DNA of 64,000 nt. It comes from an uncultured Latescibacterota bacterium (GTDB taxonomy: Bacteria > Latescibacterota > UBA2968 > UBA8231). Of the stretch, positions 1 to 64,000 are shown one piece after another. Positions within the stretch are counted from its first letter, which is position 1, and every line of letters begins with the position of its first letter. The stretch spans positions 5,402,049-5,466,048 of the forward strand of contig OY282352.1 of the NCBI GenBank assembly GCA_958295495.1, written 5' to 3'. The position numbers and the translations under genes are program-made. The notes beneath the pieces were generated by a model. The model was given only the letters and a program-made list of their open reading frames with translations. It did not search any database and was not told the origin of the DNA.

Positions 1-12
1 TTCTGGACGCAT

Positions 13-798
13 CTACAAACAAGCGCGCACAATGTCGCGGGCCTTCAGCACGTCCGCGCGATTTTTGTAGTACTCAAAGACGAAATAGGGCACCTGCGCC
101 CACTCCTGTAACGCGCCGATATAGGCCGGATAGTCCAAGCGCCCCGACCCCGTCGGCCCGTAGTCGGCAACCTCGCCATTCTCGGCAAAGCGCGCATCCT
201 TGCCGTGGGCGATTGCGATGTCGGGGCCGAGCATCCGCACTGCGCGTACCAGCGGGGTGCGGTCGGGCGCGAAGTTCGCCGCGTCCATGCAGACTTTGAG
301 CACCGCAGACCCCACTCGATCCTGCACCCGCAAAAAGCGCTCCGCCCCGTCGATGCTCCCCGCCCGCGTCATTTCCACCGCGATGACAACGCCGGATTTC
401 TCGGCCGCCGCGCAAGCCGGCGCCAGCCCGGCGCACAACCCCTCAAACACCGCCCGATCGTCAACATCCTCTTCTGGATACCCCGACGGATGCCACACCA
501 GCACCGGCCGCGCGTTGTCGCCGAAACGCCCGTCGAGCGCCGCGGTCTTCTCCACGCAGCGCACCAGCCTTGCGACATCATCTTGGACCGCGCCTTTTGG
601 CCCGACCAGATCGACGTGCAAGGTCATCGCCGCCAGCGCGATATCGGCCGCCTGTAGCACTTTGTCGATCTCTTCCGCCGACGGGTCCTGCGCCCCTCCG
701 TCAGTTCCCGAGCCGAAAAACATCTGCACCGCCTCAAACCCCTCGGGCCGCATTGCTGCCGGCGGCAGCATATCTCCTAGCATCAACGCAAGTTTCAC
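13..798 (-). CDS. Sugar phosphate isomerase/epimerase family protein (AP_endonuc_2 TIM barrel)
   Basis: A 261-residue protein with the xylose-isomerase-like TIM-barrel pattern. The candidate metal ligands sit at the usual strand ends: E142 (AVEM), D172 (CMDAANF), H198 (IAHGKDAR) and E242 (FVFEYYK). Such enzymes isomerise or epimerise sugars, inososes or related polyols in the cytoplasm; the substrate cannot be read from sequence. The start is GTG at 798, preceded by AAGGAG about seven bases upstream. The stop is TAG at 13-15, so the gene is complete. It lies 45 bases downstream of the Gfo/Idh/MocA oxidoreductase on the same strand, and this pairing is common in sugar and inositol catabolic operons. 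The two are probably co-transcribed from the promoter near 2022-2051. Confidence 0.88.
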   Translation of the reverse strand: MKLALMLGDMLPPAAMRPEGFEAVQMFFGSGTDGGAQDPSAEEIDKVLQAADIALAAMTLHVDLVGPKGAVQDDVARLVRCVEKTAALDGRFGDNARPVLVWHPSGYPEEDVDDRAVFEGLCAGLAPACAAAEKSGVVIAVEMTRAGSIDGAERFLRVQDRVGSAVLKVCMDAANFAPDRTPLVRAVRMLGPDIAIAHGKDARFAENGEVADYGPTGSGRLDYPAYIGALQEWAQVPYFVFEYYKNRADVLKARDIVRACL

Positions 799-843
799 GG
801 TTCGCTCCTTATCATGGGCCGCCGACTACCACCTCTTTTCGCA

Positions 844-1995
844 TTAAAACGTCCCCTGCACATCCATCACCTGCCCGCCCCCCTCCTTCACCTTGGAAGT
901 AGCCACTCGCTTTTGCAGTTCCTCGTAGTACAAGTCCTCGTCCACCGGGATGTGTACCCAATCGTCCGTCCACGTCGAAAGCAACATGGCATTGGCCAAC
1001 TCCACGCCGTTGATCCCCTCGGCCCCGGCGGCCAACAGCGGCGACCCCGTGCGGATGGCCTGCACCCAGTTTTGGGTAATTCCCTTGTGCTCCGCGCCGC
1101 CGCCGCTTGGGATCTCGCACTTCCAGACCTCCGGGCTGCCAAACCCATGCGGCCACTCCACGAGGAATTTGCTCGCCGACTCCGTCGTGCGCCAGAAGGT
1201 GATTTTGCCGCCTTCTAATACCACCTTGCCGCGGTCCGCTGAAATCTCCAGCCGATTGGTCCCCGGGGCCTCGCCCGTAGAGGTAATAAAAACGCCCGTA
1301 GCTCCGGTCTCGTATTCGACGTAGGCCGTTACATCGTCTTCGACCTCAATGTCGTGGTACTGCCCAAAGCGACAAAAGGCGCGCACTCGCTGCGGCATTC
1401 CGCATATCCACTGCCACAGGTCGAGGTTGTGCGGACACTGATTGGCCAACACGCCGCCACCTTCGCCGGCCCAAGTCGCCCGCCAGCCACCCGAATCGTA
1501 GTAGCTCTGGGCGCGGAACCAGTTGTTGATGATGTAAATTGTGCGCCGGATCGGCCCTAGTTCACCGGATTCGACGAGCGACTTCAGCTTCTGGTGCTCG
1601 CCGCGCGCACGCTGGTTGAACATCATGCCAAAGACCCGGTCGCTTTTGGCCGCAGCCTCGTTCATCGCGCGGACTTGGCGCGTATAGACCCCAGCCGGCT
1701 TCTCGCTCATGGCGTGCAGGCCGTTTTCCAGCGCGGCGATCACCAGCGGCGGGTGGAAGTAGTGGGGGGTGGCGACGATCACAGCGTCCACGCATTGGGC
1801 TGCAAACAGGGCGTTGGCCCCGGCGAAGGCTTGCACGCCCGCGCCGTATTTGTCTTGCACATCCGCGAGCCGCGCCGGATCGATGTCGGCTACGGCCGCG
1901 AGTTCCGCGCCGGCGATTTGGCCTTGGGAAAGATAGGTGGCGTGGCTGCTGCCCATGCCGCCGAGGCCAATAATGCCAATTCGCACCTCGTCCAT
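844..1995 (-). CDS. Gfo/Idh/MocA family NAD(P)-dependent oxidoreductase
   Basis: The frame is open further upstream, but the start chosen is ATG at 1995. AAGGAG lies eight bases before it, and the protein then opens directly into the Rossmann motif GLGGMG at residues 10-15. The result is 383 residues, normal for the family. E98-K99-P100 is the family EKP motif that carries the catalytic lysine, and H189/D192 (CPHNLDLW) match the second active-site motif. Family members oxidise or epimerise sugars, inositols or their derivatives in the cytoplasm with NAD(P). It is the first gene of a two-gene unit with the downstream TIM-barrel isomerase. The exact substrate is unknown. Confidence 0.9.
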   Translation of the reverse strand: MDEVRIGIIGLGGMGSSHATYLSQGQIAGAELAAVADIDPARLADVQDKYGAGVQAFAGANALFAAQCVDAVIVATPHYFHPPLVIAALENGLHAMSEKPAGVYTRQVRAMNEAAAKSDRVFGMMFNQRARGEHQKLKSLVESGELGPIRRTIYIINNWFRAQSYYDSGGWRATWAGEGGGVLANQCPHNLDLWQWICGMPQRVRAFCRFGQYHDIEVEDDVTAYVEYETGATGVFITSTGEAPGTNRLEISADRGKVVLEGGKITFWRTTESASKFLVEWPHGFGSPEVWKCEIPSGGGAEHKGITQNWVQAIRTGSPLLAAGAEGINGVELANAMLLSTWTDDWVHIPVDEDLYYEELQKRVATSKVKEGGGQVMDVQGTF

Positions 1996-2021
1996 TTCGC
2001 GCTCCTTGTCGTTATCTAGCG

Positions 2022-2051
2022 ATGATACAGGTTTAGCTGAGGGATTTGCAA
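2022..2051 (-). promoter_or_regulatory. Predicted sigma70-type promoter of the oxidoreductase/isomerase operon
   Basis: Reading the minus strand, TTGCAA (2046-2051) and TATCAT (2022-2027) are separated by 18 bases, and the ATG at 1995 follows at a normal leader distance. This is pattern matching only. Confidence 0.45.
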
Positions 2052-2397
2052 AAAAGGAAATGGGTCGCCGGACACGCCAGCGGGGATTAGCTCTTTCAGC
2101 AGCCAAGATCGCCGTGATTGCCGCAGCAGATTGGTCCCGTGTGCAGTCTGCGCCAGATGTTGGCCGCGGTGCCAAGGGAGGCCACTGCCCCGCACATTCG
2201 CCAAGAACTTGGTAACAACAAAGGGCCAGCGATTGGCTCGATGCTGATGATCACACATGAGTCGCAATATATCTCAAAACCCACAAAGCGGTCAATCTCG
2301 CCGGTGGCAGCCCCAAGTAAATTGCCTCTGGAAAAGAGCTGAATTTTAATCAGATGGAATCGGCCGCGACGAATCTGTGGGGCGCGATGATGGTCGT
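2052..2397. other. Intergenic stretch without recognisable gene
   Basis: About 350 bases between the operon promoter and the end of the TPR lipoprotein gene. Several short open frames on both strands overlap one another, and none has a good ribosome site or a recognisable product. I see no hairpin with a T-run that would end the TPR transcript. Confidence 0.5.
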
Positions 2398-3621
2398 TCA
2401 GCGAGCGCGCGATTTTTCTGCGTGCTGTAGGAGTATCTGTACGGATCTGAGGTTGTCGGCGAACGTGCGGTTTGAGGAGTCCAATTCGACTGCCCGCTCA
2501 AAGGCCTCCATGGCCTCTAGCCTATTCCCCGAGAGCAGTCTGACGGTGCCGATCCCATTGTGGGCGAGGGCGTAGGTGGAGTCGGCGAGCAACGCTGCTC
2601 GATAGGCCCGGGCCGCCTCTGCGGGTCGCTTCTGCTGCAGCAGAAGGTTTCCCAAGTTGTTGTGGGCGGCGGCCAGTTCGGCATCTCGTGAGATAGCCTG
2701 TCGGTAGAGCTGAATCGCTTTGTCCGTCTCGCCCCGTCTCGAATACAGGCGAGCCAGTGCCTGATAGAGAGCCGGATCGGTGGGGTCGTGGCGGATCGCC
2801 TCGCGGTACTTGGCGATGTCCGTGTCGATTGCTCTCAGCATCTCGAACCGACGCAACATGTTTTGCCCACTCTCCTTCTGCCCCAGCCGCATCAGACAGT
2901 TGGCCAGATTGAAGTGCGCCTTCGCATGGTAAGCATTGAGCTGAATGGCCCTCTCGAGATGCTGGCGAGCACTCGTGAAGTCCTTGGCGGCAAGCTGTAG
3001 CGCACCTAAGTGTGCCCAAGTGTTTGCGTGGGTCGAGTCGATCTGCAGCGTTCTCTCCAGAATCGCTTTGGCCGCGGCCGGCCGCCCCTGCTTCCCCAGC
3101 AGGTAGCCTAGCTGGTTGCGTGCCTCCACATCGTCGGGACGGATTCCCACCGCAATCTCCAGCGATTCGATGGCGCCGGCGTAGTCGCCTCGCCGTTCCC
3201 GCAGCTGCGCCAAAGCCTTGTGGGCGGACTGATATCCGCTGTCGGCCGCGATCGCTCGCGCCATCAGCTCTTCTGCCTCTTCGTGCCGTCCTGCCGCAGA
3301 GCGCACGGAGGCCAAGTTGTAATGGGCTGCCGCGTACTCGGGCTTGAGGGATATCGCTCGTTGGTACGACGCAGCGGCTTGGTCGAGACGGCCCTGCCGC
3401 GCCAGATTGTTGCCGAGATCGTAGTGGATGACCGGGTCCCGTGGCTCTAGCTGGGCCGCACGTTGCAGCAGCAGGATCGCTTCGGCGGATTCACCGCGAG
3501 CCGAGTGCTCGAGTGCGCTGTCGAGGACGGCTCGTGCGGCTTCTTGCCGCCTAAGTGCCTGTTTTTCGGGTACAGGCCCCTCGCAGGCACTCAGTAGGAA
3601 GAAGACAAAAACGGCAGGCAT
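2398..3621 (-). CDS. TPR-repeat lipoprotein of surface locus A
   Basis: A 407-residue protein. It opens with a short hydrophobic signal ending in the lipobox LSAC at about residues 10-13, so it is probably lipid-anchored. The rest is tetratricopeptide repeats with the usual pattern (A-x-x-x-L-G at helix A, A-x-x-x-Y/F at helix B). The repeats form an N-terminal block, a short non-TPR linker around residues 240-255, and a C-terminal block. TPR arrays bind other proteins, so a scaffold role at the membrane is likely. It lies 24 bases downstream of the parvulin lipoprotein, the same order as the paralogous pair at 46242-49408, and the linker region is shared with that paralog. It is the last gene of the minus-strand run. 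No enzymatic domain is visible. Confidence 0.85.
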   Translation of the reverse strand: MPAVFVFFLLSACEGPVPEKQALRRQEAARAVLDSALEHSARGESAEAILLLQRAAQLEPRDPVIHYDLGNNLARQGRLDQAAASYQRAISLKPEYAAAHYNLASVRSAAGRHEEAEELMARAIAADSGYQSAHKALAQLRERRGDYAGAIESLEIAVGIRPDDVEARNQLGYLLGKQGRPAAAKAILERTLQIDSTHANTWAHLGALQLAAKDFTSARQHLERAIQLNAYHAKAHFNLANCLMRLGQKESGQNMLRRFEMLRAIDTDIAKYREAIRHDPTDPALYQALARLYSRRGETDKAIQLYRQAISRDAELAAAHNNLGNLLLQQKRPAEAARAYRAALLADSTYALAHNGIGTVRLLSGNRLEAMEAFERAVELDSSNRTFADNLRSVQILLQHAEKSRAR

Positions 3622-3645
3622 GACACTCGCAGATCCAAGTGCTCT

Positions 3646-5253
3646 TCAATTCCGGGCATCGTCTTCGCGAGCACCCCAAGCGGTCAGTACGGAGCCCAGC
3701 GCGTCTTCATGGACCACGATCTCGTCGGCAAAGTCCCCGCGGAGTTGGACGAGCAACGAGTCCATCCTCTGGTGCTCGGCACTCAGGCGGAGGATTACTT
3801 CAATGTTTCGTTCCACCGCCTCATAGGGTCGCGCCGGTGTCTGACTCTTTTCGGCGATACGCAGAACGGAATACCCGCCAGGTACTTCGAGAGGTCCGAG
3901 GAGCGCACCCACTTCCGAGTCGAGAGCGAGGGGCGCGAGATCCCCGAGGAGCGGGTTGTCTCTCGTGACGAGCCACATTGACCCGCCTCTCTTTTTCGTC
4001 ACCTCGCGAATGCTGTGTGCCCGTGCGAGGGAGTCGATGGGGACACCCGCCTCGGCTTGGCCGCGGAGTCGTTGTGCCAGAGTGAGGTCCGCGACGAGCA
4101 CTTCATCGACGCGAACCGTCGGACGTGGACCATACAGCTCAGGGTGTTCCTCGTAGTACGCCCGTTTCTCGGCATCCGACACCTCAATACGTCCAACGAC
4201 GACCCGACGGAGGCTGTCGATCATCATTTCTTCCCTCAGCGCATTGACCTGATCGCGCACCCCGGGTTGACGGTCCATGCCACGACGCTTGGCTTCCTCA
4301 ACGACCAGGCGATCCCGGGCCTTCTTGTGCAACCAGCTTTGAGGATCGGCCTCAGCCGCGGCCAAGTCGATGTCGGAGGACAATAGCTGGCCGCTCGCCC
4401 AAGTGCAGAGCGGGTCCGACGCGGGGCGGTCGCCGGCCAGTGGCGCACAGACTAGGCCATTCGCCTTCGCCAAGCTGTCGGCGAAGGCCTCGAAGACGCG
4501 AGTCCTTTCGCGTACGCGGAACTCCTTGAGCACAACATCCCAGCGGCTCGCAATGTCGGCGGGGCGGCGATCGACAAGGCGAAACACGTGAACCCCGTAG
4601 CGGGAGGTCAGAGGTTCCGGGTAGGTTTGACCAGGCTCCAGAGACAGCAATTGCTCCCTGACCTCTGGGAGCACTTGGGATACAGACATGTAGCTAAAGT
4701 AGCCCCCCAAGTGCCCGGTCTCGTGGTGGATCGAACGTTCGACAGCGAGAACATCCAGCGGCTCTCCTGCAGCGAGGGCCTCGAGGACACTCCACGCATC
4801 GGCCTCATTTGTCAGCATCGCGTGCTGGAGCAGCACCTCTTCGGTGAACCCTCCTTCAAGGGCGAAGGTCTGGATGCCTGACGTGTCGATCCCCGCATCG
4901 ACAGAGACCGCGTTGAACAGGGCGCGCCAGACGAGTTTGCTCCGTAGCTGCTCGAGAGCAGCTACGATTCTCGACGATGCGGCCAGCTTCCTGCGTTGTC
5001 CCTCCATCACCAGAAGCTGTCTGTCTATCATCGCATTGAGTAGCTGGCGTTTCGTGTCGAGATTGGCGGGATCTTTGCCGCGATGGGAAGAGGCAAGAAG
5101 CTTCGTCGCCATCTTGGTGTATGCCTCGACATCGATCGCATCCCGGCCGATGATGGCGACGACGGTGGGCTTTGGCTCGTATTGTTCGGTCTGTTCGCAG
5201 GCCAGCAGTCCCGCTGTCAGCAAGATAATGGCGCGCGACAAAATTCTCATCAT
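3646..5253 (-). CDS. Tandem-parvulin peptidyl-prolyl isomerase lipoprotein (SurA/PrsA-like), locus A
   Basis: A 535-residue exported protein. The start chosen is the ATG at 5253, which overlaps the stop of the upstream barrel gene (ATGATGA overlap, 5250-5253); a second ATG follows at once. The N-terminus is a signal peptide with lipobox LLAC. Next comes a SurA_N-like helical region with the motif LNAMIDRQLLV, then two parvulin-like domains. The first includes GHLGGYFSYM and RYGVHVFRLVDRRP; the second includes RGGSMWLV and GGYSVLRIAEK. Such proteins assist folding of exported or outer-membrane proteins. Position between the barrel gene and the TPR lipoprotein suggests a dedicated chaperone for that barrel. 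Catalytic activity of either domain is not certain; PpiC-type domains often act only as chaperones. Confidence 0.82.
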   Translation of the reverse strand: MMRILSRAIILLTAGLLACEQTEQYEPKPTVVAIIGRDAIDVEAYTKMATKLLASSHRGKDPANLDTKRQLLNAMIDRQLLVMEGQRRKLAASSRIVAALEQLRSKLVWRALFNAVSVDAGIDTSGIQTFALEGGFTEEVLLQHAMLTNEADAWSVLEALAAGEPLDVLAVERSIHHETGHLGGYFSYMSVSQVLPEVREQLLSLEPGQTYPEPLTSRYGVHVFRLVDRRPADIASRWDVVLKEFRVRERTRVFEAFADSLAKANGLVCAPLAGDRPASDPLCTWASGQLLSSDIDLAAAEADPQSWLHKKARDRLVVEEAKRRGMDRQPGVRDQVNALREEMMIDSLRRVVVGRIEVSDAEKRAYYEEHPELYGPRPTVRVDEVLVADLTLAQRLRGQAEAGVPIDSLARAHSIREVTKKRGGSMWLVTRDNPLLGDLAPLALDSEVGALLGPLEVPGGYSVLRIAEKSQTPARPYEAVERNIEVILRLSAEHQRMDSLLVQLRGDFADEIVVHEDALGSVLTAWGAREDDARN

Positions 5254-7889
5254 TGACCGGTTCCAAGACCCGCAAACACGTCCACGAAGATCATCGTATT
5301 CGTGTCGGCATCTTCTCCACTGACGCTGCGTCGCGTCCACCGCATGCCGATGTTCGCGGTCAGCTCGTAGCCCAGATACGCCGCCTGATTGGAAAACTGC
5401 GATGCCAGAGTCAAGCGACTGAAGTCATCTTGGTAGTCAACCGCACCGCCTTCAGGGCGGCTCTTCAGGTTGTTGAAAAGCTCGTATTCGGTGCCAAGAC
5501 CGAGAGTCAGCTTAGGGGAGATGTGATAGCTGACGAGAAAGAAGAAAAGTTCCGCAAGGTCGCGCGTGCGGCGCTCGCGCGGGTTGGTCGGCGTGCGAGA
5601 AGAAAATCGCTGCTTCCACTGAGGCCACAGGAGCACAGTCGGCGTTGCCCAGAATTGACGATCTGCCTTGCTGATTAGGCCCAAGAACCTCTCATCCTGC
5701 GTTCCCTGCGCCGCATCCCCCTGCTGATTGTAGGCGTCGTACTTGAGCTTCGTCTGGGTCGTAACTAACGGATTCCAATCTACTTGAAGGTAGAGGGTGT
5801 TGATGAAGGTATCCTGCGCGATCAACGGATCGCTAAAGTCCTGCAGCGTGCCAGTAGAGAAGGCCGGCTGCACCCATTGGATGAGATTGTCGGGGATGTC
5901 ATCCTCGACTTTGCGGACGAACTCCATTAGCTGGATCGACAGACCACGCTGCGGATACTCCTTCTGCAGCGTCAGCAGACCGTAGGTGGAGACCGCCCGG
6001 CGGTCGCTGGAGTGCTGTTCCATCCGCGAGCGCCCCAACATGAGGCGGCTTTTCGGCATCAGTTCAACACCGACGTAGAGGTTGTATCCCTTGCTGTCCC
6101 GCTTGTACGGGTAATCCGGTTCCGTGTCGTTCTCGAAACGGTCGATGATGGTATTGTTGTTCATGTCAGTGCCGAAAAGGAATTCGGGCGAATCGACGTG
6201 GTAGCGGAAGAACGGCTCGCTGTAATCGGGCTGGTTGTTCTGATTCTGATTGAAGTCGGAGATGAAGTCTTGGTTCTCGTCGAGGCCCGGAAACACCTCC
6301 CGATCGGGGAACTGATTCTGGTTTGGAAACAGGGCACTCAGATTCGCGCTGCGGCGAATCCAGTCCGGGAAGCGATCTTGGTCGTCGTTGTCGTCGACGA
6401 GTTCGTAGAGATAGTTCTCCTCGTTCTCGTAATCGACGAAGCCTTGCGAGTCGGGGATGAACATAGACGTCGAGTACCCAGGCTCAATGCTGAAAAGCTC
6501 CCCGTATCCGAAAAAGGGGTACGCGATCTGAGATGCCGTGGCGTAGTACGCCTCGGACTCGTCGTGAGCGAGCGCTTGGTTGCTGCGGATGGTCTGGTTG
6601 GGGAACCGTCGGTTGCGCCGATTGCTCACGTACTCAGATCGGAGGTTGAAACCCCTCACATCGCTGATTGCGAGGTTCACCCCCCGCAACTCATTGCTCG
6701 AAGGGATCCCGTACTGAAAGCGGATAAATCGCTGGTTGGAGGCGTCGGTAATGTTGCCCTGCGCTTGGGCGACGGGCAGGAAGGCGGGTTCCAGCGTCGC
6801 GTTGGTCTGCAGGTTCGATGCGACTTCTACGAGGTAGTCGTTGGCCACTACTAGCCCCACCTCGATTCGCTCGATCTCCCGGAAATCGGTGATCTCCTCA
6901 TCGGGACCCGGCCGGAAATCCGTCTCAATGTTATACGTCAGGGTGACCGTATTGGAACCGCTGGCTTCTAGCAGGCCCTCGCGTGCGACACCCCCTTCGA
7001 TGATCGGGTCGATCTCGGGATGCTCGACGCCGTCGATGAAGATCTGCTCGCGGAGAAGCAGTGCGCCGCCGACGCCGTCCTCCGGTGAGTCGTCTGACAA
7101 ACGCACGATCAACCGTTGAACATTTCCCGCATTCAGGCGACCGCCGAGGACGCCACGCAGCGAATTTTCGTCGAGGGAGAGCGTCGAGTTCTGGTGAAAA
7201 GTCGTCAGATAGCTTCCCCCCAATGTCGCGAAATCGCCGACGGCCATGCTTCCGTTCAGGCCGAGTAACTGAGTGAAGGTCGTTTGCCGCGCCGGTCCTT
7301 GGTCGACGGCGATGGCCACGCGCCCGGGCGAATCTGCCCGCGCCGCCAAGACGCTCACTCCGTACTTATCGGTCTGGAAGTCCCACTGCAGACCGTCGAA
7401 AAGCGGTTTGGAGAAGGTGAGCGGCGTCATCGTGGAGCGAATGCCCTCGCCGATGGTCAGGGAGGTGTGGAACTGCCCCTTGGCCCCGGAGACCACGATG
7501 AGACGATTGAACCACTGGCTGAAATTTGGATCTTTCCAGATTCCGCTACCGAAATCCCGCGGATACTCATTCGTGAAGTTGTAGATGTTCCAGCCCTTGG
7601 TAAAGTAATTGCCGTAGAGGTCGTAGTAGCGGTCGCCTTCGAGCTCGGTTCTCACATATCGCCGGTACTGGTTCCGAGCATAGTTGGTGTAAGTACTCCC
7701 CTGCCAGCCATATAGTGAGTAGAGTGCTTGGGGCAGATACCACTTCCGCAAAGTTGGAACCAGGGTCTCAGGACTGATTCGGGCCCCTTCAGTGATGTAG
7801 GGATTGAACAGACCAACTTCGACTGCTCGGCCTGGCGTCCCTTGCAGTAGCAGAACCGCTAGGATGGAGCCGACCCCGTTGCGCTTCAT
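5250..7889 (-). CDS. Large outer-membrane/surface barrel-like protein, locus A member of a three-paralog family
   Basis: An 879-residue protein with a signal peptide (MKRNGVGSILAVLLLQG) and start ATG at 7889 behind GGGAG. I do not recognise it as a named family. It shares long collinear motifs with the proteins at 51846-54629 and 54629-57547. These are an N-terminal KWYLPQ..L..YGW...Y.NYAR motif, TLTPLTFSKP, LSDDSPEDGVGGA, and an acidic Asp/Asn block around residues 495-605 (DDNDDQDRFPDW, DENQDFISDFNQN, DMNNNTIIDRFEND, PDYPYK). The last 250 residues alternate polar and hydrophobic positions like outer-membrane beta strands and end FVDVFAGLGTGQ. The acidic loops resemble calcium-binding D-x-N-x-D loops. 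Unlike its paralogs it lacks the YGNRLGR motif after the signal peptide. Outer-membrane location is inferred, not shown. Confidence 0.7.
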   Translation of the reverse strand: MKRNGVGSILAVLLLQGTPGRAVEVGLFNPYITEGARISPETLVPTLRKWYLPQALYSLYGWQGSTYTNYARNQYRRYVRTELEGDRYYDLYGNYFTKGWNIYNFTNEYPRDFGSGIWKDPNFSQWFNRLIVVSGAKGQFHTSLTIGEGIRSTMTPLTFSKPLFDGLQWDFQTDKYGVSVLAARADSPGRVAIAVDQGPARQTTFTQLLGLNGSMAVGDFATLGGSYLTTFHQNSTLSLDENSLRGVLGGRLNAGNVQRLIVRLSDDSPEDGVGGALLLREQIFIDGVEHPEIDPIIEGGVAREGLLEASGSNTVTLTYNIETDFRPGPDEEITDFREIERIEVGLVVANDYLVEVASNLQTNATLEPAFLPVAQAQGNITDASNQRFIRFQYGIPSSNELRGVNLAISDVRGFNLRSEYVSNRRNRRFPNQTIRSNQALAHDESEAYYATASQIAYPFFGYGELFSIEPGYSTSMFIPDSQGFVDYENEENYLYELVDDNDDQDRFPDWIRRSANLSALFPNQNQFPDREVFPGLDENQDFISDFNQNQNNQPDYSEPFFRYHVDSPEFLFGTDMNNNTIIDRFENDTEPDYPYKRDSKGYNLYVGVELMPKSRLMLGRSRMEQHSSDRRAVSTYGLLTLQKEYPQRGLSIQLMEFVRKVEDDIPDNLIQWVQPAFSTGTLQDFSDPLIAQDTFINTLYLQVDWNPLVTTQTKLKYDAYNQQGDAAQGTQDERFLGLISKADRQFWATPTVLLWPQWKQRFSSRTPTNPRERRTRDLAELFFFLVSYHISPKLTLGLGTEYELFNNLKSRPEGGAVDYQDDFSRLTLASQFSNQAAYLGYELTANIGMRWTRRSVSGEDADTNTMIFVDVFAGLGTGQ

Positions 7890-7943
7890 GTCCAGCTCTC
7901 CCGCGTTAATTTGCCGTCACGTGTTGTCATTGGATCAACTTTC

Positions 7944-10295
7944 CTAGTAGGCTACGCTCACCAGCAGGGTTTCGGCCTCCGGCCCGGCGTCTGCCGGCAC
8001 CTCTACGCGGCAGACATAGATCCCAGGTTCCGCCGGCCGATCATCGACCATCCCATCCCACACTAGCTGCTGCGTCTCCCCTCGCTGGCCGGAGACGACC
8101 CGGAGCAAGTGCCCCGCCAAGTTGTAGAGCCGTAGCTCAGCGGCGACTCTGGTCCGAAATAGATCGAAGGTAATGCGCAAATTGTCGTTGATAGCGTCGC
8201 CGTTGGGCGTGATGACGCGGCTCGATACGACGAGATTGCGGATAGTACCTCCTGTGGCTATGTCCGGTAGGAAGACGAAGAGGGCCTCTCGGTCGGTGCG
8301 ATCGAACTCGCCATCGCCGTCGTCGTCAATGTCCGGCGGCCTCACTGCTTGCAGATTATCCGGTTGTGTGGAGTTGGCCACGGATGCGAGGAAGCGGGTG
8401 GGATTGCTCAGCGGTCGCGCGGTGAACATCACCTCTACCGAATCCCGCAGTACGCGTCGGGGCATGGCGACAACGAGCGTGTCCGCGGTGGACTCGACAG
8501 AGCCTTCGCTCTCTTCACCATTGATGCGCAGCGACACATCCCGCACTTCCCTTGGCACGGGCAGAATCACGCGATCGAAGCCCTGGTCTCTGGCCGTAAA
8601 GGTCGGTTGCAGCACGTAGCGAAAGTCCTGCCACTCACCGGCGGTCGCCTCCCGTGGATAGATCGCGGCCTCAACGCCTTTTTGCACCAGTGCTTCGTCG
8701 AAGTGAAGCGTCACTGACTTGAGGACCGGAGTGATTTTAGGATCGTCGGTCTCCAGACTCACCCGCATTCGCAATAGCTGTCTGGGGGTGGGCGACCGAA
8801 AGGGCTGGCCCGACGAAAGGTGCGGCTCACTCCAACCACTCCAGTCCGCACCTTCCTTGGGCACTTCGACGATCTCACCGCGGACCACTTTGGGCAGCTT
8901 GTTGTACTGCGCCTCCGTGATCGGCTCACCGTTCTTCTTGAAGAAAAACTGCTCCACATCGAGTTCATTGCCCGTGCGAGTCTGCACGGTGATTCGGGTC
9001 CCCGGCGGGGTGTCGGCATCCCACGAGATCCCCGTGATGCTCTTGGCCGCCCCGAGGTTGATGAAGTCGGATGTCAATGCCGCTTGTGCGGGGTAGCCAG
9101 CGGAATAGATGAATACTTCTAACATGATGTATCCAACTCTTCTGTTCTCGATGTCCCGGTGGTTCCAAAACAGATAGCGGCCGACCCGATCTGCTAGCTG
9201 GTGGTCAAAGACATAGCGTCTCGGTGCCCGGCTGTTGTCAACCAGCGAGACGCGCGTGTAGTCGAACGGGCTGCGGAATGGATCGTCTCGGGCGATCGGC
9301 GTTCCGTCTGTCATCTCTAGGTTGTAGCCGGTGTTGGTACCGCCGATTCCGAATGTGGTTCGACCTAGCCGATCGGGAGGCCACTGGTAGAACACGATTC
9401 GGCTGATGTGGAAGAGGGCCCCGAGGTCCCACTCGAACCACATCCCGCCATCCTGCCAGAAGCGATTGAGGGTATTTGAAATCAAGGGCCATACATTGTC
9501 AACGGTTCCATCGCGGATTTCTTCCACTTTTTTGAGTCCCGAGCGGATCGCCCCCCCTCGATCAAAGGTAGTCAACGCGATATTATCGCCGATCGCGGTC
9601 ACCTCAATCTCCGCCAGTGCCGCGTCTTTCCCAACCTCGTGGGGAAGGAAGCGGATGTAGTGTACGGGCATGAAGTCCAGCGACTTGCCCGTCACCAGAT
9701 TCTCGCCGCTTGCAATGTCTCCGAAATCCTCAATCGACAAGGGAATGACGATCTCTCCCAACTCGTTGGGCTCGGTGGTCGTGAAGACGCGATGGAACCG
9801 CCAGACATCTGCGGACGAAGACACTGTGGAACCTTCGCTGACAAAAACCGAGAAATCCCGGAAGGGGCGTAAGCCGAGGGTGTCTGGAAAGACCAAGCGG
9901 ATCTCCTCGAGCAGGACCACGCGGCCCAGGTCGATGTGTAGCCAGGCATTGTCGGGATCGGCACCAGCGTCGGGCTGCCACCACGTGGCGCGGTCGTTAT
10001 CGGCGAGAAACCGGGCGTCGCGGTTGTTCGACTGTGCCGTCAGCCCCCCGAAGACCTCGCCACTTTTGCGGGTGGGATGCGAAAACAGCGACATATCATC
10101 CATCGGATCGGTGTCCGTTCCATACCACCCCAGCTCGACCTGCCCGTCTGGCCGCAATTGAATGGCCCCAATCGGGCTCGTCCAAGCCTGCCAATCGCTG
10201 AGATGATCGAAGCGAAATTCATCGGCCGCCGCGTGACTGGACAGCAGCCATGCGGCCATGGCGGTGGTGCATAAGCTTGTTTTTGCCATAGTCAT
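7944..10295 (-). CDS. Exported discoidin-like protein with CHU_C/FlgD-type C-terminal tail (locus A, third)
   Basis: A 783-residue protein. The start ATG at 10295 has AGGAG six bases upstream; a second ATG two codons on is an alternative. After the signal peptide comes an F5/8 type C (discoidin-like) pattern, LADNDRATWW...HIDLGRVVLLEEIRLVFP, then a second similar module near residues 275-395 and a WSGWSEPHLS motif. The last 90 residues form an Ig-like tail: TPNGDAIND, LRLYNLAGHLLRVV, VWDGMVDD, EPGIYVCRVEV, ending LLVSVAY. The PNGDxxND start recalls CHU_C tails and the WDG...PGxY part recalls FlgD_ig/T9SS type A tails. Discoidin domains bind glycans or surfaces. It lies 54 bases upstream of the barrel gene in the same transcript direction. 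It lacks the N-terminal V-x-x-I-G-G motif of most of its paralogs. Confidence 0.75.
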   Translation of the reverse strand: MTMAKTSLCTTAMAAWLLSSHAAADEFRFDHLSDWQAWTSPIGAIQLRPDGQVELGWYGTDTDPMDDMSLFSHPTRKSGEVFGGLTAQSNNRDARFLADNDRATWWQPDAGADPDNAWLHIDLGRVVLLEEIRLVFPDTLGLRPFRDFSVFVSEGSTVSSSADVWRFHRVFTTTEPNELGEIVIPLSIEDFGDIASGENLVTGKSLDFMPVHYIRFLPHEVGKDAALAEIEVTAIGDNIALTTFDRGGAIRSGLKKVEEIRDGTVDNVWPLISNTLNRFWQDGGMWFEWDLGALFHISRIVFYQWPPDRLGRTTFGIGGTNTGYNLEMTDGTPIARDDPFRSPFDYTRVSLVDNSRAPRRYVFDHQLADRVGRYLFWNHRDIENRRVGYIMLEVFIYSAGYPAQAALTSDFINLGAAKSITGISWDADTPPGTRITVQTRTGNELDVEQFFFKKNGEPITEAQYNKLPKVVRGEIVEVPKEGADWSGWSEPHLSSGQPFRSPTPRQLLRMRVSLETDDPKITPVLKSVTLHFDEALVQKGVEAAIYPREATAGEWQDFRYVLQPTFTARDQGFDRVILPVPREVRDVSLRINGEESEGSVESTADTLVVAMPRRVLRDSVEVMFTARPLSNPTRFLASVANSTQPDNLQAVRPPDIDDDGDGEFDRTDREALFVFLPDIATGGTIRNLVVSSRVITPNGDAINDNLRITFDLFRTRVAAELRLYNLAGHLLRVVSGQRGETQQLVWDGMVDDRPAEPGIYVCRVEVPADAGPEAETLLVSVAY

Positions 10296-10304
10296 TGCAA
10301 ACTC

Positions 10305-12374
10305 CTAGTAGACGACGGGTACTGTCAGTAGTCGCTGTGCGGTCTCCCTTTGGGTATTCACCTCGACCAACAGCAGATACAGGCCTGGAGGGACTAAGGT
10401 GCGGTTATCATCGAGACCATCCCAAGACACCTGCTGAGTCGATCGGCCCCGATTCTCAGCGGCCAAGAGCGCAATATAGCGTCCGGCGACATCGTAGATT
10501 TTTACTGTCACGTCTGCTTGGTTGACGAAGAGGACACTGAACTCGACTCGGATTTCGTCATTTACCCGGTCCCCATTCGGGGTCAGCACCGACTGCATGA
10601 GGCGCACACCATCGAGAACGGTCGTCCGCGCATCGCGCGAGAAAACCTGCAGACTGTTGGTAGGGACATCATCCCTCGCATTCCCCCCGTTCACCGACTG
10701 GGGCAGGTTGTCGCTGGCAGAGTCGATGACCTCCCCCGCGAAGATCGTGGAAGAGGTGAAGAGAGAGGTCTCGAGGTCAATGCGGACGGGGATATCATTG
10801 CTGCGCGACACTCGGTTGGAGGTGAAAAAGACAAAAAGCTCGCCGTCGATGGCGATCCCATCCCCGGGCCACACGCTGTCGGGAACCACCGAGACGAGGT
10901 CTGCATCGCCCATCCTCAGCCCCTCAAAACGAGTGCCAAAGGGGACCGTCAGTCGCACGGCATCAAATCCCTGTGAATCGCTGGCAAAGTCTGCCGCGAT
11001 GTCGAAGTATAGCTGACGGCGCTCTCCAATGGGGAATTCCGCCGGCTGCGCCTCAGTCGTCGTCGCCGTTGGGGCCGCATCCGCCAAGGAGACCTCGCCG
11101 ACGAGCGACGAAGCGAGCAATGGGGAAACTTCAAACTGTAGTGAATCGAGGCGACCGATGGACAGCACATCGTCTGTCAGGAACGTCGCCCGGAACTGCA
11201 AATACTGGCGGCCGTCCGGGGATCGGTTCAACTGATTAGGGGAGCGATAGGGTGAAGACCACGGTGACCAGTTGGTCTCGTCGTCGAGGATGACACTGCG
11301 CTGATTGGGATAGCGGACGGAGAGACTCTCCCGTCGGGGCAGGGCGGCGCGCCGCCATTCCGACTCTGTTACCTCCTTGTCCCGCCCGAAATCATCTACG
11401 ATGTAGTGGGACAGCGGCGTGTCGTCGGTGCCGGAGCGCGTCTCCAAGAGCAGTCGGGCGACGCCTTCGGGGTCTTCGACGAGCGCGTCCGCTTCCCGGT
11501 CTCGTCGAAGCGAGCGGAAGGAGTAGGTGATCTCGCCTAAGTTGACGGGCTCATCGAGCGGAATGGCAGTGGAAACATAATGTACGTTCGTCGGAACGCC
11601 CTCTCCGTAGGCCTGAAACTCGGCCATGCTGTAAAACTGGTCCGCCAAACTCAGATCGAGTCGGATGAATCTGGCCGGCTGCAACGGAAAGCTGACATCG
11701 ACTTGGCTTTTCGCGTTGGACTTGGTTTCCTCGATGACGGTGGCAAGCGTCTTCTTAGGAATCGGCTCGGAGCCTTCGAGCAAAAATTCCTCCGCCTCGT
11801 TCTGTATCGAGAGACGATACGCCTGTGGCGACCCCTGTTTGTTGGGGATGCCTCGCTTATCGACGCCCGATTGCCGAGGGAAAAATAGGATCCGGTTGAC
11901 CGGCGTCTCTAAGACTAGATCGAAGGTCCAAATTTCTTCCTGCAGGCGCAGGATCTGGTTGAAGGTACTTATCGGCCCGTCCCCGACTAGCTGACGCAGT
12001 GAGATCGCGGTCTCGGGATCGCCGTCGATGATCACAGCCTCCTCGCGGCTGTACCCACCGTGCCAGAAACGTGGGTCAACGCCGGCTTGGAAACCAAAGG
12101 CCTTGCCTGTTGTCTGTCCCTCTGCCCAAGATAGGCCGAATATATTGGCAAAGACCCCGGGGCCGACCATGATGTTCTCCCATGGCCGCAGCTCTCTGGG
12201 CTGCAAGGCGCCCGGAGCGGTCGTGTCATCGAGGGCGACGGCCTCCTGACGCACCTCGGACCACGAGAAATCCCCCGCCGCCCCGCCGATCTGCACCACG
12301 CGGGGCTGACCGTAGGCCGCAACGGCTGCCGCGACTATCAGGATCGTTGCGGTAAGTACCATTCGCGTACGCAT
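10305..12374 (-). CDS. Exported discoidin-like protein with CHU_C/FlgD-type C-terminal tail (locus A, second)
   Basis: A 689-residue exported protein. The ATG at 12374 follows GAGGAAG. Signal peptide, then the N-terminal motif RVVQIGG shared by most paralogs in this window. A discoidin-like section follows (VIIDGDPETAISLRQ, FDLVLETPVNRILFFPRQ), then WSPWSSPYRSP, then a domain with a GFDAVRLTVP motif. The tail includes LTPNGDRVND, VKIYDVAGRYIALL, VSWDGLDD and VPPGLYLLLVEV, and the protein ends LLTVPVVY. Only nine bases separate it from the next gene, so it is part of one operon. Probable location is the cell surface or outside the cell; ligand unknown. Confidence 0.75.
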   Translation of the reverse strand: MRTRMVLTATILIVAAAVAAYGQPRVVQIGGAAGDFSWSEVRQEAVALDDTTAPGALQPRELRPWENIMVGPGVFANIFGLSWAEGQTTGKAFGFQAGVDPRFWHGGYSREEAVIIDGDPETAISLRQLVGDGPISTFNQILRLQEEIWTFDLVLETPVNRILFFPRQSGVDKRGIPNKQGSPQAYRLSIQNEAEEFLLEGSEPIPKKTLATVIEETKSNAKSQVDVSFPLQPARFIRLDLSLADQFYSMAEFQAYGEGVPTNVHYVSTAIPLDEPVNLGEITYSFRSLRRDREADALVEDPEGVARLLLETRSGTDDTPLSHYIVDDFGRDKEVTESEWRRAALPRRESLSVRYPNQRSVILDDETNWSPWSSPYRSPNQLNRSPDGRQYLQFRATFLTDDVLSIGRLDSLQFEVSPLLASSLVGEVSLADAAPTATTTEAQPAEFPIGERRQLYFDIAADFASDSQGFDAVRLTVPFGTRFEGLRMGDADLVSVVPDSVWPGDGIAIDGELFVFFTSNRVSRSNDIPVRIDLETSLFTSSTIFAGEVIDSASDNLPQSVNGGNARDDVPTNSLQVFSRDARTTVLDGVRLMQSVLTPNGDRVNDEIRVEFSVLFVNQADVTVKIYDVAGRYIALLAAENRGRSTQQVSWDGLDDNRTLVPPGLYLLLVEVNTQRETAQRLLTVPVVY

Positions 12375-12390
12375 AAATACTTCCTCGCTA

Positions 12391-14277
12391 CTAGTAGGAC
12401 ACCGCCACTATCCGGAGACGCTCAAACGTTTCGGTCTGCGTTTCGACGCGCAGTCGGACGATGTAGTGCCCCGGAGGCAATTTGCGGGCCTCGGTCCATC
12501 TGGCTAGGTAGCTGCCTGCCGCCTGATCCTCTTGCAGGAGGGTATGAACGAGCCGACCCGATAGATCGTGTACCGAGACGCGTACTTGCGCTGGTTCGAT
12601 GAGGAATACGAGGTCGTACTGCACGGTTAGGTCGTCGTTTCGCTCGTCTCCATTCGGGGTCACAACACCGGCCCCCAACTCGAATCGGCCGAGTGGGTCC
12701 CCGAGAGAACCGAAGACGACGACGGAGTTGGTGCCGAGCAGGTTGGTGGCATCACCGGGAGCAACCCGCTGCGGAACTGCACCGGCTGAATCCAAGAGCC
12801 AACCCTCGAACAGGGTTGTGTACCGCAAGGGCGTTGCTGTAAACCTCACAAAGAGCGTGGCGTTGCTCGCGGCCGTGATTGGGCGGCTCGGGAAGAATAG
12901 AGATATGCCGCTGTCATCGAAAAAGATGCTGTCGATGGCCACTGCCTCTCGGTCCTCGCCGACCGACACCGATTCCAACTGAGCAGTGCCCGGCGTTGCG
13001 ATGCGCAAACCATCGAATCCATCATTGCCGGACAAATCCGCAGCCAAGGCGTACTCAAAGGTCGCCGGCTGCCCCGTAGCGACGGTAGCCACACCTGCCG
13101 GCGGGAAGGGATCGCCGACGCGAACGACCTCGGCTCGCGTCCTTAGAGCGAGGGGAGACGAGTGGGTGAATTCGAGTGCATCTATTCGGATTACGTCGGT
13201 CGCAGTACCTTCGAAGAAGAATCTGAACTGGAAGAAGGGCCGCGGCATCGGCAGAAAGTCGAGGCTAATCTCGTAGGAGCCCGTCGAATCAATTGTCACC
13301 GGATTCGACCACGCACTCCAGTTTGCTGCATCGTATCTCGTCGTGCGCTCGCGGTCGATGAGGTTCTGGTACGCCTCCTCTGAGATCTCCGTCTCACTGC
13401 CGGTTTCGAGATCGATCTGGAAATAGGACTCAGGCGAGGTGTCGTTGCCCGCCCGGACTTGGAACACCGCCTGCACCGGATCGTCCGCAGCCGCGTCGGG
13501 CTCGGTGGATACGCGGGTCGTGTGGACCGTTAGGCGACCAAAGTTGCGCCCACCTCCTCCAGCGAAATCAATGAAGTTGGAGACGTACTGAGCACGGGGC
13601 ACAAACCCCCGGCCGAACACCTCAATCTCGGCGATGTCAAAGGGGTTGGGTTCCAGGGTTTCCAAGCGGATATATCTGACGAGTTGGCGTGGAAACTCGG
13701 CCTTTGTCCGAACCTCGTTGGAAATCTCGACCCGTGTTAGGGTCTCGTAGATCGGCCGCTCGTCTGCTCCAAAAGAGCGCCCGTCGCTAACCTTGATCTC
13801 GTAGGCCCGCAGGAAGGCGGTGCTATCTTCCGGGTTGGGAAAAAAGGCAATCCGTTCGACGGGAAACGAGGCACCTAAATCGAAGACGAAGATCCGGCCA
13901 TCCTGAGACTGGCCAGGAATCTGAAATCGCTCCCCAGTGGATGTGTTTGGGTTGCCGTCGATGAGAACGTTATTCGGCTGACCGTCAGCAACGCGCGCCC
14001 ACACCCGGGCCCCGCCCTCGGGGATGAACTCGTCCGGGCCCGTTCCAACATCTGTCCAGCGAACAGCGGCGACGATGTTCTCGTCGGCCGTGAAGCCTGC
14101 CGGTAGCAGCAAATCGGCCGTGACCTGCGCCCCCGCAGCCACTAGCTCCACGCTCTGCCAAGTGTCGCCACCCTGTCCGATGCGCACGGTCTCGATCTGG
14201 CCGCCCGCATCAATGCTCAGGAGAAACGTCAGGACAAGCGGGACGGCTATACCCGCGCGTTTGGCTGTCAGGGGCAC
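12391..14277 (-). CDS. Exported discoidin-like protein with CHU_C/FlgD-type C-terminal tail (locus A, first)
   Basis: A 628-residue exported protein. The start is GTG at 14277, one base after the TGA of the upstream lipoprotein gene and without a clear ribosome site of its own, which suggests translational coupling. Signal peptide, N-terminal ETVRIGQGGDTW (a variant of the V-x-x-I-G-G motif), discoidin-like region with VLIDGNPNTSTGERF and VFDLGASFPVERIAFFPN, then WSAWSNPV. The tail has TPNGDERND, VSVHDLSGRLVHTLL, LPPGHYIVRLRV and the end LRIVAVSY. The WDG signature of the other tails is replaced here by WTEARK, so this tail is slightly divergent. Confidence 0.75.
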   Translation of the reverse strand: MPLTAKRAGIAVPLVLTFLLSIDAGGQIETVRIGQGGDTWQSVELVAAGAQVTADLLLPAGFTADENIVAAVRWTDVGTGPDEFIPEGGARVWARVADGQPNNVLIDGNPNTSTGERFQIPGQSQDGRIFVFDLGASFPVERIAFFPNPEDSTAFLRAYEIKVSDGRSFGADERPIYETLTRVEISNEVRTKAEFPRQLVRYIRLETLEPNPFDIAEIEVFGRGFVPRAQYVSNFIDFAGGGGRNFGRLTVHTTRVSTEPDAAADDPVQAVFQVRAGNDTSPESYFQIDLETGSETEISEEAYQNLIDRERTTRYDAANWSAWSNPVTIDSTGSYEISLDFLPMPRPFFQFRFFFEGTATDVIRIDALEFTHSSPLALRTRAEVVRVGDPFPPAGVATVATGQPATFEYALAADLSGNDGFDGLRIATPGTAQLESVSVGEDREAVAIDSIFFDDSGISLFFPSRPITAASNATLFVRFTATPLRYTTLFEGWLLDSAGAVPQRVAPGDATNLLGTNSVVVFGSLGDPLGRFELGAGVVTPNGDERNDDLTVQYDLVFLIEPAQVRVSVHDLSGRLVHTLLQEDQAAGSYLARWTEARKLPPGHYIVRLRVETQTETFERLRIVAVSY

Positions 14278-14278
14278 G

Positions 14279-15001
14279 TCAGCGTGCCGAAACGGTAGCG
14301 GGTGGCCGGTACCCCTTGAAGACGTCGCGTTGGAACCCGTAGGTCAGGTCTAGGGTCTCCACCGGCTCATCAGCGTAGTTGAAACGAACGGCCATGTCGT
14401 TGACGCGGACGGCTAGCTCGGTCACGTCTGGAGGCATGGGCGGAAATACGATAAAGCCTTCGGACTCTTGGCCGCTGAAGATCATCTCGTCGGCATACAT
14501 GTGGAGACGCAGCAGATCTTCGCGCTCGCGCATGCGCGCATAGTAGTTCCCGGCCCAAGCCAACGCATAGGCTCGGTAGTACTCACTGATTTCGAGGAAT
14601 GTCAGGGGCTTGTAGAAACGCTCGCTGGCGGATCGCAACTCGATTCTAGACGGATCGATCCTGACCTTCGGATACGCATAGTTCTTGACCCTAAGCAGGA
14701 ATACGGTAAATCGCTGGGGCGTAAACGACTCTCCTGGGGGGGTCCAATCACCGAATGTAAAGGGGTTAGTTGACAGTGCGCCGTTGCCCGATTTTGTGGC
14801 GAAACTGCGGTTGAGCTCCGCGTCCGTCATGGGTCGCAGCGCGATATCGAGTCTCTCGAAGACGTAGGCCACCGATCCATCATCATGGACCACCATGTGT
14901 TCGCCTTGCTCGGACTTAGGCTTGGGCTGGAGAGGCCCCGGGAAGTAGCGCCCACAGCCGGACACAATCAGGATCAGCAGGCAGCTACAGAGCACTCTCA
15001 A
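14279..15001 (-). CDS. Hypothetical lipoprotein heading the locus A operon
   Basis: A frame open to 15070 includes a terminator hairpin (15033-15059), so the ATG there is unlikely to be used. The TTG at 15001 has GGAGAG upstream and gives a clean signal peptide with lipobox VSGC. The resulting protein has 240 residues. After the lipid anchor there is a region with SVAYVFERLDIALRPM, then a mixed alpha/beta region ending FPPMPPDVTELAVRVNDM and VETLDLTYGFQRDVFKGY. I do not recognise the family. It is one base from the next gene, so it is probably co-transcribed with the three FlgD-tailed proteins. Confidence 0.68.
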   Translation of the reverse strand: MRVLCSCLLILIVSGCGRYFPGPLQPKPKSEQGEHMVVHDDGSVAYVFERLDIALRPMTDAELNRSFATKSGNGALSTNPFTFGDWTPPGESFTPQRFTVFLLRVKNYAYPKVRIDPSRIELRSASERFYKPLTFLEISEYYRAYALAWAGNYYARMREREDLLRLHMYADEMIFSGQESEGFIVFPPMPPDVTELAVRVNDMAVRFNYADEPVETLDLTYGFQRDVFKGYRPPATVSAR

Positions 15002-15032
15002 AACGATCTCTCCGCGCAGTTTAGATAAAATG

Positions 15033-15059
15033 AAGGGGGGAGGACCGTCCTCCCCCCTT
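15033..15059 (-). terminator. Rho-independent terminator of the CBM9-like gene
   Basis: Perfect 12-base inverted repeat (AAGGGGGGAGGA / TCCTCCCCCCTT) with a three-base CCG loop. On the minus strand it is followed by CATTTTAT. It separates the CBM9-like gene at 15093-15992 from the downstream lipoprotein operon. Confidence 0.8.
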
Positions 15060-15092
15060 AGATGGAACAAGAGCTGTGGAGCGTTTCCCTAC

Positions 15093-15992
15093 TTACCGCA
15101 TCAGGGCTTTCACCGCACCCCAACTACTCCCCTCAATGGCTGTGCCTGTGGCGAACTCACCGGTGCCTAGCAAGGTAAATTCGGAGGAGAATTCCGAGCT
15201 ATGCGCACCGCCGTTTTGGATGTGCGTCGTGATCTGGTGCGTTCGGCCTCCACTGTCCGCCTCATTGAGGCTCAGGGACATGCCGATCGTCTGGCCTGCT
15301 GCAAAGATCCAGCGGACGCTTGCGTCGCGGCCATCCGGCTGGTACGGATCGTAGGCCTCCATGCGAACTTCGTAGTTGACCGTCACGTCAGCGGCCAAGT
15401 GACCAGCACCCGCTGGCGAGACCACGACGGCCCCCTCAACAGCACCCGACTCGGGCCCCCACTGCATCTCCGCTGGCTGGTTCCAGCGCAGGAAGGACAC
15501 GAGGGGGTAACCACCGGGACGGGCGTAGTGGAAGGTCCACTGCTGGTGTCCGGTGCGGAGGGCGTCAGCCGCCTCGTTCCACACACCGTGGTCGGGATCC
15601 AGAATGAGTTCGAGGTCATCGTCGTGCCAACCATCGTTCGGCTCGGTGACGTCGGCGTTCAGCGTGTCATCAACGACGCGCGTGAATACGTAGAGCCGAT
15701 TGTCCGGCTCTGGTGTCCAGCCGACGTGGTGAGCAATGTCGAGGTCGCTGCGCGCTGGAAACTCACCCTCGCCGATCACGTCGCACAGTTGGTCGCGACC
15801 GATGATGAAGTCTGGATCGAACCAAGCCCAGTCGCTGTCGTCGCCATCGGGGTTCATGGATTCTGGATTGGGCACCTGCAGGGCAAAATAGCCGATACCG
15901 TTGCAGTTTTCGTATGCCGCTACCGGAGCCACGAAACCTGCCAGCAGCACAGCACCGAGGACTATTGTGCCAAAAACCGCTTTCTTGTGCAT
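15093..15992 (-). CDS. Exported CBM9/DOMON-like protein with SWG..KA C-terminus (locus A)
   Basis: A 299-residue exported protein. The ATG at 15992 follows GAGAGGAG, and the signal peptide is cleaved after VAA or AYA. The mature part has a CBM9-like pattern: a DGDDSDWAWFDP opening, a LYVFTRVVDDTLNADV strand, then DDDLELILDPDHG. Such folds bind carbohydrates or, in DOMON relatives, haem or sugar. It ends SSWGAVKALMR, matching the end of the otherwise diverged paralog at 59441-60403. It is monocistronic, with a strong terminator just downstream, and is divergent to the CRTAC1 gene at 16303. Its position at the head of locus A mirrors that of its paralog in locus B. Confidence 0.78.
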   Translation of the reverse strand: MHKKAVFGTIVLGAVLLAGFVAPVAAYENCNGIGYFALQVPNPESMNPDGDDSDWAWFDPDFIIGRDQLCDVIGEGEFPARSDLDIAHHVGWTPEPDNRLYVFTRVVDDTLNADVTEPNDGWHDDDLELILDPDHGVWNEAADALRTGHQQWTFHYARPGGYPLVSFLRWNQPAEMQWGPESGAVEGAVVVSPAGAGHLAADVTVNYEVRMEAYDPYQPDGRDASVRWIFAAGQTIGMSLSLNEADSGGRTHQITTHIQNGGAHSSEFSSEFTLLGTGEFATGTAIEGSSWGAVKALMR

Positions 15993-16249
15993 GAGATCTC
16001 CTCTCGTTCATGTCTTCGCTTCACCCTTTGGCCGAAGGAAGACGGTAGGATTGGCGCGGAAAGGTGGGCATCCACGCCGCTTGTGAATCAACCTATCATA
16101 CAGGTCAGCGATGCAGTAATCTATGCCGCTGGATAAAGAATTTCAAGTCTTTTTGCCAGGTGTCAGTAGGGGCACGGCACGACCAATTTGACTACTTAAT
16201 GATTTTCCTGCACGCGCTTGACTGTCTTTGAAGGGAAAGTAACTTGAAA

Positions 16250-16278
16250 TTGACGAGTTTAGAATCGCGTACTATTAC
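16250..16278 (+). promoter_or_regulatory. Predicted promoter of the CRTAC1/TPR operon
   Basis: TTGACG (16250-16255), a 17-base spacer, and TATTAC (16273-16278), followed by a short leader to the ATG at 16303. The rest of the divergent intergenic region (15993-16249) must also hold the promoter of the CBM9-like gene; TATGAT read on the minus strand at 16095-16100 is a weak candidate. Confidence 0.4.
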
Positions 16279-16302
16279 GCTGTTCAACTATTGACGGATG
16301 TG

Positions 16303-18036
16303 ATGCAGCAATCAGACTACGCAGACAAAGACGAGTCGAATAGTCCCTCCTTGGATCGTCGATGGATCCGCCGGATGCTGCGAGCTGCTCTGGTAGCAGT
16401 ACCCGTTTTGTCGGGCTGCAGCGACGCTGGGGAATCGGCTCTTACTCTCCCTCGATTCAGCGAGGTCGCGGCCGAGTCCGGGATCGAATTCCGCCACTTC
16501 AATGGTGCTGCCGGGGCCTACTACTATCCCGAAACCCATGGCTCGGGTGCAGCATTTGCCGACTTCAACGGTGACGGCTTCCCCGAGCTCTACGTCGTGA
16601 ACAGCGCTGCTATCCGCGGCGCGTTCACCGCTCATCTGCCCGCCAATGCTCTGTTCGTGAATCAGACCGACGGGCTCTTCGTCGAGCGAGCAGCAGCAGC
16701 AGGGGTCGCCGACACGAGTTTTGGCATGGGGGTCGGCGTCGGCGACCTCGACAACGACGGCCACGCGGATCTCTACGTCACTAACTGGGGTGCCAACCGG
16801 CTCTACCGAAACTTGGGCAATGGCCGCTTTGCGGATGTGACCAAACGGTCGGGGACCGGTGATCTACGGGTATCGACGAGCACGGCCTTCGCCGACATCG
16901 ATCTCGACGGTGATTTGGATTTGTATGTCGCCAACGACGTGCGGATCGTCGGGGACGAGCGCCCGGAGTGCCGCCGCGGGCTGATCCAGATCTACTGTGG
17001 CCCTGGTGCCTATCCCGGCGATTCCGGGTCTCTGTTCCGCAACGACGGAGATCTCCGTTTCACGGATATCACCGCCTCGATGGGCGTCTGGACCGAAGAA
17101 GGTCGGCAGCTAGGCGTGGGATTCGCCGACTACGACGATGACGGCGACTCCGACCTCTACGTCGCCAATGACCACGAGCCGAATTTCCTGTTCCGCAACG
17201 ACGGGTCTCGATTCGCCGAGGTGGGGGTCTCTGCCGGCGTCGCAACCAGTCCCGATGGTGCTCCAGAGGCGGGAATGGGCACCGATTGGTCCGACTATGA
17301 TCGCGACGGCCGCCTCGACTTGGGCGTGTGCAACTTCCAGTGGGAGCCCTGCCGGCTGCTGCACAATGTTGGAGCAGGTCGATTTGAAGACCACACCGCG
17401 CAAAGCGGACTGGGAGGGCCGACCTATCAAACCCTCACCTTCGGGACAAATTTCATCGATGTCAACAACGACGGATACCCCGATCTGTTTCTCGCCAACG
17501 GCCATGTCGAGCCCAACATCGAGATTCTCGACAGCGCCGGCCCGCGCTATGCGCAGCACGACCAGCTCTTCCTGAACAATCGCGACGGCACATTCACCGA
17601 CGTGACGGCGGCGAGCGGTCTGACGGCGTTCTCAGCGGGCGTGGGGCGGGGCTCAGCCGCGGCCGACTGCGACAACGACGGCGATGTTGACCTGTTCGTG
17701 TCGAACAACAACCAGCGCCCGCACCTCCTCAGAAACGACGGCGGCAACCGGGCCAACTGGATTTCAGTCGAGGTAGAAGGCACGCGGAGCAATCGCAGTG
17801 GAATCGGGGCGCGTGTCACCGTCTTCTCCGATGATCTGCGGCAGACGGCCGAGGTACGGGGTGGTAGCAGCTACCTGTCTCACAACGATCTGCGACTGCA
17901 CTTCGGCCTCGGTCGCAGGACGGAGGTGGACAGCATCCTGATTCGTTGGCCATCGGGTGGATCGCAGACTGTGGGCACCGTACCGGCAGGGCGCTTTGTC
18001 CGAATCGTAGAAGGCGAGCCATGGACGCCACTGTGA
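16303..18036 (+). CDS. CRTAC1-family lipoprotein (FG-GAP/VCBS repeats plus ASPIC/UnbV domain)
   Basis: About 577 residues from the ATG at 16303. The frame opens earlier at a TTG (16291), but that would leave almost no leader after the predicted promoter. A positively charged stretch and a hydrophobic segment end in lipobox VLSGC. Repeated calcium-loop motifs of the FG-GAP/VCBS propeller run through the body (DFNGDGFPELYV, DLDNDGHADLYV, DIDLDGDLDLYV, DYDDDGDSDLYV, DVNNDGYPDLFL, DCDNDGDVDLFV). The last 110 residues are the ASPIC/UnbV domain (NRSGIGARV, GGSSYLSHNDLRLHFGLG, IRWPSGG). The family is extracytoplasmic; the bacterial function is not established. It overlaps the following TPR gene by 16 bases. 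Confidence 0.85.
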   Translation: MQQSDYADKDESNSPSLDRRWIRRMLRAALVAVPVLSGCSDAGESALTLPRFSEVAAESGIEFRHFNGAAGAYYYPETHGSGAAFADFNGDGFPELYVVNSAAIRGAFTAHLPANALFVNQTDGLFVERAAAAGVADTSFGMGVGVGDLDNDGHADLYVTNWGANRLYRNLGNGRFADVTKRSGTGDLRVSTSTAFADIDLDGDLDLYVANDVRIVGDERPECRRGLIQIYCGPGAYPGDSGSLFRNDGDLRFTDITASMGVWTEEGRQLGVGFADYDDDGDSDLYVANDHEPNFLFRNDGSRFAEVGVSAGVATSPDGAPEAGMGTDWSDYDRDGRLDLGVCNFQWEPCRLLHNVGAGRFEDHTAQSGLGGPTYQTLTFGTNFIDVNNDGYPDLFLANGHVEPNIEILDSAGPRYAQHDQLFLNNRDGTFTDVTAASGLTAFSAGVGRGSAAADCDNDGDVDLFVSNNNQRPHLLRNDGGNRANWISVEVEGTRSNRSGIGARVTVFSDDLRQTAEVRGGSSYLSHNDLRLHFGLGRRTEVDSILIRWPSGGSQTVGTVPAGRFVRIVEGEPWTPL

Positions 18037-19583
18037 GAGCATCTGCGTGGTTCCTTGCCCTGAGCATGGCTTTCGTGGGGTGCGAGAGCCAACGCCCTGA
18101 TGCGGACGTGCCGCCCACGGCGGACGAGTTGGGGCGGTTGCGGCTGACTTATGAAAAACGACTGCGCGAGCACCCCGCAGATCTCGAGACCCGGGCGTCA
18201 CTTGCCCGCGTGCTGCTCAACTTGGGTCAGCTAGATCAGTCGATGGATCAGTTCCAGATGGTTCTTAGGTCGGATAGTCTGCACGTGGGGGCGCTGATGG
18301 GTCTCAGCGAGCTTCTGGCCCGGATCCGCGATCACGCGACGGCGCTCTCCTTGGCGAAGCAAGCGGTCGCAACCAAGCGCGATGCCGAGACATTGGAGAG
18401 GCTAGCGGTGGCGTGGCTCGGGGTCGGACAACTCGACAGCGCCCAGTTTGCGCTCGCCAAAGCGCTCGCGATGGATCCGGCCCGCCCGCCGCTTCACAAG
18501 TTGCTGGGCGCGGTGCAGGCGGCTCGAGGTGATGTAGCGGCAGCGCAGACCTCGCTGGAGCGAGCGGTGGAATTGGATCCCACGTCTCACGAGGCGAGCT
18601 TCGCATTGGGTGCTCTCCAGTGCGAGCGTCTCGGTCGCTGTGCGGAAGGTTTGGACCTCCTCCAGCGATCCATCGCCTTGGCACCGGACAGTGTCAGATA
18701 CGAAGTAGCTGCAGGCCGCGCACTTCTGCAGGTAGGGCGGATCCGCGAGGCGCTGCAGGCGTTCTCGACAGCGGTCAATCTCGACCCCTCTGCGGTGGAG
18801 GCGCACGTCGGTCTGGGAGTGTCCCGAGCCAAGCTGGAGATGCACGTCGAAGCGGCCACCGCTCTCGAGAGGGCTCTCGAACTCGACCCAGTGCATCCCG
18901 ATGTTCGTCTTCAGTTGGCTTCCACGTACCGCCATCTAGGTCGTAGCGAGGACGCCGCGGAGCAGCACGCCGCCCATCGGCGAATTGAGCCGCATGTGGC
19001 TGAGATTGAGGGCTTGCGTGCGCTGGCCCAGCGAGGCCGCAATCCCGGCGCACACTTCAACCTCGCCCGCCTCTACGCCCGCCTCGGTCATGACGAGGGA
19101 ACCATAAGACACCTGCGCGACGGTTTGTCCCTCCAGCCGGAAAACGCCCGAGCCTGGCAGAACCTTGGCAATGCCCATATCCGCTTGGGGCGTCCCGGCG
19201 AGGCGATCGCGGCGTACCGCCAAGCCCTGAACCTCAAGCCGGACTATGGCCTGGCGTGGTACAACTTGGGCACGGCCTACGTCACCGGAGGCTACATCGA
19301 CTTGGGTCGCAAGGCGTACAAACGGGCTCTGGATTTGTCTGGGAATTCGGTGGAGGTCCTCATCGCGCTGGGGAACCTCGAACTGCAACAAGGCGATGCC
19401 CATAAGGCGGCCGAGCAATACGAGCAGGCGCTGGCCCAAGACCCCGATTTGCCATCGGCACAGAGGGGTCTCGTGCTCGCGTACCGGCAGGCCGGCGACT
19501 CAGCAGCGGCAGCCCAAGCCATCGCGCGATTCAGGGGCAAGGCGTCTCCTCCGCCTTTCACGCCGGCGACGAATGGCCCCTAG
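18021..19583 (+). CDS. TPR-repeat lipoprotein coupled to the CRTAC1 gene
   Basis: A 520-residue protein. The start chosen is ATG at 18021, with AAGGCGAG just upstream; it overlaps the end of the CRTAC1 gene by 16 bases and starts a signal peptide with lipobox FVGC. At least ten tetratricopeptide repeats follow in two blocks separated by a linker near residues 320-345. The linker layout resembles the locus A and B TPR lipoproteins. Coupled translation with the CRTAC1 gene suggests the two proteins act together on the outer face of a membrane. No enzymatic domain is seen. Confidence 0.83.
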   Translation: MDATVRASAWFLALSMAFVGCESQRPDADVPPTADELGRLRLTYEKRLREHPADLETRASLARVLLNLGQLDQSMDQFQMVLRSDSLHVGALMGLSELLARIRDHATALSLAKQAVATKRDAETLERLAVAWLGVGQLDSAQFALAKALAMDPARPPLHKLLGAVQAARGDVAAAQTSLERAVELDPTSHEASFALGALQCERLGRCAEGLDLLQRSIALAPDSVRYEVAAGRALLQVGRIREALQAFSTAVNLDPSAVEAHVGLGVSRAKLEMHVEAATALERALELDPVHPDVRLQLASTYRHLGRSEDAAEQHAAHRRIEPHVAEIEGLRALAQRGRNPGAHFNLARLYARLGHDEGTIRHLRDGLSLQPENARAWQNLGNAHIRLGRPGEAIAAYRQALNLKPDYGLAWYNLGTAYVTGGYIDLGRKAYKRALDLSGNSVEVLIALGNLELQQGDAHKAAEQYEQALAQDPDLPSAQRGLVLAYRQAGDSAAAAQAIARFRGKASPPPFTPATNGP

Positions 19584-19609
19584 GTAGGATAAAATTCTAC
19601 TGTAGGACC

Positions 19610-20185
19610 TAAGTACACGACAGTAAAATGGGTTCATATTGTCGGTTGCGTTTAGGTTGGTCTCGTGCTTGATGTATGATCGGTGTGAGTGGGTCTAATC
19701 CTTTTCAAAAGAGGCTTATGGCTCGTCGTCCGTGTTTTACCCCTTGGTAGCCTAAGCCGACACACAACACATTCCGATCGGTGCGCCCCAACCGCCAATG
19801 GGTGCGATCCATAACTAAGAGCGGTTGTTGGTCGGGGCGAACGACCTTGGATACAATCAACTGGGTAAACACCGACGGCGAAACAGCACTACTGAAAAAA
19901 CGCTGGAGACGGCGATAGTGACTTTCAATCTGGGCCATCCCCGATAGGCTACACGCGAGTTTTTTCATGTTGACCGAACGCACTTGAATCAGTGCACACA
20001 CCAAGCGACGGATCAGGTCGATACGGTGGCGCGTGAGGGATACCGACCCTTGCGTGAGGGCTTTCTTTAGCGTATGAATAAGCATGGTGCGGCTCCTGTG
20101 TTTAGGATTTAGAGGCAATCTTGGTTGATTACAAATAAACCTAAAGCAGGGCCGTACCACAACTTAGCTTACTGTCGTGTACTTA
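19610..20185. mobile_element. Internally deleted IS4-type element (MITE-like) with intact terminal inverted repeats
   Basis: A perfect 17-base inverted repeat, TAAGTACACGACAGTAA, lies at 19610-19626 and inverted at 20169-20185. The 576-base unit contains only the N-terminal part of a transposase on the minus strand. No clear target-site duplication is visible in the flanks, so the exact outer ends may differ by a few bases. The element can no longer move by itself but could be mobilised by a full-length relative. Confidence 0.78.
19705..20085 (-). pseudogene. Truncated IS4-family transposase
   Basis: The start ATG at 20085 has AGGAG upstream. The product is 126 residues and resembles the N-terminal part of IS4-type DDE transposases (LQRFFSSAVSP region, then MDRTHWRLGR, where the Asp fits the first catalytic position, then CVGLGYQG). 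The frame then runs into about ten unrelated residues (VKHGRRAISLF) and stops, so the remaining catalytic residues are deleted. The junction lies just after GYQG. Confidence 0.72.
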
Positions 20186-20214
20186 AGTTATTGAAGACAA
20201 AGAGCTATACCTAG

Positions 20215-21963
20215 ATGCCGTCTAAACAAAAAGCTACTGGTTCGCATTACACGCCTCCTGAACTTGCTCGTTTTCTTGCAGAGAGACTAGTCGCCGAAGT
20301 GGACTTTCGTCGGCTCCCTGAACTAAGGGTTTTGGATCCGGCCTGTGGCGATGGAGAACTACTAGTCGCCTTAGCTAACTCACTGCCAGATAATACACTA
20401 AGAAACACCGTCATCACAGGGATAGAGCTTGACGATTTATCCCTCGGGAATGCCCAAGAGCGATTAGAAGCGTTTGGCTCAAAATCGAATTTTTTCAAGA
20501 GGATGGATTTCCTTGAATTTTACACCGATTCAGAAGCACAGATAGGGTTATTTAATAATGGGCCTCCAACTAACAAGACTATTCCTCCTGTAGATATTAT
20601 AATCGCCAACCCTCCTTACGTCCGAACACAGGTCCTCGGGGCCCGGAAATCACAGGAGTTAGCAAAATCCTTTCGCCTGAAAGGCAGAATCGATTTGTAT
20701 CAAGCTTTTCTGGTAGCTATGACCCAGTGCTTAAAAGACAGTGGCATTATAGGTGTCATCACGTCCAATCGGTTTATTTCAACAAAAGGTGGGGCCTCCA
20801 TCAGATCGTTCATCGCAGAAAATTACGAGATAGTCGAATTGATTGACCTCGGCGACACCAAGCTTTTCGAGGCTGCCGTTCTGCCATCTATCTTGATCGC
20901 TAGAAAATTACCCTCTACATCGCGTTCCTCTACGAATCTGAAGCTGCCGAATAGATTCGTCAGAATTTACGAGAATAGGACAAGTAATCGCGATGATCGA
21001 GAGGAGCTAGTCCATGTTGATTCAGTGTACGACATTCTCAGAAAAAATTTTGACGGTGAATACTTGGTGTCTGAAACCCGGTTCAAACTTTCGACGGGGA
21101 CTCTTTCCTTTTCTAATTTGTCCTCCGAACCTTGGCAGATGGTAACTGAGACCGAGAAAGGGTGGATTGATAAAATAGAATCGGCGGCAAAGTATCGAAT
21201 TGGCGACGTTGTGAAGGTAAGGGTTGGCATTAAGACGACGGCTGATCAAGTCTTTATTCGTTCGGACTGGGACGATATGCCTGAAGGTAGGCGACCGGAA
21301 GACTGCTTACTACGTCTCATATTCTCGCACGACGATGCTGGCCGCTGGAGGTCTAGCACGAGAAATGAATCGCCGAAAAAGATACTATATACTCATGAAG
21401 TCAGGGACTCTAAACGAGAAGCGATTGACATAGAACGATACCCATGTGCGGCAGCATACCTTAGGCAATATCGAGAGAGATTAGAAAGACGGAAATACGT
21501 AATTAAGGCCAATAGAAAATGGTATGAGATTTGGGTTCCCCAAGATCCTTTAGCTTGGGGACGTCCCAAGCTCATCTTTCCCGATATTAGCCCTAGCCCG
21601 ATGTTCTTTTACGACAATGAAGGATTGATGGTTGACGGCAACTGTTACTGGATTGTCTCAGAAGAAGAAAACACGGATATGCTCTTCCTAATCCAAGGAA
21701 TAGCCAATTCAAATCTGATGACTCGTTATCACGAACTGATATTTAATAACAAACTGTACGCTGGCCGGCGGCGCTATTTAACTCAATACGTAGAAAAATA
21801 CCCAATGCCAGATAGGCATTCTGCACATTCTAGGAGGATAGTAGATTTGGTGAAAAAATTAGTATCGGTTGACGTAGGCGATAGTATGACCGAAAAATAT
21901 GAGACTGATTTAGAGGTTGCTGTAGCGGAAGCCTTTGGTGTCGAGCCGCTGCTTTCGTTTTAG
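20215..21963 (+). CDS. N6-adenine DNA methyltransferase, Eco57I/TaqI-like (R-M system 1)
   Basis: A 582-residue cytoplasmic protein. HYTPPELARFLAE at 11-23 and SAM-binding motif I LDPACGDGELL at about 40-50 are followed by the catalytic N132-P-P-Y motif (IIANPPYVRT). KGRIDLYQAFL and GIIGVITSNRF are typical of the TaqI/Eco57I class. The C-terminal half is a target-recognition region with motifs seen in TaqI-like C-terminal domains (LIFPDIS, NNKLYAGRRRYLTQYVEKYPMP). It transfers methyl from SAM to adenine in a specific site. The region is clearly richer in A+T than its neighbours, and the codon choices differ, which indicates transfer. Its stop overlaps that of the convergent nuclease gene by four bases. 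It starts 29 bases after an IS remnant. Confidence 0.88.
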   Translation: MPSKQKATGSHYTPPELARFLAERLVAEVDFRRLPELRVLDPACGDGELLVALANSLPDNTLRNTVITGIELDDLSLGNAQERLEAFGSKSNFFKRMDFLEFYTDSEAQIGLFNNGPPTNKTIPPVDIIIANPPYVRTQVLGARKSQELAKSFRLKGRIDLYQAFLVAMTQCLKDSGIIGVITSNRFISTKGGASIRSFIAENYEIVELIDLGDTKLFEAAVLPSILIARKLPSTSRSSTNLKLPNRFVRIYENRTSNRDDREELVHVDSVYDILRKNFDGEYLVSETRFKLSTGTLSFSNLSSEPWQMVTETEKGWIDKIESAAKYRIGDVVKVRVGIKTTADQVFIRSDWDDMPEGRRPEDCLLRLIFSHDDAGRWRSSTRNESPKKILYTHEVRDSKREAIDIERYPCAAAYLRQYRERLERRKYVIKANRKWYEIWVPQDPLAWGRPKLIFPDISPSPMFFYDNEGLMVDGNCYWIVSEEENTDMLFLIQGIANSNLMTRYHELIFNNKLYAGRRRYLTQYVEKYPMPDRHSAHSRRIVDLVKKLVSVDVGDSMTEKYETDLEVAVAEAFGVEPLLSF

Positions 21964-22850
21964 GGATTGCAAAGTGCTTGGCCTTGGTACGTATTAAAAA
22001 AGGACATAGGGATTGATCTTTGGCACTTAAAACTAGTGTCGCTTACGTATGAAAAATGCTCACCTAACTTCTCACCAGGACATAAAATTATCCCCTGAAC
22101 AATGCTCGTCTCTGCATCAGTCAAGGCTATCAAGTAGCGAATATCTAACGTAGTCAAACTAGGACAGGAAGGTACGCACTCTTCAAACTGGGGACTAAAT
22201 TTCCCTAGAGCTACGGTCGGCGAATCCTGCACCTTGACCTCCAAGACTTGGCTGGGAATATCGGGAAAATTCCCCTCTAAAAGTTCAGCATCGCTAATTT
22301 TGTATCCTAAGAGACAAGCAACCAGGCGCTCTAACGCTTGCCCCCTATTTTTGGTAGCCATTTGATCCAATGGTTCGCCAATCAGTCCTTCTACTAGCAT
22401 TTCTCGCAGCAATTTCAAAGAAAATAGCTGGCCAAAAATAGGTTTATCACTCATCGAAGAGGTCGGAATAGCATACTTCTCCGTTACATGTTGAGAAAGA
22501 GCAGATGTATCTGGATAGAAAATGCCCGGCGGATTTCGAGCTAGCACCTTATCTCTAATTTTTGGTGGAATTATAACTTGGTGTTTAATCGTCGGCTTGC
22601 CAAAGCGTCCGAATCTATTCTCGATATAATCTGGAGTTAGGACGAGGATTGAGCTTATTGTCTGAGTCTGTGGGTCAACACGCAGAAAAACGAATCGGAC
22701 ATCCTTTGACGATAAGGTCTCACCGGAATTGTATTCAACTTGGATAGAGTCGGATGCCGGATTTGATCCCTGTGTCCGCCCTTTAGTGTAGGGAGGGATC
22801 TGTCCGGCCGTCTGACTGATTTTTTTGCAAAGCTCGATTCTCCGAGCCAT
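21960..22850 (-). CDS. Putative type II restriction endonuclease with PD-(D/E)XK motif (R-M system 1)
   Basis: The frame extends to 23003 inside the next gene, but the ATG at 22850 (MARRIELCKK) is the sensible start, giving 296 residues. The residues P196-D197...E204-V-K206 (FPDIPSQVLEVK) form a PD-(D/E)XK nuclease signature after a helical G-Q-A-L-E-R-L segment, the normal order in this fold. I cannot name the subfamily or recognition site. It is convergent with the methylase and shares its A+T-rich composition, so the pair reads as a complete type II system. Only 41 bases separate its start from that of the divergent CehA-like gene, so its promoter must lie close to or inside that gene. Confidence 0.75.
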   Translation of the reverse strand: MARRIELCKKISQTAGQIPPYTKGRTQGSNPASDSIQVEYNSGETLSSKDVRFVFLRVDPQTQTISSILVLTPDYIENRFGRFGKPTIKHQVIIPPKIRDKVLARNPPGIFYPDTSALSQHVTEKYAIPTSSMSDKPIFGQLFSLKLLREMLVEGLIGEPLDQMATKNRGQALERLVACLLGYKISDAELLEGNFPDIPSQVLEVKVQDSPTVALGKFSPQFEECVPSCPSLTTLDIRYLIALTDAETSIVQGIILCPGEKLGEHFSYVSDTSFKCQRSIPMSFFNTYQGQALCNP

Positions 22851-22891
22851 CTTATCAGCCCAAACGCAAGACCACTTCAAAGGAGGAGAGC

Positions 22892-25375
22892 ATGGGCACC
22901 TACACACCGCTGGACTTGAACGCGCTGTACAACGCCGGGTTGGACATCTTGGGAGGCCAGGGGCCGCTCGGCGCACAAAGCTTTCGCGGCTTGCCCTTTG
23001 CACTCGGCAGCGATGCTAACCGCTGTCTGATCGCCTGTGATGGGGAGCGGTCTGGCGTGGAAATCCCGGTCGGTCAGTCGGCGACTTGGATGATTGTGGC
23101 GCATCGCTTGTTGGAGTCGCGGATCGCCGACAACGGGCCGCTGGCGACGCCGGTAGCTGAATACGCACTGCACTACGAGGACGGGGAGGTGCTCGAGGTG
23201 CCCGTGCGCGATCGCTTTGAAATCTCGACCGTGCCGTCGGCCTATGGCGGCGCACCGTTTGTGGCGGTGCCGGATACAAACGATCAACTCTTGCCGCGCA
23301 CCGAAGGCCCGTGGGACATGATCGGGCGTCGCCAGACCGAGGCCGAGGCCGGGCGGGCGCAGCACTTCGTGCTCTGGGCGTGGCCGAATCCGCACCCGAA
23401 TAAGGGCCTAAAAAAAATCGCCATTGAGGCGGCGGGTCCGGCCTTTGTCATCGGTGGGATCACCCTGAGCGACTTGGATGAAGAGCCGATCTGTCGCGAG
23501 GGCCTGCGCGAGGTCATTATCACCCTGCCGCAAGAGGAGGACGCACGCGAGTCCGCCGCTCTCGAAGTGGAAGTCGATCGGGGCGTTGCGACCTATCCCT
23601 ACCCATTGCCGGAAGCAGCAGCCGAGGATTTCCTCGACGGACGCAAGGGCTGGGGCGAAGCCCAAAACGAGGGCAGCAGCCCCTCATACGTGGAAATAGC
23701 CGCCAATCCTTCGGCTACTGTGCAGGTCAAACGAGGCGGGGAAGTTTTGGGGGAGACCCGCTGGGAGGAGGTGCGGCAACAGAGCCGCGTGGAGGCTTCG
23801 CCACGGGTGCGGCTGGAGGTGGTGGAGCGCGGGCGCAACTGGGTGCATACCAAGGTCATTGACGACGCCACTGGGAAACCCGTGCCCTGCCGCGTCCACT
23901 TCCGCTCGCCAGAGGGCATCCCCTACGCTCCGCACGGCCACCACGCCCACGTCAACTCCAACATGGGGACTTGGCACGTCGATGTGGGCGGCGATGTGCG
24001 CTTGGGGCAGATCACCTATGCGTACATCGACGGCACCTGCCAAGGCTGGCTGCCGCGCGGCGAAGTGATCGTGGATGTGGCGCGTGGCTACGAATACGAG
24101 CCGCTGCGCACCAAAGTGGAGATCGAGCCCGGTCAGCGCACCTTGGAGCTGCGCCTGAAGCGCTGGCGGCAGATGAACGAGGAAGGCTGGTACAGCGGCG
24201 ACTCGCATGTGCATTTCCTGTCGGCGCAGGGCAGCCTCACCGAGGCGCAGGGCGAGGATTTGAACGTGGTCAATCTGCTGCAATCGCAGTGGGGTGGGCT
24301 GTTTACCAATACCGAGGAATTTACCGGCGGCGAGATGGCCACGGCCAACGGCGATCATATCGTCTATGTGTCCCAGGAGAACCGGCAGCACTTTTTGGGG
24401 CATCTGATCCTCATGGGGCTGAAGGAGCCGGTGATGCCGTGGTGTTCGGACGGCCTAGGCGAAGCCGAGCTGGGCGGGACGCTCGAAGTCCCCATGGCCG
24501 AGTGGGCCGACCGCTGCCGAGCGCAGGGCGGCAGCGTGGTAATCCCGCATTTGCCCAGCCCCAACGGCGAACCAGCCGCCCTGATTGCCACTGGTCGCGC
24601 CGACGCAGTGGAGATGCTGCGGCACGGCATGTACATGCACGGCGAGTACTACCGCTACCTCAATTGCGGCTACAAGCTGCCGCTGGTCGGCGGCACCGAC
24701 AAAATGAGCAGCGACGTGCCAGTGGGTATCTATCGCACCTACGTGCAGATTCCCCAAGACGAGCCGTTCACCTACGCCAACTGGTGCAAGTACATGGCCG
24801 CGGGCCGCACCTTCCACAGCGGCGGCCCGCTGATCCGCTTCAGCGTCGATGGCCACGAGGTGGGCGACACAGTGCGGCTGCCGGGCAATGGCGGCACGGT
24901 GGAGGTGGTTGCCGAGGCCGAGTCGGTGGTGCCGATCCACGCGCTGGAAGTGGTGCAGGAAGGGCGGGTGGTGGCTTCTGTCGAAAATTCCAAGGGAGGG
25001 CGGAAGTTGCGCCTGAAGGCCGAGGTAAAGGTGGAAGGCCACTCGTGGCTGGCGGCGCGGTGCAGCGGGCCGGGCTACGAGCAGAGCGTGCCGCACTTCG
25101 ACGGGTGGGGCCGGGGGATCATGGCGCACACCTCGCCGGTGTATCTGGCCTGCGGCGGCGAGTGGTGGATGTTCAACCAAGAGACGGCCCAGTACATGCT
25201 GACCTTGGTGGATGGCTCACTGCACTACATCCGCCACAACAGCCGCCAGCATCTGCGCGACGACATTACGCACCACCACGGCGAGGCGGATCACCTCGCC
25301 TATCTGGAGCACCCCTTCCACCAGGCGCGGGAGGCAATCCACGGCCGGATGCACCAATTGGGTGTGCCGCATTAA
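22892..25375 (+). CDS. CehA/McbA-family PHP-domain metallohydrolase-like protein, copy 1
   Basis: An 827-residue protein with an excellent ribosome site, AAGGAGGAG, before the ATG at 22892. No signal peptide is seen. The N-terminal 300 residues are beta-rich and unassigned. A carboxypeptidase-like or Ig-like section (RVHFRSPEGIPYAPHGH) precedes a PHP-type region with metal-binding HVH at about 439-441 (SGDSHVHF), a VIPHLPSPN histidine and GGTDKM. The CehA/McbA family includes hydrolases for carbamate- and phosphoester-type substrates, but the substrate here is unknown. It is paralogous to the gene at 28465-30951 over its whole length, including the opening PLDLNALYNAGL. The two now flank a restriction-modification cassette. 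Confidence 0.8.
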   Translation: MGTYTPLDLNALYNAGLDILGGQGPLGAQSFRGLPFALGSDANRCLIACDGERSGVEIPVGQSATWMIVAHRLLESRIADNGPLATPVAEYALHYEDGEVLEVPVRDRFEISTVPSAYGGAPFVAVPDTNDQLLPRTEGPWDMIGRRQTEAEAGRAQHFVLWAWPNPHPNKGLKKIAIEAAGPAFVIGGITLSDLDEEPICREGLREVIITLPQEEDARESAALEVEVDRGVATYPYPLPEAAAEDFLDGRKGWGEAQNEGSSPSYVEIAANPSATVQVKRGGEVLGETRWEEVRQQSRVEASPRVRLEVVERGRNWVHTKVIDDATGKPVPCRVHFRSPEGIPYAPHGHHAHVNSNMGTWHVDVGGDVRLGQITYAYIDGTCQGWLPRGEVIVDVARGYEYEPLRTKVEIEPGQRTLELRLKRWRQMNEEGWYSGDSHVHFLSAQGSLTEAQGEDLNVVNLLQSQWGGLFTNTEEFTGGEMATANGDHIVYVSQENRQHFLGHLILMGLKEPVMPWCSDGLGEAELGGTLEVPMAEWADRCRAQGGSVVIPHLPSPNGEPAALIATGRADAVEMLRHGMYMHGEYYRYLNCGYKLPLVGGTDKMSSDVPVGIYRTYVQIPQDEPFTYANWCKYMAAGRTFHSGGPLIRFSVDGHEVGDTVRLPGNGGTVEVVAEAESVVPIHALEVVQEGRVVASVENSKGGRKLRLKAEVKVEGHSWLAARCSGPGYEQSVPHFDGWGRGIMAHTSPVYLACGGEWWMFNQETAQYMLTLVDGSLHYIRHNSRQHLRDDITHHHGEADHLAYLEHPFHQAREAIHGRMHQLGVPH

Positions 25376-25382
25376 GGCCGTC

Positions 25383-25411
25383 TTGTTTGGGGATAATGGC
25401 GGGGATATATT
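25383..25411 (+). promoter_or_regulatory. Predicted promoter of the methylase/NotI-like operon
   Basis: TTGTTT (25383-25388), 17-base spacer, TATATT (25406-25411), 36 bases before the methylase ATG. The -10 box is part of the 15-base direct repeat, so the cassette may use a promoter inherited from the insertion site. Confidence 0.4.
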
Positions 25412-25419
25412 GAGCGGCC
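25405..25419 (+). repeat. Direct repeat, left copy, flanking R-M cassette 2
   Basis: The sequence ATATATTGAGCGGCC occurs here, 30 bases after the stop of the first CehA-like gene, and again perfectly at 28426-28440, just before the second CehA-like gene. The two copies bracket both R-M genes and nothing else. Confidence 0.8.
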
Positions 25420-25447
25420 ACTATTCACGTCCGCGGAGGGACGCAAA

Positions 25448-27553
25448 ATGACCGAATACTCATCGTCTAAAAAAATTAAGCCATTGTCCGACGTTGTGAG
25501 CGGTGTGCGCCAATTGACACTGGATGAACTAATTCGCCCGCGGCAAACGGAACACAGCCTCAGTATAGATCGCGCCTTTCCCGAGGAATTTGTCAACGAC
25601 CTTTCCCGCCAGGAGGTGTTCAACAAACATCTCTTTCGTCCAAACACGTATCTGCACAAGTGGTGGGCACGGCGGTGCGGGTCCACGTTTCGCACCATAC
25701 TCAAGCAATTTGCGGCCAACCGCGAGTACCGCGATTACTACGCATCTGGCGGGCTGGAAGGCCTAACTGTGCTCGACCCAATGATGGGAGGCGGCACGAC
25801 CCTGCACGAGGCGATTCGCCTCGGTGCGAACGTCATCGGTGCGGATATAGACCCCATCCCGATTGTGCAGGCTCGAGCGTCGCTCACGCAGGTCGAGTTG
25901 ACAGGTTTGCGAGCGGCTTTCAATAGATTTTTCGCCGATCTGCACAGTAGCTTGGGGCCTTATTTCCAGACCGAATGTCCGGTCTGCGAGCAGACTGCGG
26001 ATATCCAGTACGTGCTGCACGGGCTGCGTAAAAAGTGCGCTTGTCGGAATGTCGTGCAGATTGACCAGTACGATTTGCGACACGAAGACGACGCGAAAAT
26101 CAGCATTTGCCCTGAGAGCTGGGAAATTTATCGCAAGCAAAATGGGCAGCAGGCCGCCGTTGAAACGTTGTCTTCGCCGACCGGAACGGTCGGTGCAACC
26201 GCGAATTTGATTACCAAAGCTGAAAAAGAGTGTCCTAGCTGCGGTCAGAAGTACGAGGAACTGCTCGATGTGCCACTTTATGCGCGCTATACGCCGATTG
26301 CGATTGTTGCGGCCTGCCCCGAGCACGGCAGCTTTTTCCGTTCGCCTAGCAAAGCGGACTTGATGCGAATCAAGCGGGCCGATGAGCGGCGCAGCGAATT
26401 GGATTTCGGGCCGTTGGAGGACTTTAGGGTGCATGACGGCCCCAAGTCTGGCGACTTGCTAAGGCACCATGTCCGTTCGTACCTCGACGTTTTTTCATCC
26501 CGTCAGCTACTGTACTTGCAGCAAGCGATTCGGCAACTGCGCGACTACGAGGGCATGGATAGACTCACGCTTGGGATGCTTGTGTCCACGTCTTTAGAGT
26601 TCAATGCAATGCTCTGCGGGTACAAGGGTTGGTACAAACGCCGTCCGGGCGCGATTCGGCACGTTTTCGCTTTGCATGCCTATTCGTTCCAATACACGGT
26701 GCTGGAGAACAACCCGGTCAATCCTCGTAAGTCGTCCGGCAACCTGCAATTACTCTTTCGCGACCGGATTGAGCGGGGACGCAAGTGGTCGGTATTGCCC
26801 GTTGAACGGAAAATTGAGAAAGACGGCAAAAGGGAGTTAGTCAAGATACCGGGAGAATTTGATGACGGCGTTGAGGTTTTCACTCAGGCTGAGCTCGTGC
26901 ATGATCGGAGCCGGTTTTGGCTCATTCAGGGCGATTCGCAGAGCTTGCCTCTCGACGACCATTCCGTAGATGTAATCGCGACCGATCCTCCCTATTACGA
27001 CAGTGTGCAGTACAGCAATTTAGCGGCTTTTTTTCGGGTGTGGCTGAAGCGACTACTGCCCGACGAGGCCAAGTGGAATTACGACGAATCCGATAGTGCG
27101 GTCGCGACAAAAGCGACTGCTGGCACCAGCAATTTTATGCGGGTGCTCGCGGGAATTTTCGCGGAGTGTGGGCGCGTCCTAAAGAAGCAGACCGGGCGGA
27201 TGGTGTTTACTTTTCACCACTGGGATCCCGGCGCGTGGGCCGAACTCACGTTGGCTCTCAAAAGCGCCGAGTTTAGGCTGATGAACGCTTACGTAGTGTA
27301 TTCCGAACATCCTATCTCAGTACACATCCGCAACTTGAACTCGATCCGGCACGACAGCGTTTTGGTTTTCGCTCTCGACGGCAAGGGCTCGTCCACTCCG
27401 TGGACGCCCTTGGACGCTATTGACACAAACGACAGCGAAACGTTTTGCCGGCAATGCGGCGCAACGCTGGGCTGGTTGTTGGAAAGTGCATTCTCGCCGG
27501 CCGAAATTCGCGCCGCTTGGAAAAAGCTCATCCGGGATGGAACTGATGGCTAA
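25448..27553 (+). CDS. Adenine-type DNA methylase with Zn ribbons, COG1743/DUF1156-like (R-M system 2)
   Basis: A 701-residue cytoplasmic protein. The ATG at 25448 follows GGAGGGA. The N-terminal KWWARR motif at 71-76 is typical of COG1743-type methylases, followed by SAM motif I LDPMMGGGTTLHEA at 109-122. A cysteine-rich section holds a CPVC...CAC cluster near 178-200 and CPSC near 262, probably zinc ribbons. The catalytic motif D513-P-P-Y (TDPPYYDSVQYSNL) lies far downstream of motif I. DPPY usually means N6-adenine, less often N4-cytosine methylation. Its end overlaps the NotI-like nuclease gene by eight bases, so the two are translated together. Composition differs from the flanking CehA-like genes, consistent with acquisition as a cassette. 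Confidence 0.83.
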   Translation: MTEYSSSKKIKPLSDVVSGVRQLTLDELIRPRQTEHSLSIDRAFPEEFVNDLSRQEVFNKHLFRPNTYLHKWWARRCGSTFRTILKQFAANREYRDYYASGGLEGLTVLDPMMGGGTTLHEAIRLGANVIGADIDPIPIVQARASLTQVELTGLRAAFNRFFADLHSSLGPYFQTECPVCEQTADIQYVLHGLRKKCACRNVVQIDQYDLRHEDDAKISICPESWEIYRKQNGQQAAVETLSSPTGTVGATANLITKAEKECPSCGQKYEELLDVPLYARYTPIAIVAACPEHGSFFRSPSKADLMRIKRADERRSELDFGPLEDFRVHDGPKSGDLLRHHVRSYLDVFSSRQLLYLQQAIRQLRDYEGMDRLTLGMLVSTSLEFNAMLCGYKGWYKRRPGAIRHVFALHAYSFQYTVLENNPVNPRKSSGNLQLLFRDRIERGRKWSVLPVERKIEKDGKRELVKIPGEFDDGVEVFTQAELVHDRSRFWLIQGDSQSLPLDDHSVDVIATDPPYYDSVQYSNLAAFFRVWLKRLLPDEAKWNYDESDSAVATKATAGTSNFMRVLAGIFAECGRVLKKQTGRMVFTFHHWDPGAWAELTLALKSAEFRLMNAYVVYSEHPISVHIRNLNSIRHDSVLVFALDGKGSSTPWTPLDAIDTNDSETFCRQCGATLGWLLESAFSPAEIRAAWKKLIRDGTDG

Positions 27554-28394
27554 GAATCTAGCTAGGCGTCCAGCAGAAATTTTTGGATATCCGATAAGAA
27601 ATCAATCCGAGGCGGCGCAAGACGCTCGCGGGAAGCATTGGTGTCCGTTCCTAGAGGAGCAGTGTAGAAAGAAAAGTCGGCTGATTGATTTTCCTTTTGG
27701 TGTCTGTTCCGTGGAGTACGACGGCGGGATCCGCACAATTTGTCCACATCGCTTTGAAGAACGCGGAGCAACCGATGGAGTCGCCCGGGTTTTGGAGGAT
27801 ATTGCGGTACACTATTTTGGCAATACGGACAACACGGTTGTTTTTCCCGAAGTCGCTCTGCCTAGTGTGGGCAGCATCGATTACGTCATAGTCAAACACA
27901 AACCGATGCAAGCCGTGGTGGACGAATTTGTCGCCGTCGAATTTCAGTCCGATTCTACGACCGAAACCGGAGGGTTGGTTCGCGGAATATGCGATTTTTG
28001 TGAAGGGCGCGACTTACAGAGTCAATCCTACAAGTTTGGTATGAATACCTACGATTCGATAAAGCGCTCCATTACTCAACTGATGAATAAAGGCATCGTG
28101 TACGAGGCTTGGAACTCGAAGTGCTACTGGGTTATACAAGAGTATATTTATGCGGATTTGGTCGCCCGATACGGCCTCAAGAAGAAGGGGTTTTCACTGA
28201 GACATGCTTCCGTATTCGCGCTGTACGATATAGTGACAAAGGGCGATCGCTTGACGTTAAAACGCACTCGCTTCATATCGACCACAGTCAATCAGATATA
28301 TCAAGCGATGCGAAATAGGCCCATGCCGAACAAAGATAATTTTGTGAAAGCGTTAAACAAAAAGCTGAGACTTAGGCTGGATGTGCGTGATTAG
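27546..28394 (+). CDS. NotI-like restriction endonuclease (R-M system 2)
   Basis: A 282-residue protein. Two start codons are possible; the ATG at 27546 has GGGATGGA upstream, and the ATG at 27537 is the alternative. The N-terminus carries the four-cysteine metal site typical of the NotI family: C33 (CPFLEEQC), C40, C54 (FGVCSV) and C66 (ICPHR), after EIFGYPI. The active site fits the unusual NotI version of PD-(D/E)XK, with D111 (SIDYVIV) and E131-F-Q133 (VAVEFQ), where glutamine replaces the standard lysine. The C-terminal half is alpha/beta and less conserved. It cuts DNA unless the partner methylase has modified the site. Whether the target is GCGGCCGC is doubtful: that site has no adenine and occurs unmodified in this text at 28639-28646. 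Confidence 0.8.
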   Translation: MAKNLARRPAEIFGYPIRNQSEAAQDARGKHWCPFLEEQCRKKSRLIDFPFGVCSVEYDGGIRTICPHRFEERGATDGVARVLEDIAVHYFGNTDNTVVFPEVALPSVGSIDYVIVKHKPMQAVVDEFVAVEFQSDSTTETGGLVRGICDFCEGRDLQSQSYKFGMNTYDSIKRSITQLMNKGIVYEAWNSKCYWVIQEYIYADLVARYGLKKKGFSLRHASVFALYDIVTKGDRLTLKRTRFISTTVNQIYQAMRNRPMPNKDNFVKALNKKLRLRLDVRD

Positions 28395-28425
28395 AAGACC
28401 GTTATGTATGTATGACCGCATCGGA

Positions 28426-28440
28426 ATATATTGAGCGGCC
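28426..28440 (+). repeat. Direct repeat, right copy, flanking R-M cassette 2
   Basis: A perfect second copy of the 15-base sequence at 25405-25419. It lies 31 bases after the nuclease stop codon and 24 bases before the start of the second CehA-like gene. The corresponding -35 position is not well conserved here. Confidence 0.8.
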
Positions 28441-28464
28441 CTTCACCTTAGAAAGGAAGCTGTG

Positions 28465-30951
28465 ATGAGCGACCAGTTTGTGCCGTTGGATTTGAGCGCA
28501 GTCTATAACGCCGGCGTTGGCAATGTTGAGTCCCCAGGCGGCAAGCTCTGGCCGGCACCTGACGACGCGCCCGACAATACCCCGCTCGTGGGGCTGCCCT
28601 GGGGTGAGCAGCAGTTTTGGGGTGTGCCCTTTAGCTTGGCGGCCGCAGGTGCTGTCCGGTCCGTAGTGCTGGTGGCGCAAAAGGCCGGGGATGGGGTGAG
28701 CGCGTCGGCGGAAATTCCGATAAACGCCAAGGCGCGGCGCATCCTCTACACCCACGCTTGTGCGCCGGTGCCGGGAGCATGGGCCACGGTCGAGGGCACG
28801 GGCGAGGAGATTGGCACCTATCGCGTCCTCTATGCCGACGGCAGCTTTGTTGAGCAGCCGCTGCGCCGTCGCTTTGAAATCCACGACGTGCAGGTGCCTT
28901 GGGGGCACCATCCCTTTCTCTGCCGCAATTGCCGCCACTTCTACGCGGTGCCGCTGGACAGCCGCGAGCATAGCTATGGCATGGTGCAGACCGGGACCTT
29001 TACGCGCGAGGGCAGCGATTTGCAAGGCTGGTGGCTCTACGACTGGGAAAATCCCGCACCCGACGAGGAAATCGCGGCCATCGCCGTGTCGGCGGCTGGC
29101 TCCACGGCGCTAGCTTTGGCCGGCATTACGCTCTGTCACGAGGAGCGCGATCCTTTTGCCTGGCCGGCGCGGCAGGAGGTGGCGCTGCGGGTCGATGCCG
29201 AAGGAGCGCCCGAGGTGGCGATGGAGCGCGGCGAAATCGTGCGCCGGGATCAGCTCTGGGTGCCGAGTGCAGATTTCCTCACCTCCGAGGAAGCCGGCTG
29301 GGGCCGGGGTGGCCAAGAGACGGTTGCCGGTGGCTATCTGGAAATCCACGGCTCAACCGAAGGTCAGCTCGCCATCAAGACGGGGGACGACGAAGAGCGC
29401 ATTGGCTGGGGCGAAGTGCTCAAGAAAAAGAAGGTCGCCCAAGGCAAGGTGCGGATCGAGGTCGTCGCGCCGTCCGGCAAGCAGTGGGTTCACGTGCGGG
29501 TCGAGGACGCGGATACCGGCCAGCCGGTGGGAACCCGCGTCCACTTCCGCTCGGAGCACGGAGCCTATCTGGCGCCGCACGGACACCAAGCCGACGTCAA
29601 TGTGGCTTGGTTTGAGGACATGGGCGGCGACTGCAAGACCGGGGGTGTACCCTACGCCTATATCGACGGCACCTGCCAGATCGACTTGCCCATCGGCCCG
29701 GTGTACGCCGAGGTCGTGCGCGGCTTTGAGTACCAGCCGTTGCGCCAGCAGATCGAGATCAAGCCTGGGCAGCGCGCGCTGACCCTCAAGGTCAAACGCG
29801 CCTTTGACATGAAGCAGCGCGGCTACTATTCGGGGGATACCCACGTGCATTTCCTCTCCTCCCAGTCGGCCCACCTAGAGGCCGAGGCCGAGGACCTCAA
29901 CGTGGTGCATCTGTTGGCCAGCCAGTGGGGCCGGCTGTTTACCTCGTGGGAGGAGTTTACCGGCGGCTTGGCACCGACCAGCAGCCGCGAACACTTGGTT
30001 TGGGTCAGCCAAGAGAACCGGCAACACGTGCTCGGCCACATCAGCTTGCTCGGCCTCAAGGAACTGGTCGCGCCGATGTGTACCGGCGGCGCCAACGAGG
30101 ATTGGGTCGGCGGGTCGGTGGATGCGCTGATGGCCGATTGGGCCGAGGAGTGCAAAAAACAGGGCGGGCTGGTCATTATGCCGCATATACCGCTGCCCGA
30201 TTTTGAGAACGCGGCCAACATCGTCTTGGGCCACGCCGACGCCGGTGAGATGTGCTGGATTTGGGAAGGCGAAAAGATCAGTTCGGCCGAGCAGGGCTAC
30301 TACCGCTGGCTCAACGTGGGCCAGAAGCTGCCGATTGTCGGCGGCACCGACAAGATGTCCAACGGCCGCATTTTGGGTGGCTCGCGCACCTATATCAAGC
30401 TGGGCGACGGCGAGGAGTTTACCTTTGACAACTGGTGCCAAGCCGTGCGACGCGGTCAGACGTTTGCCAGCACCGGCGCGATGATTGATCTAAAGGTTGA
30501 GGGGCGGGAGATGGGCGAGGAAATCCACCTGCCCGGCAACGGCGGCACGGTCGAAGTGGTGGCGACTGCCGACAGCGTTTGGCCGCTTACCGGGCTGGAG
30601 TTGGTTTGCAATGGCGAGTCCGTTGCGCGCGAGATCGCCGCGTCTGGGGACCAGCAGCTCGCGCTGAGGTTCAAGCTCGAGGCCAAGTCTTCGTGCTGGG
30701 TCGCGGCTCGCTGTTGGGGGTCGCACTACACGGACGCTGGGCCGGTGATGGCCCATTCCTCGCCGGTCTATATCGACGTGGGTCGGCGCTGCGCGTTTGC
30801 GCCAGCCGAGGGCAATTATCTGCTGACGCACCTTGAGGGTGGCATTGCTTGGGCCGAAAGGATTGGCGTCTTCCGCAACGAGGCAATCCGCCAGCGGCTG
30901 ATTGGACTGTTCAACGAGGCTCGGGGCGAGTTGCTCCGGCGAATGCAGTGA
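28465..30951 (+). CDS. CehA/McbA-family PHP-domain metallohydrolase-like protein, copy 2
   Basis: An 828-residue protein. The ATG at 28465 follows AAAGGAAG; an in-frame GTG directly precedes it. Domain order is as in copy 1: an unassigned beta-rich N-terminal region opening with PLDLSAVYNAGV, then RVHFRSEHGAYLAPHGH, then a PHP-type metal site with HVH at about 460-462, IMPHIPLPD and GGTDKM. No signal peptide. The two copies keep the same order of motifs throughout and look like an old tandem duplication that was later split by the R-M cassette. A PhyH-type dioxygenase follows 42 bases on and may belong to the same pathway. Confidence 0.8.
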   Translation: MSDQFVPLDLSAVYNAGVGNVESPGGKLWPAPDDAPDNTPLVGLPWGEQQFWGVPFSLAAAGAVRSVVLVAQKAGDGVSASAEIPINAKARRILYTHACAPVPGAWATVEGTGEEIGTYRVLYADGSFVEQPLRRRFEIHDVQVPWGHHPFLCRNCRHFYAVPLDSREHSYGMVQTGTFTREGSDLQGWWLYDWENPAPDEEIAAIAVSAAGSTALALAGITLCHEERDPFAWPARQEVALRVDAEGAPEVAMERGEIVRRDQLWVPSADFLTSEEAGWGRGGQETVAGGYLEIHGSTEGQLAIKTGDDEERIGWGEVLKKKKVAQGKVRIEVVAPSGKQWVHVRVEDADTGQPVGTRVHFRSEHGAYLAPHGHQADVNVAWFEDMGGDCKTGGVPYAYIDGTCQIDLPIGPVYAEVVRGFEYQPLRQQIEIKPGQRALTLKVKRAFDMKQRGYYSGDTHVHFLSSQSAHLEAEAEDLNVVHLLASQWGRLFTSWEEFTGGLAPTSSREHLVWVSQENRQHVLGHISLLGLKELVAPMCTGGANEDWVGGSVDALMADWAEECKKQGGLVIMPHIPLPDFENAANIVLGHADAGEMCWIWEGEKISSAEQGYYRWLNVGQKLPIVGGTDKMSNGRILGGSRTYIKLGDGEEFTFDNWCQAVRRGQTFASTGAMIDLKVEGREMGEEIHLPGNGGTVEVVATADSVWPLTGLELVCNGESVAREIAASGDQQLALRFKLEAKSSCWVAARCWGSHYTDAGPVMAHSSPVYIDVGRRCAFAPAEGNYLLTHLEGGIAWAERIGVFRNEAIRQRLIGLFNEARGELLRRMQ

Positions 30952-30964
30952 AGCGCTTTACTCG

Positions 30965-30979
30965 CCGACCAGCGGTCGG
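30965..30979 (+). promoter_or_regulatory. Small perfect dyad between the CehA-like and PhyH genes
   Basis: CCGACC-AGC-GGTCGG, a six-base stem with a three-base loop, 14 bases before the PhyH start codon and just upstream of its ribosome site. There is no T-run, so it is not a standard terminator. It may affect translation or mRNA processing. Confidence 0.35.
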
Positions 30980-30993
30980 TGAAAGGATGGACG

Positions 30994-31869
30994 ATGCTCA
31001 CGCAAGTACAGATCGACAAATTCCACCGCAACGGCTTTCTCAACGGCGGGCGCGTGCTCTCCGACGAGGAACTTGGTGAATTAAGCGACACACTCGACGA
31101 GATTTTGACCAAAGGCCCGGACGGCTTTGTCCCTGGCGAGGCGCAGCCGGTATCCTTCCGCGACCTAGCCGGCGTCAGCGTCAGCGAGCATCCGGTGTGG
31201 CAGATCGTCAATATCTGGGAAGCCGCGCCGGCTTGGGAGCGACTGATTTATCACCCGGCTGTCGTCCGGGGGATCAGCCAACTTACCGGCCATGCCGACC
31301 TCCAGGTCTGGCACGACCAGATCCAGTACAAACCCGCCCGCTACGGCGGCTCGACCCACTGGCACCAAGACGCGCCCTTGTGGCCGATCATCAAGCCGAT
31401 GACGCCGGTCTCGGCGTGGATTCCCTTGGATGACGCGACCGAGGACAACGGCTGCATGTGGATGGTGCCCGGCAGCCACAAGTGGGGCAACCAGATTGCA
31501 TTTTTGCGTACGCAGGGCAATTTGTCGCTGCTGGAAAACTTCAAGGACTTACAGGGCTTTACCCCGCCAGCCGACGCCGAGATCCGCGAGGTCGAGGCCC
31601 GACCGTGCCCAGTGATGCGCGGGGAGGTCTCCTTCCACCACTCGCTGACTTGGCACGGCTCGCCGTTTAATCAGTCGCACCGGCCTCGGCGCGCCATTGC
31701 CATCCACTACATGACCGGCGCGGCGCGCTTTGACCAAAGCGGCGAGCACCTTATGAAGCAGTTCGTCGCTTTGCCCGACGACGCGCCCATGGCCGCGGCC
31801 GGCCGGCACTTTCCGGTGGTGTGTCGCGATGGGGAGCCGGTGGGGGTGCCGGCGCGGTTGCGGGCTTAG
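30994..31869 (+). CDS. Phytanoyl-CoA dioxygenase (PhyH) family protein
   Basis: A 291-residue cytoplasmic protein. The start chosen is the ATG at 30994 behind AAAGGA; the GTG 15 bases earlier overlaps that ribosome site. It has the Fe(II)/2-oxoglutarate motif H124-Q-D126 (THWHQDAPLW), the distal iron ligand H221 (LTWHGSPFN) and an arginine at about 232-233 for 2-oxoglutarate. AWIPLDDATEDNGCMWMVPGSH is the usual PhyH core. Such enzymes hydroxylate small molecules, and the substrate here is open. It ends on a TTAG overlap with the convergent CreD-like gene. Confidence 0.87.
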   Translation: MLTQVQIDKFHRNGFLNGGRVLSDEELGELSDTLDEILTKGPDGFVPGEAQPVSFRDLAGVSVSEHPVWQIVNIWEAAPAWERLIYHPAVVRGISQLTGHADLQVWHDQIQYKPARYGGSTHWHQDAPLWPIIKPMTPVSAWIPLDDATEDNGCMWMVPGSHKWGNQIAFLRTQGNLSLLENFKDLQGFTPPADAEIREVEARPCPVMRGEVSFHHSLTWHGSPFNQSHRPRRAIAIHYMTGAARFDQSGEHLMKQFVALPDDAPMAAAGRHFPVVCRDGEPVGVPARLRA

Positions 31870-33107
31870 TCGGACTTCCGGGCCGTGGCTGGTGGTCGGG
31901 CAAACGCGGCCGACCAGTCCATCCGTCCGGTGAACTGCATGGCGGCGAAGAGAGTGGCGATACAGAGGACGGTGATGGCCAAGCCGGTATAGCCGACAAA
32001 GAAGAAGGTGTAGGAGAACAGGACCAAGTAAATGAATTGGGCCAAGCCCACCTCCACCAAGGCCAGCCGCAAGCCGACCACCAGCCGCATGTAGGAGACG
32101 ACCAAGAAAACGGACACGGCTGCGGCCACCAAAAAGGCGTAGTGGATGAGCAAGTGGTCGGCCAGATAGGCCAACAGCAGGTGGAAGCTGAAAAAGGCCG
32201 CGCCGATGAAGAAGTAATTCATCGGGTGGATATCGATGCCTTTGACCGCGGCGAAGACGAAGAGCAAAAAGAAAAAGAGAAAGAGGGAGATGGGAGCGGC
32301 CTCGGTCACGTCTTGTACCCAAGGGCCTGGGTTGAGGCGGGCGGGCATGACCATGCCGAGGGAGGCTCCGGTGAGCAAGCGGTCGTACTGCCAGGTGAGA
32401 CGCCAGCCCTCGGCGGTGCGCTCCTTGTGGGTGGGTGCTAGGCTTTGGTGCGGAAAATCGATGGCGTCGAAATCAGTGTGCATAGTCAACTCAAAATCGG
32501 AGACTTGCTCGACGTGGTCGCCGAAGCGGTACTCCCACTGTTCCAGCCCCTGCGATTGATAGGAAAGACGGATCTGGAGGCTCTGGCCCGGTGCTAAATG
32601 CAGCGGCTGCTGCAGGTGCCCTTCCGCCAGAGGCAGCGGGGCGATGGGTTGGCCGTCGATAGACAGGGTGAAATCGTCGTACACGGCTTGGGAAGTAGGC
32701 AGGGCCAGATCGAAGGTCAGGTCGAGGGGTCGGTCGGTCGCGTTGGTCGCGGTATAGGTGGCGTCTAGGTCCACTTGGTAGGTGGCGTACCACAGCAGGC
32801 CCTTGCGGCGGTGGTCGAGGTGGAGATCGGCTTGTAGGCGGCTGGCTTGCAAGGGCAGGAAGTGCCGCCGCTCAATGAAGTGCTCTACTGCTTGGCCGTC
32901 GGGGGCCTGTTTGACGACGGTTTCCTCGGTGGTCCAATACAGGAGCGGGGCGCGCTGGGACTGGGGGGTGCCCCACAATTGACCCACCGCGGCTTTGAGC
33001 TTGGTGTCTTGGTGGTGAGTGCGGTAGGAGACGACCTGCGCCAAGATGAGCCAAGCAACACTCGTGCAGGCAAAAATGAAGCCGATGGCGGCGATGCGGT
33101 ACAACAT
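31866..33107 (-). CDS. CreD-like inner membrane protein
   Basis: A 413-residue protein. The start ATG at 33107 has AGGAG upstream. One N-terminal membrane segment is followed by a large beta-rich extracytoplasmic region of roughly residues 30-265. At least six C-terminal membrane segments follow, with the motifs HPMNYFFIGAAFFSFHLLL, SYTFFFVGYTGLA and GRMDW. This layout matches the CreD family, named from colicin E2 tolerance in enterobacteria. No creABC regulators are nearby, so regulation may differ here. Its start codon and 5-prime region lie inside the 85-base tandem repeat that follows. Confidence 0.78.
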   Translation of the reverse strand: MLYRIAAIGFIFACTSVAWLILAQVVSYRTHHQDTKLKAAVGQLWGTPQSQRAPLLYWTTEETVVKQAPDGQAVEHFIERRHFLPLQASRLQADLHLDHRRKGLLWYATYQVDLDATYTATNATDRPLDLTFDLALPTSQAVYDDFTLSIDGQPIAPLPLAEGHLQQPLHLAPGQSLQIRLSYQSQGLEQWEYRFGDHVEQVSDFELTMHTDFDAIDFPHQSLAPTHKERTAEGWRLTWQYDRLLTGASLGMVMPARLNPGPWVQDVTEAAPISLFLFFFLLFVFAAVKGIDIHPMNYFFIGAAFFSFHLLLAYLADHLLIHYAFLVAAAVSVFLVVSYMRLVVGLRLALVEVGLAQFIYLVLFSYTFFFVGYTGLAITVLCIATLFAAMQFTGRMDWSAAFARPPATARKSD

Positions 33108-33267
33108 GATAGCTCTCCTTCAATTGCGTTTATGTTTGAACGCTTCGCCGATAGCTAAAGTTCCACTTACCGGAGTGTGGGGGGTACAACATGATAACCC
33201 TCCTTCAATTGCGTTTGCGTTTGAACGCTTCGCCGATAGCTAAAGTTCCACTTACCGGAGTGTGGGG
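33098..33267. repeat. 85-bp tandem duplication including the creD-like start codon
   Basis: Two head-to-tail copies (33098-33182 and 33183-33267) that differ at only a few bases. Each copy holds the minus-strand start (GTACAACAT on this strand), the ribosome site (CTCCTT), and the segment with CGCTTCGCCGATAGCTAAAG and CCACTTACCGGAGTGTGGGG. The copy nearer the gene is the functional 5-prime end. The distal copy gives a second start and ribosome site without a gene body. Confidence 0.85.
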
Positions 33268-33326
33268 ATTAGGCCGCTCGGTCTTCGACTGCTAGATTGC
33301 GTCGGTCGCTTCCGGCGGTCGGTAGC

Positions 33327-33494
33327 GTCATTCCCGCGCACCCGCGTACGCGGGAATCCAGGGCGTCAAAGGCGTCAAACGCTGACCTCTGATCTCGAAA
33401 ATTCGTCATTCCCGCCCGCGCACGGGAATCCAGTTTCCTCGGTTGGGGAGCGATACTGGACGCCACCGTCATTCCCGCGAAAGCGGGAATCCAG
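33327..33494. repeat. Three dRS3-like palindromic repeats
   Basis: Three copies of the widespread pattern GTCATTCCCGC...GCGGGAATCCAG, at 33327-33361, 33405-33433 and 33468-33494. Each has inverted arms ATTCCCG/CGGGAAT around a variable core. This matches the dRS3/REP-like class known from Neisseria and other bacteria. Such repeats are intergenic and can serve as recombination or insertion points. The remaining sequence to 33683 holds no recognisable gene; the string CGCTATGATTG occurs twice there (about 33610 and 33680). Confidence 0.8.
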
Positions 33495-33683
33495 TGAATC
33501 CACGGTCGGGCTGGCCCCGTGCGCAACGTCAGTTAAATAATCTAATGGCAGTTGTAAACCCCGGTCAGTGCGTTGTTTGCTGGGATGGTCGCCGGGGCAG
33601 CTATTAAGGCGCTATGATTGTGCGGTCCCGCGTCGGCTTGCTGGCTTGCTGGACGGGACGCTTGGGGCCGATATTGGGACGCT

Positions 33684-36600
33684 ATGATTGCGCTGATTAT
33701 CGCCTTTTTGATCGCCTTTGTCAGCGGCCCGGTGGCGGCTTCTGCCCGGCCTCGGGCCGTTGTGGAGCATTTGTCCGCGCTGGGGTCGCGGGTGGCGGGG
33801 TATCCGGGGAGTGCTCGGGCGGCGGAGTATGTGGAGGGGCGGTTGCAGGCGTTGGGGCTGGCGACGCGACGCGACAGCTTTGCAGTGGTAGTGCCGGTGG
33901 ACCGGGGCGGGCGGTTGGAGTGGGAAGGTGAGTCAGTGGCCCTATACGCGGTGTGGCCGAATGGGGCGCGGACTTCGACCGTGCCGCCGGAGGGCTTGCG
34001 GGCACCGGCGATTTGGGGCGGCGATGGGGATTGGGGCGATTTCAATGGGCAAGAGGTGGCTGGGCGGGTGGTGGTGCTGGACTTTGCCAGTGGAGACGCT
34101 TGGCTGAAGGCCGCGTCGTTGGGGGCGCGGGCGGTGGTGTTTGTGGCCGCGGATTCGGCTACTACCCAGCAGGGGCAGGGCAAGTACGTGCGGGCACCGT
34201 TGGATGTGCCGCGCTTTTGGGTGGAGGGGGCCGCTGGGCAGCGGCTGCGTCGGCGGTTGGTAGGTGGAGAAGTGGAAGTGGGGCTGTGGGGGCGGATGGA
34301 TTGGCAGGAGCGGGCGGCGTACAACGTGTGGGCGGTAGTGCCGGGGAAGGGCGGTGGCCGGGACGAGACGGTGGTGGTCCATGCGTATTACGACGCGCCA
34401 TCGGTGGTGCCGGCGCGGGCACCGGGGGCCGAGGCGGCGGTGAGTGTGGCGGTGCTGTTAGAGGTGGCCGCTCGATTGCAAGCGAATCCACCGGCGCACC
34501 CGGTGGTGATCGCCGCGCTGGGTGCCCACTTCCAAGGGCGTCAGGGCATGGTCGCCTTCCTCGCTGCCCACGCCCGCCGCCAACCCCACTACGCGGCCCG
34601 ACTCGCCGAGCCGCTGGATATTGACCTGTTCATTGGCCTCGATTTGTCCAGCCACGGCGAGCGGGTGGTGCTGTGGAACAACACGGATAGCTACGCGCTC
34701 AAGCGGTTTTTCGTGCCCTTTGGTCGCCGCTTTGCCGAGTACGCGGCGGCGCTGGGTCGCGCCGAGGCCGTGGCCAATGGCATCAGCCCAATTCGGGGGA
34801 TGGATTGGGACAGCTATATGCCCGGAGGCTTGGCCGCCGATGGGGAGTTGGCACTCGAGGCGGGGTTCCCGTCGCTGACGCTGGCCACAGTAGGCGATGC
34901 CCGCTTTGCGCTGGATTTGCCGCTGGACGCGAGTGCGGGGGTGGCGTGGGATTATATGGAAGGGCAGGCGGCGTTGGTGGCCGATCTGCTGGCTCGTGCT
35001 TTGGCCGATACAGCGCTGGTGGCCGGGCGGGAGCGGCTCGACGAGGCCTTGGAGGATCGGCTGCGGGATTTGCGGGTCAAAGCGCGGACGTTCCCCCGGC
35101 GCAGTCAGGTGCCGGACCGGCCGCTGCCCGGGGTGCTGGTGGCGGTGCAGGTGGAGAAAGAAGAGCGCAAAGGAGTGCGCGACACGCGCTATTTTCTCAC
35201 CGATGCCGCCGGGACCGTGCGGGTCCCCGGGCTGTTGCAGGGGACGTATCCGCTGGCGGTAGCGGCGTTAGACGCTGAGCAAGGGACGATTACCCACGTC
35301 GTGGATTTGAGCGAACGCGCGCAAAAGCACCACGGTAAGCCGGGGTGGGACGGCCGCTTGTCCAATAATGTGCGCTGGCTGCACAACAACGAGCAGATCG
35401 CCGTGCTCTTCCCCGGGGTGGGTCGGCCCCTGTACGGCTTGGTCGAGCCGCGCTTTTTGCATGCGTTGGACAAAGTGAAGGTGCTGTCGGCAAGCGGGAG
35501 CGAGCCGCGCCAATACGGGTACGCGCTGGGGCAAAGCAGCATCGGCTCGGTGGGGGTGATCTACGGGCCGGCCGATGCTGCAGCCGACGACCGCGTCAAA
35601 GTGATTTTGGACGGCCAGCTTTTGTTGCTCAACAGCGAGGGCAGCCAAAGCGAGGCCGCGGCGCGGGGCCGGGGGTTTTTGCTGGCCGAGGAGGGGTTTG
35701 GGGCCGCGACCCTACAGGCGGCACAGGACGTGTGGAACTTGGATGCGGTGCGGCTGGGGGTGCTCGAGGAGCACGGCATTGAAAATCAGCGGTTGACGCG
35801 CCTACACGCGCAGGCGGCCGCGGCCATAGCCGAGGCAGAAGCAGCGGCCGAGCAACTAAAGTGGGATGAGTACGTGGCGTGGAGCCGCAAGGCACTGGGC
35901 TTGGAGACGCGGGCCTACCCAGAGGTCTTGGCGACGCTCAACGACGTCCTCAAGGGGGTGATCTTCTTTTTGGCGTTGGTGGTGCCGGCGGCCTTTTTCG
36001 GGGAGCGGCTCCTATTGGCCGCGGCCGATATTCGCCGGCAGCTCGCTGGCTTTGGGCTGTTCTTGCTGGCGATTTGGCTGATTTTGGCGCAGGTGCATCC
36101 GGCCTTTGCGCTGGCCGAGCCGCTGGTGGTGCTGTTGGCGTTTGCGATCATGGCGATGGGGGCCTTGGTGCTCTTTATGGTGGTGGGCCGGTTCAACCGC
36201 GTCATGGCCCAGCACCAAAGCCAGCAGACGCGGGTCCACGCCCAAGATCTGAGCCGCTTGAGCGCGGGTTATGCGGCCTTCATGCTCGGGATTTCCAATA
36301 TGCGGCGGCGGCCCCTGCGCACCGGCCTGACGCTGGCGACGCTGACGCTTTTGACGTTTACCCTGCTCTCTTTTACCTCGTTTGAACAGCAAATCCGCTA
36401 CGCGAGTTTCCGGCTGCCACACGCCGGGTCCTACCCCGGGATCCTCATCCGCGATCGCGGCTGGGAGCGCCTGACGCCGGAGGCACTCGACTACGCTGAG
36501 TCGCACTTTGGCGGCAGCGGCTGGATGGGGCGGCGCGGCTGGTACGCGGCCGAAGGCGGCAAGGGGGGCTGGATTGCGGTGGCGGCGTCAGAGAAGGTGG

Positions 36601-39600
36601 TGCGAGCGACGGGCTTGTTGGGTCTGACGCCGGAAGAGGCGCAGATCACCCGGGTGGATGAAAGCTTGGTGGCGGGGTCGTTTTTTGCTGCGGATGACGA
36701 GGCCACCTGCATCCTGCCGCTGGATATGGCCGCGGCGTTGGACATTGGGGTTGGAGACCAAGTGGAGGTGTTCGGGCGCGTGCTAAAGGTGCGCGGGATT
36801 GCCGACCCGGAGCGGTTGGGTGCGCTGCGCGACCTCGACGGCGAGAGCCTGATGCCGGCCGATTTTGTCCTGTCGGGAGCGGAAATGCTCCAGCTGGGGG
36901 CCGCGCGGGAGGTGGATATTGCCGGCGAGGAGGAGCCACACGCCCTGCGGCCCTTCGTCCACCTAGAGCCGCACCACGTGGTCCTCCTGCCCTACCAAAC
37001 GCTGGCCGAGGCCGGGGGCAGCTTGCGCTCGGTGGCCGTGCGCTTCCCGGCGGCGACCGACGGGCAGGTGCTGGTCGAGGACTATCTGACGCGGGTGGCG
37101 GCCACCTTGTTCGTCGGCTCGCCGGACGGGCAGGTGCTGGCCCTAAGCTCGGTGGGGCTGACGGCCGTGGAGGGGCTGACGGCCGTGGCGATCCCGGCGC
37201 TGGTAGCCGCGCTCATCGTGCTCAATGCAATGATGGGGGCGGTGTACGAGCGGCTGCGCGAGATCGGCATCTACTCCTCGGTGGGGCTGGCCCCCTTGCA
37301 CATCGCGCTGCTGTTTGTGGCCGAAGCCTGCGTCTATGCGGTGCTGGGGACGACACTGGGCTACTTGCTGGGCCAGGGGTTGGGGCGGGTGCTGTTGGGG
37401 CTGGGGCTGTTGCAGGGCTTGACCTTGAACTACTCGTCGCTGGCGGCAATTGGGGCCGCGCTGGCGGTGATGGGGGTGGTGTTGCTATCGACAATCTATC
37501 CGGCCCGGGTGGCGGCGCAGCAGGCCGTGCCGGACGTGGTGCGCCGCTGGCGGCCGGACCCGCCCAGTGGCGACGAGTGGCTGTTTGAGTTCCCCTTCAT
37601 GCTCGGCGAGGGAGAGGTCGAGGGGGTGTGCGGCTTTTTGGCCAACTACTTTGGGGCCTTTGGTCGGGCGACGCTGGGGGACTTTTACGTCGAGGATATG
37701 CAGGTTACGCAGGCCGATGGCTATTGCCTCGCGTTTGCGCTGTGGCTGGCCCCGTTTGACTTGGGGGTGAGCCAAGAGGTGGTCGTGGAGTTTGTGCCGG
37801 CCGGGGCGCGGGCGCGGGCGATGGAGGTCCGGTTGTGCCGGCGAAGCGGCGAGCACCACTACTGGCAGCGGCTCAATCAGCGACTGGTGGAGGCCCTGCG
37901 GAAGCAGATGTTGATTTGGTACGCGCTCCGGGAGGCCGAGCGGGTCCAGCACGTGGAGTCGGCGCGGGTGCTGGCGGCTGCACAGGCCGAGGAGCGGGTG
38001 GAGGAACAGTCGGCAGTAGAACAGCCGGCGTCCTTTACTTGGCGGGGGTTTGCAGTGGGGGCGCTGTTGGCCTTGGGCATCGGCGTGGGCGCCCCCTACG
38101 CGGTGATTATGCTGCAAGGGTCGTACATGGCGCTCAACAGCTCGTCGCCCGGGGCGATCTTTCTGTTTTTTGTGTTGGTGGTGGGGGTCAATACCCTGCT
38201 GCGGGCACTCGGCCGCGGCTTCGCGCTGGGGCGGGCCGATTTGGTGCTCATTTATGCGATGCTGCTGTTGGCGTCGGCCGTGCCAACGCAGGCGTTTGTC
38301 GGCTATCTGATTCCGATTATCAGCGGGCTGTACTACTACGCGACCCCAGAAAACCGCTGGGGCGAGATTTTCTTTCCGCACGTGACGCCGTGGCTGGCGC
38401 CGCAGGACCGGCAGGCGATTGTCGATTTGCACGAGGGGCTGCCGCCTGGCAAGAGCATTCCGTGGGGGGCTTGGAGCGAGACCCTGAGCTATTGGTACGT
38501 CTTCTTTTTGGTGCTGAGCTTTGCGATGCTGTGCATGAGTTCCATCCTGCATCGGCAGTGGTCGCAGCACGAGCGACTGGCCTATCCCATGGTGCAACTG
38601 CCGCTCAAGATGGTGGAGGAGGGCCGGCCGGGGTTTAAGCTGACGCCGCTTTTTAAGCAGCGGCTGTTGTGGATCGGCTTTGCAGTGCCATTCGTGCTGC
38701 TGTCGTTCAAGGGGCTGCACTACTACTTCCCGGCGGTGCCGCTGCCGATGCAGTCGGCTGGGCAACTGGAGTGGATCGGCCAGGGGACGATGCTGAGTTT
38801 GGACTGGGTGTACGCGTGGATCGGCTTTTTCTATTTGGTCAACTTGGACATTTCCTTTTCGATCTGGTTCTTCTACGTCCTCAACAAGGCACAAGAAGGG
38901 ATATTCGCCTCGTTGGGCATTGCCAGCAGCGAAAAGCTGAGTCTCTACTCCTACTCGCAGACCGCGGACCTGACGCACGAGGTGATGGGGGCCTGTCTGC
39001 TCTTCGTGGGCTACACCTTGTGGATGGGGCGGCGGCACTTGGGGGCCGTGTGGCGCAAGGCGTGGCGCGGCGACCCGACGGTGGATGATTCCGGGGAAAT
39101 GCTTTCCTATCGGGTGGCGGTCTTTGGCTTTTTGGCCAGCCTGCTCTTCGTGGGCGTCTGGCTGTGGGCGTCCGGGGTGCCGCTGGCGATTTTGCCGCTG
39201 TTTTTGCTGGTGTGCCTGCTCTTCTATGTGTTCGTCACGCGGGCGGTGGCCACGGCTGGGCTGGCGACGGCGCGCTCGCCGATGGTGGCGGCGTTCTTCG
39301 TCATTTCCGCTATTGGCGCACCGGCAATTGGGGCCAAGGGGCTGACGGCCCTGACCTTTACCTACGTCTGGCAGTCCGAGATGCGGCTCTTTCCGATGAT
39401 TGCCGCGGCCAATTCGCTCAAGCTGGCCGAGGCGGTGGTTGGCTCTAAACGGCGGCTGTTTTGGGGGATGGCGCTGGCGTTGGTGGTGAGTTTGGCCGGG
39501 GCGACGTGGATCATTTTACAGGTGTGTTACGAGCACGGCGGGATCAATTTGCATCCGTTTTTTATGACCCGTCAGGCCGGGCGCACGTTTGCCGACATGG

Positions 39601-39953
39601 CGCGGCCGATCGTCGATCCGCTGCCAGCCGACGGGCGCGGTTGGTTGTTTACCGGCCTCGGCGGCCTCGTCGAGGCCGTGCTCTTGTGGGGACATCATCG
39701 GTTTTACTGGTGGCCGTTGCACCCGTTGGGGTTTATCGTCAGCGTGGGCTGGCTGGCTAATCAAGTGTGGTTTTCGGTGTTCCTCGCGTGGGTGCTCAAA
39801 CTGGGCATTGTCAAGTGGGGCGGGATGCCGCTCTACGAGCGGGCCAAGCCGTTTTTTTTAGGGTTGATTTTGGGCGAGGCGACGGCGGCCGGATTGTGGC
39901 TGTGCATCGATGGCGCGTTGGGCGAGACCGGGCATTTTCTGTCGTATATGTGA
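33684..39953 (+). CDS. Giant fusion: degenerate M28 peptidase, FtsX-like permease and DUF6785/DUF6784-like membrane domain
   Basis: The start chosen is ATG at 33684, which begins a signal-like segment (MIALIIAFLIAFVSG); the product is 2,089 residues. Residues of about 25-440 resemble an M28 aminopeptidase, but the catalytic positions are changed: VHAYYDAP near 231 and GAHFQGRQG near 278, where active enzymes carry HYD and GEE. A linker region leads to membrane segments around 755-850. An FtsX/MacB-like permease follows: the SNMRRRPLRTGL core near 870, an extracytoplasmic loop, and three membrane segments near 1157-1270 with YERLREIGIYSSVGLAP. From about 1450 to the end is an OPT-like multi-spanning domain of the DUF6785/6784 type (LRALGRGFALGRADL, PWGAW, HRQWSQHERLAYPM). 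No ATPase or partner permease lies next to it. The frame is open throughout, so it appears to be a genuine single polypeptide. Confidence 0.78.
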   Translation: MIALIIAFLIAFVSGPVAASARPRAVVEHLSALGSRVAGYPGSARAAEYVEGRLQALGLATRRDSFAVVVPVDRGGRLEWEGESVALYAVWPNGARTSTVPPEGLRAPAIWGGDGDWGDFNGQEVAGRVVVLDFASGDAWLKAASLGARAVVFVAADSATTQQGQGKYVRAPLDVPRFWVEGAAGQRLRRRLVGGEVEVGLWGRMDWQERAAYNVWAVVPGKGGGRDETVVVHAYYDAPSVVPARAPGAEAAVSVAVLLEVAARLQANPPAHPVVIAALGAHFQGRQGMVAFLAAHARRQPHYAARLAEPLDIDLFIGLDLSSHGERVVLWNNTDSYALKRFFVPFGRRFAEYAAALGRAEAVANGISPIRGMDWDSYMPGGLAADGELALEAGFPSLTLATVGDARFALDLPLDASAGVAWDYMEGQAALVADLLARALADTALVAGRERLDEALEDRLRDLRVKARTFPRRSQVPDRPLPGVLVAVQVEKEERKGVRDTRYFLTDAAGTVRVPGLLQGTYPLAVAALDAEQGTITHVVDLSERAQKHHGKPGWDGRLSNNVRWLHNNEQIAVLFPGVGRPLYGLVEPRFLHALDKVKVLSASGSEPRQYGYALGQSSIGSVGVIYGPADAAADDRVKVILDGQLLLLNSEGSQSEAAARGRGFLLAEEGFGAATLQAAQDVWNLDAVRLGVLEEHGIENQRLTRLHAQAAAAIAEAEAAAEQLKWDEYVAWSRKALGLETRAYPEVLATLNDVLKGVIFFLALVVPAAFFGERLLLAAADIRRQLAGFGLFLLAIWLILAQVHPAFALAEPLVVLLAFAIMAMGALVLFMVVGRFNRVMAQHQSQQTRVHAQDLSRLSAGYAAFMLGISNMRRRPLRTGLTLATLTLLTFTLLSFTSFEQQIRYASFRLPHAGSYPGILIRDRGWERLTPEALDYAESHFGGSGWMGRRGWYAAEGGKGGWIAVAASEKVVRATGLLGLTPEEAQITRVDESLVAGSFFAADDEATCILPLDMAAALDIGVGDQVEVFGRVLKVRGIADPERLGALRDLDGESLMPADFVLSGAEMLQLGAAREVDIAGEEEPHALRPFVHLEPHHVVLLPYQTLAEAGGSLRSVAVRFPAATDGQVLVEDYLTRVAATLFVGSPDGQVLALSSVGLTAVEGLTAVAIPALVAALIVLNAMMGAVYERLREIGIYSSVGLAPLHIALLFVAEACVYAVLGTTLGYLLGQGLGRVLLGLGLLQGLTLNYSSLAAIGAALAVMGVVLLSTIYPARVAAQQAVPDVVRRWRPDPPSGDEWLFEFPFMLGEGEVEGVCGFLANYFGAFGRATLGDFYVEDMQVTQADGYCLAFALWLAPFDLGVSQEVVVEFVPAGARARAMEVRLCRRSGEHHYWQRLNQRLVEALRKQMLIWYALREAERVQHVESARVLAAAQAEERVEEQSAVEQPASFTWRGFAVGALLALGIGVGAPYAVIMLQGSYMALNSSSPGAIFLFFVLVVGVNTLLRALGRGFALGRADLVLIYAMLLLASAVPTQAFVGYLIPIISGLYYYATPENRWGEIFFPHVTPWLAPQDRQAIVDLHEGLPPGKSIPWGAWSETLSYWYVFFLVLSFAMLCMSSILHRQWSQHERLAYPMVQLPLKMVEEGRPGFKLTPLFKQRLLWIGFAVPFVLLSFKGLHYYFPAVPLPMQSAGQLEWIGQGTMLSLDWVYAWIGFFYLVNLDISFSIWFFYVLNKAQEGIFASLGIASSEKLSLYSYSQTADLTHEVMGACLLFVGYTLWMGRRHLGAVWRKAWRGDPTVDDSGEMLSYRVAVFGFLASLLFVGVWLWASGVPLAILPLFLLVCLLFYVFVTRAVATAGLATARSPMVAAFFVISAIGAPAIGAKGLTALTFTYVWQSEMRLFPMIAAANSLKLAEAVVGSKRRLFWGMALALVVSLAGATWIILQVCYEHGGINLHPFFMTRQAGRTFADMARPIVDPLPADGRGWLFTGLGGLVEAVLLWGHHRFYWWPLHPLGFIVSVGWLANQVWFSVFLAWVLKLGIVKWGGMPLYERAKPFFLGLILGEATAAGLWLCIDGALGETGHFLSYM

Positions 39954-40141
39954 GGCGAGACCCTCAAACGACGTGGCTTCCACAGTACAATGTGCAATCG
40001 GTATCCCGGATTGTAACGAGGGTACAGTCCAAGACACTTTCTGGTGCTGCCCCAGTTGGTCGGTCGCATCCAGCTTGGGCTTAGTCGCAAGCGCAAGCAT
40101 AAACGCATAGACTCGCAATGAGCCGCTCTCGGCACCCACCG
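39954..40141. other. Short intergenic stretch, possible transposase remnant
   Basis: On the minus strand (about 39990-40145) a frame reads SGSLRVYAFMLALATKPK, which faintly recalls the start of the catalytic core of IS21-type transposases. It is too short to support, so it is noted only as a possible insertion scar between the fusion gene and pyrE. Confidence 0.2.
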
Positions 40142-40657
40142 TCACTTCAGTTCGCTCATCCGAAACAAGGCGTGGAGCTCAATGCCTTCTCGGGCCAGGC
40201 TCTCGGCACCACCGGATTCGCGATCAATCGCGCAGATGGCCTGTGAAACGCGGGCACCGAGATTGCGAAGATCCTGCGTGGAAAGGGCAATTTGTCCACC
40301 GGAAGTGACGACATCTTCAACGATCAGCAGATTTTTGCCGGCAATGTCCGGGCCTTCGGCGAGTTTGCAGGTGCCGTATTCTTTGGCCTGTTTGCGCACG
40401 AGGCAGGTGGGCAGTCCCGAAAGCTGAGCGAGCATGGTGGCGATGGGCACCCCGCCGAGCTCGAGACCGGCGAGAATGTCTGTGTCGTCGGGGATTAAGG
40501 GCTGGAGGTGGGTGGCGAGTGCATAGAGGAGCTCGGGATGGGTTTCAAACTGATATTTGTCGAAATACTCTGTGGCCGTCGCGCCTGAGCGCAAAGTAAA
40601 CTGTCCGCGCAGGTAAGCGGTCTGATAGATGCGGTGAGCGAGTTCGAGTCGGGTCAT
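40142..40657 (-). CDS. pyrE: Orotate phosphoribosyltransferase
   Basis: A 171-residue cytoplasmic protein. The start chosen is ATG at 40657 (MTRLELAHRIYQTAYLRG); earlier in-frame ATGs would add an Arg/Pro-rich extension with no family match. It contains the PRPP-binding motif V-E-D-V-V-T-S-G-G at about 113-121, the FTLRSG segment near the N-terminus and LELGG near residues 65-69. It makes orotidine 5-phosphate from orotate and PRPP in pyrimidine synthesis. It stands alone here; the sequence immediately upstream is the tail of a broken CRTAC1 gene, so its present promoter is unclear. Confidence 0.85.
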   Translation of the reverse strand: MTRLELAHRIYQTAYLRGQFTLRSGATATEYFDKYQFETHPELLYALATHLQPLIPDDTDILAGLELGGVPIATMLAQLSGLPTCLVRKQAKEYGTCKLAEGPDIAGKNLLIVEDVVTSGGQIALSTQDLRNLGARVSQAICAIDRESGGAESLAREGIELHALFRMSELK

Positions 40658-40695
40658 AGCATGGAATTTAGTGAAAAACGTGAGGAAATGCATTT

Positions 40696-40833
40696 CTAAG
40701 GTTCCTCGACGCGGAGGACTTGGTCGGCGGCGACGTTTTCGAGAGTCTGCACTTGGCCAGAAGGCCAAGTGATTTCGACGCGGGCGCGGGTGGCTTGTCC
40801 CAAGCCAGGTCGCGGCTGGCTAAGTAGTTGCTG
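40696..40833 (-). pseudogene. 3-prime remnant of a CRTAC1 (ASPIC/UnbV) gene
   Basis: On the minus strand a frame too short for normal gene calling reads GLGQATRARVEITWP, then SGQVQTLENVAADQVLRVEEP and a stop (complement of 40696-40698). This is the end of an ASPIC/UnbV domain: compare GLGKAERVDRLKVRWP and SDIAADQVLTVVEP in the intact gene at 42699. A stop codon lies about 45 codons upstream and the rest of the gene is missing. The remnant precedes pyrE on the same strand and abuts the start of the plus-strand CRTAC1 gene, marking a rearrangement point. Confidence 0.75.
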
Positions 40834-40884
40834 CCCGATAGGTGCTCCTTGGCCCTATTTGTAGGTGGGACTTATTTTTTCGGG

Positions 40885-42699
40885 GTGAACAGCTACGCCC
40901 ATTATCCATCCATTTTGTACCTGCCTTTAGTTTTTTTTCTGCTATGCTGTGGCGCACCCGAGCGCTCGGCCTTTTTCGTTGAGGTGGCTACCGAGGCCGG
41001 GCTGGATTTCCGCCATACCAGTGGAGCTAGCGGCGATTACTTCCTGATTGAGACGATGGGAGGCGGAGCGGCCTTTTTTGACTACGACAACGATGGCTGG
41101 CTGGACGTGTATTTAGTGGATGGCTTCGACCTGTCGCCGTGGTGCGAGCGCTTGGTACCGGTCAATCTCGTGGCTGGAGATTCGGCAGGTACTTGGGTCG
41201 TTGAGGAGTTCCGGCCGCCCTTGCGCTACGACGGCCGAGTGGACACTTCGATGTTGGCGCTGCGCCAAGCTCCCGGCGCGGGCCAGACGCAAAACCGCCT
41301 TTATCAGAATGCGGATGGAGCCTTCCGCGAGATCGCCGCGCGAACCGGGACAGGCGATCTAGGCTACGGCATGGGGTGCGCGGTTGGCGATTACGACAAC
41401 GACGGTCGCCCGGATCTCTATGTGACCAACTATGGCCGCAATGCCTTCTATCGCAATCAGGAGGACGGTACCTTTGCCGAGCAGGCGCAGGCGGCTGGTG
41501 TGGCCGATCCCCACTGGAGTACGAGCGCGGCCTTTTTCGACTACGACAACGATGGTGATCTCGACCTATATGTGGCTAATTACCTCGACTTGACGCCGGA
41601 CACCAACCGCTTGTGCGGTGGCGCGATCGCTAGTACTGGGACCACCTTGCGCGTTCCGGCTGGCCAGCGGACCTATTGCAGCCCGAGGCGGTACAACGGT
41701 GCGCCAGACGCGCTCTTTCGCAACGAGGGGGACGGGCATTTCTCCGAGGTGGCGCAGGCCAGCGGGGTCTTCAGTCCCTTTGGCAAAGGGTTGGGGGTGG
41801 CGGCCGCTGATTTTGACTCCGACGGGGCCCTCGATGTGTATGTGGCCAACGACGGTACGCGCAATTTTTTCTATCGCAACCACGGCGACGGTACGTTTGC
41901 CGAGGCCGGGTTGGCAGCCGGGGCTGCGTACAATGGCGACGGCCAAGCCGAAGCCGGCATGGGGGTCGCGGTCGGCGACGGGGATGCCGACGGCGATGTT
42001 GACCTGTTGGTGACCAACTTTTCTCGCGAGAGCAACACGCTCTACCGCAACGAGGGCTCCGGCCGCTTTGTCGATGCGACTGCGGCAGCCGGCCTGCGAG
42101 GCCCGACCTTGCTGCCGCTAGGGTTTGGCGCATTTTTTGCCGATGTCGATAACGACGCCGACGTGGATTTGTTCGTGGCTAACGGCCACGTCCTCGACCG
42201 CATTGCCTTACAGGACTCGGCGTTGAGCCACGCCCAGCCCAACCAGCTTTTCGCCAACAATGGTCACGGCACATTCGCCGACGTGTCGGCTCGCAGTGGA
42301 CCGGCCTTTGGACTGTCCGCGGTGTCGCGCGGCGCCGCGTATGGCGATTACGACAACGACGGGGACTTGGACATGCTGGTGACCAACGTTGATGGTGCGG
42401 CGCGGCTGTACCGCAATGAGCTGCGATCGAGCCATCACTGGCTGTCCTTGCGGTTAGTGGGGACGCGGGCGAACCGCGACGGCGTCGGTGCGCGGGTGCG
42501 GGTATTCTGCGGCGACGCGGTACAAACGCGCCAGCGGATTGGCGGGGGTTCCTATCTGTCGGCGAGCGATAGCCGGTTGCACTTTGGCTTGGGCGATTGT
42601 GAACTCGTGGAGCGGATCGAAATCACGTGGCCCGATGGCAGCGTGCAAGAGCGGCACAGTGAGCCGGTAGATCGGGTCTTGATCGTGGAGCAGGAGTAG
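40885..42699 (+). CDS. CRTAC1-family lipoprotein (FG-GAP/VCBS plus ASPIC/UnbV), first of tandem pair
   Basis: About 604 residues from a GTG at 40885. The frame is open from a TTG at 40828, but that would place the start inside the upstream pseudogene. A hydrophobic segment ends in lipobox LLCCG. Propeller calcium loops repeat through the protein (DYDNDGWLDVYL, DYDNDGRPDLYV, DYDNDGDLDLYV, DFDSDGALDVYV, DVDNDADVDLFV, DYDNDGDLDMLV). The final 110 residues are ASPIC/UnbV (NRDGVGARVRV, GGGSYLSASDSRLHFGLG, ITWPDGS). It is probably lipid-anchored and faces outward; the biochemical role is unknown. Its stop touches the start of the next CRTAC1 gene. Confidence 0.8.
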   Translation: MNSYAHYPSILYLPLVFFLLCCGAPERSAFFVEVATEAGLDFRHTSGASGDYFLIETMGGGAAFFDYDNDGWLDVYLVDGFDLSPWCERLVPVNLVAGDSAGTWVVEEFRPPLRYDGRVDTSMLALRQAPGAGQTQNRLYQNADGAFREIAARTGTGDLGYGMGCAVGDYDNDGRPDLYVTNYGRNAFYRNQEDGTFAEQAQAAGVADPHWSTSAAFFDYDNDGDLDLYVANYLDLTPDTNRLCGGAIASTGTTLRVPAGQRTYCSPRRYNGAPDALFRNEGDGHFSEVAQASGVFSPFGKGLGVAAADFDSDGALDVYVANDGTRNFFYRNHGDGTFAEAGLAAGAAYNGDGQAEAGMGVAVGDGDADGDVDLLVTNFSRESNTLYRNEGSGRFVDATAAAGLRGPTLLPLGFGAFFADVDNDADVDLFVANGHVLDRIALQDSALSHAQPNQLFANNGHGTFADVSARSGPAFGLSAVSRGAAYGDYDNDGDLDMLVTNVDGAARLYRNELRSSHHWLSLRLVGTRANRDGVGARVRVFCGDAVQTRQRIGGGSYLSASDSRLHFGLGDCELVERIEITWPDGSVQERHSEPVDRVLIVEQE

Positions 42700-44342
42700 T
42701 GGGCGCGTTGATACTGTGCGCGATAGGGTGCCTCGTCGGGGCCGCTAATGGGTGGAGCGAGCCGGTTACCGCGCAATTTGTCGATCGGGCGGCGGCCGCC
42801 GGCCTGACGCAGCCCAATGTCTCGGGCAGTGATCAAAGCTACATAGTCGAAGGGATGATGGGCGGTACGGCCTTTTTCGATTACGACCGCGATGGCGACG
42901 TGGATTTGTACGTGGCCAACGGCTCTTCTTTTGCGGGCTTTGCTGCGGGCGTGCATCCGGCCAACCAGCTCTACCGCAACGATGGCGGTCGCTTTGCCGA
43001 TGTGACGGTCGTCGCTAGCGTGGGGGATACGAGTTGGTCAATGGGATGCGCGGCGGCCGATTACGACAACGACGGCCACACGGACCTCTACGTTACCAAC
43101 TTTGGCCGCAATACGCTCTATCGCAACGAGGGCATCGGTCGCTTTGCTGATGTGACCACGGCGGCTGGGGTGGACGATATGGGGTGGGGTACCGGTGCCA
43201 GCTTTGGGGATTACGACCGCGACGGCGACGTAGATTTGTACGTGGCCAATTACGTAGATTTTTCCCTCGACTACGAATCTCCAATACCCTGCCTGTGGAA
43301 GAACGTGAAGGTGTACTGCGGGCCGGTGGGGCTGCTACCGGCTGCAGATGTGTTTTACCGCAACAACGGCGACGGCACCTTTGCGGAGTACGGAAAAGAG
43401 GCTGGCCTACAGGGCACGGCATTCTACGGCATGAGTGCGCTGTTCGGCGACTACGACAACGATGGGTGGCCCGACCTTTTCGTGGCCAACGACTCCACGC
43501 CCAATCTGCTTTTTCGCAATCGCCAAGGCGGCCGCTTCGCCGAGGAGGCGCTCATGGCCGGGGTGGCGTACAGCGGAGAAGGGGTGACGCAGGGGTGCAT
43601 GGGGGCCGCTTGGAGCGATTACGACAACGACGGTCTGTTCGACCTCTTCGTCACCAATTTCGCCGACGAGTACAACGCGCTGTACAGGAATGAGGGCAGC
43701 GGCTTTTTTGCGGATGTGTCTTTTATTGCGGGGATCGGGGCTGCGCCGGCCGAATTGGTCTCGTGGGGTACGGGCTTTTTCGACTACGACAACGACGGCG
43801 ACCGCGACCTTTTCGTGGCCAACGGCCACACCTACCCGCAGGCCGACCTGCCGAGGGTCAACTCCAGCTACGAACAAGCCAACTCGCTGTTTGAGAATAG
43901 GGAAGGGAGGCTGGTGGAGGTGTCGGCCCTAGCCGGTCCGGGCTTTGCCTTGCCCCGCGTCAGCCGTGGAACCAGTTTCGCCGACTACGACGGCGATGGC
44001 GACATCGACTTATTCATTCTCAATCTCAACGGCCCGCCAACTCTGTTGCGCAACGATGGCGACCACGGCAATCACTACCTGCTGGTGCGCGCCGTGGGTA
44101 CGGGGAGCAATCGCGACGGAATTGGTGCGCGGGTGATTATTAGTGCCGGCGGGCAGACCCAGTACGCCGAGGTGCAGAGCGGGGGAAGCTATTTGTCCCA
44201 CAACGATCTGCGGCTGCACTTTGGCTTGGGCAAGGCCGAGCGCGTCGACCGGCTCAAAGTGCGCTGGCCCAGCGGGGTGGTCCAGGTGCTGAGCGACATT
44301 GCCGCCGACCAAGTCCTGACCGTCGTTGAGCCGCGTCAATAG
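42699..44342 (+). CDS. CRTAC1-family exported protein, second of tandem pair
   Basis: A 547-residue protein starting at the GTG that overlaps the preceding TAG by one base, with GGAG just ahead, so it is translationally coupled. It has an ordinary signal peptide, without a convincing lipobox, unlike the first copy. FG-GAP/VCBS loops (DYDRDGDVDLYV, DYDNDGHTDLYV, DYDNDGWPDLFV, DYDNDGDRDLFV, DYDGDGDIDLFI) and a C-terminal ASPIC/UnbV domain (NRDGIGARV, GGSYLSHNDLRLHFGLG, VRWPSGV) are clear. The anchored first copy and soluble second copy could form a complex. It converges with the FlgD-tailed gene and overlaps it by seven bases. Confidence 0.85.
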   Translation: MGALILCAIGCLVGAANGWSEPVTAQFVDRAAAAGLTQPNVSGSDQSYIVEGMMGGTAFFDYDRDGDVDLYVANGSSFAGFAAGVHPANQLYRNDGGRFADVTVVASVGDTSWSMGCAAADYDNDGHTDLYVTNFGRNTLYRNEGIGRFADVTTAAGVDDMGWGTGASFGDYDRDGDVDLYVANYVDFSLDYESPIPCLWKNVKVYCGPVGLLPAADVFYRNNGDGTFAEYGKEAGLQGTAFYGMSALFGDYDNDGWPDLFVANDSTPNLLFRNRQGGRFAEEALMAGVAYSGEGVTQGCMGAAWSDYDNDGLFDLFVTNFADEYNALYRNEGSGFFADVSFIAGIGAAPAELVSWGTGFFDYDNDGDRDLFVANGHTYPQADLPRVNSSYEQANSLFENREGRLVEVSALAGPGFALPRVSRGTSFADYDGDGDIDLFILNLNGPPTLLRNDGDHGNHYLLVRAVGTGSNRDGIGARVIISAGGQTQYAEVQSGGSYLSHNDLRLHFGLGKAERVDRLKVRWPSGVVQVLSDIAADQVLTVVEPRQ

Positions 44343-46237
44343 ACGACGGAGACGAGGCTCTGGTGCCTATTGACGCGGTCGGTCTCTGCGGTGAGGCGGA
44401 CGAGGTAGGATCCTGGCGGCACGAGGCGGCCGCTGGGGGTGCGGCCGTCCCACTCGACAGCAAAGCGGCCACTGGTGGCAAGCCCGTCGTAGATGACCCC
44501 CACCTCGCGGCCGGCGAGGTCGAAGACCGCCAGCTCCACGCGAATCGCATCCACTAGATACAGAAGGTCGTATTCGATCCGCACGGCGTCGTTGCGGCCG
44601 TCGCCATTGGGGGTGAAAGCCGCCGGGTGCAGGGCGAGGCGGCCGATGAGGGGCTGGTCTAGGTTGAGCAAGGCCGTTTGCAGGCTGTTGGTCGCCTTCG
44701 GAGTCACTGGCTGGGCGACTTCAAACGGGCGGGTGCTGTCGCGGATTCGCCCTGCAAAGCGGGTGTTGTACGCGAATACCTCGGCGCGGAAATCGACCTC
44801 GATCCGCTCGCCGGTCCGCTGCTGATCCATGCGCGGCAGCGCAACTTCAAACCCCTCGGCCGGGTGCTGCGCGACGGTGTAGGCGACATCCACCCCGCCG
44901 ACCCGCACGGCCTCCACGGCCTGCACCTGTGCAGTGGTGGCGATGGCTAGGTGGTCGAATCCGAGGTCGTCGGCTGTGATGTGCGGCTCTAGGGAGAAGG
45001 TAAAGAGCGTCGGGGTCAGGGCCGGGGCTTGTAGCGGGTGGATTTGTCCGAGGGCGCGGGAGGCCGGCGGAGGAATGGACGCGCTGAACTGCAAGTAAGC
45101 GAGGTGGCCCATCGCCTCGGTGGTCGAGTGGAATTCGGCCCTAAATTGCGCGTAGCGGCGCAGCCGATCGCCCGGCATCGGCCCGCGACCTGCGGCAAAG
45201 GCAAAGGGTGCGCTCCAGAAGTTCCAGTCCTCGATGTCTGGGGTGAGGCCGACCTGCTCACCCCTTTGTAGGCGGTTGTAGGTGTGCAGGGTAAGCGGTT
45301 GGCCATCGGCGTCGAAGCGGGTGCGCTCATCGCCGCGAAACGTGCGTCGCCAATAGGTGTTGGGGTCGTCGTCGTCTCCCGTGCGCGCACTTAGTTCAAT
45401 GCGGGCCTCGGCGTCGAGATGACCGCTCCAAGTCAAGGCACCCAAGGCGGCTGGTTGGCCCAAGTCGATGATGTTGGAAGTGTAGCGGGAGAAGGCGGCT
45501 GGCCCGGCCCCGTAGATCTCGAATTCGGCGATTTCCCAGATGCCGCGGCTGTTTTCGGGTAACTCGATGAACACCTGCTGGATGGGTTCGTCGGGCAGGG
45601 CTAACTCCATGACGGCTTGGGTGTTCTCGCGCACGTGGTGAACGATGTCGAAGTCGAGCGTACTGTTGCGCCAGCTAACCGCGTACTCGCGGGTGCCGTC
45701 GGCTAGCGGGTCGCCGTCGCTGGTACCCACGATGAAGTGCTCGACAAAGCGGGTCGCCGCAAAGCGCGGGCGCGGATAAAAGCGTACGCGATCGACGAAG
45801 AATCGCCCGCCAAAGTCGAAAACCCAGTACTTGTGCTGGGGGCCATAGCCGGCGACGCGGAGATAGTGCCCATCCCCCAGATAGGCGGTTTCCGGGTCGC
45901 TGTCGAAGATCAGGATATCGTCTTCGTACCACTGCCGCCAGCCGTTCCACTCTAGAACGAGGATGCGGCCACCGAGGGACTCCACGAGCGGCGCCAAGTT
46001 GACCGAGGGAGTTAGCAACAACGGGCCGATGCGTTCTGGCTGCAGCGCGATCCATTGGGCTTGGCCGTGCTGCTTGGGATCAACGGCTTCCCAAGCTAGC
46101 TGTACGAACTCGTACTCGACTTTCAGCGCCGGTTTGGGCAAGTCGGCTCCGCCGATGCGATAGATGGTGAGCGCGTGAGACGGGAAGGCCACCGCAAGGT
46201 AGCAGGCCGCCCAGTAGAGGATGCGTTGGCACGACAT
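44336..46237 (-). CDS. Exported discoidin-like protein with CHU_C/FlgD-type tail (locus B, minus strand)
   Basis: A 633-residue exported protein with a signal peptide ending at SHA. The mature N-terminus LTIYRIGG matches the paralogs at 60517 and 62454. A discoidin-like block follows (LIFDSDPETAYLGDGHY, VFDFGGRFFVDRVRFYPR, GIWEIAEFEIYG), then SNIIDLGQPAALGALTWSG, then a domain with DLGFDHLAIAT. The tail has FTPNGDGRND, LAVFDLAGREVGVIY, EWDGRTPSG, VPPGSYLVRLTA and ends LVSVVY. It lies four bases after the TPR lipoprotein gene, so the order parvulin, TPR, FlgD-tailed protein forms one operon. Confidence 0.76.
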   Translation of the reverse strand: MSCQRILYWAACYLAVAFPSHALTIYRIGGADLPKPALKVEYEFVQLAWEAVDPKQHGQAQWIALQPERIGPLLLTPSVNLAPLVESLGGRILVLEWNGWRQWYEDDILIFDSDPETAYLGDGHYLRVAGYGPQHKYWVFDFGGRFFVDRVRFYPRPRFAATRFVEHFIVGTSDGDPLADGTREYAVSWRNSTLDFDIVHHVRENTQAVMELALPDEPIQQVFIELPENSRGIWEIAEFEIYGAGPAAFSRYTSNIIDLGQPAALGALTWSGHLDAEARIELSARTGDDDDPNTYWRRTFRGDERTRFDADGQPLTLHTYNRLQRGEQVGLTPDIEDWNFWSAPFAFAAGRGPMPGDRLRRYAQFRAEFHSTTEAMGHLAYLQFSASIPPPASRALGQIHPLQAPALTPTLFTFSLEPHITADDLGFDHLAIATTAQVQAVEAVRVGGVDVAYTVAQHPAEGFEVALPRMDQQRTGERIEVDFRAEVFAYNTRFAGRIRDSTRPFEVAQPVTPKATNSLQTALLNLDQPLIGRLALHPAAFTPNGDGRNDAVRIEYDLLYLVDAIRVELAVFDLAGREVGVIYDGLATSGRFAVEWDGRTPSGRLVPPGSYLVRLTAETDRVNRHQSLVSVVY

Positions 46238-46241
46238 AGGA

Positions 46242-47708
46242 CTACCGGGCTTGGTGCGCTAGCTGCCGCGCTTTTTCGCGGTGTGCTCGGCTTTTTTGCA
46301 GGTGTCCCAATTGCTGGTACGCGTCGCTGAGGTAGAGATGGGCGCGTTCATTGGCTGGGTCCAACTCGACGGCGCGGGCATACGCGCGTGCGGCCTCGGC
46401 GAATTGGGCCAATTTCGCGTATGCTACCCCGAGGTTTAACTGCGCTGAGGTGCTGGTGGGACTGAGCCGAGCGGCCTCGGCGAAATGGGCGATGGCCGCG
46501 GCCAAATCGCCCGTACGGGCCGCGGCCAAGCCGAGCCCATAGGCGGCCTCGTGCAAGCTAGAGTCGAGTGCGGCGGCGCGCAGCAGGCTGACCCGAGCGG
46601 CCGCATAGTGCTGCTGCTTGAGGAGGATCATCCCTAGCCGAGCGTGGCTGAGCGGGTCTTTTTCATCGAGGGCGAGGGCTTGGCGGAAGTTATCGGCCGC
46701 GGCAGCCAAATCGCCCTGATAGGTGAAGAGGACGCCTAGACTGCTGTGCGCGTCTTTTAGTTTGGGGTTGATGGCGAGGGCGTTTTGATATTCGAGGATG
46801 GCTTGGTCGTATTGGCCTTGTAGGGCGAGGTGCAGGGCGAGATTGTAACGGGCCGTGGCCGAGCCAATGGTCACCGCGCTCACCTCGGGCAGGGATTGCT
46901 CCGAGCCGATGCCCCGGTGGTGCTGGCGGAGGATCTCCGAGCGTGCGAGGGCCTTTTCGCCTTGTTCGCGCTGCCCGGTGCGCAAGTAGAGTTGAGACAG
47001 ATTGAAGTGGACTTGGGGCGAATAGGGGTTGAGCGCGGCGGCTCGCTCTAGGGCTGCCACGGCTTGGTCGTAGTGCCCTTGAGCGCGGTGCAGGAGGCCG
47101 CGGTGGAAATGCGCTTCGGCGTCTTCGGGCGCGTACTGCACGGCGCGGTACAGGTGACTTAGGGCTTGGTCTAAAATGCCTTGTCGTCGGTAGTACAGGC
47201 CCAGCTTCTTGTGAGCTGGCGCGAGCGTGGAGTCCACCTGTAACGCGGCCAGATAGGCGCGCTCGGCGCGGTGCGCGCTGTCGCGGTAGCTGTACACGAG
47301 GCCGAGGTTGTAGTGGGTGGTGGCGCGTTGTGGATCGAGTTCGATGGCCCGTTGGAAGGCACGCAAGGCTGCATCGGTGTCGCTGTAGCGGGCCTCGGCG
47401 AATGCGCGGGTCATCTCAATGGCACCGAGCAGGTCGTAGAGCTCGGGGTCGCTAGGGGCGCGATCTAAGCCGGCGCGTGCTGTTTCCCGCGCTTGTTCGT
47501 ACTGGCCGACTTGTAGGTAGCAACGTCCTAGATAGCGATAGACGGCCTGCGATGGAGACGGGCCTTGCACTGCTCGCTGCAAGACCTCAATCGCGGCTTG
47601 GTACTCTCGGTTGTGGAAGTGTTGCTGACCCTCGACTAAGAGAGGGTCGTCGCGGGCGCAGCCCCAAGCGAGCAAAAAGAGCAGGAGCACGACCCAGCTC
47701 AACTTCAA
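46242..47708 (-). CDS. TPR-repeat lipoprotein of surface locus B
   Basis: A 488-residue protein. Its ATG at 47708 overlaps the stop of the parvulin gene by four bases. It has a signal peptide with lipobox AWGC. It consists of two blocks of tetratricopeptide repeats separated by a linker near 255-280 (EKALARSEILRQ), collinear with the locus A protein (QNMLRRFEMLRA). Likely a lipid-anchored scaffold working with the parvulin lipoprotein encoded just before it. Confidence 0.85.
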   Translation of the reverse strand: MKLSWVVLLLFLLAWGCARDDPLLVEGQQHFHNREYQAAIEVLQRAVQGPSPSQAVYRYLGRCYLQVGQYEQARETARAGLDRAPSDPELYDLLGAIEMTRAFAEARYSDTDAALRAFQRAIELDPQRATTHYNLGLVYSYRDSAHRAERAYLAALQVDSTLAPAHKKLGLYYRRQGILDQALSHLYRAVQYAPEDAEAHFHRGLLHRAQGHYDQAVAALERAAALNPYSPQVHFNLSQLYLRTGQREQGEKALARSEILRQHHRGIGSEQSLPEVSAVTIGSATARYNLALHLALQGQYDQAILEYQNALAINPKLKDAHSSLGVLFTYQGDLAAAADNFRQALALDEKDPLSHARLGMILLKQQHYAAARVSLLRAAALDSSLHEAAYGLGLAAARTGDLAAAIAHFAEAARLSPTSTSAQLNLGVAYAKLAQFAEAARAYARAVELDPANERAHLYLSDAYQQLGHLQKSRAHREKARQLAHQAR

Positions 47709-49408
47709 TTAGGCGCGCCAAGGGCACGTTCTATCGCGTCTGCGAACTCCTCGACCGGGTACTTCTCCCGCAAGCTGCGCACGTAGCGCACGTAGCCGCG
47801 CTTGGACTTGTCAATTTTTACGTAAGCCGTGGCGCGGCGACGGGATGTGGCGTCGTAGGGATGTTTTTTCTCGTGGCGGTCGAGGACCTTGAAGACCGAA
47901 TATCCGCCTTGGGCCTGCACTGGACCGCCGACTTGGCCGACGGGCAGAGAATGCGCCAAGTCGTAGATGCCCTGATAGTACGTCTTGGTATAGGGACTGA
48001 GAGTTAGGTGTCCGTCGTGGTGGTCGGCACCGGGGCGGAGGGTATGGGTGCGCGCCAAGGGCGCTGGGTCGGCACCGGCGAGGAGTTCGCGCTTGAGCCG
48101 CTGGGCCAAAGAGTCGGAAGACACGAGGATTTCTACCACTTCGGTCGTCAGAGGCGCGGTGAATTTCTCGGGATGGCTATCGTAGAAGGCGCGGGCTTCC
48201 TCTGGGGTGGCTGTGATGTGCTGATCAACGTAGCGCTGCCGTAGGGCGTTGAGGAGCAGGTCGTCCCGCTTGTCGCTAATGAGTTGCCGCAGGTTGGGGT
48301 CTTCTTCTAGGCCGTGGGCCCGGGCCTCGGCCGCGAAGAGAAAGGCCGGGATGATCGCAGTTTCTAGAAGGAAGACGACGCGAGCGGAATCGGCTAGCTC
48401 CGGCCGGCCGGCGCGCATTTGCCGCGCCATCTGTATGAACTCGTGGCAACTGATTTGGCCGCCGCGAAAGGCGACGATAGACTCGTCGCGCAACGCGGCC
48501 GGCAGGGCGTACAGATCGCCTTCGGCCTGCTGGATATGCTGGTTGAGGTGGCGAATCTGCTCGGGGTACAGCTCGGGGCCGCACACGCCTTTGAGCGAGT
48601 CGAGGAGGGCTTGGTAGCGGGCGGCTCGCTTGCGGCCAAAAATTTCCTCCCGCACCTTGCGCTCGGCAGCGGCGAGCGGAATCGGTATCTCGTCGGTGAC
48701 TTGAAAGACCGCGTAGTGGGGCTTGCCGGCAAACTGGAAGCGGATGGGTTCGGATACCTCGCCCACGGCGAGGGGGAAGATCGCTTCGGCAATGGCCGGA
48801 AGGACCTTGTCTCTGAGCTTATAGCCCCCTACATCGCCGCCCTGTTCGCCGCTATCGCGGTGCAGAGAACGTCCCTTGGCCAGCTCCATGAACTGCGCCC
48901 CATCGGCCACGGCCTGCAAAATTTCCTCGGCTTCTTCGCGGGTTTCTAGCATGATGCCGCTGAAGCGGAGGGCGCGATCGCGGTGGGTGGCTCGATAATG
49001 AGCTTCCATCTCCTCGTCGGTAACGACGATTTTTTGAACTATTTCGCGATGAGTGTACAAGTCGAGTAAGCGGTTTTTGGCGAAAAAGGCCAACTCGGCT
49101 TGCAGAGCGGGATCGTCGGCTAGCTGAATGGCTTCGGCCTCGGCGAGCAAGAGCCGCTTGTCAATCAAGCTGTTGAGGACTTGGCGGTTCTCGTCGAGCA
49201 GGGTATCGCCCTTTCTCATGCCCTCTGGGATGAGTGCGCTGAACTTGGTGAAAGTCGAGAGGGTAATAGGGTCGCCGACTACGGTCGCCAAGACGACATC
49301 CTGCGCTTCGGGTTGTTCGGGCTGGCCATCGCAGGCCGCGAGGAAAAGGGCCAATATACTAAGGAACGAGAGGATGCGCTCGCCCGGAAAGGACTGGGTC
49401 ACGGTCAT
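47705..49408 (-). CDS. Tandem-parvulin peptidyl-prolyl isomerase lipoprotein (SurA/PrsA-like), locus B
   Basis: A 567-residue protein with a signal peptide and lipobox LAAC. A SurA_N-like region (LNSLIDKRLLLAEAE) precedes a first parvulin domain (RFSGIMLETREEAEEIL, GGDVGGYKL, FAGKPHYAVFQVTDE). A second helical region follows, then a second parvulin domain (TTEVVEILVSSD, LTLSPYTKTYYQG, GGYSVFKVLDRHEKK). It mirrors the locus A protein in length and layout. It is the first gene of a minus-strand operon and is divergent to the FlgD-tailed/barrel operon, which again pairs the chaperone with the barrel proteins. Confidence 0.83.
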   Translation of the reverse strand: MTVTQSFPGERILSFLSILALFLAACDGQPEQPEAQDVVLATVVGDPITLSTFTKFSALIPEGMRKGDTLLDENRQVLNSLIDKRLLLAEAEAIQLADDPALQAELAFFAKNRLLDLYTHREIVQKIVVTDEEMEAHYRATHRDRALRFSGIMLETREEAEEILQAVADGAQFMELAKGRSLHRDSGEQGGDVGGYKLRDKVLPAIAEAIFPLAVGEVSEPIRFQFAGKPHYAVFQVTDEIPIPLAAAERKVREEIFGRKRAARYQALLDSLKGVCGPELYPEQIRHLNQHIQQAEGDLYALPAALRDESIVAFRGGQISCHEFIQMARQMRAGRPELADSARVVFLLETAIIPAFLFAAEARAHGLEEDPNLRQLISDKRDDLLLNALRQRYVDQHITATPEEARAFYDSHPEKFTAPLTTEVVEILVSSDSLAQRLKRELLAGADPAPLARTHTLRPGADHHDGHLTLSPYTKTYYQGIYDLAHSLPVGQVGGPVQAQGGYSVFKVLDRHEKKHPYDATSRRRATAYVKIDKSKRGYVRYVRSLREKYPVEEFADAIERALGAPN

Positions 49409-49458
49409 TGAAAATCTCTTGCTCTAGTGGACACTATTCACTTATTTAACAGGCATTT

Positions 49459-49487
49459 AATTTAGGATTTGACGGATTTTTGAGCAA
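49459..49487 (-). promoter_or_regulatory. Predicted promoter of the parvulin/TPR/FlgD-tail operon
   Basis: On the minus strand TTGCTC (complement of 49482-49487), a 17-base spacer and TAAATT (complement of 49459-49464). It overlaps the likely plus-strand promoter region of the divergent operon. Confidence 0.4.
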
Positions 49488-49488
49488 C

Positions 49489-49503
49489 AATACCAGGGGT
49501 ATT
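49489..49503. promoter_or_regulatory. Palindrome in the divergent locus B control region
   Basis: AATACC-AGG-GGTATT, a perfect six-base dyad in the middle of the 154-base divergent region, next to the minus-strand -35 box and after a plus-strand TTGACG (49469-49474). The position suits an operator that controls both operons; no regulator is visible nearby. Confidence 0.4.
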
Positions 49504-49562
49504 TGGTGTTGTGGAATGCCCCACTAGTCCATCCTGCACACTACCTTGATTAGAGTCGGTTT

Positions 49563-51818
49563 ATGCGAACAGCTTTTCGATCTGCTTGCCTCGTGGGCGG
49601 CCTCTTGCTCGCCGCTTTTGCGGCGGGAAAATCAGCGGTTGCGGAAGTCGTGGTCATCGGCGGTGCAGAGGGCCTGAGTTGGGAAAGTGGCGGGGGTGAC
49701 CTCCCAGCCGTGGTCATCCGCAGCGCGACGGCAATCGAAAAAACCAACGCCCCCGGAGGTGTCATCGACTTCGAGCCCGAGGGCCGACTCCACTTCATCG
49801 CGCCCCAGCGCGCCGACACCACCCGCAACATAGCGGTCGGCATTAACTCGCCATTGCGCGGCGGCAGCATTGAGTCGCCGAACAATCGCTCCATTGGCGG
49901 GGCCTTGGCCAATTTGATCGATAACGACGGCGACACGGCCTTGGATATGCGCGCTTCTGGAGGCACCCAAAGTGCCCGAGTACTGGGGCTAATTATCGAC
50001 TTGGATCTCGGCGCACGCTTTGGGCTCAATCGCTTCAAATTCTTTCCGCGCAACGGCGACCCTGATTTCCCCTCGGTAGAATTTCCCTTCCAAAACGAGT
50101 TTTTACGGGGATATGAGATTTTCATAAATGACGGCACGCCGGAAAATTTCTTTGAAGGCGTGCCGATTTTGCAAACCGTCGCGGTCGAGACCCAAAACGA
50201 CCAATCCATGGTGGATGTGCGTATCCCTCCGCAATACGTGCGCTTCGTGCGGCTGAAGGTACTGACCGCGGCCGGCTTCGACATGGCCGAGTTCCAGATT
50301 TTTGGCACGGGCTTTGTGCCCGAAGCAAGCTATGTGTCCAACATTTTCGACTTTGGTGACTTGGCCTTGTTCGGCAACTTGCGCTGGATCCAAGACGCGG
50401 AAGGCGACGCGAACCTGTCTAGCTTGCGGATTCGCACGCGTACGGGTGTGGATCCGAACCCGGTCGAATTCAACAAGGTTCGCCCGGGCGAGCGCATCTT
50501 CCGCGTGGGTGGCGGTGCCCAAGCCGGCAATCGGTCGGGCACCTCGACGACCAATGTGGAGGTGCCGTGGAAGTGGGCCGATGGCGTCGCCGAGGCCGAG
50601 TTAAAGGTCCTAGTCGAAAACGTGCTGGACAACGACGAGGTGGATGTGCGCGAGGCGCTTGGGGTATTCAAGGATCTGCCGTTGGACCAGCAGGCTCTCG
50701 TCACCCTCGACGAGGCCGATTACAGAGCACTGCGGGGCGAGGACAAAGGGGTCATCCGCGACGATGTCAACAACTGGAGTGGCTGGTCGCCTCCCTATTC
50801 GGCGGCCGGTATCGTCGGCCAAGACCAGCTCCCAATAGACGGCGCTGGCGTCCCAATTAGCTCGCCTGGACCACGGCGCTACTTCCAGTTTTCTATCGAC
50901 TTCTTTAGTGACGACTTCGAATCGGCGGCCGCAGTCGGCGGCTTGGCCTTTGATGTGATTTCGCCGCCCTTTGCCCAAGAGCTGATCGCCGAGATCTCTC
51001 CGCGCTCGGCGGCCGTGGGGAAGAATACCCGATTTTTGTACGCGGTACGCAACAAGTCCTCTGGTCAGCAGCGCGGCTTTGACGCCTTTGAGATAGAGAC
51101 CCCCTTGCGCGTCGAGGCCATCGGGATTGTACGGATCCGACGGCCTGGTGGTGAGGTGCAAGAGGCGGATTTTTCCGGCGTGTCGCTGGCGAACTTGCCC
51201 CAAGCCAACAATGGTATCTCCATCGACGAAGTGCGCGACGACCGCTTTGCTATCTCCTTCCCACTCATCGAGGAAGACGGGACGGTTTTAGAGGTGGAAT
51301 TCGACAACGGGGTGTTGCGCTTTGGCACGACCTTTGTCGGTCGCGCCTTCAACCGCTCGGTCGAAACGACCCTCGGGCAGGGCGTCGTGGCTGGCAATGC
51401 CGCCGACTTGAGCCTGTCTGACTTTGCTGACTCCGATCGCCAGCCGGTGGGTACGCCAATAGAGGAAAACCTCTCGGTGGCTGTGCCCATCAGTAAGGAG
51501 CTCTTGGCCAATGTGGCCGTGAATTCGCCGGTGTTTACGCCCAACGGCGACGGGGTCAACGACCGTGCCCTCATCCAGTACGACATCACCAATATCGCGC
51601 GGCCCTCGCCGGTGAAAGTCTCGATTTTCGACCTGTCCGGCCGCTTGGTCCGGGCCTTAGTCCATAGCGAGGCCATAAGCGGTCGTTTTGCCCAGCTTTG
51701 GGATGGCCGGGACGACGACGGGGTGTACGTGCCGCCGGGGCACTATGCTTTTAGCGTCTCGCTACAAGCCGGCACGGGCCAAGTGAGGAAAATCGGGGTT
51801 GTAGGGGTGGCTTACTAG
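49563..51818 (+). CDS. Exported discoidin-like protein with CHU_C/FlgD-type tail (locus B, plus strand)
   Basis: A 751-residue exported protein. Signal peptide, then the motif VVVIGGAEGLSWE. A discoidin-like section (LIDNDGDTALDMRAS, IIDLDLGARFGLNRFKFFPR, FDMAEFQIFGTGF) is followed by SNIFDFGDLALFGNLRW, WSGWSPPYS and a GFDAFEIETP domain. The tail has FTPNGDGVND, VSIFDLSGRLVRALV, WDGRDDDG, VPPGHYAFSVSL and ends VVGVAY. It starts an operon with the two barrel-like genes, 27 bases before the first of them. A ribosome site before the ATG is weak. Confidence 0.76.
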   Translation: MRTAFRSACLVGGLLLAAFAAGKSAVAEVVVIGGAEGLSWESGGGDLPAVVIRSATAIEKTNAPGGVIDFEPEGRLHFIAPQRADTTRNIAVGINSPLRGGSIESPNNRSIGGALANLIDNDGDTALDMRASGGTQSARVLGLIIDLDLGARFGLNRFKFFPRNGDPDFPSVEFPFQNEFLRGYEIFINDGTPENFFEGVPILQTVAVETQNDQSMVDVRIPPQYVRFVRLKVLTAAGFDMAEFQIFGTGFVPEASYVSNIFDFGDLALFGNLRWIQDAEGDANLSSLRIRTRTGVDPNPVEFNKVRPGERIFRVGGGAQAGNRSGTSTTNVEVPWKWADGVAEAELKVLVENVLDNDEVDVREALGVFKDLPLDQQALVTLDEADYRALRGEDKGVIRDDVNNWSGWSPPYSAAGIVGQDQLPIDGAGVPISSPGPRRYFQFSIDFFSDDFESAAAVGGLAFDVISPPFAQELIAEISPRSAAVGKNTRFLYAVRNKSSGQQRGFDAFEIETPLRVEAIGIVRIRRPGGEVQEADFSGVSLANLPQANNGISIDEVRDDRFAISFPLIEEDGTVLEVEFDNGVLRFGTTFVGRAFNRSVETTLGQGVVAGNAADLSLSDFADSDRQPVGTPIEENLSVAVPISKELLANVAVNSPVFTPNGDGVNDRALIQYDITNIARPSPVKVSIFDLSGRLVRALVHSEAISGRFAQLWDGRDDDGVYVPPGHYAFSVSLQAGTGQVRKIGVVGVAY

Positions 51819-51845
51819 ATTGTTCAATAAATAGGGAGAGATGAT

Positions 51846-54629
51846 TTGCAAGCGTCTAGAATGTGGGGGTTGATCGGTTGGGCCGCGCTGGTGCTGGCGG
51901 CCGGAATGGCTGAGGCCCAAGAATATGGCAACCGCTTGGGTCGCCAGCGCGGCGGGGCGGTCAGCTTTGAGCCGCGCGGGCCTGGGGTTCTGTTTGGTGC
52001 GCTCGATCCAGCAGTCAAGAAATGGTACATTCCCCAAGAGCTTTTCAACGAATACGGCTGGCGACAGTGGGAGTACTCCAACTACGCTAGGGACGAATTC
52101 CGACGCTACGTCAACATCCATCGCGAAGGCGATTACTTCTACGACTTCTACGGCAACTTCATCGGCCGCGGTTGGCTGATCTACGACTGGAGCCAAAACC
52201 AGCCGGGGCAACTCGGCAGCAGCATCTTCCAGAACTCCCGTTTCGACTCTTGGTTCAACGGGGTCACCATTGGCGGCGATTCGCAGAGCCAATACTACTA
52301 TTCCATTACAGTTGGCAATCTGCTGCGCACGACCCTTACGCCAATGACCTTCTCTAGGCCCCGTTACAATGGCATCCAGATTGACTTCATGGCCGACAAA
52401 TACGCCGGCACGATCCTCGCCTCGCGGATCAGCGACCCGATCTTGGGCGAGACTAGGGAGCCGGAGACCCGCACCAATACCACTACCATGTTCGGCGGGC
52501 GCGGTACGGTTCAGGTCGGCGACTTCATCGAGGTGGGCGCGACCGTAGTCGATGCCCGCAATACCAACACCACGCTCGACCTGTTCAGCGGCGACTTGAT
52601 CGCCGGCAGCCTCACTTCCGGCCAGAGCAGCACCCCGCTGACGGCCATTGCCATCATCCTCAGCGACGACACGCCCGAAGATGGCGAGGGGGGCGCGGCT
52701 TTGTTCCGCCACAAGGTGAGCATCATCAGCCGCGACTTCGAGACGAACAAAGAGCAGGTTTTCGAGGCGGTGGAAGTCGTCCGCGCTGGCGCGGAGTGGC
52801 CGATTAAATTCGGCGGTTTTGAGCGCCAGGGGTACACGGCCGCCGACGGCAATGAGCGCATCGTCCTCAATTACGACTTCAACGATCCGGCGTACATCGG
52901 CCCAGACCCTACCTCAATCGTGGCGATGGAATTTGAATACGTCTTGGGCAATGACTTCAAGGTGGAGATGTGGTCCGATCGGCAGACGGGCCGCCGCGCC
53001 ATGCCCTCAGCGCCCCTGAGTGCGGAAACCATAGACGCCAGCGAACCAGCGCTGATTACCCTGCGGCGAGCCGAGGGCAACGTGAAGGACATTTCCAATC
53101 TCCAACTCGTCAAATTTGACTACGGCCTGCCGACGGGCAACCTAGTCGGCGGATTTACGGTGGAGGGCAAGGGGCTGTGGGGATTTGACTTCTATGGAGA
53201 ATGGGACCGCAACAAGCGCTACTTTCAGTATCCCAATGCCGCGCTGTTTACGGCCGGCAAAAACCACAAAATTGCCACCGAGCAGTCCGACGCTTGGTTT
53301 TTCAACCTCTCCCGTCAGTTCCATCCGTGGTTCTTCTTCGGCGAGGTCTATGCGATGGACGACGCGTATTCGACCACGGCTTTTTTGGTAGATACCAATG
53401 GCGACATCCAATACGACAATTCCCAGCGCAACTTCTACGAGTTCGTCGAAGACAACGACGACCAAGATCAATATCCCGACTGGATCCGTGCGGGTTCGGC
53501 CAATGACCGGCTTATCTTTCCTGGGTGGGACGAGAACAACGACTTTATATCGGATTTCAATCAAAACGACAATGGCACGGTCAACAACCTCATTCCCGAC
53601 TACGAAGAGCCTTTTTTGCGCTATGCGGTTGATCGGCCCGAATTCCTTTTCGGCATCGACCTGAACAACAACGATTGGATCGACCGCTTTGAAGACGACG
53701 ACCTGCCGGATTACCCCTACAAGACCGATCGGCAGGGCTACAATGTGTTCGCCGGTGCCGAACTCGGACGAGGAACGCGGTTGACCGTGGGGCAGGCGGA
53801 TGAGCAGATGATCTCAGCCGACCGCTCAAGCCGCGTCCAGTACGCGCTCTTTACCTTTGATCGCGACGTGCCGGGCGTGGGTCGCTTGCGGGTTTTTGAC
53901 TCGCTGAAAAAGGTCGCCGATACCATTCCGGACGATAGGCGCGCCCCCACGCCTTATGTCGATGCCCCGCCGATCCAGCCCCTCGTCCCCGACATTTTGC
54001 CGGCCCAAGACACTTGGGTCAATTCGCTGTGGCTCGGGTTCGACTACGTGGGCATTGACCGGCTCAACATCATCAACAAGTTCAAATACGAATTCTATCG
54101 CCAAAACCAAGACGATCCACGCGATATAGATGGACGCCGCCTGCGGACCGACACGAGCTTCTTCGGCTTGATCAACAAGTTTGACTACACCTACGACTTA
54201 GGTCGCTTCAGCCTCCAGCCCAAGTTCAAGAGCGAATACTTGCGGCGTACGCCGTTTTTGGTCCAAGAGGATGAGCGCAAGGAGTGGACGGGTAGCTTCG
54301 TGTTGCTGGCCCAACTGCCGGTGCTTCAGCACACTGTGCTGATGGGTGGTGTAGAGCAACTGCTGCTGCGGGATTTGATGCGAGACGAAGAGGCCATGGT
54401 CGCCAGCGGCGTCACCACGGAAACGGGCGACTTGAGCAGCGCAAACGTGGCGGTGCAGCTATCCAATTCCTCGGACTACATGGGGTATCGCCTGACGACC
54501 CAGATCGGCCTGCGCTACGGGCGCACCCAGACCGAGCTGGTGCGAGAGGAAGACAGCGGTTTTGCCAAGGGCAGCGAGAGCAGCAATTCGACGACTAGCT
54601 TCATCACTGTGTACGCCGGAATTCAGTAA
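51846..54629 (+). CDS. Large outer-membrane/surface barrel-like protein, locus B first copy
   Basis: A 927-residue protein. The start is probably TTG at 51846, because AGGGAGAG lies eight bases upstream; the in-frame ATG at 51861 is the alternative. Signal peptide ends at AEA, then QEYGNRLGRQRGG. The shared family motifs are KWYIPQELFNEYGW, SNYARDEFRRYV, TLTPMTFSRP and LSDDTPEDGEGGA. An acidic Asp/Asn block of about residues 530-640 follows (DDNDDQDQYPDWIR, DENNDFISDFNQN, PEFLFGIDLNNNDWIDRFEDDD, PDYPYK). The C-terminal third alternates like outer-membrane strands and ends TSFITVYAGIQ. No named family is recognised. It overlaps the next paralog by one base. Confidence 0.72.
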   Translation: MQASRMWGLIGWAALVLAAGMAEAQEYGNRLGRQRGGAVSFEPRGPGVLFGALDPAVKKWYIPQELFNEYGWRQWEYSNYARDEFRRYVNIHREGDYFYDFYGNFIGRGWLIYDWSQNQPGQLGSSIFQNSRFDSWFNGVTIGGDSQSQYYYSITVGNLLRTTLTPMTFSRPRYNGIQIDFMADKYAGTILASRISDPILGETREPETRTNTTTMFGGRGTVQVGDFIEVGATVVDARNTNTTLDLFSGDLIAGSLTSGQSSTPLTAIAIILSDDTPEDGEGGAALFRHKVSIISRDFETNKEQVFEAVEVVRAGAEWPIKFGGFERQGYTAADGNERIVLNYDFNDPAYIGPDPTSIVAMEFEYVLGNDFKVEMWSDRQTGRRAMPSAPLSAETIDASEPALITLRRAEGNVKDISNLQLVKFDYGLPTGNLVGGFTVEGKGLWGFDFYGEWDRNKRYFQYPNAALFTAGKNHKIATEQSDAWFFNLSRQFHPWFFFGEVYAMDDAYSTTAFLVDTNGDIQYDNSQRNFYEFVEDNDDQDQYPDWIRAGSANDRLIFPGWDENNDFISDFNQNDNGTVNNLIPDYEEPFLRYAVDRPEFLFGIDLNNNDWIDRFEDDDLPDYPYKTDRQGYNVFAGAELGRGTRLTVGQADEQMISADRSSRVQYALFTFDRDVPGVGRLRVFDSLKKVADTIPDDRRAPTPYVDAPPIQPLVPDILPAQDTWVNSLWLGFDYVGIDRLNIINKFKYEFYRQNQDDPRDIDGRRLRTDTSFFGLINKFDYTYDLGRFSLQPKFKSEYLRRTPFLVQEDERKEWTGSFVLLAQLPVLQHTVLMGGVEQLLLRDLMRDEEAMVASGVTTETGDLSSANVAVQLSNSSDYMGYRLTTQIGLRYGRTQTELVREEDSGFAKGSESSNSTTSFITVYAGIQ

Positions 54630-57547
54630 TGGGTGCGCCGCGAGCTACATGCACATTGCTACTGGGCGTAGTCCTGTGCGCCCTTGAGGTCGGTGCCCAG
54701 ACAGACTACGGCAATCGCCTCGGCCGCCGGGTTGACGAGCGCCGCGTGTTTTCGGCTGCAGGCCGGTCGGTGCTGATCGACGCGCTGGACCCAACCATTC
54801 AGCGCTGGTACTTGCCGCAGGAGTTGTTCACCGAGTACGGCCGCCGCCAGTGGGAGTACACCAACTATGCGCGGGAGCCTTTTCTCCGCTATGTGTCGCG
54901 CAGCCAAGAGGGTTTCTATTTTTACGATCCCTACGGCGATTTGATCACCCGCGGCTGGCTCATCTACGATTGGCGGCAGACTCAGCCGCTGACCAGTGCC
55001 AGCAATCAGGTCACCAAGCGCGGCGAGTACCTAAGCTGGTTCAACCGCCTCATCATCTCCTCGGATACCAGCGGCGATTACAGCTATTCGATCGTGGTCG
55101 GGGACGAGCTTTTTACGACGCTGACGCCCCTGACTTTCCGCAAGACTGGCTTCAATGGCGTAGTGACTAGTTTGGCCAGCCAGCACTTGCGGGCGACCGG
55201 GCTATTTTCGCGGATCTCGTCGCCGATCATCGACATTAGCGCGGATTTTCCGACTCGGCAGCTAGAAAACGCGACGAACCTATCCGCACTTCGCTTTGAG
55301 GCCGATGTCAGCGATCACCTGACCTTGGGCACGACCTTTGTCAATTCCCACAGCAACAACGGGGCCTTGGAGAGCTTTCAGGAGAGCCCCTTTACGGGTT
55401 TGCTGACCTCGGGTCAGTTAGACCGGCGGCTCGAATTGCTGGTGGTGAGGCTGTCCGACGATTCGCCTGAAGACGGCGAAGGGGGGGCCGTGCTCTTCAG
55501 CGACGACGTGGAGATCACGACGACCTTGATGCGCGAGGTGGCTGCGGGCGATAGCGTGACCTTGGTCCCGAGGGATACGGTCATCACCGGCAGCAGCATT
55601 GGCTACCGCCCGTTGCGCGACGGGGGCAAGGTGCGCGACGGCTTCCTCACAGCCGACGGCTCTGAGCGCATCGCGCTCAAATATCCGCTGGCGGTCGAAG
55701 ATGGGGACGACGAAACTGGTACCTTGCGCCTCCTATTGCAGCAGAGTTTGGGGTTGAGCTTGGCCGAGGCCGAGGATGCGGTGACCGCGATCAAGAAGGT
55801 GCGCTTCCGGCTCATTCTGGCCAACGATTACCGGGTGGAGGTCGCGTCCGACCGGCAGACCAATCCAGTGGATCAGCCACAATTTCTACAGGTCGCGCGA
55901 GCAGCGGGCAACATCAAAAATCGCCTCAACCAGCAAGAGGTGGCCTTTGACTACGGGCTGCCCACTGCGAGCCAGATATACGGCTTTACCGCTGAGATGC
56001 GCGATTGGTACGGGTTCGACTTCTACGGAGAGTTCAACGTCAGCACCCTGTACCGCAAGTACCCCACGACGACCCTAAAGAAGCACGAGGCCATTGCCGG
56101 CATTGTCGGAGACCAGCACGACGTGGCCTACATGGTCAACTTGGCGCGCGACATCGGCCCTTGGCATTTTTTTCTCGAAGGCTTCGGTATGGACGACGGA
56201 TACAGCACCAACGTGCGGCCAGTGGATGGCCGCGGCTTGGTTGACTACTCGCCCGAAGCCATCATCCAGTCCTATGACTTTGTCGATGACAACGACGACA
56301 ATGACCGGCACCCAGATCAGTTGCGCCGCTTTCAGGGCAGTTTGATTCCCATTCCGGGGCAGACTTTCCGGGTCCGGCCCAACGGCGTGGCCGATCCAGC
56401 GGTTTTCCCCGGCTACGACGAAAACGGGGACTTCCTTTCCGATTTCAACCAAAACAGCAACGGCGAGAGGCAAAACTTCTTCCCGGACTACGAAGAGCCT
56501 TTTCTGCGCTACGAGGTTGATCGGCCCGAGTTTCTCTTTGGCATTGATTTGAACAACAACGGCTGGGTCGATCGCTTTGAAAACGACGACGAGCCAGACT
56601 ATCCCTACAAGAAAGACCACTGGGGCTACAATTTTTACACCAGCGTCCAAGTCAATCCCGAAATCCGACTCACGGCCGGCCGCTTGCGCCAAGCTATGCA
56701 CCAAGCCGCACGCGACAACGATACCTTCTACGGGATATTTACCTTTACCAAAAGCCACCCCACGTTGGGTCGCTGGCGGCTCTTCGACATGGTGCGGAAG
56801 GCCGAAGACAATATCGAGGATCACCTCGTGCAGTGGATCGTGCCCCGAGCGGAGTTCGGCCAATTCAGCGAGACGACGGGCAGCAATGTGCCCGTGCCCG
56901 ACCTGTTGGCCGCCGAGAATACGTGGATCAACACGCTGTACTCGGACTGGGAGTACGACAGTCCTAGAGGGTGGAGCACCCGCCACCGATTCAAAATGGA
57001 CGTGTGGAAGCAGCAGGAGGCCGAGGTGATGTTGGACGACGAGGACGCGCCGGTGGTGGCCTTCGATCCCTTGGGACCCGAGGGCCGCAATGGCCGCGAG
57101 ACATCCAGTTTTGTCGGGTTAATAGACAAGGTCTCCTATGCGTTCTCGTGGAAGTCAATCGCCATTTCCCCACGCCTTAAGAGCGAATTTATGCGCCGAG
57201 TGCCCTTCAGCCGTAGCGCACCGCAGGAACGCAGTTACGACGTGCTCTACATAGTGCTAGCGAATTTCCCGATTCTCCACCGCTCTTATGTGCAGCTAGG
57301 GATTGAGGGGCGCTATTTCTACGACCTCGAAGGCGATGAGGGGCAACTAGCGGCCGGAGAGTGGACCGGCGACTTTCGCGGCACGGTCTTGGCCTGCCAA
57401 CTGACGAGCACTCGTGCCTATTCTGGATACGAGTTGACCACTCAAATGGGGGTTCGCTTCGACCGTCGCTCGTTGGAAGTCAAAGACGGGGGTAGGGAGC
57501 GGAAGACCTCGGGCCTAGTGTTCCTTTCGGTATTTGCCGGATTGTAG
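54629..57547 (+). CDS. Large outer-membrane/surface barrel-like protein, locus B second copy
   Basis: A 972-residue protein, start ATG at 54629 overlapping the preceding TAA (TAATG), so translation is coupled. Signal peptide ending VGA, then QTDYGNRLGRR, then RWYLPQELFTEYG and TNYAREPFLRYV as in the other copies. It also has TLTPLTFRKT, LSDDSPEDGEGGA and the acidic block of about 540-670 (DDNDDNDRHPDQ, DENGDFLSDFNQN, PEFLFGIDLNNNGWVDRFENDD, PDYPYK). The last strands end LVFLSVFAGL. Sequence drift between the copies is large outside these motifs, so the duplication is old. The pair may form different channels or different surface subunits. Confidence 0.72.
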   Translation: MGAPRATCTLLLGVVLCALEVGAQTDYGNRLGRRVDERRVFSAAGRSVLIDALDPTIQRWYLPQELFTEYGRRQWEYTNYAREPFLRYVSRSQEGFYFYDPYGDLITRGWLIYDWRQTQPLTSASNQVTKRGEYLSWFNRLIISSDTSGDYSYSIVVGDELFTTLTPLTFRKTGFNGVVTSLASQHLRATGLFSRISSPIIDISADFPTRQLENATNLSALRFEADVSDHLTLGTTFVNSHSNNGALESFQESPFTGLLTSGQLDRRLELLVVRLSDDSPEDGEGGAVLFSDDVEITTTLMREVAAGDSVTLVPRDTVITGSSIGYRPLRDGGKVRDGFLTADGSERIALKYPLAVEDGDDETGTLRLLLQQSLGLSLAEAEDAVTAIKKVRFRLILANDYRVEVASDRQTNPVDQPQFLQVARAAGNIKNRLNQQEVAFDYGLPTASQIYGFTAEMRDWYGFDFYGEFNVSTLYRKYPTTTLKKHEAIAGIVGDQHDVAYMVNLARDIGPWHFFLEGFGMDDGYSTNVRPVDGRGLVDYSPEAIIQSYDFVDDNDDNDRHPDQLRRFQGSLIPIPGQTFRVRPNGVADPAVFPGYDENGDFLSDFNQNSNGERQNFFPDYEEPFLRYEVDRPEFLFGIDLNNNGWVDRFENDDEPDYPYKKDHWGYNFYTSVQVNPEIRLTAGRLRQAMHQAARDNDTFYGIFTFTKSHPTLGRWRLFDMVRKAEDNIEDHLVQWIVPRAEFGQFSETTGSNVPVPDLLAAENTWINTLYSDWEYDSPRGWSTRHRFKMDVWKQQEAEVMLDDEDAPVVAFDPLGPEGRNGRETSSFVGLIDKVSYAFSWKSIAISPRLKSEFMRRVPFSRSAPQERSYDVLYIVLANFPILHRSYVQLGIEGRYFYDLEGDEGQLAAGEWTGDFRGTVLACQLTSTRAYSGYELTTQMGVRFDRRSLEVKDGGRERKTSGLVFLSVFAGL

Positions 57548-57559
57548 GGGCGGGAAGCG

Positions 57560-59314
57560 ATGACGACTGCTGCGCCGCAGGGCTGGATCATCAGCCGCCA
57601 ATGGGATTTCTTGTTTTTCATTGGCACCCCGCTGCTTTCTCTCGCGGTGCTGCTACTCGCCGCCAACTACTTCACCTCTGCTGACATTGCCCTCTTTGTG
57701 CTGGCCTTTTTCGCGGTGGGGCACCACCTGCCCGGGCTGATGCGCGCCTATGGAGAGCGGGAGCTGTTTGGCCGCTACAAGGCCCGCTTCATCGTCGCTC
57801 CGCTGGTGATCGCCTCCTTCGTCAGTTGGAGCGTGTTTAACGGCCACCTCGGGTTTTTCATTTTCTTGGCCCTGTGGGACATGTGGCATTTCTTTATGCA
57901 GCACTACGGCTTCATGCGGATCTACGAGGTCAAGCGACGTCGGCCCTCGCAGTTGAGTGCGCGGCTGGACTGGTGGCTGACGGCCGTCTGGTTCGGATAC
58001 GTGATAGCGGCCAGCCCCCACTATCTGATCAATTTTTTAGAGCGCTGCCATCGCTATGGCTTTGGGCTATATACTTGGATCAAGCCTGAATACGTTTTTT
58101 CGCTGCGGGACGTCATGTTGTACTTGGCGCTGGCCTTGTCGGTGGTCTACGTCGGTAACATGGTCGTCGAAAGGCGTCGCGGTGCGCCTATCGTCTGGCC
58201 CAAGCTGGCGATTTCGGCCACTACGTTCGCCACGGTCTATTACGCTTATATCGTTCTCGAAGACGTCATCTTGGGCTACGCGATCACCGCGCTGGCACAT
58301 GACATTCAATACTTCGCCATTGTGTGGATTTACAATCACGGAGTGCTCAGGCGTTCGCGCGACTTGGGTCGGTCCTTCTTTCGCTTCCTATTCGCCGATG
58401 GGCGCTTGCGAATCGTCCTGTTTTACCTGTTGCTGATATTGGCGTACGGCGGCATAGAGGCCCTCGCACGAGCGACCCAGAATTTCCTGATTTACGATAT
58501 AGTCAAGGTGCTCATCGCCACCTCGGCCTTTATGCACTACTACTACGACGGGTTCATGTGGAAGGTCGGCAAAAAAGAGATCCGGCAGAATTTGATGGAC
58601 GAGGCGTCCGCAGAAAGGCCGTGCGAGGAGGCCCTGCCGCGTCGCGGCTGGAATGCGCTGGTGACGCGCTGGCAGAATGCTCGGACGCAGTGGTCGGTGC
58701 TCTCCTATGGGTTCGAGACCAGCAAGCAGGTGCTGTACTTCGGGGTGCCCATCCTCTTCTTGGCTTGGACCGACGCCCGGTATTCGATGTCGGACGTAAG
58801 TGCCAAGGAATACTTGTCCCGACTGGCCCCGAGCGTGGCCAAAGCCCACGACGACTTGGGGATCGCCTATAGCCGTCAGGGGGATTTCGATCGCGGCATT
58901 GCCGCCCACCAACAGGCCATTGCTGCGGATTCTACCTATGCCCAAGCCTATACGCACTTGGGGATCGCCCATTCGCTTAAAGGCGATCTGAAGGCTGCCA
59001 TCGGCCTGCACCAACAGGCCATCGCGCTGGAGCCCGAGTTGGCGCAGGCCCATTTTAATTTAGGGGTGGAATACGCAAAAATGGAACGGCTCGGGGAAGC
59101 CATTGGCGCGTTTGAGCGAGCTGTGGCCTTAGACGCGGGCTACGGCCGCGCCCACTTGGCCCTCGCGCAGACATACAAAAAGATGGGCAACCAGCCCCTC
59201 GCAAAAAGGCACTGGAACCGAGCGCACGACTTGCAGGCCGCCGTGCAGCGGAAGGATTTGAGCCTCAGTGCCATGCCTTGGGCCACGGGGACGCCACTCA
59301 AAGGCGATTCCTGA
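57560..59314 (+). CDS. Polytopic membrane protein with C-terminal TPR domain
   Basis: A 584-residue protein 12 bases after the second barrel gene, so it belongs to that operon. About nine or ten membrane segments cover residues 12-400 and carry conserved-looking polar motifs: H55-H56 with RAYGERELFGRYK, WDMWH at 106-110, QHYG at 114-117, HDIQYF, and HYYYDGFMWK near 335. The histidines on membrane segments recall metal-dependent integral membrane enzymes, but I do not recognise the family. Residues of about 427-560 are four tetratricopeptide repeats. The TPR part may dock it to the other locus proteins. Confidence 0.7.
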   Translation: MTTAAPQGWIISRQWDFLFFIGTPLLSLAVLLLAANYFTSADIALFVLAFFAVGHHLPGLMRAYGERELFGRYKARFIVAPLVIASFVSWSVFNGHLGFFIFLALWDMWHFFMQHYGFMRIYEVKRRRPSQLSARLDWWLTAVWFGYVIAASPHYLINFLERCHRYGFGLYTWIKPEYVFSLRDVMLYLALALSVVYVGNMVVERRRGAPIVWPKLAISATTFATVYYAYIVLEDVILGYAITALAHDIQYFAIVWIYNHGVLRRSRDLGRSFFRFLFADGRLRIVLFYLLLILAYGGIEALARATQNFLIYDIVKVLIATSAFMHYYYDGFMWKVGKKEIRQNLMDEASAERPCEEALPRRGWNALVTRWQNARTQWSVLSYGFETSKQVLYFGVPILFLAWTDARYSMSDVSAKEYLSRLAPSVAKAHDDLGIAYSRQGDFDRGIAAHQQAIAADSTYAQAYTHLGIAHSLKGDLKAAIGLHQQAIALEPELAQAHFNLGVEYAKMERLGEAIGAFERAVALDAGYGRAHLALAQTYKKMGNQPLAKRHWNRAHDLQAAVQRKDLSLSAMPWATGTPLKGDS

Positions 59315-59331
59315 GACTAAAGAGAAAATGC

Positions 59332-59360
59332 TTGACAAAAAAGGTATTTCATTTTTTTAT
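59332..59360 (+). promoter_or_regulatory. Predicted promoter of the CBM9-like gene in locus B
   Basis: A consensus TTGACA (59332-59337), 17-base spacer and TTTTAT (59355-59360) in a strongly A/T-rich stretch, 80 bases before the start codon. With the terminator at 60437-60474 it defines a single-gene transcript. Confidence 0.5.
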
Positions 59361-59440
59361 TTTAGCCTTCTCGTATCATGCGTCCTCAAATATAGGGGGC
59401 GTTTTTCATCATCCATTCAACCAACATAGGGGGTTGTAGC

Positions 59441-60403
59441 ATGAGCAAGAAAATTGTGGTGCTGACTGCTATTATGGGCTTGGTGAGTTCGTCCGCCTTT
59501 GCCCATATTCCTGAAGGGAGGGTATTCGCTGCCTTCCAGTGGCCGACCGATAAACTGCCCGTCCTTGACGGCGATATCTCAGAGTGGGAAATCATGCCAG
59601 CCGAGGTGTGGATTGACAGCGACGATACCGACATCATCGTCGGCGAAGGCGATGTCGGGCGCGAAAAGGACCGCTCCAATCTATTCTTTCGTTTTGCCAT
59701 GGGCTGGAACGACGAATTGAATCGCATCTACTATGTCTTCGACCGCTTTGATGACGTTTGGGATCGCGATGCCGGCGGCATTGGCTGCTGCGGCCAAGAC
59801 GACTCAATTGAGATCGGTCTGGACTCCGACCACTCCGGTGGCTGGTTCCACGCCGGCGGCGCTGGCATTTCTGGCGATTTGACCGAAGAAGAGAATAAGC
59901 TCTTCACCGGCGGTCAGACCCAGACCTCGCATTACCGCTGGCCGGCCATTACGTCTGGTAGTGATCCTAATGGCTGGAGTTGGTTTTGGATGTCTAGCTC
60001 GACTTGGCACGGCGACGAGCCGTACCAGTGCTGCGCGGACTCCTTCACACTCGACGGCGTCCACGGTGCTGAGGCCAATTTCCAGGCCGAGTGGTACACC
60101 ATTGGCTGGGACGATTTCAACTGGCAGGGTCCCGAACTGAGCACCCCGCATGACTTTGTCGAGCTGGAAATTGTCGGTGCTGGTTTACAGATCGTCGATA
60201 ACGACAACGGTCCGGAAGATGCCGAAGACAGAAACCCGTGGACGGCCAAGTGGACGTTAGGCGGCCAGTCCGATATTTTTGGCAACGCCAGTTCGTTTTC
60301 CGACTTTGTTTTGCTGCCTCTCGACGAAGCCGCTCTCGCTAATCTCCCGACTGCGGTCGAGAACGATAGCTGGGGCCATATCAAGGCCTCCGTCGCTAGG
60401 TAA
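59441..60403 (+). CDS. Exported CBM9/DOMON-like protein with SWG.IKA C-terminus (locus B)
   Basis: A 320-residue exported protein. The ATG at 59441 follows AGGGGG, and the signal peptide ends SAFA. The mature part opens with PEGRVFAAFQWPTDKLPVLDGDISEWE, a CBM9-like beginning, then IYYVFDRFDDVWDRDA and DDSIEIGLDSDHSGG. Several cysteine pairs (GGIGCCGQ, YQCCADS) could form disulfides or bind metal. It ends NDSWGHIKASVAR, matching the end of the locus A protein (SSWGAVKALMR) although the middle parts differ. Strong promoter and terminator suggest high, independent expression. Confidence 0.78.
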   Translation: MSKKIVVLTAIMGLVSSSAFAHIPEGRVFAAFQWPTDKLPVLDGDISEWEIMPAEVWIDSDDTDIIVGEGDVGREKDRSNLFFRFAMGWNDELNRIYYVFDRFDDVWDRDAGGIGCCGQDDSIEIGLDSDHSGGWFHAGGAGISGDLTEEENKLFTGGQTQTSHYRWPAITSGSDPNGWSWFWMSSSTWHGDEPYQCCADSFTLDGVHGAEANFQAEWYTIGWDDFNWQGPELSTPHDFVELEIVGAGLQIVDNDNGPEDAEDRNPWTAKWTLGGQSDIFGNASSFSDFVLLPLDEAALANLPTAVENDSWGHIKASVAR

Positions 60404-60436
60404 TTCACCCGCTTAAAGCAGCAAATATCCGTAGTG

Positions 60437-60474
60437 GGACGGGTAGGTCTTCATTGATCTACCCGTCCTTTTTT
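60437..60474 (+). terminator. Rho-independent terminator of the locus B CBM9-like gene
   Basis: GGACGGGTAGGTC (60437-60449), six-base loop, GATCTACCCGTCC (60456-60468), then TTTTTT. A 13-base stem with one G-U pair. An open frame beginning at 60454 runs through this hairpin, which shows that the next gene starts later. Confidence 0.9.
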
Positions 60475-60516
60475 GTCGTATTTTTTGCATTCCCTCAGTC
60501 AAGTCACAAGGCCGTT

Positions 60517-62442
60517 ATGCCACAGAGCATTGGGATTCTTCTAGCATTTGGATGGTGTTTTTTGAGTGGGCCGGGTTCTGTTGCAGCCCTGACCGTAATC
60601 CGCCTCGGAGGGGAGGAGCTGCCCCCGCCCGACTTGGAGGTTCCCTACGAGTTCGTGCAGTTGTCATGGGCCGGAGTAGATCCCAAGAGGCACGGCTTGG
60701 CCGAATTAGTAAAAATAGATACCGGCTTTGTCGAGCCGCTGCACTTGGATCCCACAGTCAATTTGGTGCCGATGCTTGAAGAGCGCGGCGGACAGGTGCT
60801 GTCCCTGAATTGGATCGGCTGGGGGCCGGCTAGCGGTAACGACTTGGCCATGTTCGATGGCGACCCTACGACGGCGTTTTTGGGCGATGGCGATTGGGGC
60901 GGGGATTACGGTGTCATTCGCCAGAAATCGCTGATTTTCGACTTGGGGGGCCGCTTTTTCCTCGAGCGCGTTCGCTTCTTCCCCCGCGAGCGATTTTTGG
61001 CTGACCGGTTTGTGCAACGCTTCATCATCGGCATCAGCGATGGCGATCCGCTCAAGAAAGGCACTCGGGAATTCACGCAGGGCATCCGAGGTAGCTTCTT
61101 TGACTTCGACCTTCCGTACGATGTCTTTGAGAACGTCGAGTCCGTCATTGATATGCCCTTGCCGACCGTGCCGGTGCAACAGTTGCTATTTGAAGCACCC
61201 GAGAACACGACTGGCATTTGGGAGATTGCGGAATTGGAGCTCTACGGTCGCGGTTTTGCGCCGTTTGCCAGCTATGTGTCGAACGTGATTGACTTGGGTG
61301 CCCCCGCCAGCCTCGGCAGCCTGAGGTGGGCAGGCCAACAGGATGCAGGGGCCATGCTGGCGTTGAGTACGCGCAGCGGCCACGACGACGATCCCAACAC
61401 CTACTGGCGCTACACCTTTCGCGGGGGCGAGCGCACCCGCTTCGACGCCGAGGGGCGTCCCCTGACGCTGGCGTCATACAACAAACTGGCCAGCGGCGCA
61501 CAAGCGGGCATCACCCACGACACAGCCGAGTGGACTTTCTGGAGGGCTGCCCCGGACTTGGCCGCTGGCGAGGGAGAAATCGCCGGGGCGGGTCCACGCC
61601 AGTTTGTGCAGGTGCGCGCCGACTTCACCTCGGCTCAGAGTGCCAGCGGTCGGCTCGACTGGGTGGCCTTGGCCGTGTCGATCCCGCCGGTAGCCCAACA
61701 AGCCCTCGCCGAGATCATGCCCTCGGTGGTGCCGCCGGGGGCCGCCGTCGCCTTCACCTACAAGGTCAAAGCGTCGCTGGCTAACGATGACTTGGGCTTT
61801 GACCGGCTGGCTATCGACACGCCCGCGCGGGTGCAGCGCGTGGATGGGGTGCGTCTGTCAGGTCAGCCGGTGGCCTTTGACATCGTCCAGAGCGACGACA
61901 CCGGCGTGGTGTTGGCCGTGCCGCCGATGGATGCCCAACGCACCGAAGAGGTGCTGGAGGTGGACTTTCACGCGTCGGTATTCCAGTTTGGCACGGTGTT
62001 TACAGGGCGCATTTTCAACAGCCAGCATCCTGCGGAGGTGCCCCAGGCGTTGGCTTGGGGGGATGCGGATGGGGTGCCTTCAAGTGAGCGGCTGCGCGTG
62101 GATTTGACGGGGTTGGGCACGGGTGCGTTGGGTGCGTTGTCGGTGGCTCCTGGGGTGTTCACTCCCAACGGGGATGGGATCAACGATGTAGTGGAGATTG
62201 GCTGCGATGTGCTGAATTTGTCGGGTTTGTCGTCGGTGGTGTGTTGGGTGTATGATGTGTCGGGTCGTCGTGTGGGTTTGGTGGGGTCGTCTTGGTTGGG
62301 TAGTGGTCGGTATGTGGGGGTGTGGGATGGGCGGGATGAGCGTGGAGAGCCGGTGCCGCCGGGGTTGTATGTAGTGGGTTTGAGTGTAAAGACCGACCAG
62401 GGAACGACACAGCGGCAGGCCGTCGTCTCCCTAATATATTGA
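60517..62442 (+). CDS. Exported discoidin-like protein with CHU_C/FlgD-type tail (locus B, penultimate)
   Basis: The start chosen is ATG at 60517 (MPQSIGILLAF), because the longer frame begins inside a terminator; the product is 641 residues. Signal peptide, then LTVIRLGGEELPPPDL, a discoidin-like block (AMFDGDPTTAFLGDGDW, IFDLGGRFFLERVRFFPR, GIWEIAELELYG), SNVIDLGAPASLGSLRW and DLGFDRLAIDTP. The tail has FTPNGDGIND, CWVYDVSGRRVGLV, VWDGRDERG, VPPGLYVVGLSV and ends VVSLIY. The stretch from about 62040 to 62390 has very unusual codons, almost all ending in G or T. Two genes of this type follow each other here. Confidence 0.76.
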   Translation: MPQSIGILLAFGWCFLSGPGSVAALTVIRLGGEELPPPDLEVPYEFVQLSWAGVDPKRHGLAELVKIDTGFVEPLHLDPTVNLVPMLEERGGQVLSLNWIGWGPASGNDLAMFDGDPTTAFLGDGDWGGDYGVIRQKSLIFDLGGRFFLERVRFFPRERFLADRFVQRFIIGISDGDPLKKGTREFTQGIRGSFFDFDLPYDVFENVESVIDMPLPTVPVQQLLFEAPENTTGIWEIAELELYGRGFAPFASYVSNVIDLGAPASLGSLRWAGQQDAGAMLALSTRSGHDDDPNTYWRYTFRGGERTRFDAEGRPLTLASYNKLASGAQAGITHDTAEWTFWRAAPDLAAGEGEIAGAGPRQFVQVRADFTSAQSASGRLDWVALAVSIPPVAQQALAEIMPSVVPPGAAVAFTYKVKASLANDDLGFDRLAIDTPARVQRVDGVRLSGQPVAFDIVQSDDTGVVLAVPPMDAQRTEEVLEVDFHASVFQFGTVFTGRIFNSQHPAEVPQALAWGDADGVPSSERLRVDLTGLGTGALGALSVAPGVFTPNGDGINDVVEIGCDVLNLSGLSSVVCWVYDVSGRRVGLVGSSWLGSGRYVGVWDGRDERGEPVPPGLYVVGLSVKTDQGTTQRQAVVSLIY

Positions 62443-62453
62443 AGGAGCCGAGT

Positions 62454-64000
62454 ATGGCTAGGCGTTTAAAGGCGTGCGTATGGGCGGTCCTGTGGGTCGG
62501 CGCGGTCGGTCCGGCGAGCGGGCTGACGATCTATCGGATCGGCGGCGAGAGCCTGCCGCCCCCGGAGTTGGACACTCCTTACGAATTCGTGCAAATCAGT
62601 TGGAGCGATATTAACGCGGCGCAGCACGGCAGCGAGGAGTTGCTGGTGTTCGATCCAGATTTCGTGCGCCCCCAACGGCTTGATTCGTCGGTCAATCTAG
62701 TGCCGATCATCGAAGAGCAAGGCGGCCAGATTCTGAACTTGGTGTGGATTGGCTGGGGACCACCTCAGGAGGACGATCTCTTCATGTTCGATCAAGACCC
62801 GAGCACCATTTACCTCGGAGACGGTCACTTTGCCTCGCACGGGCCACCGGACAAGTACCTGACCTTTGATTTTGGTGCGCCCTTACTGTTAGAGAGGATT
62901 CGCTTTTTTCCGCGCACCAAACACCTGACGGACCGCTTTGTAGAGACCTTCAAGATCGGCATCAACGACGGCGATCCTCTCAAAGATGGTTCACGCGAGT
63001 TCCGCATTGGGCGCTGGAGAAGCGAGTTGGACTTCGACATTATCTACGATATAACCGAAAATACCGAAGCCGTCATCGATTTGCCCCTGCCGGCCGTGCC
63101 CGTGCGGCGGTTGCTCTTCTCGGCGGCGGAAAATACGCGCGGCATCTGGGAGATCGCCGAGTTGGAAATCTATGGCAATGGCTTCGCGCCCTTTGCGGAC
63201 TACGTGTCCAATGTGATCGACTTAGGGGCCTTGGCGAGCTTGGGGGAGTTGACGTGGTCCGGGCGCGAGGATGAGGGAGCTGGCGTGACCCTGAGTATGC
63301 GTAGCGGGCTGGATGCGGACCCAAACGTCTATTGGCGGAGCACCTTTCGCGGTGGCGAGCGCACCCGCTTCGACGTCAAAGGCCGCCCCCTGACGCTGGC
63401 GTCGTACAACAAGCTGGCGCGCGGCGAGCAGGCTGGCATCACCCACGACACGGAGGCTTGGGCGTTTTGGGGATCGTACGACTTCACAGCCGGGCAGGGG
63501 GTGATGGTCGGGGATGGGCCCCAGCGCTACGTGCAGTTGCGCGCGGACTTCTCGTCGGGCCAAGAAGCCAGTGGGCAGTTGGATTGGGTACAGTTTGCCG
63601 TGTCGATCCCGCCGGTGGCGCAACAAGCCGTCGCTGAGATAGCACCTGCGGCCGTGCCTCCTGGTGAGGTTACGGCTTTCACCTACAAGTTGCGGGCGGC
63701 CTTGGCCAGCGACGATTTGGGCTTTGATCGGCTGACCATTGACACGCCGGTCCAGGCACAGAGCGTGGATGAGGTGCGGATTTCGAGCGAGCCGGTGGCT
63801 TTTGAGGTGGTGCGGCTAGACGAGACCGGTTTTGCGGTGCAGCTACCGAGGATTGACGCGCAGCGCACCGAGGAGTTGATCGAGGTGGATTTCCACACCG
63901 CGATCTTTAAGTTCGGCACAGTGTTTTCCGGGCGGCTCTCCAACAGCGAGCAGCCTCAAGAGGTGCCGCAAAGCCTAGAGCCTGGGGACGCGGATGTGCT
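62454..64000 (+). CDS. Exported discoidin-like FlgD-tail family protein, cut by window edge
   Basis: A frame from ATG 62454 stays open to the window end (515 codons visible). GAAGGAG lies seven bases upstream and the preceding stop is 11 bases away. A signal peptide is followed by LTIYRIGGESLPPPEL, FMFDQDPSTIYLGDGHF, FDFGAPLLLERIRFFPR, GIWEIAELEIYGNGF, SNVIDLGALASLGELTW and DLGFDRLTIDTP. It is collinear with the proteins at 60517 and 44336 and closer to the first. The expected CHU_C/FlgD-type tail would lie beyond the window. It is a tandem duplicate of the preceding gene. Confidence 0.8.
   Translation, partial: MARRLKACVWAVLWVGAVGPASGLTIYRIGGESLPPPELDTPYEFVQISWSDINAAQHGSEELLVFDPDFVRPQRLDSSVNLVPIIEEQGGQILNLVWIGWGPPQEDDLFMFDQDPSTIYLGDGHFASHGPPDKYLTFDFGAPLLLERIRFFPRTKHLTDRFVETFKIGINDGDPLKDGSREFRIGRWRSELDFDIIYDITENTEAVIDLPLPAVPVRRLLFSAAENTRGIWEIAELEIYGNGFAPFADYVSNVIDLGALASLGELTWSGREDEGAGVTLSMRSGLDADPNVYWRSTFRGGERTRFDVKGRPLTLASYNKLARGEQAGITHDTEAWAFWGSYDFTAGQGVMVGDGPQRYVQLRADFSSGQEASGQLDWVQFAVSIPPVAQQAVAEIAPAAVPPGEVTAFTYKLRAALASDDLGFDRLTIDTPVQAQSVDEVRISSEPVAFEVVRLDETGFAVQLPRIDAQRTEELIEVDFHTAIFKFGTVFSGRLSNSEQPQEVPQSLEPGDADV

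Follow-up and report, generated by a model that had tools for sequence, protein, structure and literature searches.

Tailed discoidin-like proteins paired with a predicted outer-membrane barrel in recurring Latescibacterota gene cassettes

The window, a stretch of 64,000 nucleotides from an uncultured Latescibacterota bacterium, carries two copies of a surface-protein gene cassette. The tightest unit of the cassette consists of an exported discoidin-like protein (D) and a large barrel protein, joined by a small lipoprotein according to its phyletic pattern. The barrel is a predicted outer-membrane beta-barrel of a previously undescribed family. Export of D by the housekeeping type IX secretion system is the most likely route. 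We consider the chances about even that D is indeed type IX cargo and that the barrel serves as its outer-membrane shuttle or anchor, in the manner of PorP/SprF but unrelated in sequence; the function of the barrel we infer by analogy.

Two loci and their spread through the genome

Locus A, on the minus strand, contains all the parts described in an earlier note on this DNA (Table 1). Because the intergenic gaps measure only -4 to 54 bp, the locus can be regarded as a single operon-like run; the likely start of the parvulin gene, read from the sequence at 5253, gives a 4-base overlap with the barrel stop. Locus B repeats every part minus the small lipoprotein, as the note had also stated, and has two barrels. 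It extends beyond the window edge, and the 20 kb past the window end hold further D genes and no small lipoprotein.

Table 1. Genes of the two loci (positions in window numbering)
Locus	Product	Position	Strand	Remarks
A	TPR lipoprotein	2398..3621	-	about 6 TPR stretches
A	tandem PPIC-parvulin lipoprotein	3646..5253	-	Rotamase and Rotamase_2 matches
A	barrel	5250..7889	-	879 aa, exported; no Pfam match; barrel predicted by AF2 and Foldseek
A	D protein adjoining barrel	7944..10295	-	ends -VAY; probable signal peptide, then two discoidin/CBM32-like domains, beta domains and a CHU_C-like C-terminal domain
A	second D protein	10305..12374	-	ends -VVY; CHU_C 30.6 bits, above Pfam cut-off
A	third D protein	12391..14277	-	ends -VSY; F5/8 type C above cut-off; TIGR04183 25.9 bits (cut-off 23)
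A	small lipoprotein	14279..15070	-	no known family
A	CBM9-like exported protein	15093..15992	-	head of run
B	D protein	44336..46237	-	CHU_C above cut-off
B	TPR lipoprotein	46242..47708	-	
B	tandem-parvulin lipoprotein	47705..49408	-	
B	D protein, adjoins barrel 1 upstream	49563..51818	+	CHU_C above cut-off
B	barrel 1	51846..54629	+	about 37% identity to locus A barrel
B	barrel 2	54629..57547	+	about 38% identity to locus A barrel
B	CBM9-family exported protein	59441..60403	+	assigned by clustering; itself without Pfam match
B	D protein	60454..62442	+	CHU_C above cut-off
B	further D protein	62439..64000	+	leaves window; ends at 64367

The same parts are multiplied throughout the genome. The barrel is present in 34 full-length and about 7 divergent copies (46 segments in a profile search). 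D proteins number about 100, tandem-parvulin lipoproteins 25-30 and small lipoproteins 15, and together these genes form about 25 repeats of the cassette. A barrel gene is no more than 10 kb away from 75 of 102 D genes, 20 of 30 parvulin genes and 8 of the 10 listed small-lipoprotein genes, against means of 10.2, 3.0 and 1.0, respectively, when positions were rotated. None of the three counts was reached in 4000 rotations, near-identity rotations being excluded, which bears out the earlier view that the repeated parts list did not arise by chance. In this bacterium, a sponge-type Latescibacterota whose relatives include sponge-associated genomes, the cassettes rank with the largest gene families.

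The barrel, the D tail and the lipoproteins

Members of the barrel family are 870-970 aa long. Profile searches with 14 barrels against Pfam and NCBIfam at E<=1 returned chance matches only, and no relative was found by PDB sequence search or among viral contigs. The AF2 model (pLDDT 73, pTM 0.66) shows alternating long strands, roughly 22-24, with two long loop-side insertions at about 235-394 and 469-598, the second of which is acidic and the most conserved part of the protein. Foldseek gave 52 matches at E<=0.001, and the 50 listed are all outer-membrane barrels or complexes containing them, with low TM-scores. The earlier description of a large barrel-like protein thus agrees with AF2 and Foldseek, and the model gives no soluble fold. 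The top match is MtrB (6r2q_B, E 4.4e-08), one of the large sheath porins of the MtrB/PioB type, but identity is 8%, the TM-score is 0.26/0.32, and no multihaem cytochrome was recognised in the cassettes.

The D protein adjoining the locus A barrel was modeled with a pLDDT of 87.9 and has two discoidin folds, supported by Foldseek. Its N-terminus reads by eye as a Sec signal peptide, with a helix at residues 4-18 in the AF2 model. Among 59 D tails, 51 match PF13585 (CHU_C), 20 match the type B model TIGR04131 at E<=1e-3, with individually shown scores below the curated 35-bit cut-off, and 9 match the type A model TIGR04183. A C-terminal tyrosine is present in 68 of the 72 D proteins encoded directly upstream of a barrel. 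Judged from these profiles, the shared tail, which had been called FlgD, appears better described as a type-B-like type IX secretion C-terminal domain; the FlgD Ig model matches too, since it describes the same fold. A role as flagellar hook protein was rejected because discoidin domains are present, CHU_C also matches and a flagellar context was not seen.

The parvulin lipoprotein combines a lipobox with two PPIC domains and has partial matches to the EpsD and PpiD models. It resembles SurA/PrsA/PpiD-type chaperones and EpsD-family isomerases in this respect, but differs from them in occurring in some 25-30 copies tied to cassettes and in scoring below all curated NCBIfam cut-offs. For the small lipoprotein, a PDB sequence search found no relative.

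Pairing of D and barrel genes

Among the loci of the best 80 of 380 barrel relatives, 72 have a D gene directly upstream on the same strand. The proportion is 29 of 35 once barrels more than 70% identical are removed and the upstream gene is visible, and 23 of 31 for the heads of barrel runs in the genome of the window. The gap between the two genes has a median of 16.5 bp and is at most 100 bp in 67 of the 72 loci. Adjacency persists between barrels from different families that share 40-50% identity, and also where a genome has few copies; contigs retrieved from such low-copy genomes proved to be the same as loci already counted and hence are no independent evidence. Across the phylum, barrel and D occur in an identical set of 39 of 64 genomes and are both missing from the same 25, a match that depends on few independent losses; the small lipoprotein has the same phyletic set. 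The conserved, lineage-specific neighbourhood for which the earlier note had proposed to look is therefore present. Of the genes that it had proposed to seek beside barrel homologs, D is the most tightly tied to the barrel, and the parvulin is usual in cassettes and not universal. The TPR gene is the loosest member: about half of the loci with good flanks have it, and its divergence does not track that of the barrel in Mantel tests.

Almost all cassette members diverge together (Mantel r 0.40-0.90); the tests are significant for most of them and so reflect block inheritance, not specific contact. When D was split into tail and body, barrel divergence followed the tail no more closely than the rest of the protein, and it followed the adjacent D no more closely than other D proteins of the locus. 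A dedicated match between tail and barrel is thus unsupported.

Proposed role of the cassette and alternatives

Type IX secretion has been described mainly from Bacteroidota, and we found no work combining it with Latescibacterota in the open-access literature searched. The genome of the window encodes SprA (SprA_N 89.2 bits, in a 2106-aa ORF) and PorV (238 bits), the latter adjoining a PorU-like C25 peptidase (269 bits), and SprA was found in 60 of 64 phylum genomes. Since these genes are present, we read the cassette as a module of cargo and outer-membrane partner rather than as a stand-alone export apparatus. Of the lineage-specific folding, export or display apparatus suggested earlier, the lineage-specific neighbourhood and the link to tailed exported proteins stand, whereas export by the apparatus itself seems less likely than export by the housekeeping type IX system. 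PorP_SprF (PF11751) had no match in this genome, but controls were equally silent, so its absence is unproven.

In type IX systems, the gene for a cargo protein with a type B C-terminal domain is directly followed by that for a PorP/SprF barrel, which is needed for secretion and binds the exported protein on the cell surface (PMC12618676, PMC9143113). For cognate pairs, PMC12618676 reports complex predictions with ipTM above 0.8. The cassettes share with these pairs a gene with a CHU_C-like tail directly before that of a predicted outer-membrane barrel, the occurrence of several apparently cognate pairs in one genome, adhesin-like putative cargo and the presence of SprA and PorV; some PorP-SprF operons contain a PorE-type TPR lipoprotein, as some cassette loci contain a TPR lipoprotein. 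The barrels differ. PorP/SprF is a 14-stranded FadL-type protein of about 300 aa, whereas the cassette barrel is about three times that size, has no detectable PorP_SprF sequence homology and occurs in about 40 copies rather than about 10. The cassette also adds the tandem parvulin, the small lipoprotein and the CBM9 protein, and the tail of its putative cargo ends in tyrosine.

We propose that the cassette serves to display lectin-like proteins on the cell. D would cross the inner membrane by Sec, stay competent in the periplasm with the help of the tandem-parvulin lipoprotein, and pass the outer membrane through the shared SprA translocon, guided by its type-B-like domain. The barrel, whose gene immediately follows that of D, would then receive D and retain it on the cell surface, acting as a non-covalent shuttle or anchor and using its two large outward insertions, of which the acidic loop probably binds Ca2+. 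A helper role is likely for both the parvulin and the TPR lipoprotein. The small lipoprotein may be an accessory subunit of the surface complex, as may the TPR lipoprotein in part of the loci, and the discoidin and CBM9 domains at the surface would bind glycans or other surface ligands.

An unlikely reading that still deserves weight is nutrient capture as by SusC/SusD, with the barrel as importer, D and CBM9 proteins as glycan-binding lids, and many copies for many ligands. SusC/SusD systems likewise place a much-multiplied outer-membrane barrel beside a surface carbohydrate-binding-like protein, and the paralogue expansion, the discoidin and CBM9 domains, the strict D-barrel pairing and a weak Foldseek similarity of the barrel to TonB-dependent receptors and a SusCD-type complex fit this. 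However, a TonB plug or receptor family was found in none of the 14 barrels, the cassettes lack a SusD family, and D has a type IX-like tail instead of a lipobox. Nor was a recurrent glycoside hydrolase, lyase or other consistent degradative enzyme recognised in the 29 genome regions in which cassette content was studied, in a survey of their largest gene clusters only.

We think it rather improbable that barrel, parvulin and small lipoproteins form a new secretion or display platform that alone exports or assembles the tyrosine-ended discoidin proteins and has multiplied 40-fold in Latescibacterota as a variable lectin coat for host life. More doubtful still, in line with the export apparatus with a barrel core suggested earlier, is that the barrel itself is the export channel for D in a new type IX-independent system, with the parvulin as dedicated chaperone. 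The strict co-occurrence in one operon-like unit, FimD/PapC ushers among the Foldseek matches and the unusual conserved tyrosine speak for it, but the tails resemble type IX signals, SprA/PorV/PorU-like genes are encoded, and the top match is a sheath barrel with low TM-scores. Least probable is that separately useful surface genes were duplicated as a regional block with no common mechanism, which suits co-divergence not specific to D tail and barrel, but not adjacency retained at 40-50% barrel identity or the presence and absence common to barrel, D and small lipoprotein.

These results suggest that type IX secretion is near-universal in Latescibacterota and that in this phylum an outer-membrane barrel unrelated to PorP/SprF became the partner of type-B-like cargo. 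Should that barrel indeed be a shuttle or anchor, this arrangement of cargo and partner arose at least twice, and comparing both versions would point to its essential features. Their rank among the largest gene families, together with the sponge-associated relatives, makes the cassettes prime candidates for surface recognition by uncultured symbionts.

The barrel cassette in this genome and across the phylum

All parts listed for locus A (2398-15992) in the earlier note were found, on the minus strand and in a tight order: a CBM9-like protein (C), a small lipoprotein (S), three discoidin-tail proteins (D), the barrel (B), a tandem-parvulin lipoprotein (P) and a TPR lipoprotein (T), with intergenic gaps of -4 to 54 bp. 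Locus B (44336-64000, running past the window end) is indeed a second set without S, and contains two barrels; barrel-to-barrel identity is 36-38%. The window spans bases 5402049-5466048 of a 5.97-Mb genome assembled as a single contig. A barrel profile matched 46 segments of this genome, comprising 34 full-length copies, each above 830 bits, and divergent copies at three further places. More than 150 segments matched the D profile, about 100 of them extending beyond the tail, and PPIC domains add up to about 27 proteins.

ORFs were called, clustered and HMM-labelled in 29 regions, of which 25 contain 41 barrels. A parvulin gene was also counted on the maps of 21 of these 25 regions; the exceptions include three divergent clusters. 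A barrel gene is no more than 10 kb away from 75 of the 102 D genes, 20 of the 30 P genes and 8 of the 10 S genes listed. Circular rotation gave means of 10.2, 3.0 and 1.0, respectively, and the observed values were reached in 0 of 4000 rotations.

Judged by barrel sequence, this genome is closest to Latescibacterota genomes, some of which carry the name Gemmatimonadetes in their deposition. We labelled 80 related loci (the best 80 of 380 barrel relatives) with the same HMMs. The order C-S-D-D-D-B-P-T recurs in several genomes (e.g., locus L096), together with variants. A same-strand D lies immediately upstream of B at 72 of 80 anchors, the remainder being mostly contig ends or unlabelled genes, and in 29 of 35 cases with a visible upstream gene once barrels more than 70% identical are removed; the median D-B gap is 16.5 bp. 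The proposal that parvulin, TPR and tail genes accompany the barrel in relatives held for the tail genes, with D in all 32 long-flank loci, and mostly for P (24), with T (17) in about half; C was found in 24 and S in 16.

B occurs in 39 of 64 genomes of the phylum and D in the identical 39. S is present in 38 of the 39 and absent from every genome without B. In its strong form, P has the same distribution over families as B, apart from the divergent family f7, and one small genome lacking B has it as well. Presence and absence of the parts are grouped by family, and therefore few independent events underlie this pattern.

Barrel and tail proteins

Neither Pfam nor NCBIfam has a family for the barrel, and a PDB sequence search gave no relative. 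The AlphaFold2 model (64 sequences; pLDDT 73, pTM 0.66) has long alternating strands, about 22-24 by count, with two long insertions, both on the long-loop side. Of 52 Foldseek matches at E<=0.001, all 50 among those listed are outer-membrane proteins, with MtrB on top (E 4.4e-08); TM-scores are low. Strands and matches support the suspected barrel-like outer-membrane fold. The invariant acidic residues fall mostly within insertion 2 (DNDDxD ... FPGxDENxDFxSDFNQN ... PEFLFGxDxNNN), and we infer that this loop binds Ca2+.

Among 59 D proteins, CHU_C (PF13585) matched 51, FlgD_ig 52, F5/8 type C 22, TIGR04131 (type B) 20 and TIGR04183 (type A) 9. The tail motif is (T)PNGDxxND and the C-terminal residue is typically Tyr (Tyr 68, Phe 3 and His 1 in 72 D directly upstream of B); other tail proteins of this genome end in Lys or Pro. 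The D directly upstream of the locus A barrel gave an AlphaFold2 model with pLDDT 87.9.

Features of the cassettes and their surroundings (window positions unless stated)
Feature	Position	Description
Barrel insertion 1	residues about 235-394	beta-rich (AlphaFold2 model)
Barrel insertion 2	residues about 469-598	modelled poorly (AlphaFold2 model)
D upstream of locus A barrel	7944-10295 (-)	two discoidin/CBM32 lectin matches (residues about 89-220 and 232-396), FlgD Ig match close to C-terminus; profile and fold
2111-aa ORF	33618-39953 (+)	apparent join of 1582-aa-type protein and DUF6785/DUF6784-like membrane protein
Separate counterparts	2290478-2298656 (genome)	1582-aa relative and DUF6785-type gene near each other
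Restriction/defence-like genes	20215-28394	adenine-specific DNA methylase-like and others
Related 827-829-aa genes	22892-25375, 28462-30951	enclose the restriction/defence-like genes
FG-GAP/ASPIC-UnbV proteins	16291-18036, 40828-42699, 42699-44342	
Divergent barrels	G000:C1:3633595-3641999, 5530274-5538896, 5266990-5269419 (genome)	D present, parvulin absent
PorV/PorQ-family gene in cassette	G000:C1:108285-109151 (L041:1286-2152)	equal-scoring match at 4888651-4889517

Neighbouring and variant genes

The 2111-aa ORF, whose 1582-aa-type part shows by eye an N-terminal peptidase-like portion and FtsX-like permease segments, is a possible gene fusion. The position of the restriction/defence-like genes suggests insertion between paralogues. 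FG-GAP/ASPIC-UnbV proteins number 29 in the fetched regions, often adjoining TPR genes alongside cassettes, and are possibly additional surface proteins of the set. The divergent barrels form tandem triplets in two of three clusters, and TPR proteins of about 1040-1100 aa adjoin two; they may represent an older branch. In a subset of cassettes (L139, L142, L156, L062, L044), a PMT_2-like glycosyltransferase with TPRs lies immediately 3' of the barrel and the preceding D is often 970-1090 aa; their cargo may be glycosylated.

Relation to type IX secretion

SprA of this genome is a 2106-aa ORF, and PorV (238 bits) adjoins a C25 peptidase gene, as expected of porU and porV. A weaker PorV-family gene (72 bits, under the cut-off) lies within one cassette beside S and C. 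The open literature searched contained no paper combining type IX secretion or T9SS with Latescibacteria or Latescibacterota; the passages searched in two papers describing genomes of this phylum mention outer membrane porins and eukaryotic-like proteins, but no cassette of this kind.

In Flavobacterium johnsoniae, cargo with a type B CTD needs a PorP/SprF barrel encoded immediately downstream, which acts as shuttle and surface anchor, and some of these operons also include PorE-type TPR lipoproteins (PMC12618676, PMC9143113). The D-B module shares this layout, its barrel being larger and unrelated. Because of this match we favour a role of the barrel as shuttle or anchor, a reading with an even chance of being right. 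Of the main rival readings, a SusCD-like uptake pair appears unlikely, a stand-alone exporter quite improbable, and block duplication with no joint mechanism least probable by a small margin. As a caution, barrel divergence tracks each D protein at its locus to roughly the same degree, and the body of D more closely than the tail; this is block inheritance and no proof of B-D contact. As to the barrel's setting, SprA is found in 60 of the 64 genomes, those lacking B and D among them, and the cassette is therefore an addition to type IX secretion, outside its core.

Follow-up and report, generated by a model that had tools for sequence, protein, structure and literature searches.

Genes and Features of the Window

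The window, that is, the whole stretch of 64,000 nucleotides that was analyzed, covers positions 5,402,049–5,466,048 of a genome searched here as a single contig of 5.97 Mb. It contains six open frames whose products end in an Ig-like tail with tyrosine as the last residue, as the initial annotation had described; we refer to these domains as Y-tails. On the reverse strand, they belong to proteins of 783 aa (7944..10295, F5/8 type C-like domain; tail about 7947–8231, VSVAY), 689 aa (10305..12374; tail about 10308–10601, VPVVY), 628 aa (12391..14277, F5/8 type C domain; tail about 12394–12678, VAVSY), and 633 aa (44336..46237; tail about 44339–44632, VSVVY). On the forward strand, they belong to proteins of 751 aa (49563..51818; tail about 51519–51815, VGVAY) and 662 aa (60454..62442; tail about 62143–62439, VSLIY). 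The last of these had been given a start at 60517, and its frame is open from 60454.

Directly downstream of the 7944 gene lies a reverse-strand gene for a protein of 879 aa (5250..7889) that has no Pfam match and belongs to a family of about 900 residues, referred to below as the partner family. Two further members are encoded in tandem on the forward strand, one of 927 aa (51846..54629) directly downstream of the 49563 gene and one of 972 aa (54629..57547), and their products are 37 and 38% identical, respectively, to that of 5250–7889. The cluster of the 7944 and 5250..7889 genes also includes a PpiC-type peptidyl-prolyl isomerase (3646..5340) and a TPR protein (2398..3621), both on the reverse strand. 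A second PpiC-type isomerase (47705..49408, reverse) is encoded upstream of the 44336 gene, with a TPR protein (46242..47708, reverse) between the two. The remaining neighbors are a small protein of the protein family “f9” (14279..15070, reverse), upstream of Y-tail genes, and a member of a CBM9-like neighbor family (59441..60403, forward), upstream of the 60454 gene.

Elsewhere in the window, positions 20215–30951 form an island with an Eco57I-type methylase, a DNA methylase, a NotI-like endonuclease and two related unknown proteins of 827 aa (22892–25375) and 829 aa (28462–30951). Positions 33618–39953 hold an open frame of 2111 residues with matches to peptidase M28, FtsX, DUF6785, and DUF6784.

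The motifs that had been proposed for the tail hold to a varying degree. All six tails begin with TPNGDxxND, while the middle motif, initially given as YDxxGR, is looser (Y/F/H-[DN]-x-x-G-[RH]), and the WDG that should follow is absent from the 12391 protein, which has WTEARKLPPGHY instead. The tails measure about 95–99 residues, longer than the roughly 85 first estimated. CHU_C (PF13585) exceeds the Pfam gathering score of 27 bits in four of the six proteins (the remaining two reach 23.3 and 19.9), and FlgD_ig (PF13860) exceeds its Pfam cut-off in two. Among 60 Y-tail proteins scanned from the genome, CHU_C matched in 53 at E ≤ 0.001.

Conservation of the Terminal Tyrosine

The genome was searched with a profile built from the six window tails and four others of the same genome, nine of the ten ending in tyrosine. 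The Y-tails scored 69–134 bits and everything else at most 57 bits, and nearly all matches in the upper range extend to the last model position. Because of this gap the resemblance among Y-tails is not due to chance, and since the gap is larger than the effect of a single residue, tails with a different end should not have been lost. With 150 of the 262 candidates scored in this search, all Y-tail counts are lower bounds. At least 105 Y-tail proteins were found (104 places taken first, and the fragment 2523282 added once its end had been read), and their last residue is Tyr in 102, Phe in two and His in one, so that the constancy noted in the window extends to the genome without being absolute. 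Extra residues after the profile end are rare: match end and protein end coincide in 101 of 104 places, and the other three proteins are 1, 3, and 11 residues longer. Two frames of 141 and 159 aa (1729510 and 2523282) bear a Y-tail only and are probably gene remnants.

Tyrosine is encoded by TAC in 55 and by TAT in 46 of the 104 places and is followed by TGA (48), TAG (34) or TAA (22). The use of both codons and all three stops indicates conservation of the residue, not just copying through recent DNA duplications. The two preceding alternate positions are constrained as well, with V, L, or I at −3 in 102 and V, I, L, or F at −5 in 104 of the 105 tails. For the neighboring genes 5464194 and 5468067, the first of which is the window tail at 62143–62439, the last 44 residues read are identical, which points to a recent duplication or exchange.

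The tyrosine could be structural, marking the end of the last Ig-like strand in an old paralogous family and carrying no export information, with the proteins leaving the cell by way of the partner or by another route. In a set of 67 tails that share less than 50% identity with each other (mean pairwise identity 35%), the column of the terminal tyrosine is level with W, G, and PGxY; that these other strongest constants are typical fold residues is what such a structural role would predict. However, tyrosine is the last residue in 66 of these 67 diverged tails, and free chain ends are usually poorly conserved. We consider a purely structural role unlikely. The data support the view that the end of the Y-tail is under constraint as expected of a sorting signal, which is how the initial annotation had read its constancy.

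Predicted Fold and Relation to Type A and Type B Tails

An AlphaFold2 model of the 633-residue window protein was computed from six sequences and had a mean pLDDT of 63, with about 80–87 across most of the tail. When it was aligned with VIA-align, the first of 988 aligned chains was PorU, whose signal domain (residues 1056–1157) matched model residues 529–633 with a Z of 13.1, an rmsd of 2.0 over 96 residues and 17% identity. PorZ 686–776 ranked fourth (model 528–633, Z 10.5, rmsd 2.6, 91 residues), and other Ig-like domains were found at Z of about 10. Foldseek with the whole protein returned just multi-domain Ig-like matches with low TM scores. The predicted fold of the Y-tail is thus supported as that of a T9SS C-terminal domain, again in line with a sorting function, and the rank of a T9SS signal domain above general Ig-like domains speaks against a tyrosine that is only structural. 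Excerpts of PMC11285876 describe the two matched PorU and PorZ ranges as uncleaved T9SS domains, a match that suggests, but does not show, that the predicted Y-tails also stay on their proteins.

Y-tails fit neither the textbook type A nor the type B pattern. With the curated type A model (TIGR04183), one of the six window tails exceeds the cut-off (25.9 bits vs. 23), and with the type B model (TIGR04131), none reaches the cut-off of 35 bits (best 24.1). The same genome also encodes other tails, of which we read 33 that are type-A-like, ending in K (14), R (12), Q (3), E (2), D (1), or P (1), and 24 that end in KKTTKLP or a near-variant. A lysine occupies position −6 in 26 of the 33 type-A-like and in all 24 KKTTKLP tails, whereas this is so in at most two of the 105 Y-tails, and any lysine within the last nine residues is found in 28 of the 33 type-A-like tails as opposed to eight of the 105 Y-tails. 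According to PMC10994853, type A tails have an almost invariant lysine close to the end of their last strand that contacts PorV, although its main role may lie elsewhere; we equate it with position −6 by analogy with PMC11285876 and not residue by residue. A sequence search of the PDB with the type-A-like tails returned FlgD, C5a peptidase, PorZ, and PorU and no clear match to RemZ.

The bodies of the eight other-tail proteins that were scanned vary, with FG-GAP repeats, DUF3179, He_PIG, and Calx-beta among them. The KKTTKLP class comprises about 24 proteins, mostly of 700–750 aa, that are clustered at about 490–531 kb, 4.43 Mb, and 5.27 Mb; four of them were scanned, and all have a FlgD_ig tail and three have FG-GAP repeats.

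Y-tail proteins might be ordinary T9SS cargo that is read by PorV like type A, the tyrosine being a local variant of the last strand that is not separately read and the partner acting on the exported protein only after export. The window tail above the type A cut-off agrees with this, as does the statement, in the excerpt of PMC10994853, that type A tail–translocon contacts lack sequence conservation except for the lysine. It is this near-invariant lysine, however, that the Y-tails are missing.

T9SS Genes in the Genome and the Phylum

The initial annotation had found no T9SS core gene in the window and had suggested that the export route may be different. Its further proposal, a search of the genome for SprA and PorV, recovered both above their curated cut-offs, SprA with 617.8 bits (cut-off 200; 2114 aa) and PorV with 238.4 bits (cut-off 90). 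PorU was also found (629.8 bits, cut-off 420). All three genes lie outside the window elsewhere in the chromosome, and porU adjoins porV. A different route owing to the absence of a T9SS was therefore rejected, and a new route is not needed to account for the Y-tails. Close to SprA there is a weak match to the GldK domain (59.3 bits, below the cut-off of 350).

The nearest SprA relatives in named genomes are 85–90% identical and come from MAGs labeled Latescibacterota or Gemmatimonadota, several of which we take to derive from sponges. Among 64 genomes of the phylum, SprA matches were found in 63 and exceed the cut-off in 61. Our literature search yielded no description of a T9SS in Latescibacterota or of a Tyr-ended tail class; PMC11285876 mentions further phyla within this superphylum as potential T9SS holders.

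The PorV family has 12 matches in the genome, seven of them above the cut-off, which together with the presence of PorU would suit a PorV-read cargo. Five PorV-family proteins whose ends were read finish in a phenylalanine strand, e.g., SLNIIF or SLQFRF, with a hydrophobic residue at −3 and mostly at −5, like the Y-tails. The Y-tail end could accordingly mimic the C-terminal aromatic signal of outer-membrane barrels and be recognized by the barrel-assembly machinery or pair with the edge strand of a barrel. We regard this as very improbable, as the PorV-family proteins use Phe whereas the Y-tails use Tyr, and the tail is predicted to be an Ig-like domain and not a barrel strand.

The Partner Family

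The genome contains about 41 partner genes after split matches were joined. Of these, 24 immediately follow a Y-tail gene on the same strand, 10 follow another partner gene, and for seven neither is found within 1 kb. Within 5 kb of a Y-tail gene there are 37 of the 41 partner genes, against a random mean of 6.1 and a maximum of 16 in 1000 trials, while two of the 41 lie within 5 kb of a gene with one of the other tails (random mean 3.6). Seen from the Y-tail genes, a partner lies within 5 kb in 62 of 105 cases and within 20 kb in 89, leaving 43 of 105 with none inside 5 kb. The Y-tail genes of this genome fall into 43 blocks; a partner occurs in 25 of these, a PpiC-type isomerase in 14, and a TPR protein in 18. 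The Flavobacterium translocon, in the excerpt of PMC10994853, also includes an isomerase subunit and a TPR lipoprotein, and we set these beside the PpiC and TPR neighbors by description only.

No Pfam match was obtained for the window members of the partner family, a scan of 27 members against NCBIfam gave no family and a single stray match at E 0.03, and a sequence search of the PDB found no relative. The partner as a relative of PorV or SprA was rejected, with no profile similarity to either. AlphaFold2 with three partner sequences gave a pLDDT of 28, and a simple alternation test for barrels was uninformative (z of 0.5 for the partner, 1.5 for PorV, and 5.6 for SprA). That the partner may be a barrel is only a guess from its size, its putative export signal, and the absence of membrane helices.

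Among 22 pairs, partner distances were correlated with tail distances (r 0.45), but this fell to 0.10 (p 0.18) with the body accounted for, whereas the correlation with the body given the tail was maintained (partial r 0.46, p 0.0005). Co-evolution of the partner with the tail in particular is thus unsupported once corrected for the body. A partner that tracks the body is compatible with a partner–body complex and also with a tail that all partners read alike. It is also in favor of PorV-read cargo with a partner that acts only after export.

A Single Body Family Carries All Y-Tails

With a profile of 40 bodies, 63 of the 65 bodies held out were recovered at E below 1e-10; the two that escaped it are short fragments (43 and 79 residues), and none of 56 proteins with other tails was matched. 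F5/8 type C was detected in 23 of 60 Y-tail proteins in the Pfam scan. By a crude measure of a possible signal peptide, with starts not refined, a hydrophobic N-terminal stretch is present in 86 of 101 Y-tail proteins and in 31 of 34 partners.

Since all Y-tails sit on one homologous body, the constant end belongs to a single, very large family of paralogs and not to unrelated cargo. A portable tag on unrelated cargo was rejected on this ground; the tail is not seen acting as a portable signal. The common body is also what one would expect if the tyrosine were structural.

Distribution Across Latescibacterota

We searched 64 genomes of the phylum and accepted tails at E below 1e-15. Tails were found in 39 genomes, namely all 25 of the genome’s own family and 14 in families f5, f6, f7, f8, and f9. 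The partner is present in the same 39, and both are missing from the same other 25. The distribution of the body coincides with that of the partner, apart from three further, very weak matches (2.7e-6 to 4.6e-5) in genomes that are otherwise negative. SprA matches are found in 24 of the 25 genomes without tail and partner. These 24 argue against PorV-read cargo in that tail and partner act as a unit of their own, although they sit in few families (f2, f3, f4, and f10) and so stand for few independent losses or gains, the number of genomes overstating their weight. Taken with the missing lysine, this leaves us with a low estimate for delivery by PorV alone.

Outside the genome itself, 82 tail ends at 57 bits or more were Tyr in 79, Phe in two, and Lys in one, the ends having been read for mostly the best tail per genome in the own family and for nearly all listed matches in f5–f9. 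None of 13 weaker tails (below 57 bits) ends in Tyr, and three further tails of family f7 all do. Terminal tyrosine is thus the rule in most tails read from five other families of the phylum. In family f7, the body is far diverged, and all six tails read are nonetheless Tyr-ended, which again speaks against a structural tyrosine. The genomes of f7 have 8–14 partner matches each vs. 1–3 tails found.

The order of Y-tail followed by partner is retained in genome families f5–f9. A Y-tail gene was directly upstream of the partner on the same strand in all ten loci read from families f6–f9, which had been picked for holding Y-tails and, in four cases, because the partner had already been seen there. 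CBM9-like, TPR, or small-protein-family “f9” neighbors accompany most of these ten loci, the small-protein family being present at three of them.

Proposed Role of the Y-Tail and Its Partner

We consider it on balance probable that the Y-tail represents a T9SS signal-domain class specific to this lineage, with a surface partner of its own, the two working like type B/SprF pairs. A signal peptide would bring the Y-tail proteins into the periplasm, where the SprA translocon would take up the folded tail. Judged by analogy with type B pairs and by gene order, the putatively exported partner of about 900 residues encoded directly downstream may then help to bring the Y-tail protein to the cell surface and keep it there. 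The last strand with its terminal Tyr-COOH would stand where type A tails have a last strand bearing lysine, and given this replacement, we infer a reader other than, or in addition to, PorV. Several observations count against this reading: the single body family, partner distances that track the body, a partner that neither resembles PorV or SprA by profile nor is marked as a barrel by the alternation test, the Y-tail genes that lack a partner within 5 kb, and the excess of partner matches over tails in family f7.

The terminal tyrosine may itself be read directly. In type A tails, excerpts of PMC11285876 report that a truncation of RgpB by two residues blocks export and that residues added to the end of the PorU tail are tolerated; since such an extension is tolerated, it should not be taken for granted that the free carboxyl group itself is what is read. 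A more far-reaching version is put forward as tentative and is, in our estimate, rather doubtful: Y-tails could be a third functional type of T9SS signal domain, read through the free C-terminal tyrosine by a previously undescribed family of outer-membrane carriers of about 900 residues, which in some Latescibacterota would have expanded until a genome encodes about 40 of them and over 100 cargo proteins.

If this were true, a single translocon would serve separate PorV and non-PorV delivery lines. How the T9SS sorts proteins to different destinations is an open question that has been studied almost only in Bacteroidota, and here one cell offers the contrast of type-A-like tails with mostly K/R ends on various bodies, KKTTKLP tails, and a Tyr-ended class with a partner family. 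The genomes that have SprA matches and lack both tail and partner make the partner a candidate for a new carrier or anchor.

Comparison With Known Systems

The Ig-like domain of FlgD (PF13860) shares with the Y-tail the middle part from YDxxGR to PGxY. FlgD is not known to have signal-peptide export, a TPNGD start, or a fixed Tyr end. Type A tails (TIGR04183, Por_Secre_tail), and especially the uncleaved domains of PorU and PorZ, share the predicted fold and a length of about 95–105 residues, and, in excerpts of PMC11285876, likewise have functional weight on the last strand. They differ in that the Y-tails have Tyr-COOH in place of the last-strand lysine, meet the type A cut-off in a single window protein, and are carried by one body family instead of many.

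A close parallel to the proposed arrangement is with T9SS type B cargo (TIGR04131) and its PorP/SprF-like partners in Flavobacterium and Porphyromonas. The Y-tails depart from it in missing the type B cut-off in all window proteins, in their fixed terminal tyrosine and in often having several genes per partner, and their partner is a protein of about 900 residues for which our Pfam, NCBIfam, and PDB sequence searches found no relative. Type B cargo, in the excerpt of PMC12618676, requires a cognate partner whose gene is commonly located directly downstream. The two systems share a CHU_C-like tail on large, for the Y-tails putatively, exported proteins, a partner gene directly downstream, and many paralogous pairs per genome.
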